DNA from: Opitutia bacterium | GTDB taxonomy: Bacteria; Verrucomicrobiota; Verrucomicrobiia; Opitutales; Opitutaceae | NCBI GenBank assembly: GCA_947467625.1 | Contig: CANIJN010000024.1 | Coordinates: 1 to 35,465, forward strand | DNA: 35,465 nt | Direction: 5' to 3' | Part shown: one piece after another, positions 1 through 35,465 of the stretch | How the letters are laid out: the number at the start of each line of letters is the position of its first letter | Position numbering within the stretch: the stretch's first letter is position 1 | Program-made: the position numbers and the translations under genes | The notes under the pieces: model-generated | The model's input: the letters and a program-made list of their open reading frames with translations, nothing else | Told to the model about the DNA's origin: nothing | The model's database searches: none

Positions 1-281
1 ATCGCTCCGGGATAACCTTCGCGCCCGTAGCCGAGCTCCGGAGGGATCGTCATCTTCACCTTGTCCCCCACCTTCATCGTGGCCACGCCCTGGTCCCAGC
101 CGGCGATGACTTGCTTCATGCCCAGCATGAATGTGAACGGTTCGTCGCGATCAACCGAGCTGTCAAACTTGCCGCCGTCGACGAAGGTCCCAGTGTAATG
201 CACCGTCACCGAATCGCCCTTCTTGGGCGAGGCGCCGTTGCCGGAAATAAGTTTTTCAATCTGCACTTGAGGAGAAGCCAT
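1..281 (-). CDS. FKBP-type peptidyl-prolyl cis-trans isomerase (partial, C-terminus outside window)
   Basis: The visible N-terminal 93 or so residues match the FKBP fold: VHYTGTF (residues 28-33), KFDSS (38-42), a VIAGWDQG segment (58-65) and the PPELGYG loop (80-86). These contain the conserved pocket residues Tyr29, Asp40, Val58-Ile59 and Trp62. The protein starts [10 protein letters not shown] with no signal peptide, so a cytoplasmic single-domain foldase catalysing prolyl isomerisation is most likely. The ATG at 279-281 has no Shine-Dalgarno sequence before it. The gene runs off the left edge at the GREGYPGA segment, so only the last strand or so is missing if it is a standard 105-120 residue FKBP. 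It is separated from the complex I operon by about 320 bp and is not clearly part of it. Confidence 0.9.
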
Positions 282-599
282 AAACGTATCGCACCGCGGT
301 CCACGCCGCCCGTCAAGACCGACGGCGCGCGACGTCCCCAGTCGAACGCGGCGGGCCGACCGACTCTACGCTGACACAATGGCAGGCGCCGGTGCGCGGC
401 CACTGGGGCGGCGTCGAGATCCGCAACCACTGGCGCCGCGACGCATTCTCGGGGGCGAGGACCATTCGCGCACGCAGTATTCCAGAGTGCTGGCCGGCCT
501 CGCACACCCGGGCCAGTCAGCTCGGAAAACCGAGCCACCCCACGGGAGTTTCCCGTTCGAAGCATTCACTTAACTCAACCGCCTCGCGGCCGCCCGACC
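282..599. other. Intergenic region between fkbp and nuoN, no gene recognised
   Basis: Several overlapping open frames exist here, but they are Arg/Pro-rich, match no known family and overlap each other, so I call none of them. The only structure seen is a perfect 6-bp inverted repeat (ACGGGA-gtt-TCCCGT, 542-556) about 45 bp beyond the nuoN stop. It could fold at the 3' end of the operon transcript but has no T-tract, so it is a weak terminator candidate. The region should also hold the fkbp promoter; none could be identified by eye. Confidence 0.4.
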
Positions 600-2123
600 T
601 CACTTCAACGTCAGCCACTGGCCGAGCGGGCCTTGGTAAAAGCCGATGAAAATCGAGGCGAGCGCCAGACAGCCCAGAGCGATGCCGCTGACGACGTCCA
701 CCGGGGTACGCACGGGACGCGGGTCGGCGGTGTCCGCCGGCGTGATCCACTGCTCGAAGAACGCGGCTTTGATCCAGCCGAAATAGTAATAAATCGAGAT
801 CACTACACCAACAACGGCGAGGGCGAGCGTCCAGCGGGCACCGCCCTCAAAGGCGGCGATGAAGACGAAAAATTTTCCCATAAAGCCCGCGAGCGGCGGG
901 ATGCCGGCGAGCGAGCCGAGGCCGATCGCGAGGATCGTGGCGAGGAAAGGATTTTCTTTCGCGAGGCCGTTGTAGTGGTCGAGGGTCTGATCGGAATCGT
1001 CGGCCCCGCCGATGTGCGCCATCACGCCAAACACGGCGAAGGAGGCGATGAGGTACGCAAAGAGATAAAAGTAAATCGCTCCCGTGGCCGACACACTGGC
1101 GACGGGACCGCTGAGCGCGACGACGCCGAGCAAGAGGAAGCCGGCATGCGAGACGCCAGAGAGTCCGATGAGGCGTTTGACGTTGTGCTGCGTGAGCGCG
1201 GCGATGTTGCCGAAGAGAATCGTCGCGGCGGCCATCGCCGTGAGCGCCGGGGTGACGAGCCAGTCGTAAGACGCGAAGACGTCCCGCGTCAGGACGAGCA
1301 AGACGGCGAAACCGGCAGCTTTCGAGCCGACGGCGAGGAAGGCAGTGACGGGTGTCGGCGCGCCCTGATAGACGTCGGGCACCCAAATTTGGAACGGGAA
1401 TGCTCCGATTTTGAAGGCGACGCCAACCAGCACGAGCACGATGCCGACGCCGGCGAGGAAGTTGTGCGGATTGGCGACGAGAAATTGCCCGAGCGCCGGG
1501 TAGTGCAATGCCGAGGCCGAGTGACCGGGAAGCGTGGGATTGCCGGCCACGCCGTAGAGGAGGACGATCCCGAAGAGCAACAGGCCCGAACTGAGCGCTC
1601 CCATCACGAGGTATTTCAAGCCGGCCTCAAGCGAGGCCGTCTTGGTGCGGAAGTAGGAGACGAGAATGTAGAAGCCAATCGTAACGGTCTCCAAGGCGAC
1701 GAAGAACATCACGAAGTGATTGCTCTGCGCGAGGAGCATCATCGCCCCCGTGATGATGAGCACGAGGTGGTAGAACTCGATGCGTGGCACCTTTTGCTTC
1801 GCCAGCGAGACGCGAGCGAGGATGCACACGAGCATGGCGGTCAGGAGAAAAAAGACGCGCATCACCTGACCGCCGGGACTATGGAGCAGCAAACCGTTGA
1901 AGGATTCCTTGCCGAGTGTGGCGGACTGGAAATTGACGAGCTGGCCGCCAAGTGCACCGACGAGACCGGCGAGGGCGACATCGGGGATGTAGGCGTGGAG
2001 CTTCTTCGGCAGCACGATCTCCAAGGCGAGCAGGGCCAGCGCGAGGCAGGCGAGCAGGAGCTCGGGGAAAATGGCGACCCATTGGTTGGCCTCGGCGGCG
2101 AGTTTGACGGCTTCGAGAGTCAT
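600..2123 (-). CDS. nuoN: NADH-quinone oxidoreductase subunit N
   Basis: 507 aa, very hydrophobic, with about 14 predicted membrane segments. It is one of the three Mrp-antiporter-like proton-pumping subunits of the complex I membrane arm. The proton_antipo_M core is recognisable: PFQIWVPDVYQGAPTPVTAF with the conserved Trp-Pro-Asp-x-Tyr-x-Gly-Ala-Pro-Thr run, and HNVKRLIGLSGVSHAGFLLLG with the HNxKRLLAYSSIxHAG-like signature. Length is close to the family norm (about 480-510 aa). It is the last gene of the minus-strand nuo operon, 109 bp after nuoM. The ATG at 2121-2123 has no Shine-Dalgarno sequence. The start MTLEAVKLAAEANQW gives a short amphipathic N-terminus before the first helix. Confidence 0.96.
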   Translation of the reverse strand: MTLEAVKLAAEANQWVAIFPELLLACLALALLALEIVLPKKLHAYIPDVALAGLVGALGGQLVNFQSATLGKESFNGLLLHSPGGQVMRVFFLLTAMLVCILARVSLAKQKVPRIEFYHLVLIITGAMMLLAQSNHFVMFFVALETVTIGFYILVSYFRTKTASLEAGLKYLVMGALSSGLLLFGIVLLYGVAGNPTLPGHSASALHYPALGQFLVANPHNFLAGVGIVLVLVGVAFKIGAFPFQIWVPDVYQGAPTPVTAFLAVGSKAAGFAVLLVLTRDVFASYDWLVTPALTAMAAATILFGNIAALTQHNVKRLIGLSGVSHAGFLLLGVVALSGPVASVSATGAIYFYLFAYLIASFAVFGVMAHIGGADDSDQTLDHYNGLAKENPFLATILAIGLGSLAGIPPLAGFMGKFFVFIAAFEGGARWTLALAVVGVVISIYYYFGWIKAAFFEQWITPADTADPRPVRTPVDVVSGIALGCLALASIFIGFYQGPLGQWLTLK

Positions 2124-2238
2124 GAAGGTGACGAACGAGAAAAAAGGACGAAAAGGACGGGGACGCTAAGCTGAGCTAATTATCGCTAATCAAGGCAGCG
2201 TGGCGTCGGCGTAGTTTTGAAATGAACGAGGATTAGCG
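2124..2238. repeat. nuoM-nuoN spacer with long-loop inverted repeat
   Basis: In an otherwise tightly packed operon this 109-bp spacer carries cgctaatc (2184-2191) and its exact reverse complement gattagcg (2231-2238), the latter overlapping the nuoM stop codon. A second, shorter gctaat unit lies just beside the left arm (around 2175-2180). The TAGCG/TAAT-rich composition differs from the surrounding coding DNA and suggests a degraded intergenic repeat element, but only one copy is visible here, so this is tentative. Confidence 0.3.
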
Positions 2239-3759
2239 GCCAGTAGCGTTCCCGACTTTTGCCGAGGTGTGTGGAGTCAACGCAGCGTTGATTGGCGTCG
2301 TGAGGGATTTCGGCCAGAAGCCAATGAACAGCAACGCAGCGAGTAAAATAAGTGCGGGGAAACGTTCCTTCCATGTAATGTCGGCGGGAGGATGCGCAGC
2401 GGTGACCTTAGCGAGTTCAGCGCTCGAGGGACCGAAGAATACGCGGGCGGCAGAGCGCAGACCGTAAACCGCAGAGATCACGACGCCGGCCACCGCGAGC
2501 GCGGTGATGAGCGGGGAGAATTTCCACAGGGCGACGAAGATGGCGAGTTCGCCCCAGAAGTTGGCAAAGCCGGGGAGGCCGATACTGGCGAGCGTAGCGG
2601 CGACGAAAAACGCAGCGAGAACAGGGGTCTTTTGCGCGAGGCCGCCCATCTCATCCAGCGCAAACGTTTGCGTGCGGTGGTAGATCGCGGTCGCGAGCAG
2701 GAAGAGGAGCGCGACAGAGAGACCATGCGCGACCATGAGGAAAACGACGCCCCCCGGGCCGATGATACCACCGGCGGCGATGCCGAGGAACGCATAGCCC
2801 ATGTGCATGACCGAGCTGTAACCGATCATTTGCTTGAGGTCGCGCTGGGCGATGGTGATGAGGCCGACGATCAAGACGTTACCAATGACGGCGAGCCAAG
2901 CGAGCGGGTGAGCCCAGTAGGCGAGTCCGTCGGGGAGCAGAGGGAGGGCAACTTGGATGAGGCCGTACACGCCGAATTTTTTCAGGACGCCGGCGTGGAG
3001 CATCGCGGCGGAGCTCGGCGCAGCACCGTAACCGAGGGGCGCCCACGTGTGGAGCGGCCAGAGTGAGACGAGGACGCCGAAACCGAAGAGGAGGAGGCCA
3101 ACGATGTTGTTTTGCACCGTCGCGGCGAGCGGGAGGGCGGCGAGATGATCGCGGAGTGCGATCAGGTCGAAGGTGTGAGCACCGCTCTTCACGTAGAGCA
3201 TGATCAAGCCGAGCAAGGAAACCATCGCGCCAAGCGTGAGGTAGATCGTCAGCTTCATCGCTGCGTAGCTGCGGTCGCGACCGCCCCAGATACCGACCAT
3301 GATAAAGGTTGGGATGAGCGCGAGTTCGTGGAAGAAATAAAAGAAGAAGATATCGACGCTGGCGAACACCCCCATCAAGCCGCCCTGCATAATGAGGAGC
3401 AGCATGAGGTAAATCTTGAGACGCTCGGCGCCCGACTGGATCGCGTACAGGCCGGCGGCGAAACCGACGAGGGCGGCCAGCACGAAGAGCGGGAGCGAAA
3501 TGCCGTTGAGGCCAAGCTTCAGGCCGATGCCGACACCGTCCAGGCCGGTGGCGTAACGCGTGAGAAACGCGTAGCCGTGGTCCTTCGCGGCGTCGCCGAA
3601 GTGCCACCACACATGCAGCGCCATGAGCACGGGAATCGCAAAGGCGCCGTAGGCGAGCAGCACGGACCAACGCTTCGGCAAGCCGAGCGCGATGGCGAGG
3701 GCCAGCGCGAGCGGAGCGGCGATGGAAACGAGCAGAGGATCGAAGGGCAATGGGCTCAT
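2233..3759 (-). CDS. nuoM: NADH-quinone oxidoreductase subunit M
   Basis: 508 aa from the ATG at 3757-3759 (MSPLPFDPLL). An in-frame GTG at 3793-3795 would add 12 residues, but it lies inside an intergenic palindrome, so the ATG is preferred. This is a proton-pumping antiporter-like subunit of the complex I membrane arm with about 14 helices. Visible family signatures are FHELALIPTFIMVGIWGG, containing the essential glutamate (Glu145 here, equivalent to Glu144 of E. coli NuoM), and LKQMIGYSSVMHMGYAFLG in the second half. The TM8 region reads WPLHTWAPLGYGAAPSSAAM where most homologues have a PDAH-x-EAPT type segment, a visible divergence. It lies between nuoL (140-bp gap with a palindrome) and nuoN. 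Confidence 0.95.
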   Translation of the reverse strand: MSPLPFDPLLVSIAAPLALALAIALGLPKRWSVLLAYGAFAIPVLMALHVWWHFGDAAKDHGYAFLTRYATGLDGVGIGLKLGLNGISLPLFVLAALVGFAAGLYAIQSGAERLKIYLMLLLIMQGGLMGVFASVDIFFFYFFHELALIPTFIMVGIWGGRDRSYAAMKLTIYLTLGAMVSLLGLIMLYVKSGAHTFDLIALRDHLAALPLAATVQNNIVGLLLFGFGVLVSLWPLHTWAPLGYGAAPSSAAMLHAGVLKKFGVYGLIQVALPLLPDGLAYWAHPLAWLAVIGNVLIVGLITIAQRDLKQMIGYSSVMHMGYAFLGIAAGGIIGPGGVVFLMVAHGLSVALLFLLATAIYHRTQTFALDEMGGLAQKTPVLAAFFVAATLASIGLPGFANFWGELAIFVALWKFSPLITALAVAGVVISAVYGLRSAARVFFGPSSAELAKVTAAHPPADITWKERFPALILLAALLFIGFWPKSLTTPINAALTPHTSAKVGNATGR

Positions 3760-3787
3760 CGCGAAAACTGAACGGCAGCGACACGGT

Positions 3788-3862
3788 TTAACCACGGATT
3801 ACTCCGATTGACACGGATCAATCCGGTCTGAATCCGTACCGATCCGTGAAAACTGTGGTTAA
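3788..3862. repeat. Palindromic intergenic element between nuoM and nuoL
   Basis: Nested inverted repeats are seen directly: outer arms ttaaccac (3788-3795) and gtggttaa (3855-3862), inner arms cacggatc (3812-3819) and gatccgtg (3841-3848). Further degenerate CGGATT/AATCCG units lie between them. The whole 75-bp stretch can fold into a cruciform or hairpin. It has the look of the (TT)AACCACGGATTACACGGAT-type dispersed intergenic repeats that I recall from several environmental bacterial genomes. It does not encode protein, and it lies in the 140-bp nuoL-nuoM gap where it could affect read-through or mRNA processing. Confidence 0.6.
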
Positions 3863-3899
3863 TAAATGGGGCGCGCATAAGGTGCGGAGGAAAGGAAGC

Positions 3900-5783
3900 T
3901 CAGAGGACGCCGGTCGCGAACAGCCACAGGGCCGCGAGGCCGAATAAAAACCAGTAGACGTAGGCGTTGAGGTTACCGACATGGAGGGCGCGGGCACCTA
4001 GGCCGCAGAGGCCGACGAAACCGGCGAGACCGCGGACAATGAGGCCGGCCAGGAAAATTTGCTCGAAGAAATTAACAAAAAGGACGAAGCGCTGCTGAAT
4101 CTTCGCAACGTAGTAATCATAGGCACCGTCGAAGGCGTTCTTGAAAGCCGAGAGCGCCGCGAAAAGTCCGGGGACTTTGTCGGCGAGGGTATCGGTGGGA
4201 GTGGATTTGTAGAAAAAGTAGCCAATGCTGGCACCGACAGCCATCACGCCGAGGCTGGTGATGAAAATGACCGTATGATCGGAGCCGTGGGCTTCGGGGA
4301 TGTGATCGAAGACGTCGGAGAAAACGTTCGGGTAAAACGCCGTGTAGCCGGCGACCAGTGAAAGCACAGCGAGAAGCACGAGGGGCAGAGTGAGCGTGAG
4401 ACCGCCTTCGTGGGCGTGCGACGCGTGGTCACTGCGCGGCGTGCCGAGGAAGGTGAGTTTCCAGAGGCGCACCATATAAAGGGAGGTGAGGACGGCGGTG
4501 AGGGCGAGGAGCGCGAAGACGGCAGAGTTTTTCTCGAAGGCGAGGTAGAGGATCGCATCTTTCGAAAAAAAGCCGGCGAGATACGGAAAGCCGATAATGG
4601 CGGCGACGCCGATGGTGAAGGTCCAAAAAGTGAGCGGCATCCGCGTGCGCAAGCCGCCCATTTTAAAGATGTCCTGCTCGTGGTGGCAGCCATGAATAAC
4701 GGAACCGGAACCGAGGAACATGAGGGCTTTGAAGAAGGCGTGCGTCGTGAGATGGAACATCGCGGCGCCGACCCCGGCGGCGATCACGACGGTGTGTGCC
4801 TCGGTGCCGTGCAGATGCGTGCTCGAGAGCGAACCGAGGCCGAAAGCGGCGACCATAAATCCGAGCTGGGAGAGCGTGGAGTAGGCGAGGACTTTCTTGA
4901 TGTCGCTTTGCGTAATGGCGCAAAGCGCTGCGTAGAGCGCGGTGGCGGTGCCGGTCCACATGATCACGTCGAGCGCTGCGGGCACCATGAGGAGGTTAAT
5001 CCGGCAGAGCATGTAGATACCTGCGGCGACCATGGTCGCGGCATGGATCAGGGCGGAGACGGGCGTCGGTCCCTCCATCGCGTCGGGGAGCCACACGTGG
5101 AGAGGAAGCTGGGCGGACTTGCCGACGGCGCCGCAGAACAGGAAGAGAGGAATCAGGGTCGAGAAGACCAGCGTGCGGGCTTCACCCTTCGCGGCGAGTT
5201 CCGTGAGGCTGACGGTGCCGTTGAGCCAGTAGCACATCACAATACCGAGAAGGAAACCGAAGTCACCGACACGGTTGGCGATGAACGCTTTTTTCGACGC
5301 ATCGGCCGCAGATTGTTTCTCGTGCCAATGATTAATGAGCACATAGGAGCTGAAACCGACGAGCTCCCAAAAGATGAACATCATGAAAAGATTGTCGGCG
5401 AAAACGATGCCAAGCATCGAGAACATGAAGATCGAGAGGCCACCGAAGTAGCGGGCTTTGGCTGAGTCGTCGTGCATGTAGCCGAGCGAGAACACATGCA
5501 CGCAAAGACCGACGATGCCGACGATCACCAGCATGAGTGCGGCGAGATCGTCAAACTTGAAGCCGAGGGAAATCACCAGTCCCCCGAGGCGCATCCACTC
5601 CGTGGATGCGGTGAAGCGCTCGTTGTGGAGGGCGAGCATCACCGAAATCACGGCGATGGCAGCGGCGGTGAGTGTCGAAACGGCGGCGGCAGCGCCTCCG
5701 GACCGGCGCAGGAAGAGCGCAATGATCGCCGCCGAGACCAGCGGGAGGATCAGAACGAAGATGGCATGCGAGAGCATCGTCAT
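3900..5783 (-). CDS. nuoL: NADH-quinone oxidoreductase subunit L
   Basis: 627 aa, the largest antiporter-like proton-pumping subunit of complex I, carrying the long C-terminal lateral helix. Key elements seen: FIFWELVGFSSYVLINHWH with the essential Glu140, and GAVGKSAQLPLHVWLPDAME with Lys222 and the conserved PLHxWLPDAMEGPTPVSALIHAATMV stretch. IKKVLAYSTLSQLGFMVAAF follows with conserved Lys, and FFSKDAILY with the C-terminal half lysine. Length is in the usual 600-660 aa range. It starts with an ATG 5 bp after the nuoK stop, so translation may be coupled. The next gene downstream, nuoM, is separated by an unusually long spacer. Confidence 0.96.
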   Translation of the reverse strand: MTMLSHAIFVLILPLVSAAIIALFLRRSGGAAAAVSTLTAAAIAVISVMLALHNERFTASTEWMRLGGLVISLGFKFDDLAALMLVIVGIVGLCVHVFSLGYMHDDSAKARYFGGLSIFMFSMLGIVFADNLFMMFIFWELVGFSSYVLINHWHEKQSAADASKKAFIANRVGDFGFLLGIVMCYWLNGTVSLTELAAKGEARTLVFSTLIPLFLFCGAVGKSAQLPLHVWLPDAMEGPTPVSALIHAATMVAAGIYMLCRINLLMVPAALDVIMWTGTATALYAALCAITQSDIKKVLAYSTLSQLGFMVAAFGLGSLSSTHLHGTEAHTVVIAAGVGAAMFHLTTHAFFKALMFLGSGSVIHGCHHEQDIFKMGGLRTRMPLTFWTFTIGVAAIIGFPYLAGFFSKDAILYLAFEKNSAVFALLALTAVLTSLYMVRLWKLTFLGTPRSDHASHAHEGGLTLTLPLVLLAVLSLVAGYTAFYPNVFSDVFDHIPEAHGSDHTVIFITSLGVMAVGASIGYFFYKSTPTDTLADKVPGLFAALSAFKNAFDGAYDYYVAKIQQRFVLFVNFFEQIFLAGLIVRGLAGFVGLCGLGARALHVGNLNAYVYWFLFGLAALWLFATGVL

Positions 5784-5788
5784 GGCGG

Positions 5789-6097
5789 TCAGTTCTTCAG
5801 CGAGTTGAGCTCATTGAGCTGGATGGTCTGCCGCTTGCGGAAGAGCGCGACGATGATGGCGAGGCCGACAGCGACTTCGGCGGCGGCCACAGTGAGAATG
5901 AAGAACACGAATACGTTGCCATCCATCGTGCCGTTGAAGCGCGAAAAGGCGACCAGCGCCAAGGTCGAGGCGACGAGCATCAGCTCAAGGCACATAAACA
6001 CGACGAGGGTGTTGCGGCGCAGGAGCACGCCGAACAAGCCGATGGCAAAGAGGAGCGCGCTGATCAGCACGTAGTGGTCGAGAGTCGCGGAGGTCAT
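5789..6097 (-). CDS. nuoK: NADH-quinone oxidoreductase subunit K
   Basis: 102 aa with three transmembrane helices, the typical NuoK (Nad4L) size. The two conserved membrane glutamates of the E-channel are visible: Glu38 in MCLELML and Glu74 in [13 protein letters not shown]. These match E. coli NuoK Glu36 and Glu72, which are needed for proton pumping. The first 4 bp overlap the end of nuoJ (ATGA-type overlap), indicating translational coupling. The nuoL start follows after 5 bp. The protein belongs to the membrane domain at the junction of NuoJ and NuoN. Confidence 0.96.
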
Positions 6098-6609
6098 GTG
6101 ACGTCGTCGGAGCCTTCCCAGCGTTTGCTGAGGACGATTACCCCGAGCATGGCGATGAGAAGGAGGAAACCCATGACCTGCACGGGCAGAAGATAGGTGG
6201 TGAAGAGCTGGTAGGCGTAGAACTTGATATCGGTACCGAGCGCGGGGGTGAGCGCAGGATTACCGGTGTCGAGATGACCGCGCGTCACCAGAGTACTCAG
6301 GCCGGTGACGAGGAGGCCGGCGGCGAGGATAATGGCGGCGAGGGAAAGTTTCCCGAAGCCGCGAGATTCGGTTTCCTTCATATCGAGGAGCATCACGATG
6401 AAGAGGAACAGTGCGACGATGGCGCCCGCGTAAACAAGGAGCAGCAAAAACGCGAGGAGGTAGGCGTTGAGCGCGACGAAGAGACCCGCGACGCCGACGA
6501 GCGAGAGCAACAGGCACATCGCGGCATTGACGGCGTTCTTGCTCGCGACGACACCGGCCGCGGTGGCGACGGTGAAGAAAGCGAAGGCGTAGAAGAGGAA
6601 GTTGGCCAT
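6094..6609 (-). CDS. nuoJ: NADH-quinone oxidoreductase subunit J
   Basis: 171 aa with five predicted transmembrane helices, the usual NuoJ (Nad6) size. The family's best-conserved helix, the pi-bulge helix TM3, is visible as [20 protein letters not shown] with the Tyr-Ala-Gly-Ala-Ile-Val core. This helix takes part in coupling quinone reduction to proton translocation. The gene overlaps nuoK by 4 bp and follows nuoI by 28 bp. The C-terminus ends in a short charged tail ([11 protein letters not shown]). No Shine-Dalgarno sequence precedes the ATG. Confidence 0.95.
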
Positions 6610-6637
6610 GGCGGGCGGTAGACGGTGGCGCGAAGGC

Positions 6638-7180
6638 TCAGTGCGCGTTGCCGTGGTCTTGGGCGGTTTTCTTTTGGTCCCACTTATAGTGTTGGTCAGG
6701 GAGCGTCCCGCCGAGTTCGTAGAGCTTATCTTTGTGGTTCACCATCTCGGCGCGGGTGTAGCCGGACATCGAGTACTGGTTTTGGAGGAAGATCGCTTCC
6801 TCCGGGCAGACTTCTTGGCAGAGCCCGCAGTAAATGCAGCGGAGCATGTCGATATCGAAGGCCTGCGGGGCTTTTTCGACGTGCGCGCGGTCGGTCTGGT
6901 CAGCGGAGATTTCGCCGGGCGTGATCCGGATGGCTTTGGGCGGGCAGACGAATTCGCAGAGTTGGCAGGAAACACATTTTTCGCGGCCGTTCGGGTCGCG
7001 CACAAGTGTCGGCACGCCGCGGTAGCCGGGAGGAATAGCGGGGCGTTGTTCGGGATACTCGAGCGTCTTCTTCGGCGCGATGAGATGCTTAAAGGTCGTA
7101 GCCAACCCACCCACGATTTGCGGAAGGTAGGTGCGCTCGAGGAGCGTGAGCGGCTTGCGTTCTACAGTGATGACGGCCAT
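6638..7180 (-). CDS. nuoI: NADH-quinone oxidoreductase subunit I (2x[4Fe-4S] ferredoxin-like)
   Basis: 180 aa, peripheral-arm subunit carrying clusters N6a and N6b that pass electrons toward the quinone site. The two 4Fe-4S motifs are intact: CVSCQLCEFVCP with Cys69, 72, 75 and 79, and CIYCGLCQEVCPEEA with Cys115, 118, 121 and 125. RGVPTLVRDPNGREKC before the first motif is typical of NuoI. The N-terminal amphipathic region anchors it to NuoH and NuoA in known structures. It lies between nuoH (18 bp) and nuoJ (28 bp). The leader before the ATG is pyrimidine-rich (CCTTCC), with no Shine-Dalgarno sequence. Confidence 0.97.
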   Translation of the reverse strand: MAVITVERKPLTLLERTYLPQIVGGLATTFKHLIAPKKTLEYPEQRPAIPPGYRGVPTLVRDPNGREKCVSCQLCEFVCPPKAIRITPGEISADQTDRAHVEKAPQAFDIDMLRCIYCGLCQEVCPEEAIFLQNQYSMSGYTRAEMVNHKDKLYELGGTLPDQHYKWDQKKTAQDHGNAH

Positions 7181-7198
7181 GGCGCGGTGCGAGGAAGG

Positions 7199-8359
7199 TT
7201 ACTTTTGAAGGACGGCGATCGCGATCGCGTAGAAGAGAAGGTTGGCAATTGAGAGCGGGAGCATCTTCTGCCAGCCGATCTTCATGACTTGATCGTAGCG
7301 GAAACGCGGCAGGGTCCAGCGTACCCACATGAAAAAGAAAATCATCGCGAGCGTTTTGCCGAGGAAGATAGCAATCGAGAGCACGCCGACGAAGAGCGGG
7401 GCGTGGGCGAACGGGAGAATCGCGCCGAGCCAATCGACGGCCGTTGCAAGCGAGACCCACGGGAGGGGATTCCAGCCGCCGCCAAAGAGGAGCATGAAAA
7501 CCCCGGAGCCCACGATCATGTGGGAATACTCGGCGACGAAAAACAGGCCCCACTTGAAGGCGCCGTATTCGGTATGGAAGCTGCCGACGAGGTCGGACTC
7601 AGACTCGACGGTGTCGAAGGGCTGGCGGTTGGTTTCGGCAAAGAGGGCGACAAGAAAGATAAAGGCCGAAAGCGGCATCAGGAAACCAAACCACATACCG
7701 CCCAAGAAACCGGGCTGGCTTTGGAATTCCACGACACGACCGAAGCTCATCGTGCCCGGGAGGCCGGGGGCGTTCACCCAAAGGAAGACGGGCAACACGG
7801 CGAGCGTCATCGAGAGTTCGTAGGAGATGAGCTGTGCGGAAGCGCGCACGCTGCCGAGGAAAGGATACTTGGAGTTGGACGCCCAACCGGCGAGAATGGC
7901 GGAGTAGACGCCGAGAGAGGAGACGGCGAAGACGGCCAGCATGCCGATATCGAGTGGTGCGAGACCGAGCGTGATGACCTTGCCAGCGCTGTCGAAATAG
8001 GCACCGAAGGGAACGGCGGTCACTGTCGTGAGCGCGGGGATCATCGCGACGATGGGCGCGAGGATGAAGTAGAACTTGTTCACGTGGCCCGGCAGCGAGT
8101 CTTCCTTGAAGAGCATCTTACCGCCGTCAGCCATCACGTGGAAGATACCGAGCCGTTGCAGGAATTTCCCGAAGAACGGAATCCACGCCACCCACGGCAC
8201 AATGGCTCGATTGGGGCCGGGACGATCCTGAATCCACGCGGCGACTTTCCGCTCAGCCATCGAGCACGCGCCAGCAATCGGGAAAATCACCATGATCACC
8301 GCGAGGCCCTTCGCGAGGCCTTGGATTACCGGATGAAGCTGGAAGAAGAAATCGAACAT
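7199..8359 (-). CDS. nuoH: NADH-quinone oxidoreductase subunit H
   Basis: 386 aa, about eight transmembrane helices; forms most of the quinone-binding cavity (Nad1 family). Conserved signatures seen: ERKVAAWIQDRPGPNR (residues 36-51), ELSMTLAVLPVFL, and AETNRQPFDTVESESDLVGS with the acidic loop lining the Q site, followed by FHTEYGAFKWGLFFVAEY. The length is slightly above the usual 320-350 aa; the excess is partly in a loop around residues 75-110 and in a longer insertion before the PFDTVE motif. It follows the unknown 76-aa membrane ORF by 9 bp, so that ORF and nuoH are surely co-transcribed. Confidence 0.96.
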   Translation of the reverse strand: MFDFFFQLHPVIQGLAKGLAVIMVIFPIAGACSMAERKVAAWIQDRPGPNRAIVPWVAWIPFFGKFLQRLGIFHVMADGGKMLFKEDSLPGHVNKFYFILAPIVAMIPALTTVTAVPFGAYFDSAGKVITLGLAPLDIGMLAVFAVSSLGVYSAILAGWASNSKYPFLGSVRASAQLISYELSMTLAVLPVFLWVNAPGLPGTMSFGRVVEFQSQPGFLGGMWFGFLMPLSAFIFLVALFAETNRQPFDTVESESDLVGSFHTEYGAFKWGLFFVAEYSHMIVGSGVFMLLFGGGWNPLPWVSLATAVDWLGAILPFAHAPLFVGVLSIAIFLGKTLAMIFFFMWVRWTLPRFRYDQVMKIGWQKMLPLSIANLLFYAIAIAVLQK

Positions 8360-8368
8360 TTCGGAATC

Positions 8369-8599
8369 TTAGATGAAGGAGACGGCAACCAGCACCGCAC
8401 CAAAGCCAGCGACAATCCCACCGGCGAGGCTCAGCTTGGCGTTGTTCTTTTGGTCGATTACGTAGGCGCGCTCATCGGATTTGCGCTTGGGCGCGGACTT
8501 GGCCGCAGCCTGCCCGAGGCGCCGAGCCCACACGAAGAAGGCAATGCCCCCGAGGATAAAGCCAAGACCAAGGGCTAAAATGGGAGTGGAGCGGCTCAT
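8369..8599 (-). CDS. Small two-helix membrane protein of unknown function inside the nuo operon
   Basis: 76 aa, not recognised as a known Nuo subunit. Two hydrophobic segments are visible: residues about 6-24 (ILALGLGFILGGIAFFVWA) and about 55-75 (LSLAGGIVAGFGAVLVAVSFI). They are joined by a basic, Lys/Arg-rich loop (SAPKRKSDERAY), which suggests a hairpin with the loop on the cytoplasmic side. It sits 24 bp after nuoG and 9 bp before nuoH, on the same strand, so it is part of the operon. NuoA has three helices and a conserved acidic loop and is normally about 120 aa; this protein is too short and lacks those features. It could be an accessory or assembly subunit of complex I in this lineage; function is not known. 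Confidence 0.8.
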   Translation of the reverse strand: MSRSTPILALGLGFILGGIAFFVWARRLGQAAAKSAPKRKSDERAYVIDQKNNAKLSLAGGIVAGFGAVLVAVSFI

Positions 8600-8623
8600 G
8601 ATGCGAGGGAAGGCGTCGGGGTG

Positions 8624-10384
8624 TTAGGAGTCGAGGGCAACCGCCGCCGCGGCGGGCTTGAAGTGGAGGGTTTCCCCTTCAACAAATGGCAACGCCGCGA
8701 ACGGCGTAGCATCGATGAGGAGACCGGTCTCGGGGACCTGGGCGTAAGACGTCATCGCGAACGCAGGGACCTCGGCTGAGATCAGTGTCCAGAGCGAACC
8801 GAGATCGGAGGCCATCGGAGCAGAGGAAGCGGCCGCCGTGAGTTTGGCGAGGACGATCAGATCGTCGGTCGCGCCCTGCGGGCCGGGGACGGCTTTGGCG
8901 AACTTCTGAAGGCGGAACTGCTGGTTCACGAACGTGCCGTTCTTCTCGAAAACAGAGAGCGTCGGGAAAACAATCTTCGCGGCTGCGCTCGTGGCGTTGG
9001 CATGCGTGCCGAGGTAAACCACGGAGACGTTCGCGAGCTGCGCGGCGGTGAGGCCGGCGGCGATGAGGTCTTCGCCGATCGAGACGACAACCTTGACTTT
9101 ACCCGCGTCGATCGACGCGGCGAGGTCGGTGAGTCCGCCGGTGCGAATCGGCGCGGCGACCGCTCCCTTGGTGGAACGCGACAAGGGGGTCGCGTCGCCA
9201 ACCTTCGGTAGTTTCGAGATCAGACCGGTCACGAGAGCGCCGCGGACGTTGGGATTGCGGTCGGCGGAGATCAGGAGCTGGTCCCCCTGCCCTACGCGAC
9301 TGACGAGCTGGGTCGAGGCCTTGAGCGCGGCGGCGAGTTTCTTCGTGAGGAATTGTTCTTCGACGGAACTCCGGCCAGAGCCAACGACGGCGATTGCGCC
9401 GGCAGAGGCGTTCATTTTAAACAGTTCGGCCGCTTGCGCCACGAGGGCGTCGAGGTGGGTGGTCGCGACGAGACGATCAGCCGCCATCACTGCTTTGAAG
9501 AGCTCGCGACCGGAGTCGGGCATCCACGTATCATTCACGTCATCGTTGCGACGCGGCGTCAGCCGGTAGATTTGGCCTTCGCGCGACCACACGACGGTGT
9601 TGGCGCCGACGGACGTCTCGGTGTCGATGCTGTTGGTCTGCTTGAGAAACCAGACGCGCATCTTGAAACGGAAATCGGTGCTCGTGAGGGCACCGACGGG
9701 GCAGATGTCGACGGTGTTGAGCGAATAGTTATTCGCGAGCTGCTTGCCGGGGAAGCACGTCAGCGTCGAATAGCTGCCGCGGTCGACAAAGCCGAGGACG
9801 TCGTCCTTCGCTATTTCCTTGGAGAAACGAATGCAGCGCGAGCAGAGGATACAGCGCTCGTCGTCGAGGGTGACGCGCGGCCCAAGCTGGGTGCGCTTCG
9901 GTTTCACATTTTTCTGTTCGACGAAACGCGAGTAGCCGCGGCCGTAGCCGGTGGATTGCTCCTGGAGTTTGCACTCGCCGGCCTGGTCGCAGATCGGGCA
10001 GTCGAGCGGGTGATTGATGAGGAGAAACTCCATCACGCCCTCGCGGGCGTCCTTGACCATGGGAGACGTCGTCTTGACGTGGAGACCGGGGGAGACGTTG
10101 GTGCCGCAGCCGATCTGGGGGCGCGGGATCCAGTTGATCTTGGGCTTACCGGTGACCGGGTCGATGATCGGCGCCTTCGTGGCGGGATCGACCGCGGGCA
10201 TACCCATTTCGATGAGACACATCCGGCAATTGCCCACAATGGTCAGCTTCGGGTGGTAGCAATAGTGAGGCACGTCGACGTTTACGAGGCGCGCGGCCTC
10301 GATGACGTTGGTGCCTTTGGGCACGGCGATCTCCCTGCCGTCGATGTTGACGGTGACGAGGTCGGGTTTGGGCGGAGCGATCAT
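8624..10384 (-). CDS. nuoG: NADH-quinone oxidoreductase subunit G
   Basis: 586 aa, iron-sulphur subunit of the NADH module. The 2Fe-2S N1b ligands are Cys42, Cys53, Cys56 and Cys93 (YCYHP, GNCRMC, IGCGT). The His-ligated N5 motif is HPLDCPICDQAGEC (His125, Cys129, Cys132, Cys138), and the next 4Fe-4S site is CILCSRC with Cys178, 181, 184 and Cys228 in DICPVGAL. The extra N7 cysteines of E. coli and Thermus NuoG are absent: the matching stretch reads SVGANTVVW. The C-terminal molybdopterin-oxidoreductase-like half is short and degenerate, as in mitochondrial 75-kDa homologues; E. coli NuoG is about 900 aa. It lies 15 bp after nuoF. Confidence 0.95.
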   Translation of the reverse strand: MIAPPKPDLVTVNIDGREIAVPKGTNVIEAARLVNVDVPHYCYHPKLTIVGNCRMCLIEMGMPAVDPATKAPIIDPVTGKPKINWIPRPQIGCGTNVSPGLHVKTTSPMVKDAREGVMEFLLINHPLDCPICDQAGECKLQEQSTGYGRGYSRFVEQKNVKPKRTQLGPRVTLDDERCILCSRCIRFSKEIAKDDVLGFVDRGSYSTLTCFPGKQLANNYSLNTVDICPVGALTSTDFRFKMRVWFLKQTNSIDTETSVGANTVVWSREGQIYRLTPRRNDDVNDTWMPDSGRELFKAVMAADRLVATTHLDALVAQAAELFKMNASAGAIAVVGSGRSSVEEQFLTKKLAAALKASTQLVSRVGQGDQLLISADRNPNVRGALVTGLISKLPKVGDATPLSRSTKGAVAAPIRTGGLTDLAASIDAGKVKVVVSIGEDLIAAGLTAAQLANVSVVYLGTHANATSAAAKIVFPTLSVFEKNGTFVNQQFRLQKFAKAVPGPQGATDDLIVLAKLTAAASSAPMASDLGSLWTLISAEVPAFAMTSYAQVPETGLLIDATPFAALPFVEGETLHFKPAAAAVALDS

Positions 10385-10399
10385 CGGAGCAGGAAAAGG

Positions 10400-11761
<1,362 letters not shown>

Positions 11762-11766
11762 GATGG

Positions 11767-12252
11767 TTAGCGTTTCTTTGCCTCGGCTTTGATCTGATCG
11801 CTGAGCTGTTTCGCTTTCGCGCAGTCGACCTTTTCGTGGAGATCGTCGTCGATGAGGACCACGGGCGCGGTGCCGCAGCTGGCGAGACACTCGACGAAAT
11901 CAATCGTCACCTCACCGCCGGGCGAGACTTCGCCGCGGTGGGTGTTGAATTCCTTTTCGAACTGCTCGCAGGTCTTGTAGCCACCTAAGAGCGCGCAAGA
12001 GAGGGTACGGCAGACTTTGATGTGACGGCGACCGATGGGCTTCTGCCGGAACATCGGGTAAAAGGTGATCACTTCCAGCACATTGATCGGCTGGAGTTCC
12101 AATTTTGCCGCGACCCACTCGCAGGTTTCCGGCGGCAAGTAGCCGACATCTTCTTGGATGAGGTGGAGCAACGGGAGCGTCGCGCTGCGCTTCACCGGGT
12201 AATGCGTGATTACCTCGTCGATGCTGTGGAGAGTGGCGGGCTTGAGATTCAT
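11767..12252 (-). CDS. nuoE: NADH-quinone oxidoreductase subunit E
   Basis: 161 aa, thioredoxin-like 2Fe-2S protein carrying cluster N1a, partner of NuoF. The four ligands are present with normal spacing: Cys81 and Cys86 in CRTLSC, Cys122 and Cys126 in CLASC. The N-terminal helical part reads LPLLHLIQEDVGYLPPET, a NuoE hallmark. The C-terminus is Lys-rich. It lies 21 bp downstream of nuoD and 5 bp upstream of nuoF. The ATG at 12250-12252 has no Shine-Dalgarno sequence. Confidence 0.95.
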   Translation of the reverse strand: MNLKPATLHSIDEVITHYPVKRSATLPLLHLIQEDVGYLPPETCEWVAAKLELQPINVLEVITFYPMFRQKPIGRRHIKVCRTLSCALLGGYKTCEQFEKEFNTHRGEVSPGGEVTIDFVECLASCGTAPVVLIDDDLHEKVDCAKAKQLSDQIKAEAKKR

Positions 12253-12273
12253 CGAGCTGGATTCGCGGAAAAC

Positions 12274-13506
12274 TTAGCGGTCGCACTCGCCCATCACGAA
12301 GTCGAGCGAGCCGAGCAACGTGACGACATCGGACATCATCGTGCCGACGCAAATTTTCGGGAGAATGGACAAATTGCAGAACGACGGGGAGCGGATCTTC
12401 ATGCGCCACGGCACGCCGCCGCCTTTGCTCACGATGAAGAAACCGAGCGCACCCTTGGGATTCTCCGCCTCGAAATAGACTTCGCCAGCCGGGATCTGCG
12501 GACCCTCGGTGACGATCATGAAATTCTGGATCAACTCCTCCATCGAGGTGAGGATTTTATCCTTGGGCGGTGCGAAAATCTTGCGGGCGTCCTTCGCATA
12601 CCAGTCGCCACCGGGGAACTTCGCGACGACCTGACGGATGATGCGTACGGCTTGGCGCATTTCTTCGCCCCGGCAGAGATAGCGGTCGTAGCAGTCGCCT
12701 TTCGAGCCGACCGGCACGTCGAACTCATACTGCTCGTAGCCCGAGTAAGGCTTGTCCTTGCGCAGATCGAGCGAGATACCCGAGCCGCGGAGATTGGGGC
12801 CGGTGAGACCGTAGGCCAGAGCGTCCGCTTTCGAGATGATGCCCACACCCACGGTGCGGTCCTGGAAAATCTTGTTCCGCGTCAGGAGCGAAAGCGTTTC
12901 TTCAAGTGCAGGCTCGAATTGGTCGCAAAACGCAATCACGCGATTCAGCCAGCCGTCCGGAATGTCGCGACTCACTCCGCCGATGCGCGTGTAGCTCGTC
13001 GTGAAACGCGCGCCAGTGAGTTCTTCGAAGAGTTTGTAGAGATGTTCGCGCTGATTGAGCGAGTGCACGAGCACACTCCACGCACCGACATCCAAGCCGA
13101 ACGCACCGAGCCCCATCAGATGCGCCGAGACCCGCGCCATTTCCGCCGTGAGCACGCGGATCGCCTGGCAACGCGCGGGCACTTCCAATTTCGCGAGCCG
13201 TTCGACCGCGATGGCGTAGGCCATATTATTGGCAAGCGGCGCGAGGTAATCCAACCGGTCCGTGTAGGGCACGAACTGGTTGTAAGTCATATTTTCAGCG
13301 ATCTTTTCGTCGCCTCGGTGGAGGTAACCGACGATGGGGTCGCACTTCGTCAGTACCTCGCCATCGAGTTCCATCTGCAGGCGCAACACCCCGTGGGTCG
13401 CCGGGTGCGACGGACCCATCGAAAGGGACATTTTCTCGGGCGCGAATTCCTGCTCGGCGCCGGCGGCTTTCGCCGCGCTGTCTGGAAAAGCAAAATCAGT
13501 GGCCAT
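12274..13506 (-). CDS. nuoD: NADH-quinone oxidoreductase subunit D
   Basis: 410 aa, 49-kDa-type subunit that forms the quinone head-group site together with NuoB. Seen: SMGPSHPATHGVLRLQMELD (residues 29-48) with the two conserved histidines (His34 and His38), YTDRLDYLAPL, LTGPNLRGSG, and the characteristic C-terminal end FVMGECDR. The family is related to the large subunit of [NiFe] hydrogenases but lacks the nickel cysteines. NuoC is a separate gene here, not fused. Gaps are 12 bp to nuoC and 21 bp to nuoE. Confidence 0.96.
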   Translation of the reverse strand: MATDFAFPDSAAKAAGAEQEFAPEKMSLSMGPSHPATHGVLRLQMELDGEVLTKCDPIVGYLHRGDEKIAENMTYNQFVPYTDRLDYLAPLANNMAYAIAVERLAKLEVPARCQAIRVLTAEMARVSAHLMGLGAFGLDVGAWSVLVHSLNQREHLYKLFEELTGARFTTSYTRIGGVSRDIPDGWLNRVIAFCDQFEPALEETLSLLTRNKIFQDRTVGVGIISKADALAYGLTGPNLRGSGISLDLRKDKPYSGYEQYEFDVPVGSKGDCYDRYLCRGEEMRQAVRIIRQVVAKFPGGDWYAKDARKIFAPPKDKILTSMEELIQNFMIVTEGPQIPAGEVYFEAENPKGALGFFIVSKGGGVPWRMKIRSPSFCNLSILPKICVGTMMSDVVTLLGSLDFVMGECDR

Positions 13507-13518
13507 GGCGTCGTTAAA

Positions 13519-14148
13519 TCAAGCTCCAGGTTTCGCGCTGCGCTCGCTCCAGCTTTCGTCTTTGGCGCGCGGCTCGGCGTCGGTGAGATTCATCTCTCCG
13601 GCGGAAGCAACGAATGGGCCACCCATCATCGGCGCGGCGATCACCTTGGCCTTCGTTTCCTCGGCGATCTCGCTATCCGGCAGCGCCGTCTCGATACCAG
13701 CGAGCGGAAATTCTTTCCGCAATGGATGGTAAGGATAGCCGTCCCACATCAAAATTCGACGAAGATCAGGATGACCCTCGAACGTGATCCCAAACATGTC
13801 GTAGGCCTCGCGCTCGTGCCAGTTGGCACCTGGCCAGAGCGACACCACGCTCGGAACCTTCGGAGCTGAATCATCACCCGTGCACGACGTGGCGACGCGA
13901 ATCGCCGCGCGCGACGTCGTGGAATAGAGGTGGTAAACCGCCGTGAACCGCGGGGAAGCCCCCTCGGCCCAGTCGATCGCCGTCACGTCTGACAACAAAT
14001 CAAACGCTCGCTCGTCGCGCAGCGACTTGAGCACCGAGATCAGCTCGCCGGTCGGCACGTCGACCGCCGGACAGTCGCTACTCAGCCGATCAGTAACCGA
14101 GGGGAACGTACCCTTGAGGGAAGTGATGGCGTCAACGGAAGCGGACAT
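13519..14148 (-). CDS. nuoC: NADH-quinone oxidoreductase subunit C
   Basis: 209 aa, 30-kDa-type subunit of the hydrophilic arm. The signature HEREAYDMFGITFEGHPDLR (matching the HWxEREVYDLxGIxFxGHPDLRRIL pattern) is clear, followed by RILMWDGYPYHPLRKEFPL. The first 60 residues are less conserved, as usual. The C-terminal tail past ETALPD is longer and charged. It lies 31 bp after nuoB and 12 bp before nuoD. The leader is AT-rich (ATTACTATTAACTATCACG) and lacks a Shine-Dalgarno sequence. Confidence 0.95.
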   Translation of the reverse strand: MSASVDAITSLKGTFPSVTDRLSSDCPAVDVPTGELISVLKSLRDERAFDLLSDVTAIDWAEGASPRFTAVYHLYSTTSRAAIRVATSCTGDDSAPKVPSVVSLWPGANWHEREAYDMFGITFEGHPDLRRILMWDGYPYHPLRKEFPLAGIETALPDSEIAEETKAKVIAAPMMGGPFVASAGEMNLTDAEPRAKDESWSERSAKPGA

Positions 14149-14179
14149 CGTGATAGTTAATAGTAATCGCTACGCCCAC

Positions 14180-14695
14180 TCAGGTAGAGGCCGTGAAGAG
14201 TTCGCTGGCCGACCGCTCGGTCTTAATCTTAGCCTGCAATTTAATGAGAGCGTCGAGCAACGCCTCAGGACGAGGAGGGCACCCGCTCACATAGACGTCC
14301 ACCGGGATAATCCGATCAACACCCTGTAAAGTAGCATAGCTGCGATACATCCCGCCCGAGCTGGCGCAGGCACCCATCGCGATGACCCACTTGGGAGAGG
14401 TCATCTGATCATAAATGCGGCGCACCACCGGAGCCATTTTATAGGTCACCGTGCCCGCGACGATCATGCAGTCGGCTTGACGAGGCGAAAAGCGCATCAC
14501 TTCAGCACCAAAACGCGCGATGTCGAAGCGCCCGTTACCCACCGCCATGAGTTCAATGGCGCAGCAGGCCAGCCCCATCGGCATCGGCCACACGGAATTC
14601 GTGCGAATCCAGTTAATCACCGCATCGGCCCGCGAAACAATGACCTCCCCCTCAATTTTGCCGTTATAAGCGAGTTCGTTGTTGGATGTGACCAT
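14180..14695 (-). CDS. nuoB: NADH-quinone oxidoreductase subunit B
   Basis: 171 aa, carrier of cluster N2, the last Fe-S centre before quinone. The ligands are seen as the tandem Cys44-Cys45 ([11 protein letters not shown]), Cys110 (MGACASSGG) and Cys139 ([11 protein letters not shown]). [20 protein letters not shown] and [10 protein letters not shown] are strongly typical. This is the first gene of the operon in the window. nuoA, which normally precedes nuoB, is not present between here and the divergent TonB-receptor gene. The ATG at 14693-14695 follows an AT-rich leader that probably holds the operon promoter. Confidence 0.96.
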
Positions 14696-14965
14696 GTGGG
14701 ATGCGTGCGGCGTAAATAAAAATCCGCACCATCGTTGGCTTCACTTCTCAATCGCGCAAGACGGTTTTAAAAAATCTTCAAAACTAACCTCACAATCCGG
14801 GGAATTCAGCGTGGAAACGCTGGGCAAATGCGCCGGTTTGTCCGCGAGGCTGAGTGGGAACGTTCCGTTTCCGCGTGGACCGCAGCGTGGGTTGCCCGTC
14901 CTTGACTTTGCCGCGGTGTGCTCCGGTCCTTCGCCCTGTCTCTTACCACCCCAACCCGCTTCGTT
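14696..14965. promoter_or_regulatory. Divergent intergenic region of the nuo operon and the TonB receptor gene
   Basis: 270 bp between two divergent starts, so both promoters should lie here. An AT-rich island (about 14715-14800, with a run of A/T at 14764-14775) is close to nuoB and would suit the nuo promoter. I could not pick out a convincing -35/-10 pair; TTGTGA followed by TTTTAA at 17-bp spacing on the minus strand is possible but weak. A perfect GGAA-loop hairpin, cagcgt-ggaa-acgctg, lies at 14807-14822, and a palindrome ggaacgttcc lies at 14857-14866. Either could be an operator or RNA structure. No nuoA-like frame is present. Confidence 0.35.
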
Positions 14966-17900
14966 ATGAAATCCCCTGCTGCTCCCGCGTCCCCTCCTCA
15001 CGCTGTGTGCCGTTCGGCCGGGTTTACCCGCCACCACGCTCCCTCCGTGCGTGGACGGGTCCTCGGGCTCCTGGCTTGCGCCATCGCCTCCGCCCAGGCG
15101 CAAACCACCCCGGCCGTCGCCGCGACCGCGCCGACGACCGACGCCATCGTCCTCAGCCCGTTCTCCGTCTCTTCCGCCGGCGATGTCGGCTACTCTGCGG
15201 GCGATTCACTCGCCGCCAACCGGTTCAAGACCCGCCTGATGGATTCCGCGGCCACCGTCTCCGTCTTCACCGAGGAGTTTCTCAAAGATCTCGGTGCCAG
15301 CACGCTCGCCGAGGTGCTCGAATACGGCGTCAACTCGAACATCGACTACGACCAAAACCGGCCCGACCCCACCATGTTCTACGTCGATGCCGGCTTGCAG
15401 AACACCCGCATCAATAATCGTGGCCTGTCCGGCTCGAGCCTCACAGATTTCTTCCGCTCGCGCATGCCCGTCGATGCCTACAATACCGGCCGCTTCGATT
15501 TCGCCTCGGGCCCGAACAGCGTCCTCTTCGGCGTCGCGAATTCCGCCGGCTCGATCAACACCTCGACACTCCAGGCCGAACTCCGCAAAAATCACTATAA
15601 GTTTTCCGCCCAAGCCGGCCGGTGGTCGGACTACCGCGCGACCGTCGACACCAATGTTGTCCTCGTGCCCCAGCGCGTCGCGTTCCGCCTGCTGGGCATG
15701 CATGCGCGCAAAGATAGCTGGCGCGAATGGGACAACCGCGAGGACAACCGCCTCACCGGCTCCCTCCGCGTCGTGCCCTTCAAAAAAACCGGCACCCAAA
15801 TCGTCGGCTCCTTCGAAAAGGCCAACCTCTCCGGCATGTGGTCCGTCCCGCAGAACCTGGCCGACAACGTCTCCTTCTGGGAAACGCTCCCCGACTCCCA
15901 GCGCCTCGTCGACAACCGCGGCACCGCCGCTCTCAACGCCAACCTCGCCGCCGCTCGCGGCCTCGAACGCATCGCCGGCAACCGCCACTTCATCGTCACC
16001 AATTCCGGCGACACCTACGCCAACACCGTCGGCGGCGTTTTCGGCGGCCTGAATCTCTACACGAGCACCAGCTTCTACGAAACCGCCGCGCAGTTTAACA
16101 CCCTCGTCGGCGTCGTGCCCGGCTGGCAGCCGGCGATCTATCGCGACACGTTCCAAACGCTCCTGCCCGCGACTCCGCAAGAGGCCGCGCGCAACGGCCC
16201 TTATCAATCCAACCTCGTCTCCCCCTATGCAGTCGGCTACGGCCCCGACACCACCAACGCCAGCGACGTCGAGCGCCTCTTCCTCCGCATCGAGCAGCCG
16301 ATTGGAAAAAATCTCTTCATCGACGTCAGCTACCAGAAAGAGACCGCGATCGGCTCCGCGTTCCGCCTCGATACCCAAATCTCTGCCGATCCAAATCTCT
16401 ACATTCCCGATGCCACCGGCGGCGTGAAACCCAATCCTTTTGTCGGCCGTTACTACATTGACGGCGCGCCGCTCCGCACGATCAACACCGACAACAACGA
16501 GGCCCTGCGCGCCTCCGCGCTCTATCACCTCAACCTGAAAAAATTTGGCGATCACAAGATCCTCGCGATGTGGGAGCGCAGCGACAACACCAACTCCCAG
16601 CTCCAAGGCAATCAGGTCCTCATCAACGCCCGCACCAACGCCCCGATCGCTAGCGCCGATATCCGCAACGCCAACAACCGCGTAGACTATCGCACCTACA
16701 TCACGCCCGGCACCGACTATCGCGCGTGGTTCGCCGGCACCTTCGCGAGCAACCAGACCGTCCGCCTCAACGGCATCGACTACAAAAAGGACTTCACCGA
16801 TCGCAGCGTGTCCGGCAATAAATCCGAGGCGAAGACCTCCGTCCTCGCGACCCAGAGTTCATTCTTTGACCAGAAAGTTTTCCTCTCGCTCGGGGTTCGC
16901 CGCGACGACTACACCACCCTCACCCGCGTCGGCTCGCTGCTCACCGCCACCGATCCGCGCGTCACCTCCGGCTCGCGCTACGTCGGCGACGGCGTCCTCA
17001 CCGACCAGTATCTACCGATCAACAGCGAGACCTTCGACACCTACACCGCCGGCCTCGTCTGGCACGCGCTTCCGTTGCTCTCCGTCTTCGCGAATCAGGC
17101 GACCAATGTCGCACCCGCGATGACCAACCGCCGCGTCATCGCCAATAATTTCGATGTGCCCAATCCAGTCCAGGGCAAGGGCTATGACACCGGCGTGATG
17201 ATCCGGCTCTTCGATAATCGGTTCAACGCCCGCCTCACCACCTTCAAGGGCGAGAACCCCGGTAACCCCGTGAATCGCGTGAGCTCCGTGGTCGTCGATC
17301 ACGACCGGATCATCAGCGCGCAAATGAGCTCGATCAACCCAGCGACCGGTCGCCCGTACATTACGCCGGCGGAGGCCGCCGATAAATTTATCTATCAGAA
17401 ATCGCGCGGCGGCACCGTCGGCACCTACGGCGGCGCGCTGCTCGACGGCCTTTCCGACGATGTCACGACTGGCTACGAGGCCGACCTGAAGTTCAACCCG
17501 TCGCGCGCCTGGACCTTCACCGGCGCGTTTTCCTACACGAAGCTCGAGCGCAGCAATATCTTTTCCGATTTCGAACCGTGGTTCGCGTCGGTACGGCCCT
17601 ACCTCGAGCGCTTCGGCAATCCCGCCGGCCTCGTCGACCAGAACAACAGCCCGGTGAACATCGCGGAGCACGTCGAGCGCATGCAGCTCGCGATCGACGA
17701 CGTGCGCAACGCGGGGGCCTTCGGGTTCAACAACCGCCCCTACAAGGCAAACATGTTCACGCGTTACACCCTCGGCAGCGGCAAACTACGCGGCGTTTTC
17801 GTCGGCGGCGGTGTCCGTTGGCAGAGCCAGAATCGTGTGCAGCGCGTGGTCTCCGGTCTTTCAACCCTCGGCCGGCCCCAATACGGCGCGATCCTCTTCG

Positions 17901-18118
17901 GCCCGGAAATCCTCGAAGTGGACGGACTCCTCGGCTTCTCGGGGAAAACCGACTTCTTTGGTCAGCGCACCACGTGGCGTGTCCAACTCAACGGCTACAA
18001 CGTCCTCAACAACCGCGAAATTCAGGTGCTGCGCTATTCCGCCGACGGCACCCGCCTCTGGCGCGTAACCCCGCGCGCCCCCAGCAGCTGGCGCGTCTCC
18101 TTCTCTGTCGACCTGTGA
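14966..18118 (+). CDS. TonB-dependent outer-membrane receptor
   Basis: 1050 aa from the ATG at 14966 (MKSPAAPASP). An upstream in-frame ATG at 14918 is possible but would put 16 odd residues before the signal. A signal region with a hydrophobic core (VLGLLACAIASAQAQ) ends near residue 47. A TonB-box-like AIVLSPFSVSS follows, then the plug domain (RLMDSAATVSVFTEEFLKDL, ... GLSGSSLTDFFRSRMPVDAY ... FASGPNSVLFG), then a long beta-barrel rich in alternating Tyr/Arg/Asn. The plug reads like the receptors that are greatly expanded in Opitutaceae. The substrate is unknown. No SusD-like partner or CAZyme gene lies next to it. The last residue is Leu rather than the usual aromatic (SSWRVSFSVDL). Confidence 0.9.
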   Translation: MKSPAAPASPPHAVCRSAGFTRHHAPSVRGRVLGLLACAIASAQAQTTPAVAATAPTTDAIVLSPFSVSSAGDVGYSAGDSLAANRFKTRLMDSAATVSVFTEEFLKDLGASTLAEVLEYGVNSNIDYDQNRPDPTMFYVDAGLQNTRINNRGLSGSSLTDFFRSRMPVDAYNTGRFDFASGPNSVLFGVANSAGSINTSTLQAELRKNHYKFSAQAGRWSDYRATVDTNVVLVPQRVAFRLLGMHARKDSWREWDNREDNRLTGSLRVVPFKKTGTQIVGSFEKANLSGMWSVPQNLADNVSFWETLPDSQRLVDNRGTAALNANLAAARGLERIAGNRHFIVTNSGDTYANTVGGVFGGLNLYTSTSFYETAAQFNTLVGVVPGWQPAIYRDTFQTLLPATPQEAARNGPYQSNLVSPYAVGYGPDTTNASDVERLFLRIEQPIGKNLFIDVSYQKETAIGSAFRLDTQISADPNLYIPDATGGVKPNPFVGRYYIDGAPLRTINTDNNEALRASALYHLNLKKFGDHKILAMWERSDNTNSQLQGNQVLINARTNAPIASADIRNANNRVDYRTYITPGTDYRAWFAGTFASNQTVRLNGIDYKKDFTDRSVSGNKSEAKTSVLATQSSFFDQKVFLSLGVRRDDYTTLTRVGSLLTATDPRVTSGSRYVGDGVLTDQYLPINSETFDTYTAGLVWHALPLLSVFANQATNVAPAMTNRRVIANNFDVPNPVQGKGYDTGVMIRLFDNRFNARLTTFKGENPGNPVNRVSSVVVDHDRIISAQMSSINPATGRPYITPAEAADKFIYQKSRGGTVGTYGGALLDGLSDDVTTGYEADLKFNPSRAWTFTGAFSYTKLERSNIFSDFEPWFASVRPYLERFGNPAGLVDQNNSPVNIAEHVERMQLAIDDVRNAGAFGFNNRPYKANMFTRYTLGSGKLRGVFVGGGVRWQSQNRVQRVVSGLSTLGRPQYGAILFGPEILEVDGLLGFSGKTDFFGQRTTWRVQLNGYNVLNNREIQVLRYSADGTRLWRVTPRAPSSWRVSFSVDL

Positions 18119-18132
18119 CGCCGCCGAGCGTT

Positions 18133-18302
18133 CACCGAGCCACACCCGCGGCTTTGCTCGGTGCATGCTCCGTCTGGACTCCGTATCCACTCTTTCATAC
18201 CGGTCACAATGCTCGTTTCACGGTAATCCATTCCACGTTTCTTCTTTCAGAAACTGCCCACTGACTTCAAGGGGAGGCACGGCTGCCGTCACTGCCTTTT
18301 TC
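18133..18302 (+). terminator. Possible terminator structures after the TonB receptor gene
   Basis: Fifteen bases after the stop codon an 8-bp perfect inverted repeat is seen: caccgagc (18133-18140) and gctcggtg (18156-18163). It has no T-tract. Further on, 18276-18302 reads ggca-cggc-t-gccg-tcac-tgcc followed by ttttt, a bulged hairpin with a T-run that fits an intrinsic terminator better. Both are judged by eye only. Confidence 0.35.
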
Positions 18303-18417
18303 TCAGCGTGCGCTCCCCCGCAGACCTTCGCGAAGTTTGGCCGGTCGAACACCGGCTGCTGCGTCCCAGCGAGCTCCCCGTTGACCGCACCGCGTCCCCC
18401 GGTTTCACTGCCGCACG

Positions 18418-18915
18418 ATGCAATCTAAATGGCGCCTCTCCCACGTCCAAGGCTACCTCGGCCTCGGCCTGGTCGCCGAGGCCGCCGCGGAGTTCGCACA
18501 CCTCTCCCCGACTGAACGCGACACGACGCCCGCACTCGCTCTCCGCGTCGCGATTTGCCAAGAACAGCAAAACTGGCCCGCCCTCCGCGATGCCTCCATC
18601 GAACTGGTCCGGCGCGTGCCCGAGGACGCAGGCGGTTGGGTCACGTGGGCCTACGCGGTGCGGCGTTCCGAATCAATCCTCGCCGCCGAAGAAGTCCTCC
18701 GCATCGCCGAAACGAAACACCCCGCCGAGCCCACGATCCAGTTCAACCTCGGGTGCTACGCCTGCCTGCTCGGCGACCTCGCCGAGGCCCGCCGCCGCGT
18801 CGACCACGCCATCGCCCTCGACAAAAATTTCCGCTCACTCGCTGGCACCGATCCCGACCTCGCTCCCCTGCGCGACGCCGGGTGGCCGGATAAACAGAGC
18901 GCACATGTCGGTTAA
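18418..18915 (+). CDS. Small TPR-repeat protein
   Basis: 165 aa with tetratricopeptide-like helix pairs. The clearest repeat is TIQFNLGCYACLLGDLAEARRRVDHAIALD (described here in two parts: TIQFNLGCYACLLGDLAEAR and RRVDHAIALD), around residues 105-135. Earlier repeats cover residues 10-95 (LGLGLVAEAAAEF, ALRVAICQEQQNWPALRDAS, WVTWAYAVRRSESILAAEEV). There is no signal peptide, so it is probably cytoplasmic and mediates protein-protein contacts; no partner can be named. It begins 299 bp after the TonB receptor stop. The start ATG at 18418 is chosen because the protein-like sequence begins there. Confidence 0.75.
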   Translation: MQSKWRLSHVQGYLGLGLVAEAAAEFAHLSPTERDTTPALALRVAICQEQQNWPALRDASIELVRRVPEDAGGWVTWAYAVRRSESILAAEEVLRIAETKHPAEPTIQFNLGCYACLLGDLAEARRRVDHAIALDKNFRSLAGTDPDLAPLRDAGWPDKQSAHVG

Positions 18916-19015
18916 ATCCATAGCGCACACGACACCGTTCGCGCCGATTATCCCCTCCAAGACTTATTCAACCCGATTCGACGATTGCGGCAACGCACCG
19001 CGATCCGACGGAATA

Positions 19016-19066
19016 GCAGCGCCAGCGAGGGGTGATCCGTCCACTCGCTGGCGCTCGCGACTACCG
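19016..19066 (+). repeat. Dispersed palindromic repeat, copy A (convergent-gene gap)
   Basis: Arms gccagcgag (19021-19029) and ctcgctggc (19044-19052) are perfect reverse complements. They enclose a loop containing gggtgatccgtccac, and the right arm continues as gctcgcgactac. The reverse complement of 34311-34366 carries the same arms and nearly the same loop (gggtgattTgtccac-type), so this is a repeated element, not a chance hairpin. It lies between the convergent TPR and GNAT genes, a typical place for REP-like elements. Its outer left arm is partly decayed. Confidence 0.7.
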
Positions 19067-19118
19067 CAAAGGCAGAGTTCGCAGGACGTTGGTATAAAAC
19101 CCTATTTTTAAACGCCGA

Positions 19119-19580
19119 TTACAAAAGAGGCTTGGCCATGCGGAAATTCGTGAAACTCGGACGTTGGGCGTCGACCTCCGATGGCTTCAACGCCTTGAAT
19201 CCGCGCTTCTGAAAAAACCCTCGGGCCGTGGTGCTGGCCTCCGTGTAAAGTCGCGCCACCCCGAGTCGGCGAGCATCCTCCTCAATCGCCACCAGCAACG
19301 CAGAAGCGATTCCTTTGCGTTGATGGTCGGCGTGGACGTAGATTGCTTCGATCTGCCCGTTGGCCCCAAATTCGGCGAAACCCCGCACCGTTCCCCCGAC
19401 CTCGAAAACCCACGTCGCGCGACCAGCCTGACGCGCACGCCACTTCGCCACGTCGGGGCCCGCACCAGCCCAAGCCGCGATCTGCTTCACATCATAATCG
19501 CGGGAGTTAACTTTCTTCACAGTCTCATGAAAAAGCGTGGCAATCGCGGAGGCATCAAAAGAAGTGGCAAGTCGGACCAT
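19119..19580 (-). CDS. GNAT-family N-acetyltransferase
   Basis: 153 aa, single Gcn5-related acetyltransferase domain. Motif A is visible as EAIYVHADHQRKGIASALL (residues about 78-96), with the Gln-Arg-x-x-Gly-x-Ala acetyl-CoA pyrophosphate loop. Motif B follows as LYTEASTTARGFFQKRGFKAL. The N-terminal part (LFHETVKKVNSRDYDVKQIAAW) resembles the YafP/ElaA-like subgroup of small GNATs. The substrate cannot be predicted. It converges on the TPR gene, with a palindromic repeat between the stops. The leader is C/T-rich (CTTTCCTCTCAC). Confidence 0.85.
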   Translation of the reverse strand: MVRLATSFDASAIATLFHETVKKVNSRDYDVKQIAAWAGAGPDVAKWRARQAGRATWVFEVGGTVRGFAEFGANGQIEAIYVHADHQRKGIASALLVAIEEDARRLGVARLYTEASTTARGFFQKRGFKALKPSEVDAQRPSFTNFRMAKPLL

Positions 19581-19756
19581 GTGAGAGGAAAGCGATGAAG
19601 TGAGACGAGGCAGGCAACTAATCTTTCAGCTAATTGGGGCGGCCGCGCGCGCGCAACACCTTAACGAATAGAGCGTATGAGCAAAGCCGCGGCCGGCGCC
19701 GCGCGGTGCGCGTTCACGGCGGCAGTGATGTGGGCGGGGACCGCTCGCCTAGGCTC

Positions 19757-21052
19757 TCAGGCCGCGTCCTGCGTCGGTTCGGCCTTGGCGTCGGTGCGAA
19801 GCGTAGGCTTCCTGCGACCGGCCACGACCCCCGCGTCGATGATGACCTCGCTCACATCGTCCCTCTGGGGCAACTCATACATCACCTCGAGCATGAGATT
19901 TTCCATGATGGAGCGGAGGGCGCGGGCTCCTGTTTTCAGCTCGATGGCCTTCGCGGCGATCGCCTTCACCGCATCCGGGGTAAATTTCAAGCGCACGCCG
20001 TCCATCGCAAACAGCTTCGCATACTGCTTCACCATCGCATTTTTCGTACGCAGGAGAATTTTCTCCAAATCGGCGACTTGCAGTTGATCCAGCACCGAGA
20101 CGACGGGCAGGCGCCCGATAAACTCCGGGATCATCCCGAAGCGAATCAAGTCTTCAGGGGCCAGCGCCCGCATCAACTGTTCGGGCTTCAGCGCCGCCTC
20201 GTGCTGGGCGGCCACTGCCGAGAAACCGAGACTGCGCGAGCCCAGCCGGCGTTGCACGATGGCGTCGAGTCCAACGAAAGCGCCACCACAGATAAACAAA
20301 ATATTGGCTGTGTTGATCTGGATGTATTCTTGATTCGGATGCTTCCGACCGCCTTGCGGAGGCACATTGCAGGTCGTACCTTCGAGAATCTTCAAGAGCG
20401 CCTGCTGAACGCCTTCACCCGAAACGTCACGGGTGATGGAAACGTTCTCCGTTTTGCGTCCAATTTTGTCGATCTCGTCGATGTAGATAATGCCACACTC
20501 GGCTTTCTTCACATCGTAATTCGCCGCCTGCAGGAGACGGAGGACGACGTTTTCAACATCCTCGCCGACGTAGCCCGCTTCCGTGAGCGTGGTCGCATCG
20601 GAAATGGCAAACGGCACGTCGAGTATCCTCGCGAGGGTGCGGGCGAGCAGCGTCTTGCCCGAGCCAGTGGGACCGAGGAGCATGATATTGCTCTTCTCGA
20701 CCTCGACGTCGTTAAACTCTGGCGACAATCCGGCGGAGTCCTTCCCTGACTGGCCGGAAACAAACATGAGCCGCTTGTAGTGGTTGTAGACGGCAACCGA
20801 GAGCACCTTCTTGGCGTGATCCTGCCCAATCACGTGGTCATCCAGCGTCTTCTTGATCGCGGCCGGTTTGATCAGGCGCAGCGCGGGCTTGATCTCCACC
20901 GTCGGCGCTTTGACTTCACGATCAATGATCGTCTTGCAGACATTGACGCATGAGTCGCAAATGTAGACTCCCGGTCCGGCGATGATTTTTTTAACCTCGG
21001 CCTGCGACTTACCGCAAAACGAACAGAGGGTCATGCGCGCGGATTTTGCCAT
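19757..21052 (-). CDS. clpX: ATP-dependent Clp protease ATP-binding subunit ClpX
   Basis: 431 aa, AAA+ unfoldase that feeds ClpP. The N-terminal zinc-binding domain has Cys10, Cys13 (CSFCGKSQ), Cys32 and Cys35 (CDSC). Walker A is GPTGSGKT (127-134), Walker B is [10 protein letters not shown] (188-197), and sensor-2 is in [20 protein letters not shown]. The IGF-type ClpP-docking loop region is at [11 protein letters not shown], where the motif reads LGF rather than the usual IGF. The C-terminus is Ala/Thr-rich. The gene follows clpP by 68 bp on the same strand, giving tig-clpP-clpX as in many bacteria. Confidence 0.97.
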
Positions 21053-21120
21053 GGCCTTGAAGGTGTGCTGAGCCGCAGGTGAGTCGAGGGCGGAGTTTGC
21101 TTAGTAAGCAGACGCCGGAC

Positions 21121-21738
21121 TCAGGCGGCGGGCGCGACGGCAATCTTTTGCACGTCACGGGTTGACTCCACCACGTGGTCAACAATGCCATAGGCCTTGG
21201 CCTCGTGCGCGCTCAAGTAGTAATCACGATCGGAATCTTTTTCCACCTGCTCAGCGGTCTTACCCGTGTGTTTCGAAATCGTTTCGTTGAGGACTTTGCG
21301 CCAACGCAGGATTTCCTTCGCGGCGATGGCGATATCGGAAGCCTGACCACCGGCGCCACCGCTGGGTTGGTGGATCATCACGCGGCTGTTGGGGAGCGCG
21401 AAACGCTTACCCTTCGTGCCAGCAGCGAGGAGCACCGTGCTCATACTGGCCGCCATGCCGAGGCAATAGGTCACGATATCGCACTGCAGGAAATTCATCG
21501 TGTCGTAGATGGCCATGCCACCGGTCACGACGCCGCCGGGCGAATTGATGTAAAGATGGATGTCCTTCTTCGCGTCCTCCATCTGGAGATAAAGCATCTG
21601 CGCGATCACCAAGTTTGCGACATTGTCGTCAATCGGCGTCCCAATGAACAGGATGCGATCCTTCAGGAGGCGCGAATACACGCTCATGGCCCGCGTCTCG
21701 CGTCCGTTGTTGTCGAAAATGGTTAGGTCGTAGCTCAC
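21121..21738 (-). CDS. clpP: ATP-dependent Clp protease proteolytic subunit ClpP
   Basis: 205 aa, serine protease that forms the tetradecameric chamber with ClpX. The catalytic triad is visible: Ser98 (GMAASMS), His123 ([10 protein letters not shown]) and Asp172 ([11 protein letters not shown]). [18 protein letters not shown] is typical. The glycine after the usual AASM is replaced by serine. The start is a GTG at 21736-21738. An internal ATG 17 codons later would remove NNGRETRA, which aligns with the conserved region before YSRLLKDR, so the GTG is preferred. The leader CCTCCTACCTT is C/T-rich and cannot act as a Shine-Dalgarno sequence. It lies 23 bp after tig. Confidence 0.97.
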
Positions 21739-21761
21739 AAGGTAGGAGGGTTATCGGCCGG

Positions 21762-23084
21762 TTAAGCCGCTGGCGAAATCGTCTTCACCGTAGCCTTGGA
21801 CACGAGGAAATCAACCGCCTTGTCGAATATGATATTCTGCTGCACCGCGCGGAGCTGGTCGCGATCGGTCGTGAGGGTCTTCACGAGCTTCTCGGGCTTC
21901 TGCTGCGTGCGGGCGGATTCCCGGTAGATAAACTCGTCGATGTCGCTACTTTCAACGGTCAGCTTCTCGGCCTCGGCGATCTTCGCGAGGACGAGCTGCA
22001 TCTTGACGCGGTTGGTGGCGGCTTTTTTCGCACCTTCAAAGAGCTCTTTTTTATCTTTCTCGAACTGCTCCTGCGGCACCCCGCGGCGCATATTTTCTTC
22101 GATAAATTGCCGCAGAACGCCTTGAGTCTCGGACTCGACGAGGGAATCCGGCACCGGGAAATCAACCTTGGCCGCGAGCGCCTCGGTGACTTGGCGACGC
22201 TGAGCCGCGCGGTTCTGATAGTCTTTCTGTCCCTTGAGATTCGCGCGTACCTGCGCCTGCAGACCCGCGAGATCGTCGACTTGCTGGGATTGGAAGAACT
22301 CGGCATCAAGCGCCGGCAGCACGCGCTCCCGGATCTCCTGCACCTCGACCTTGTAGATGGCGGATTTACCCGCCAGCGCCGGCACCGCCGGGAATTCTGC
22401 GGGGAACGTGATCGCGACGTCTTGCTTGTCCCCGGGCTTGAGGCCAGCGAGCTGTTTGCCGAGACCGGGGATGACGCCTTCGTTGGTCCCCTCAACTTCT
22501 TCCCACGTCTGCGGGACTTTGCCGTAAAGTTGCTTATCCGGCGCTAAGTCAACGATCGGCTGGCCGTCGATAGTGCCCTCGTAAGCGAGCTTCACATAGT
22601 CGCTCTTCTGCGCGGGACGGTCCGCGGCCTTAAAATCGGCGCGTTCGCCGCGCAGCCCTTCGATCACGCTGTCCACTTCGGTATCCGTGGCGTCGGTCGT
22701 CGTGATTTCCGTCGGCAAATTCGTGTAGTCCGGCAACGTAAAATCAGGGCGGATATCCACTGTGATCGTGATGATCGCGGGCGTACCCATTGCGATCGAG
22801 CCCTCTTCGACATTGACGACATTCAGCACGTCAAGTTTGGACTCCTCGAGGCCGCTGCGGTAGGCCTTGCCCACAATTTTTTGTTTAAACTCCTCGGCGA
22901 TTTCCTTGGCAAAACGGCGCACGATCATCGCGGCTGGAGCCTTACCGGGACGGAAGCCAGGGATGCGCGCCTGCTTGGAAAATTCGCTGACGACCGCCTG
23001 GTGTTCCGCAGCGACTTCGCTCTGGTCAAGAGTAACGACGAGCGTGGTGCGTGTGGCGGAGAGACTATTCTGTTGGACGTTCAC
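21762..23084 (-). CDS. tig: Trigger factor (ribosome-associated chaperone, PPIase)
   Basis: 440 aa from the GTG at 23082-23084 (VNVQQNSLSATRTTLVV), which lines up with the usual MNVQVE start of the family. A second in-frame GTG 42 bp upstream (23124-23126) is possible. The open frame continues to 23672, but that part overlaps tsaB and is not protein-like. The ribosome-binding signature is RIPGFRPGKAP in the N-terminal domain. The FKBP-like PPIase domain runs over about residues 150-245 (YVKLAYEGTIDGQPIVDLA, GLGKQLAGLKPGDKQDV), and the helical C-terminal domain follows. It folds nascent chains. First gene of tig-clpP-clpX; divergent from tsaB with 123 bp between starts. Confidence 0.94.
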   Translation of the reverse strand: MNVQQNSLSATRTTLVVTLDQSEVAAEHQAVVSEFSKQARIPGFRPGKAPAAMIVRRFAKEIAEEFKQKIVGKAYRSGLEESKLDVLNVVNVEEGSIAMGTPAIITITVDIRPDFTLPDYTNLPTEITTTDATDTEVDSVIEGLRGERADFKAADRPAQKSDYVKLAYEGTIDGQPIVDLAPDKQLYGKVPQTWEEVEGTNEGVIPGLGKQLAGLKPGDKQDVAITFPAEFPAVPALAGKSAIYKVEVQEIRERVLPALDAEFFQSQQVDDLAGLQAQVRANLKGQKDYQNRAAQRRQVTEALAAKVDFPVPDSLVESETQGVLRQFIEENMRRGVPQEQFEKDKKELFEGAKKAATNRVKMQLVLAKIAEAEKLTVESSDIDEFIYRESARTQQKPEKLVKTLTTDRDQLRAVQQNIIFDKAVDFLVSKATVKTISPAA

Positions 23085-23207
23085 GGGAGTGTGTGCGGAC
23101 GGGTTTTGGTTGAGAGAATTGGTCACGCTACGTCCCGAGATGCGTCGGTCAATGCCGGATTCTGCGGGCTTGCGCGGGCTCGTCGCGAGACGTTTCTTAA
23201 GGGAAAG

Positions 23208-23849
23208 ATGCCGAGTCTCCGCCAAATTATTGCCGCCCACGCTCCCGTGCTGGTCATCGATGCAGCGGCCACGCGCGTCCAGGTCGGCTGGCTGACCGAT
23301 GGCGAGGTCGGGACGGCGCGCTGGACCACTTCGGACGAAGAAACGGGGGTGGGGCTTTTCACGAGTTTGGCCGCGCTCGGGGTCGAAATCGACGCGGCCA
23401 ACGCGTTTGTTTTTTGCGATGGCCCCGGTTCCGTGCTGGGCATCCGCACGTGCGCCATGGCGCTCCGCACATGGCACGTACTCAAGCCCCGCCCGATGTT
23501 CTCCTATTGCAGCCTCGCGGTCGTCGCCCAAGCGCTCGGCCGACCCGACGTCGGCGTGATCGCGGATGCCCGGCGCGAACTCTGGCACCACTTCACCTTG
23601 GGCGGCTCGCTGCGCCGCGTGCCGGTCGGCGAGCTCCGGGGCGAACTCGTGATGCCGGAAAACTTCCGCCATTGGTCACAACCGCCGCCCGGCTTGACGG
23701 CCATCGCCTACTCGCTCGCCGAACTGCTGCCACGCGTGATCGACGCTGATTTGTGTCGTCCGACCGACGCGCCCGATGCGTTTCTCCACGAGGAACCGAG
23801 TTATGTGACGTGGACGCCGACAATTCACCGCGCACCGTCGGCAACCTGA
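23208..23849 (+). CDS. tsaB: TsaB-like protein of tRNA t6A biosynthesis
   Basis: 213 aa, ASKHA/YgjD-like fold. The signature CDGPGSVLGIRTCAMALRTW matches the GPGSFTGLRIGxxxAKGL motif of TsaB (YeaZ). The N-terminus VLVIDAAATRVQVGWL fits the first phosphate-loop-like strand (LxIDTS in most homologues). TsaB pairs with TsaD and TsaE to make N6-threonylcarbamoyladenosine in tRNAs that read ANN codons. The ATG at 23208 is preceded by aagggaaag, one of very few Shine-Dalgarno-like sites in this window. The C-terminal part is variable. Neighbouring tsaD or tsaE genes are not present. Confidence 0.82.
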   Translation: MPSLRQIIAAHAPVLVIDAAATRVQVGWLTDGEVGTARWTTSDEETGVGLFTSLAALGVEIDAANAFVFCDGPGSVLGIRTCAMALRTWHVLKPRPMFSYCSLAVVAQALGRPDVGVIADARRELWHHFTLGGSLRRVPVGELRGELVMPENFRHWSQPPPGLTAIAYSLAELLPRVIDADLCRPTDAPDAFLHEEPSYVTWTPTIHRAPSAT

Positions 23850-23907
23850 GCCCCCGTCCTTCTCGACGTAGTGCCTCGTAGTCCGCGGAAAAATGCGACG
23901 CAGCGGA

Positions 23908-26900
23908 TTATTTCACTTCCGTGGTCAGAAACTTCAGCAACTCGACGGCCTCACGCTCAGGGAGCGCTTCGAGCAAGCCGGGCGGCATCAACGATTGCGG
24001 CGTGACCTCGCGGGCTTTGATCGCCGTCTTGGGAATCGTAACCGTCTCGGTCATGGTGCGGACGACCAAGGCCGTCGCCGTTTCTTTATCCAACATCCCT
24101 GAGATCACGGTGCCATCGCGCTGGGTAATGAGATTCAGCTGATAATCCGCACCGACGACGGCGTTGGGGTCCACGATATTTTCCAGAAAATAATCAAGGC
24201 CATTGCGCCAGGTGCCGCTGAGGTTCGGACCGAGCTTGCCAACGGTGGCACCCTCCGTCGCGTGGCAGGCGACACAGGAGCGCTCGAAGACTTTCTTCCC
24301 CGCAGCGACGTCGTAGGACCAGAGCGGCGCTTCGTTGTAGGTCCGGCGCAGTCGCGCCACGGTGGCCTTCATGTCGGCCGAGGACTCAGACGTCTTTCCC
24401 CAGGCGCGATCGAGGAGCGCGGTGACTTCAGGGTTCTTCAAGTTACGGAGCTGGCGGGCGTGCAGCGCCGTGAGCGCCTGTTTGTCGAAACCACCGGCAG
24501 CGACCGCGCGAAGCAGCGGCAGCGCCAGCATCGGGCGACTCGTGAGCGCGGCGAGCGCGGCGGTGCGATCGACGGGATTGAACGAGGGGAAATGTGCGAT
24601 GAGCCCTTCGGCCGCGACAGCAGAATCCGCCGCCGTTCCGAGGAGCGGGATGACCGCCGCGCGCAGGTCTTGGTCCGCCAAGAGTCGCACGAGCAGCGCG
24701 GTCGACTCGGTGTCACCGGCGCGTTTGAGGAGGTCGAGCGCGCGGCGGCGTTCGGCGAGCGGTGTGGTGGTATCGGCGAGGCGGGAGCGGATCACAACGA
24801 GCACGGTTTTGTCGCCGAAGAGCGCGGCGAGCTGCTCATAGGCGCCACGCACCGCCGGATCAGCCGCCGTGGAAAAACGGGTTGCCACCTGCGACCAACC
24901 CACCGGCATTTTCAAGCCCGCTTCACTCTCCAGCGCGAACGACAGCACCCGCAGCGCGCGCGCCGCCGCGGCTTCAGGCAGAGCGGCGATGCGCGCGGCA
25001 AGTTGATCGCGCCCCTCCGGCGTGCGAGCGACGAACCAACGGATCGAGTCGGCGAGCGTCGGCAGCGCGGTGCTCGCCGCAAGATCAAGCGCGCGGGGAA
25101 GATCGCTCGCGACGGCGGGTGCGGCGGCGAACCACACCATTTTGGGGAGGTAACGGTCGGCGGCACTGTCGCCATGTTTCGCGAGGGCGGCGACCACCGG
25201 CCAACGGTCTGCGAGCGGCAGCGCTGGGACGACCGCAGCGATCGCGAGCCGCACGACTGCCGAAGCATCGTTGGTGGCGAGGCGCGTGAGATCGGCGGCG
25301 GAAAGGGCCAGCGCGTTCCGGTTGTCCGTGGCGAGTTGAATCGCCCAAGCGCGCACCGTTTCCGACGAATGCGCGAGCGCGGCGCCGCGTTGCGCGGGTG
25401 CCCAGCTGCCGGTGACGTGCAGCGTCCACAGCGCGCGGAGCTGGGCGACATCACCACCCGAGTTGTCACTGGCCTGCGCACGCAGGTCAGCGAGCGCGGC
25501 GGCAGCGAGCGGCCGGCCAGCGGCGCGCTCTTGGAGCAGGCGACGTGCGGTGCGCACATACCACTCGCTCTGGTGCGTGTGCAGCGCGGCGAGTTGCCCG
25601 TCGGTCATTGCAGCGAGATCGACTTTGATCGGCCGGTAGGTGGCGGCCCAAGCCACGCGATAGAGACGGCCGTTGGTGCGGTCCCAGAGTTCGTCGCGCG
25701 GGTTGTGACAATGCTGCGTGTCGACCCAGTCGATGATGTAGGCTGCGCCATCGGGACCGTATTGGATGTCGACCGCCATGTAGGTGGGGTCGGGCGCGAA
25801 GAGCAGATCGTTGCCGGCGTGAAACGTTTCGTAGGCCGAGCCCGTGCGGACGTTGACCTGCTGGTTGAGTTGGTGGCCGTGAAGATTGTGGGTGAAGAGA
25901 TGATCGCGATAGGTGTCGGGCCAGTTATCGCCGAGGTAGATCATGGTGCCGACATGCGAATGGCCGCCGTAGACCGCGGTGGTGCCGGGCTTGCCGGCGC
26001 CGCCTTCGCCGCTGTCGTAGCGCGCGGAGGCCAACAGATAATTTTTTAACTCGGGTGCGAAGTCGGGTCCGCGATTCGAAATGAACGGCGCGAAACTGTT
26101 GTTCGCTTGGTTCCAGTAATGGCCGTTGCGCACGACGTAGCTCGTGCCGCCACCACCGTAAAAACTGCGGCAATGCGTCATGAAGAGGTGGCCCACACTG
26201 TTGAAATCCAGCCCCCACTGGTTGCTGCCGCCCGCCGCGAACACTTCGAACGCATGGCGCGTCGGATGGTAGCGCCACACCGCCGCACGCACGGGGGTGC
26301 GCTCGGCCGCCGGCGTGCCGGGCTTGCCGACGAGCGCGTGGCTGAACACTCCGTGGCAACCGTAAAGCCAGCCATCGGGGCCCCACGTAAAACTGTTGAG
26401 CGTCTCGTGCGTATCCTGAAAACCCCAACCGTCGAGGAGCACCTGCGGCGGTCCATCAGGCACGTCGTCATGATTCCCATCGGGAATGAAGAGCAGATGC
26501 GGGGCGGCGCCGACCCAGACGCCGCCAAAACCGAGTTCGAGGCCGCTCACGAGGTTCAGTTTCTCGGCGAACACTTTTTTCGTTTCAAACACGCCATCAC
26601 CATTCTTATCCTCGAAGATAATGATGCGGTCCTTACCCTGCCCTTCTGGCTGGCGGTTCGGATATCCGTAGGCCTCGGCGACCCAGAGCCGCCCCCGTTC
26701 ATCGATAGCCATGGCGACGGGTTGGTGTAAATCCGGCTCGGCCGCGATCAGTTCGGCTTGGAAGCCGTGCACGAGTTTCATCCCGGCCACGACTTTTTGC
26801 GCGGCTGGATTCGCAACCGCGGTGGGCTTGGCGGGGTTGTCGCGCAGAGGCCACAGCACGGGACTGGAAGTGAGACGCGTGAGGTCATCGACACCGCTGA

Positions 26901-27726
26901 CGCGCTTCAACGGCGGATCACCGTTGCGGCGATAGGTACCGATGTCGGCGTTGGCGGATGCCGCGACGGCGGACGCAGCCGCCGGAGCGGACGCAGGTTT
27001 CACTGCGACCGCGGGGAGTTCGGTGCGGCCAAGCTGCGTGAGCAGCAGATTGCGAAACTGAATCTTCATCGGGCCGTCGCCGCTGTGCAGCTGGAGGGCG
27101 AGCAAACCGGCGTGGCGCGCAACCCCGGTCTGGTGATCATCGAGCACGGAGACCCGCGTGCCGTTCAGCCACACTTCGATGTGCGAGGCTTGGGCGACAA
27201 TTCGGTAGCGGTTCCACGCGGGCGCGAAGCGAAAGAGGGGTTTGTAATCGTCGACCTCACCGAACTTTTCCGTCCACCGCCGCCCGTCGGGCGCGACCGC
27301 CAGACGCGTGCCGCGGGGTGCGAGCACACTGCGGCCGCGTTCCTCATGGATGTTTCCAAAGCTGCGCGCGCCGAGATCGATATCGGCTTGGTAGCCTTTG
27401 GCGCTGCCGTCGGGCAGCCGCTCCGAACGAAACTGGATGCCGGAGTTGGCCGCCGCCGGACCCGTCAGGCGAAACTCCGCCGTGAGTTCGAAATCGGCAA
27501 CCTCACCCTGCCAGTAGAGGAATTCGTTCTTCGCGAGCGTGGTGCCCGCGGCGATTTCGCCGGTGATGGCGCCGTCCTCGACGTGCCAATCGGCGGTGCC
27601 ACCCGACCAACCAGCGAGCCTTTTCCCATCGAAGATTGGCTGCGGTGCGGGCGGCGCCGCGAACGCGCAGATCGCGCGAGCAAACAAGGCTAGGATGCAC
27701 AACGCAGACAGTAGGTGGCGGGTCAT
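23908..27726 (-). CDS. Secreted fusion: DUF1080 domain, PVC-type dehydrogenase, HEAT-like repeats and cytochrome c domain
   Basis: 1272 aa. Signal peptide residues 1-23 (LLSALCILALFARAICAFA). DUF1080 (Pfam 3-keto-disaccharide hydrolase) covers about 28-232, with IFDGKRLAGWSG, ANSGIQFRSE, GYQADI and NRYRIVAQASHIEVWLNGT. An Ala/Pro-rich linker follows (240-262). The Pirellula/Verrucomicrobium membrane-bound dehydrogenase propeller (TIGR02604 type) covers about 311-690, with PVAMAIDERGRLWVAEAY, FEDKNGDGVFE, GGSNQWGLDF and DWVDTQHCHNPRDELWDR. Ala-rich HEAT-like helices run from about 700 to 1125. A C-terminal c-type haem domain (TIGR02603 type) has CVACH at 1151-1155 and a probable distal Met1247 in SLMPPGL. 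Acts in the periplasm. Inferred role: oxidise a sugar and pass electrons to haem; the DUF1080 part may cleave the keto-glycoside. It is 59 bp after the FG-GAP gene, so probably co-transcribed. Confidence 0.9.
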   Translation of the reverse strand: MTRHLLSALCILALFARAICAFAAPPAPQPIFDGKRLAGWSGGTADWHVEDGAITGEIAAGTTLAKNEFLYWQGEVADFELTAEFRLTGPAAANSGIQFRSERLPDGSAKGYQADIDLGARSFGNIHEERGRSVLAPRGTRLAVAPDGRRWTEKFGEVDDYKPLFRFAPAWNRYRIVAQASHIEVWLNGTRVSVLDDHQTGVARHAGLLALQLHSGDGPMKIQFRNLLLTQLGRTELPAVAVKPASAPAAASAVAASANADIGTYRRNGDPPLKRVSGVDDLTRLTSSPVLWPLRDNPAKPTAVANPAAQKVVAGMKLVHGFQAELIAAEPDLHQPVAMAIDERGRLWVAEAYGYPNRQPEGQGKDRIIIFEDKNGDGVFETKKVFAEKLNLVSGLELGFGGVWVGAAPHLLFIPDGNHDDVPDGPPQVLLDGWGFQDTHETLNSFTWGPDGWLYGCHGVFSHALVGKPGTPAAERTPVRAAVWRYHPTRHAFEVFAAGGSNQWGLDFNSVGHLFMTHCRSFYGGGGTSYVVRNGHYWNQANNSFAPFISNRGPDFAPELKNYLLASARYDSGEGGAGKPGTTAVYGGHSHVGTMIYLGDNWPDTYRDHLFTHNLHGHQLNQQVNVRTGSAYETFHAGNDLLFAPDPTYMAVDIQYGPDGAAYIIDWVDTQHCHNPRDELWDRTNGRLYRVAWAATYRPIKVDLAAMTDGQLAALHTHQSEWYVRTARRLLQERAAGRPLAAAALADLRAQASDNSGGDVAQLRALWTLHVTGSWAPAQRGAALAHSSETVRAWAIQLATDNRNALALSAADLTRLATNDASAVVRLAIAAVVPALPLADRWPVVAALAKHGDSAADRYLPKMVWFAAAPAVASDLPRALDLAASTALPTLADSIRWFVARTPEGRDQLAARIAALPEAAAARALRVLSFALESEAGLKMPVGWSQVATRFSTAADPAVRGAYEQLAALFGDKTVLVVIRSRLADTTTPLAERRRALDLLKRAGDTESTALLVRLLADQDLRAAVIPLLGTAADSAVAAEGLIAHFPSFNPVDRTAALAALTSRPMLALPLLRAVAAGGFDKQALTALHARQLRNLKNPEVTALLDRAWGKTSESSADMKATVARLRRTYNEAPLWSYDVAAGKKVFERSCVACHATEGATVGKLGPNLSGTWRNGLDYFLENIVDPNAVVGADYQLNLITQRDGTVISGMLDKETATALVVRTMTETVTIPKTAIKAREVTPQSLMPPGLLEALPEREAVELLKFLTTEVK

Positions 27727-27785
27727 GGGACGGAGGGGTTGGGGAGGCGCAGCGCAGTCGTCAGGACGCGGGCGGTGAATAAAAA

Positions 27786-29021
27786 CTACTTCTTCTGCGA
27801 CAACAGTACCGCCGTACCGCGCTTGTTGCCCACGACGAAATCAGGGCGGCCGTCGCCATTTACATCGGCTGCGATGAGCTGGGTGCCGACGCCGGTCGTG
27901 TCGTCCAGCAGACGCGGCTCGTAGGAGACGGAGTGGTTCGGACCACGCCGCAGGAGAAACGCGTAGAGCACGGGCGTACCCGAGGGATCAGCATCACCGC
28001 TCGGTCCATGCGCCCACCACCGTTTGCCTGTCACGATGTCGAGCAAGCCGTCACCATCGACATCGCTCAGCACAACCGCATGAAGCTGGGAAAACTGCGC
28101 GCCGGCGATTTTCTCCGCGGGTTTTTCGGAGAGAATCACGTGTTCCTTAAAATGACTCTCACCACCGTCGGTCGCCCGCACTTGCTCAAACCATGAGAGC
28201 CCGTAGCCGTGCGCGGCCTTGCTGGTGATCACATCGGGGACGCCGTCGCCGTTCACATCCAGCACATACATTTGCGCGCCACCCTTGGCAGCGAAGGAAA
28301 ACGGGTGACGCTTCCACAAAGGATCGCCCGCGAGCGACGCCGGTTGCTCCCACCAACCATCTTTTTCCAAGATGTCATTGAGCCCGTCGCCGTTCACGTC
28401 ACCGAAGCCGAGACCGTGGGTGAAGCGCTGCCAACCAGGCATGACTGGCGAGACCGCATGAAACGTCCACGGGCGGGCCGGGTCCTTCGGCTCCAACGTA
28501 AAGTAACCAATCCGGCCCGCGCTCATACACACGATCGACGGCGGGCCCTTCGCGAGCAGTGGGCCAAAGGTCGGGGATTCGTTGTCCACGGGCAGCGCGG
28601 CCACATAACGGCGCCACGGGCCGCCCTTGACTCCGGGATTCTGATACCACGACGCGTCGACGCCCGGGAAGCCCAGCACCAGCACATCGGGCCAACCGTC
28701 GACATTGAAGTCGTAGGTGAATGCAAAAAAATTATCGGAGTATTTCAGCGGATCGAACACCGACGGCGTAAACAGCTCGTGCCGCTTCGTGAAGTCCGGC
28801 CCCTCATACCAATACGGTCCGGAGACGACATCGAGTTGGCCATCCTTGTTGAAGTCAGCAAACGCCGCGCCCTCGGAGTAAAACTCCTTCGAGAGCGTGA
28901 GTTTCTTATAGGCCGGGGTGGCGGCCGCGCTCGCCGCAGCGACCTCCGCGATGGGCGCGAACGCGAGTGCAAGCAAGAGAACGCGCGTGAGCGCGGCGAC
29001 GAGAGAGCGGGTGGACTTCAT
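27786..29021 (-). CDS. Secreted FG-GAP/VCBS-repeat beta-propeller protein
   Basis: 411 aa from the ATG at 29019-29021 (MKSTRSLVAA). Signal peptide to about residue 30 (LLLALAFAPIAEVAAASA). At least five calcium-binding FG-GAP/VCBS loops of the DxNxDGxxD type are visible: DFNKDGQLDVV, DVNGDGLNDIL, DVNGDGVPDVI, DVDGDGLLDIV and DVNGDGRPDFV. They suggest a seven-bladed propeller, exported and extracellular or periplasmic. No catalytic residues can be named. The reading frame stays open to 29207, but the extra part has no secretory character. The gene precedes the DUF1080-dehydrogenase fusion by 59 bp on the same strand, so the two probably form an operon. Confidence 0.88.
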   Translation of the reverse strand: MKSTRSLVAALTRVLLLALAFAPIAEVAAASAAATPAYKKLTLSKEFYSEGAAFADFNKDGQLDVVSGPYWYEGPDFTKRHELFTPSVFDPLKYSDNFFAFTYDFNVDGWPDVLVLGFPGVDASWYQNPGVKGGPWRRYVAALPVDNESPTFGPLLAKGPPSIVCMSAGRIGYFTLEPKDPARPWTFHAVSPVMPGWQRFTHGLGFGDVNGDGLNDILEKDGWWEQPASLAGDPLWKRHPFSFAAKGGAQMYVLDVNGDGVPDVITSKAAHGYGLSWFEQVRATDGGESHFKEHVILSEKPAEKIAGAQFSQLHAVVLSDVDGDGLLDIVTGKRWWAHGPSGDADPSGTPVLYAFLLRRGPNHSVSYEPRLLDDTTGVGTQLIAADVNGDGRPDFVVGNKRGTAVLLSQKK

Positions 29022-29417
29022 GGGAGGGCTCAGGGGTGAAACGAACCAGTGCGGTCCGAAGATAACGCAGCAGAAAGATCGGGACGCCGCACGCCAACCA
29101 CGAAAAAATCCTACCCACCCGTCTCCGCCCGACGCCGGATACCACGACGTGAGTGTCCGCGGCTCACGGAGATGAAACCCGAGCGTATTTCCACCGGGAA
29201 CGTTCACCGCACCACCGTGGTACTGCGGACAATCTTCTCTCTATCCTGAGGCCGAGGCCGAGCGCGCCACCGCCACCGCTCGAGCGACCGCACGCGCAAA
29301 GGCGGAGAGGTTCGTGGGGAGATCGTGAGCGCGTGGGACGGCTCCACGGGCATTAATCCCTTGCTCGGGACGGCGCGGACCCACACCAGTCCACGCTCAA
29401 CTGCCGAGACCATTCTC
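29022..29417. other. Intergenic region between the FG-GAP gene and the PhnA-like gene, no gene seen
   Basis: Divergent spacer of about 396 bp that should hold both promoters. No coding frame with protein character and no RNA gene was recognised. A small inverted repeat, gtga/tcac, with a GC-rich loop occurs around 29151-29169. No convincing -35/-10 pair was identified. Confidence 0.35.
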
Positions 29418-29744
29418 ATGACCAATCCTCCCTGCCCTGCCTGCACCCTCGAAGATGTCCTCAGCCACGCTGATCATTGGGAATGCTCCACCTGCGGGCA
29501 CGAATGGCCCAAGGACGCCGCGCCCGCAGCGATGCGGATCGTGAAGGATGCGCACGGGAATGTGCTGACCGCAGGCGACACGATCGCGCTCATCAAAGAT
29601 CTGAAAGTGGGCGGCGGATCACAGGTCCTGAAACAAGGTTCCAGGGCGAAAAATATCCGCTTGGTCGACGGTGATCACGAGATCGACTGCCGGATCGACG
29701 GCGTGAGCCTCGCCCTCAAAGCCTGCTTCGTAAAGAAGGCCTGA
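29418..29744 (+). CDS. yjdM: PhnA/YjdM-family zinc-ribbon protein
   Basis: 108 aa from the ATG at 29418 (MTNPPCPACT). The N-terminal zinc ribbon has Cys6, Cys9 (CPAC), Cys23 and Cys26 (CSTC) and ends GHEWPKD. The C-terminal SH3-like domain contains VKDAHGNVLTAGDTIALIKD, LKVGGGSQVLKQG and an IDGVSLALKACFVKKA ending, all typical of YjdM (formerly PhnA). Despite the old name, alkylphosphonate use is not shown for this family and the function is unknown. The in-frame upstream part (from 29325) is not conserved-looking and is excluded. It converges on the DUF1080 gene. Confidence 0.9.
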   Translation: MTNPPCPACTLEDVLSHADHWECSTCGHEWPKDAAPAAMRIVKDAHGNVLTAGDTIALIKDLKVGGGSQVLKQGSRAKNIRLVDGDHEIDCRIDGVSLALKACFVKKA

Positions 29745-29765
29745 GCCGCAGCCACGCGCGTGGCC

Positions 29766-29793
29766 AAAAAAAAACGCTGGCTCAAAGCCAGCG
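29766..29793 (-). terminator. Strong intrinsic terminator of the stand-alone DUF1080 gene
   Basis: On the minus strand the sequence reads cgctggc-tttga-gccagcg directly followed by nine T. This is a perfect 7-bp GC-rich stem, a 5-nt loop and a U-tract, placed 28 bp after the DUF1080 stop. It is the clearest Rho-independent terminator in the window. Just beyond it lies a perfect 14-bp palindrome, gccacgcgcgtggc (29751-29764), next to the convergent yjdM stop. Confidence 0.85.
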
Positions 29794-29820
29794 CGAAAAG
29801 ACGGGGCAGTTACGGGACGC

Positions 29821-30627
29821 TTACGGCAAGGGGCGCACCCAGATATTGCGCATCCGCACGGGCGGCTCGTTCTTGTGATCTTGAAAACGGAACGGCGCCT
29901 TCTCGGGAAACGTTCCACTGTAGCTGGTGACCTGCTTGTGCTTCGTGGGCCCCATAATCGAGGTGTTGTTTTGCACGCAGACCCCATTCACGAACGTCGT
30001 GATGCGGGCGGGCTCGACGACTTTACCAGCAACGAGCTTCGGGGCCGTGAAGATGATATCGTAGACCTGCCACTCGCCGGCCTTGCGCCCGGCATTCACC
30101 AGCGGAGGCGTCTGCCCATACACACTGCCGGTCATGCCATCGGCATAGGTCGGGTTATTGTCGCAATCGAGCATCTGGCTCTCGTAGCGATCCATGAAAA
30201 ACACGCCGGCGTTTCCCTTCTTTTGGGAGTTACCTTTTTGGATCTTCGCATCACTCCGCCACTCGACATGCAGCTGGCAACTCGCGAACTCGAGTTTCGT
30301 CCAGCAGTCGCCACCATTCACGATCAGTTCCCCGTTCTCGATCACCCACGGCGAGGGCTGCGGAGTGGGGTCATCTTTCTTGCGACTGAACAATTGCGAG
30401 GTGTCCTTGCCGTTGAAAATGATGATCGCATCGGCCGGTGCATCGCCAAGTTTGGCCCCGGGAGCCACGACCGGAGGTGCCGGGCGATCGATATCGTGAA
30501 CTTTCCATTTTGAACCCGGGATGAGCGGCGTGTCGGAGTAGCCGACGGGAGAGGGCTTGTTGTCGTCAGCGGCGAAGGCGACGGTACTGACGAGCAGAGC
30601 CGCGAGGGAGAGCAGTTTAGTTTTCAT
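29821..30627 (-). CDS. Secreted stand-alone DUF1080 (3-keto-disaccharide hydrolase family) protein
   Basis: 268 aa from the ATG at 30625-30627 (MKTKLLSLAA). Signal peptide MKTKLLSLAALLVSTVAFA. One DUF1080 (concanavalin-like jelly-roll) domain: DAIIIFNGKDTSQLFSRK, WVIENGELIVNGGDCWTKLE, CQLHVEWRSD, NAGVFFMDRYESQMLD, EWQVYDIIFTAPK, ITTFVNGVCVQNN and VRMRNIWVRPLP at the end. The family is now linked to hydrolysis of 3-keto-glycosides. It is exported to the periplasm or beyond. The leader is CCTCCCTTTTATCCCCC, with no Shine-Dalgarno sequence. The open frame extends to 30816, but that part is the out-of-frame shadow of a 42-aa ORF. Confidence 0.92.
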   Translation of the reverse strand: MKTKLLSLAALLVSTVAFAADDNKPSPVGYSDTPLIPGSKWKVHDIDRPAPPVVAPGAKLGDAPADAIIIFNGKDTSQLFSRKKDDPTPQPSPWVIENGELIVNGGDCWTKLEFASCQLHVEWRSDAKIQKGNSQKKGNAGVFFMDRYESQMLDCDNNPTYADGMTGSVYGQTPPLVNAGRKAGEWQVYDIIFTAPKLVAGKVVEPARITTFVNGVCVQNNTSIMGPTKHKQVTSYSGTFPEKAPFRFQDHKNEPPVRMRNIWVRPLP

Positions 30628-30671
30628 GGGGGATAAAAGGGAGGTGCGAACGGTTGGGCTTGGGGGTCCGG

Positions 30672-30691
30672 CCACCGTGATCAATCGGTGG
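30672..30691. repeat. Inverted repeat next to the 42-aa ORF stop
   Basis: ccaccg-tgatcaat-cggtgg is a perfect 6-bp stem with an 8-nt loop. On the plus strand it is followed by ttatttttt, which looks like an intrinsic terminator for transcription moving rightward. No plus-strand gene ends here, so it may stop antisense transcription or be coincidental. Confidence 0.35.
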
Positions 30692-30820
30692 TTATTTTTT
30701 ACCCTTCTTCGCGCCCGAGGCGTCCGGCATTTTTTTAAATTTGTGCAACGGCTTCTGCTTTTGCTTGAAGCGTTGGCTGGCCTTGAGGTCTTTGATCGTC
30801 GGTAGATATTTGGCACCCAT
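30692..30820 (-). CDS. Possible 42-aa Lys-rich small protein
   Basis: ATG at 30818-30820, stop TAA at 30692-30694. It starts MGAKYLPTIKDLKASQRFKQ, continues KQKPLHKFKKMPDASGAKKG and ends in two lysines. It is strongly basic (about 14 Lys plus one Arg in 42 residues) with no membrane segment. Not recognised. An in-frame TTG start would add LGSPDIDGLAV-like residues. It lies 64 bp upstream of the DUF1080 ATG on the same strand, so it could be co-transcribed, or be a leader peptide. There is no Shine-Dalgarno sequence. The Lys-rich bias may simply reflect A-rich intergenic DNA, so the call is tentative. Confidence 0.4.
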   Translation of the reverse strand: MGAKYLPTIKDLKASQRFKQKQKPLHKFKKMPDASGAKKGKK

Positions 30821-30886
30821 GACCGCTAAGCCGTCAATATCCGGCGATCCGAGCAATCAGAATCGCGCCGCGATCACGAGTGCGTG

Positions 30887-30916
30887 CTCGGCGCTTAACA
30901 ACGCCTTCTTTTTTTA
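30887..30916 (+). other. Hairpin and T-run upstream of the alpha/beta hydrolase
   Basis: A bulged stem around 30867-30894 (cgccgcgatcacg pairing with cgtgctcggcg) and a short ggcg/cgcc hairpin (30890-30905) are followed by ttcttttttt. This could be a terminator or attenuator in the leader of the hydrolase gene that starts at 30960. By-eye call only. Confidence 0.25.
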
Positions 30917-30959
30917 ACCGTCTCGCCGCCTCCCCGTTTCGCGCTCGAAAAACCATTTC

Positions 30960-32207
30960 ATGGCCAAAAAAAAACTCCCCCTGTTCGCCAGCATGCTCGT
31001 GTGCTGTTTCGTATCGCCCGTGAGTTCAGTCCAGTCCGCCGAAGCGGCCGCGGGCACCGCTCCCCTGCCCGCTTTACCGGCTCCACTCGGCGTGCCGACC
31101 CCAGGCCCAGTGACCGACGCGCCCTACGCGCCGCAACCGATTTTACCCGGTGGCGTGGTCATCCCGTTATTCCCCCCCGGCTCGCCCTACCTCAAGACGG
31201 AGCGCGTCCGTGAGGCCGAGGTCTACACTATGGGCGCACCCGGGCAGATCGCTAGCATCGTCAATATCCACAATCCCTCGATCGAGTTTCACCCCGGCAA
31301 TCGCTCGCTGAACACCGGCACGGTCGTGATCTTGGCGGCGGGCGGCGGCCACAATACCTTAAACGTCGGTGGCGAAGGTGCCGACTTCGTGCCGTTTTTC
31401 TCGAACCACGGCGTCAGTACCGTGATTCTGCGGAACCGCCTGCGCCGCGACGGCTACAATCCGAAGACGGATGCCGTCTTTGATGCCTTGCAGGCGATCA
31501 AGCTCGTGCGCGCGTATGCGAAGGAATGGCGCCTCGATCCCCGTAAGATTGGCATCATAGGATTTTCAGCCGGAGCCGAGCTGGCCGCACCCGCCGCGCT
31601 CGTTTGGGCCGAGTATGATCAGAAAAATAACGTGCCGGGAAATCCGCTGGCGGCCGTGTCATCGCGGCCTGATTTCGCCGGTATTATTTACCCCGGCCCG
31701 ACTCCGTTTGCCGCGCCGCGCGGTGGAAATCCCGCGACGCCCCCGCCCATCCCCCGCGACACCCCACCGTCCTTCATCACGTGTGCCGGGTGGGGCGACC
31801 GCGGCCATGCGATCTGGGCCAACGAATGGTTCACCGCCATGCTAAATGCGGGTGTGCCCAACGTCGAAATGCACATCTACGCGCGCGGTCACCATCCCGG
31901 CGATCGCGTCGGCCCCGATGAGCCGCCGTCAACGGGTGGGCTCACGAATCGCGGATTCATTGCCTACGGCAACTGGCCCACGCGGTTCATCGAGTGGTTC
32001 CGCGACCTCGGTTTTCTCAACCAGCCCGGCGTAGAAACCCAAGCCGCCAAAGACGTCGCCACGAATCTTACCCGGCCCGAGCGCGGCCCTCTTGGGGCAG
32101 GGCGTCGTGGTGGCGCACCTACACCGGGTTCCCCCTCGGGCGCGACTCCGGCGGGCGCGCCGCCAGCCACCCCCGCCGCCACCGCGCCACGTCCCACGAC
32201 GCCCTGA
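30960..32207 (+). CDS. Secreted alpha/beta hydrolase (acetyl esterase/lipase-like)
   Basis: 415 aa. N-terminal export signal (KKKLPLFASMLVCCFVSPVS, cleavage near SAEA). The oxyanion-type glycine loop is VVILAAGGGHNTLNVGGEG, and the nucleophile elbow is GFSAGAE with Ser203. Before it, DALQAIKLVRAYAKEWRLDP is the helix typical of the Aes/BD-FAE-like acetyl esterase group. The likely acid and base lie in TCAGWGDRGHAIWANEW (Asp) and YARGHHPGDR (His). Conserved sequence ends near residue 360; the last 40 residues are Pro/Ala/Thr/Gly-rich low complexity. Probable role: de-esterification of plant or algal polysaccharides, inferred from family and neighbours. It lies between the DUF1080 gene and the ABC exporter. 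Confidence 0.85.
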   Translation: MAKKKLPLFASMLVCCFVSPVSSVQSAEAAAGTAPLPALPAPLGVPTPGPVTDAPYAPQPILPGGVVIPLFPPGSPYLKTERVREAEVYTMGAPGQIASIVNIHNPSIEFHPGNRSLNTGTVVILAAGGGHNTLNVGGEGADFVPFFSNHGVSTVILRNRLRRDGYNPKTDAVFDALQAIKLVRAYAKEWRLDPRKIGIIGFSAGAELAAPAALVWAEYDQKNNVPGNPLAAVSSRPDFAGIIYPGPTPFAAPRGGNPATPPPIPRDTPPSFITCAGWGDRGHAIWANEWFTAMLNAGVPNVEMHIYARGHHPGDRVGPDEPPSTGGLTNRGFIAYGNWPTRFIEWFRDLGFLNQPGVETQAAKDVATNLTRPERGPLGAGRRGGAPTPGSPSGATPAGAPPATPAATAPRPTTP

Positions 32208-32346
32208 CTACACCCTCCGGCCGGCTCAGCGGGACGTTTCTGTCGGTTCGCTGAAGGTTACGGAGTGAGCGCGCGCTGTCGCCGGCCAGCCCAATGCCCA
32301 TGCGAGCATTTGCCTTTTCGTCGACGCACCTCGAGCGTGAGCGCCC

Positions 32347-34215
32347 ATGGCCCGCCGCAATCCCACCGCTGAAGACCTCGCTCTCGACCGCCTGCCCAAG
32401 GCCCCGCTCAACCGCGAAAGTGTGGGGCAGGCCCTCGCGCTCGCCCGCTACGTCCGGCCCTACCGCGCCCGTTTTCTGGCCGGACTCTTCACGGTGTTTA
32501 TCAGCGCCGCGCTCGGCCTGGCCTTTCCGCTGCTCGCCGGCGCCCTGATCGACTGCGCGCTGCACCCCGCCGTCGCCACACTGCCTGGGTTCGGAGCGCT
32601 CACGCTCAATCAAGTCGCGTTGCTTCTGGCGGTATCAGTCACCTTGCAGGCGCTCGCCTCCTACAACAGCGCCCTCGCGTTCAATCGCGTCGGCCAGAGC
32701 GCTCTCGCCGATTTACGACGCGATTGCTACAGTCGGCTGATCTCGCTGCCGATGGCGTTTTTCGCCCAGCGCCGAGTCGGTGAACTCACCAGCCGCGTCT
32801 CCACCGACGTCGCCCAAATCGAGGGCGCGTTGATCGACGCGCTCCCGCAGCTGTGTCGGCAAAGCGTCTTTTTGCTCGGCGGGATCACCATGATCGCCCT
32901 CACCTCGGGGCGGTTGACCGCCGTCATGCTGGGAACATTACCGCTGCTGATTGCGGCCGCCGTGTTCTTCGGTCGCCGGCTGCGGCGGTTTTCCCGCGAG
33001 ACGCAGGATCACCTCGCGGCCACGAACACGATCGTGGAAGAAACGCTCCAGGCCATCGCCAGCGTAAAGGCATTTGCCAACGAGGCTTTCGAGCTCGGCC
33101 GCTACGACGGCGCTAACCGTCGCGTGTTGGCCGCCGCCCTCAGCGCCGCGCGTTGGCGGGCCGTCTTTGTGGCGTTCTTCATCGTCGCGCTGTTCGGTGG
33201 CATCGTGATCGTTCTGTGGTTCGGCGCCGGCCTCCTCCAGAGCGGCAGCCTCACCCCGGGCGAGCTGACGCGCTTTGTGCTCTACACGACCTTCATCGCC
33301 GGCGTGATGGGGCAATCCGCCGAATTGTTCAGCCAGATCCAGAAAACCGTCGGCGCCACCCAACGGGTGCGCGAACTCCTCCGCGAGACGACCGAAATAA
33401 CGTCCGCTGCGGTCGCTCCACCCACCACTCCGGCACTGACTCGGTTGCGCGGCGAGGTGTCGTTCGAAGGCGTGAGTTTCCGTTACCCGTCGCGACCCGA
33501 CGCCCCCGTCCTCCACGACATCACGCTCACGGCGAAAGCCGGCGAACGCATCGCTCTGGTGGGTCCCAGCGGTGCCGGTAAATCTACCCTGACCGCGCTC
33601 CTATTGCGTTTCTACGAGCCCAGCGGCGGCCGGCTGGTCATCGACGGCCGCGATGCCCGCGCGTATCCGCTGCACTGGTTTCGCGGCCAACTGGCGATCG
33701 TGCCACAGGACGTGCTCCTCTTCGGCGGCACCATCGCCGAGAATATTGTTTACGGCCGGCCCGGTGCCGATGCCGCCGCCATCCGCGAAGCCGCGAGGCA
33801 GGCCAATGCCGACGTCTTCATTTCCACCCTGCCTGACGGCTACGAGACGCTGGTCGGTGATCGCGGCATCCAGCTTTCCGGCGGCCAGCGTCAACGCATC
33901 GCGATTGCCCGCGCGATTTTGAAAGATCCGGCGATTCTCATCCTCGATGAAGCCACCAGTTCCCTCGACAGCGAGAGCGAGCGGCTGGTGCAGGTGGCTC
34001 TGGAACGGCTGATGAAGGGCCGCACGACGTTCATCGTCGCGCATCGCCTTTCCACGATCCGCACCGCCGATCGTATCGCCGTGCTCGCCGCCGGCCGTGT
34101 CGTGGAGCTGGGCAATCACGCCGAACTCTCCACCCAACCCGACGGCCTCTATCGACGCCTCAGCTCACTGCAATTTGGGCCCAGCGATGAGACCCCACCC
34201 CACGTCATCGCCTGA
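32347..34215 (+). CDS. ABC-type exporter, fused permease and ATPase (MsbA/BmrA-like)
   Basis: 622 aa half-transporter. The N-terminal ABC transporter membrane domain has six helices (residues about 40-345), with the coupling region SLPMAFFAQRRVGELTSRVS. The C-terminal nucleotide-binding domain has Walker A GPSGAGKST (406-414), the Q-loop in IVPQDVLLFGGTIAENI, the signature LSGGQRQRIAIARAI (from 510), Walker B ILILDEATSSLD (Asp534-Glu535) and the switch histidine in FIVAHRLST. All motifs are intact, so it should be active as a homodimer. The substrate is unknown; the type commonly moves lipids, drugs or peptides outward. It lies 139 bp after the hydrolase, with no clear link in function. Confidence 0.93.
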   Translation: MARRNPTAEDLALDRLPKAPLNRESVGQALALARYVRPYRARFLAGLFTVFISAALGLAFPLLAGALIDCALHPAVATLPGFGALTLNQVALLLAVSVTLQALASYNSALAFNRVGQSALADLRRDCYSRLISLPMAFFAQRRVGELTSRVSTDVAQIEGALIDALPQLCRQSVFLLGGITMIALTSGRLTAVMLGTLPLLIAAAVFFGRRLRRFSRETQDHLAATNTIVEETLQAIASVKAFANEAFELGRYDGANRRVLAAALSAARWRAVFVAFFIVALFGGIVIVLWFGAGLLQSGSLTPGELTRFVLYTTFIAGVMGQSAELFSQIQKTVGATQRVRELLRETTEITSAAVAPPTTPALTRLRGEVSFEGVSFRYPSRPDAPVLHDITLTAKAGERIALVGPSGAGKSTLTALLLRFYEPSGGRLVIDGRDARAYPLHWFRGQLAIVPQDVLLFGGTIAENIVYGRPGADAAAIREAARQANADVFISTLPDGYETLVGDRGIQLSGGQRQRIAIARAILKDPAILILDEATSSLDSESERLVQVALERLMKGRTTFIVAHRLSTIRTADRIAVLAAGRVVELGNHAELSTQPDGLYRRLSSLQFGPSDETPPHVIA

Positions 34216-34310
34216 GACTCGGTTTCGACCGGGCGCATTGGTTTGCCCATTCTCTCGCCCTTCGCTTCTGCCGCCGTTAATACCCACGACCGTTGAGCTC
34301 TGGACTTCTC

Positions 34311-34366
34311 GTAGCCGCGAGCGTGAGCGAGTGGACAAATCACCCCTCGCTGGCGCTCGCGACTAC
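34311..34366 (-). repeat. Dispersed palindromic repeat, copy B
   Basis: The left arm gtagccgcgagcgtgagcga (34311-34330) and the right arm tcgctggcgctcgcgactac (34347-34366) pair over most of their length. The loop reads gtggacaaatcaccc. Its reverse complement, gggtgatttgtccac, matches the loop of copy A at 19030-19044 except for two bases, so the elements are in opposite orientation. This copy also lies between convergent genes. Confidence 0.75.
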
Positions 34367-34426
34367 CCGGTAAATCAAAGCCAGAATCTTTTGGACGATT
34401 GATATTATGTGAGTGTTTGACCGCTG

Positions 34427-34446
34427 GTAGCTACGAGCGTGAGCGA
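34427..34446 (-). repeat. Half copy of the dispersed palindromic repeat
   Basis: gtagctacgagcgtgagcga is nearly the left arm of the element at 34311-34330 (two differences). It is not followed by a matching right arm, so it is a fragment or decayed copy about 60 bp from copy B. Confidence 0.6.
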
Positions 34447-34550
34447 ATGCCGCCCACACGGAGAGGGCACCGCAGAGACAAGAGAATCCGCCGCAGAGGA
34501 AGCGACGAACGCGAAGCCCCGCCGCCGAGTGAAGCACCCTTGCCGAGGCA

Positions 34551-34610
34551 CACACCGCTACACACCGCTACACACCGCTACACACCGCTACACACCGCTA
34601 CACGCTGCTA
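34551..34610. repeat. Decamer tandem repeat
   Basis: Five perfect copies of cacaccgcta (34551-34600), then a diverged sixth unit cacgctgcta (34601-34610) and the start of a seventh (gacgctg). It lies about 20-70 bp from the stop codon of the minus-strand surface-protein gene. The 10-bp period is close to one DNA turn. A slippage-prone site. Confidence 0.9.
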
Positions 34611-34627
34611 GACGCTGCCCTCAGCGC

Positions 34628-35465
34628 TCAGGGCCCCGGCTCAAACCCATCCTCGGTACCGGTCTGCACGTGGTACGCCCCGGTGCGGTTGGTACCCGTG
34701 CGGTAGTTGTAGAGTTCAATGACCCGCGTTAACTCAAACAGACCGATCTTCCCATCCCGATCAGAGTCGGCGGAGTGATAGACGGAAAGGGTAACCGTGG
34801 CGGTGCTGAGACGACTCGGGTCCGCAGCGAAGCCGTCTTCAGTTTGGAGGGCGCCTGCGCTGGCCGGCACAACGTAGGCCCCGGTGCGTACGGTGCCATT
34901 GAACGTGTTGAACAGTTCGATCACGCGCGTGAGCTCAACCAGACTAATCCGATAATTCTGATCGGTGTCCGCCCCGTGCGTCATCACTGGCGGCACGCCC
35001 AACGGATCCGGCGTAGCGAGAAACTGCAACGAGGTGCCGTTGCTCACCCCAACCAGCGCCACCAGTTCGTGCAGGCCCGCCTGACCAGCCGGCACGTTGA
35101 CGGTGTAAGTGAAACTCACCGGGCTTTGAGGGATGTTCGTCCACGCCCAGTACAATTCGCTCGTCTGACCCACGAGCGGACCTTGGTCTCCGGCGCTTCC
35201 GGCCGAGGCCGCAAAGCTCCAGCCGGTGGGCAACAGCACCGCCCAGCTCAGCGCCGTGGCCGTGCCGCTGTAGGTCAGCGTGTTCGTCAGCGTCACGGTC
35301 CGGCCGGCCACGTAACCGGAACCCACTACCGCGTGGGTGGCACTGTTGCCCGGCTGCGTCAGCGTAAACGTCGCGATCGACGACTTCACGGTGCCCGCGC
35401 TGTTTGTCGCCGCGACCGTGTAATTGCCGGCCGCCGATGCCTGCACGTTGTTCAGCGTCAGCTCC
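34628..35465 (-). CDS. C-terminal part of a large secreted protein with Ig-like and tandem EF-hand modules (partial)
   Basis: About 278 residues are visible; the frame is open to the right edge, so the N-terminus is outside. It begins in the last strands of an Ig-like domain (LTLNNVQASAAGNYTVAATN), followed by a cell-surface beta-sandwich domain (VGSGYVAGRTVTLTNTLTYS ... VSFTYTVNVPAG). Two tandem modules of about 55 residues then follow. Each has a dockerin/EF-hand-like calcium loop (DTDQNYRISLVE, near 34939-34974; DSDRDGKIGLFE, near 34740-34775), then LTRVIELFN or LTRVIELYN, RTGAY and TEDGF. Extracellular. Dockerin-like docking or calcium-stabilised anchoring are both possible. It ends GTEDGFEPGP. 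Confidence 0.8.
   Translation of the reverse strand, partial: ELTLNNVQASAAGNYTVAATNSAGTVKSSIATFTLTQPGNSATHAVVGSGYVAGRTVTLTNTLTYSGTATALSWAVLLPTGWSFAASAGSAGDQGPLVGQTSELYWAWTNIPQSPVSFTYTVNVPAGQAGLHELVALVGVSNGTSLQFLATPDPLGVPPVMTHGADTDQNYRISLVELTRVIELFNTFNGTVRTGAYVVPASAGALQTEDGFAADPSRLSTATVTLSVYHSADSDRDGKIGLFELTRVIELYNYRTGTNRTGAYHVQTGTEDGFEPGP

Follow-up and report, generated by a model that had tools for sequence, protein, structure and literature searches.

Two described systems bear on the protein reported here. Lac161_ORF7 (AGW45552), a purified TIGR02604-HEAT-cytochrome protein, is presented in the accessible portions of its report as a β-galactosidase with a Km of 1.8 mM and a kcat of 13.2/s on lactose (PMC5342196), a reported hydrolysis that the initial annotation of our locus overlooked in calling the biochemical role of the TIGR02604/TIGR02603 family essentially unknown. 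In Caulobacter crescentus, a DUF1080 gene near that for lactose 3-dehydrogenase is required on lactose, and its product is a proposed 3'-ketolactose hydrolase, according to the available part of that study (PMC9007349).

The window, by which we mean the whole 35,465-nucleotide stretch of Opitutia bacterium DNA analysed, holds on its minus strand one open reading frame of 1272 aa from its ATG (23908-27726), whose product runs from a signal peptide through a DUF1080 domain, a β-propeller and a helical repeat to a TIGR02603 haem domain with a CVACH site. This order in a single frame, proposed in the initial annotation, is confirmed by Pfam/NCBIfam search, with the signal peptide judged by eye and the helical repeat taken from a structure model. 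The features are as follows:

27655..27726, minus strand: signal peptide, residues 1-24, judged by eye from the sequence
27046..27642, minus strand: DUF1080 / PF06439 '3keto-disac_hyd', residues 29-227 (Pfam E 5e-32)
26791..27045, minus strand: Ala-rich linker, residues 228-312, from the sequence
25651..26790, minus strand: TIGR02604/DUF7133 β-propeller, residues 313-692 (Pfam/NCBIfam)
24337..25629, minus strand: HEAT-like helical repeat, about residues 700-1130 (model and Foldseek)
23920..24312, minus strand: TIGR02603 c-type haem domain, residues 1139-1269 (NCBIfam E 5e-28)
24262..24276, minus strand: CVACH haem attachment site, residues 1151-1155, from the sequence
23986..23988, minus strand: M1247, likely distal haem ligand, from alignment with Kustd1711
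27786..29021, minus strand: gene for an exported FG-GAP/VCBS protein, separated by 59 bp from the fused gene and upstream of it, its start chosen by us at an internal Met ahead of a signal-like stretch
29821..30816, minus strand: second, stand-alone DUF1080 gene with YESQMLD (E-x-Q-x-x-D type), from the sequence

Export of the chain is also expected because a c-type haem needs it. The DUF1080 domain belongs to PF06439 (111.9 bits against a cut-off of 26.8, over model positions 3-184 of 187), and the propeller is matched by both PF23500/DUF7133 (residues 313-692, E 2e-64) and TIGR02604 (residues 321-692, E 9e-103, 344.4 bits against 122.2). TIGR02603 also lies over its cut-off (97.7 against 68.15 bits), together with a Cytochrom_C match at residues 1140-1171 and the CxxCH motif, which classes the product as a PVC-type haem protein. 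The label 'HEAT' earlier given to the repeat holds in part: the model is helical over about residues 709-1150 and HEAT scaffolds, for example the PP2A A subunit, are among the Foldseek matches, but Pfam HEAT has no match in this protein. Model 1 is weak over residues 238-279, in the linker, and 499-590; in genomes G052 and G064 the linker region contains an extra module of about 200 aa.

We propose, with a confidence just short of even, that the fused chain is an exported, haem-wired enzyme in which glycosides are oxidised and then split stepwise. The propeller, with its PQQ sugar dehydrogenase fold, would oxidise the sugar ring, with C3 the most likely position, and the C-terminal His/Met c-type haem would pass the electrons on to a periplasmic carrier. 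The DUF1080 domain would next subject the 3-keto-sugar to elimination, hydration or both, with release of the aglycone, and the helical repeat would join propeller to haem. Oxidation is argued for by the sugar dehydrogenase class of the propeller fold, electron exit by a c-type haem with a conserved Met, and cleavage by the likeness of the DUF1080 fold to solved 3-keto-glycoside eliminase/hydratases. The initial annotation had likewise suggested that oxidation, electron exit and cleavage may be joined in one chain, and this claim gains from fold classes that fit all three and from a recurrent join, and loses from a missing E-x-Q-x-x-D, changed PQQ residues, the failure to find PqqC, the absence of DUF1080 from two orthologues and its degenerate state in a third.

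Because the join recurs in related bacteria, the chain is predicted probably to oxidise and then split sugars. Among the best 80 of at least 585 propeller relatives, 48 carry DUF1080 in the same chain, 22 of them before the propeller, spanning Verrucomicrobiota and Planctomycetota, and 26 after the haem domain; the window's domain order is also seen in genomes of its own family (G067, G091, G054, G081, G052 and G064). The C-terminal type is also present in a named strain, Blastopirellula marina DSM 3645 (L112). A chance frame or misassembly is ruled out by this recurrence across other genomes. In trees of the quick type, with SH-aLRT supports and no bootstrap, a single clade of N-fused DUF1080s is rejected (AU p 1e-62). 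The propellers of loci L069 and L070 are of the window type, and membership of their DUF1080s in the main N group, a group defined after the tree was seen, is rejected (AU p 0.017), which suggests that these two chains carry a replaced DUF1080. Taken together, the trees point to roughly three separate fusion events, with the domain replaced once; the notion that the N- and C-terminal DUF1080s represent two independent joins was dropped, the main N and C groups being compatible with one clade (p 0.58). No report of the joint architecture is apparent among the papers listed in searches of an open-access library.

Structurally, the propeller falls among sugar dehydrogenases: its 16 top matches all belong to glucose/sugar dehydrogenases or AA12 (Z 26.3-30.3), led by 3a9g (Z 30.3, 296 aligned, 2.8 Å), then 6i1t (29.3), with sGDH 1qbi at 27.7, and HHIP (best Z 25.3) and lactonase/DFPase entries (22-24) come lower. 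A profile-profile match to GSDH sequences has a probability of 96% (E 4e-9); as a sequence relative in the PDB, one chance-like match only was returned (E 0.056). The residues that we take to bind PQQ in sGDH are H144, R228, N229, K377, R406 and R408 (sGDH numbers). By profile alignment, Asn229 is kept in the window propeller, R228, K377, R406 and R408 have become S, H, M and V, and the His144 counterpart sits one residue off register, outside the aligned stretch. Over the 71 rows of alignment A3 (the window's own protein and 70 loci, the other 10 of the 80 being left out for want of a haem-domain match), the R228 position is S in 71, the R406 position R in 12 and the R408 position R in 0, and H440, E441, N444, N502, C519, H589, N614, D666, D669, C673 and H674 are identical in every row. 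PqqC was found in 0/12 genomes that encode this protein or a related one (completeness 90% or more in 10 of the 12); since this search had no positive control genome, it was extended to 115 genomes of the phylum, of which 5 matched, 4 over the cut-off. Uptake of PQQ from outside the cell is possible. With four PQQ-holding residues changed and PqqC in none of the 12 genomes, PQQ is no more than a candidate cofactor of the propeller.

Alternatively, the propeller might catalyse hydrolysis or a lyase reaction at a metal or His/Asp/Glu centre, which would make the chain an unusual glycosidase in which the haem serves otherwise. Loss of the PQQ-holding residues, retention in 71/71 rows of eight residues (H440, E441, N444, H589, N614, D666, D669 and H674), the presence of propeller lactonases and the propeller lyase 2z2p among the structural matches, and the lactose splitting reported for Lac161_ORF7 are all consistent with such a centre. 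We nonetheless consider it unlikely, as both Cys and the His of the haem CxxCH, together with Met at the M1247 position, are kept in 71/71 rows, which is hard to explain without redox, and sugar dehydrogenases are the best structural rows. M1247 aligns with M292 of Kustd1711, for which C or H is substituted in 7zs1/7zs2. The Lac161_ORF7 preparation was moreover a His-tagged product of E. coli whose activity was followed with a glucose kit, in a report whose accessible text does not mention haem loading (PMC5342196).

On the proposed route of oxidation followed by cleavage, we infer that the fused DUF1080 would perform elimination, hydration or both on a 3-keto-sugar. In the structure model this segment resembles 4jqt (Z 23.2) and 9fbe (Z 20.2), and rows 2, 13, 15 and 16 of the comparison correspond to solved structures of 3-keto-glycoside eliminase/hydratases or of 3-keto-2-hydroxy-glucal hydratases, two of these four having bound 3-keto sugars. 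Clostridial neurotoxin binding domains, which appeared as profile matches of the DUF1080 alignment, were read as sharing a lectin-like fold only. The initial annotation had named the absence of DUF1080 catalytic residues as a refutation. The E-x-Q-x-x-D of the solved PF06439 members compared, a putatively catalytic pattern, is absent from the fused domain, which reads GYQADID (the solved member 3hbk reads GLEFQLLDD). Another conserved set, R100, Q113, D115, E129 and R132, is present, together with N188, Q212 and H214. The first domain of BT3469 (4jqt) is of the same kind, with Q113/D115 and the R100, E129, R132 set. In an 82-row DUF1080 set the five residues are complete in 30/32 N-fused, 26/26 C-fused and 6/24 unfused domains, the unfused rows coming from this genome and the flanks of TIGR02604 loci and so not forming a random sample. 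The set omits repeats (loci L001, L004, L007, L009, L010 and L072) and matches under 130 aa, among them the window's stand-alone DUF1080 and L083, and retains the near-copies L002/L060 and L003/L057.

DUF1080 could also be a carbohydrate-binding module only, tethering the propeller-haem enzyme to glycan without cleavage. CBM66 uses the same fold (4azz, Z 17.9, under most DUF1080 rows), and Thermogutta shows overlapping matches to DUF1080 and CBM66 in the available part of that study (PMC5673643). A binding module would suit a domain free to stand at either terminus, the lectin-type LamG and F5/8C modules found in other TIGR02604-like chains of this genome (1/42 each), and the domain's absence, in frame and nearby, from two close orthologues (G031 and G043, 79% and 74% identity) and degenerate state, with key residues gone, in a third (locus L056 in G081). 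We judge this improbable: the five polar residues occur together in 56/58 fused copies at both chain ends, a retention that seems beyond the needs of a plain binding module, and the nearest structures include enzymes acting on 3-keto sugars. Further observations count against stepwise oxidation and cleavage, among them a lower median conservation of DUF1080 than of the propeller (56% versus 76% in 17 of 26 chains, those set aside being L007, L069, L070 and 6 that lack a haem-domain match) and the Pedobacter DUF1080 genes, none of which has a lactose phenotype in the accessible part of the report (PMC9007349).

This genome carries 42 TIGR02604-like genes, of which 24 exceed the family cut-off, and 31 DUF1080 matches, with the two joined in 3/42. 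Clustering of unfused DUF1080 near TIGR02604 genes is not significant (4/28 within 3 kb, P 0.07; 5/28 at a 5 kb limit, P 0.09, contig ends ignored), a point against the main explanation. An FG-GAP part belongs to the same chain in 32 of the best 80 of at least 585 relatives, and the upstream FG-GAP protein probably belongs to the same functional unit as the fused chain. ThuA, a domain tied to 3-keto-trehalose, is a same-chain partner in 3 of those 80 and in 4/42 of the genome's own genes, which counts for the main explanation; other partners, GDSL esterase in 4/42 among them, weigh against it, having no known keto-sugar link.

One paralogue, L032, a single observation with its N-terminus cut by the contig end, has four domains in the order DUF1080-TIM-propeller-haem, with an AP_endonuc_2 TIM barrel and a propeller below the TIGR02604 cut-off (82.5 versus 122.2 bits). 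The metal-type residues of the barrel (H366/H368, D398, H424 and E466 or E468) have an HxH-D-H-E spacing of +32, +26 and +42/44, against +31, +26 and +44 in AtOGE, a 3-keto-glycoside eliminase with its site at H132/H134, D163, H189 and E233 in the accessible text (PMC10628242); the agreement to within 1-2 residues comes from a count of spacings, and sites of this kind also occur in other TIM barrels. No second whole copy of this four-domain type was found in 288 genomes (at E 1e-50, scoring two candidates in each). G178 encodes DUF1080-TIM as a single frame, followed after 73 bp on the same strand by a frame that contains CxxCH, has no Pfam match and matches the propeller only weakly; G103 has TIM-DUF1080-DUF1080.

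A division of labour, in which DUF1080 would take the 3-keto-glycosides of other dehydrogenases and the propeller would oxidise a different substrate, with the join only co-localising them, would agree with so few joined genes in this genome and with the proposal, in the available text, that the Caulobacter DUF1080 acts in trans with LacABC (PMC9007349), but is very unlikely given a recurrent join and the apparent exchange of one DUF1080 for another within a single propeller subfamily.

Stepwise oxidation and cleavage can be stated more fully, as one chain serving as an alternative glycosidase with oxidising, electron-exporting and bond-splitting parts, a rebuilt non-PQQ propeller site and a co-evolved DUF1080 subtype; taken whole, this is somewhat unlikely. 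If true, it would assign a function to a haem protein family whose members extend through Verrucomicrobiota and Planctomycetota. Sugar oxidation that enables cleavage by DUF1080, ThuA or a TIM barrel would constitute a glycan route missed by ordinary glycosidase annotation, and one that could pass electrons directly to respiration. The conserved residues named above open this idea to direct testing.

Set beside known systems, the chain is plausibly predicted to be a haem-linked variant of 3-keto-glycoside cleavage. Lac161_ORF7, assigned to Verrucomicrobia, has the propeller, HEAT and haem order of the window protein, a likeness by description and not by sequence, but DUF1080 is not among the three domains described in the accessible portions of its report. 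The soluble PQQ sugar dehydrogenases (sGDH 1qbi, Asd 2g8s, 3a9g and AA12) have the propeller fold in common with the window protein, which keeps Asn229, whereas R228, K377, R406 and R408 are not kept in its subfamily and the window chain, unlike them, carries its own haem. The PF06439 3-keto-glycoside eliminase/hydratases (9fbe, 8rr2, 8tda, 8v31 and 3osd, which is BT2157) share fold and Pfam family with the fused domain but lie outside any propeller-haem chain, with E-x-Q-x-x-D in the members shown. The proposed order of chemistry is similar to the oxidation-elimination-hydration-reduction of levoglucosan LgdA-B1-B2-C (PMC7676230), where the proteins are separate, and, as far as the accessible texts go, to that of the AtOGE pathway (PMC10628242) and of LacABC with DUF1080 (PMC9007349), where it is again divided among separate proteins rather than carried by a single haem-bearing chain.

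The fused gene joins its domains in a single reading frame, with the following features.

23908-27726 (-): fused gene, single frame of 1272 amino acids
Residues 29-227 (-): DUF1080 domain, PF06439 (Pfam and NCBIfam)
Residues 313-692 (-): DUF7133/TIGR02604 propeller (Pfam and NCBIfam)
Residues 1139-1269 (-): TIGR02603 haem domain with CVACH (Pfam and NCBIfam)

The initial annotation had read DUF1080, propeller and haem site in one frame, and the domain search that it proposed, run against Pfam and NCBIfam, confirms that order within the 1272-residue frame. The HEAT region that it placed between propeller and haem domain stands in part: Pfam has no HEAT match there in the window protein, but this stretch is a helical repeat in a model of good quality (mean pLDDT 90, pTM 0.83) that spans residues 300-1272, and its Foldseek matches include HEAT scaffolds. 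By eye, the N-terminus is signal-peptide-like.

The joined architecture is widespread, and the annotated observation is more general than could be known from the sequence alone. Scanning a propeller alignment against genome contigs confirmed at least 585 relatives, of which the best 80 include both Verrucomicrobiota and Planctomycetota. The closest relatives with a name are Opitutus sp. GAS368-like and Opitutaceae MAGs, so an Opitutaceae host is most likely. In the main frames of these best 80, DUF1080 lies ahead of the propeller (N-fused) in 22 and after the haem domain (C-fused) in 26, while 32 (24 whole, 8 cut by a contig end) are without it; ThuA is in frame in 3 (L077, L094 and L095). No paper on this architecture was apparent in searches of the open-access literature. 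Two relatives, L010 and L054, have an extra module of ~200 amino acids between DUF1080 and propeller (no Pfam match in L010), in the place occupied by the Ala-rich linker of the window's chain.

A quick tree built from 82 DUF1080 domains (SH-aLRT support, AU tests) places the C-fused domains in one group (SH-aLRT 98). The N-fused domains do not group together: a single clade is rejected (AU p 1e-62), L031 with L069/L070, as well as L032, fall outside the main group, and well-supported branches require at least three changes of label. Three separate joins would be the simplest reading, although release of a fused DUF1080 may stand in for some of them. Losses also happen in orthologues: chains in genomes G031 and G043 (79% and 74% identical) are missing the domain, with none in the flanks by HMM or tblastn, and that of G081 (L056) is degenerate. 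The L069 and L070 propellers fall within the clade of the window's propeller (20 rows, support 100), yet their DUF1080s are rejected from the main N group (p 0.017, for a group named after the tree was seen); the original DUF1080 was apparently exchanged for a different one. The main N and C domains as one clade gave p 0.58; since they may share one origin, the change of chain end may be a move of DUF1080 rather than a second join.

CxxCH and M1247 are invariant in 71 of 71 aligned rows. M1247 aligns with M292 of Kustd1711, the residue replaced by C or H in the 7zs1 and 7zs2 structures, which suggests a His/Met-ligated haem. Sugar dehydrogenases are the best structural rows for the propeller, in agreement with a profile comparison against six GSDH-type frames of the window's genome and an sGDH sequence. 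The pocket was mapped with sGDH numbering (H144, R228, N229, K377, R406, R408). N229 is kept; H144 is matched by counting only, one residue off and outside the aligned stretch; and R228, K377, R406 and R408 become Ser, His, Met and Val in the profile alignment. Of the 71 rows, all have Ser at R228, 65 have His at K377, 12 have Arg at R406 and none has Arg at R408, whereas R228 and R406 are each Arg in 22 of 42 TIGR02604-like genes of the window's genome (rough alignment). This difference in Arg counts suggests that the DUF1080-carrying subfamily has rebuilt its pocket, while other members may still hold PQQ. H440, E441, N444, H589, N614, D666, D669, H674 and two cysteines are invariant (71/71). 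None of the 12 genomes searched gave a PqqC match, and within the phylum 5 of 115 genomes did.

The window's genome (5.59 Mb, 96% complete) holds 31 DUF1080 profile matches and 42 TIGR02604-like genes, merged from 55 matches; by our own count 24 of the 42 exceed the TIGR02604 cut-off. Their Pfam partners, the window's gene included, are ThuA (4), GDSL esterase (4), DUF1080 (3), DUF6797 (2), a plastocyanin-like copper domain (2), which is a possible alternative electron carrier, and, once each, AP_endonuc_2, DUF6807, FG-GAP, LamG and F5/8C. Because GDSL and lectin partners occur, the attached domains are not all about keto-sugars.

On the same strand (-), 59 bp separate the fused gene from the end of an upstream FG-GAP gene whose start is signal-like. 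The two probably act together, since 32 of the best 80 relatives carry FG-GAP within the chain itself, and G052 has one 1824-aa frame of FG-GAP, DUF1080, propeller and haem domain. A further DUF1080 gene lies in the window.

29821-30816 (-): stand-alone DUF1080 gene, E-x-Q-x-x-D type, another sequence type than the fused domain

A terminator-like hairpin with eight T lies downstream of it, from a scan whose total of 7 sites compares with 7.7 expected by chance. On the 3' side of the fused gene lie genes of the ClpX, Clp protease and trigger-factor types (19757-23672, -), and respiratory complex I genes (Pfam: antiporter-type subunits, chain 6-, NADH dehydrogenase (NuoH)-, NuoG-, 51K- and 49K-type) occupy 600-13506 (-).

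Cleavage of 3-keto-glycosides by DUF1080 would fit the fold of the domain, but its residue type differs from that of the solved hydratases. The modelled segment matches 4jqt (BT3469; Z 23.2), solved 3-keto-glycoside eliminase/hydratases and 3-keto-2-hydroxy-glucal hydratases (9fbe, 20.2; 8rr2, 19.1; 8v31 and 8tda, 19.0) and CBM66 (17.9). In alignments, solved members such as 3hbk carry E-x-Q-x-x-D, whereas the fused domain has a different polar set (R100, Q113, D115, E129, R132) and is close to the first of BT3469's two domains; those two pair the same types as the window's fused and stand-alone genes. All five residues are present in 30 of 32 N-fused and 26 of 26 C-fused rows versus 6 of 24 unfused, which favours a pocket that is active and linked to fusion; such conservation offers no argument for catalysis shared with the solved hydratases. 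Nor does the family name prove a substrate, since a Thermogutta member is reported as an endo-glucanase acting on xanthan (PMC10881899).

The TIGR02604/TIGR02603 role, annotated as essentially unknown, is not blank, because PMC5342196 reports beta-galactosidase activity for a purified TIGR02604-HEAT-cytochrome protein. PMC9007349 ties a Caulobacter DUF1080 protein, through fitness data, to lactose use and lactose 3-dehydrogenase, with no such phenotype for DUF1080 genes in a Pedobacter; PMC7676230 sets out an oxidation-elimination-hydration-reduction scheme, and PMC5352709 counts 18 proteins related to that of Lac161_ORF7 in Isosphaeraceae, along with 20 that carry DUF1080. The initial annotation proposed that the propeller oxidises a sugar, the haem exports electrons and DUF1080 acts on the 3-keto-sugar. 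In its favour are the recurrent joining and the apparent domain replacement; against it stand a PQQ pocket whose residues have changed, a DUF1080 of another type and orthologues that have no DUF1080. We regard it as a good hypothesis, falling slightly short of probable. One paralogue fits this scheme very well, as a single, contig-cut observation.

G000:C242:4122-8096: L032, in the window's own genome, 1325-aa frame with N-terminus cut by the contig; DUF1080, AP_endonuc_2 TIM barrel, propeller and haem domain

Its propeller scores below the TIGR02604 family cut-off. Elsewhere, G103 has TIM-DUF1080-DUF1080 in one frame (L210, 311-2560), and G178 has DUF1080-TIM in one frame (L209, 5778-7310), 73 bp ahead of a same-strand CxxCH frame without a Pfam match. 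The TIM barrel of L032 nearly matches the metal-site spacing of AtOGE, whose residues are those given in PMC10628242.
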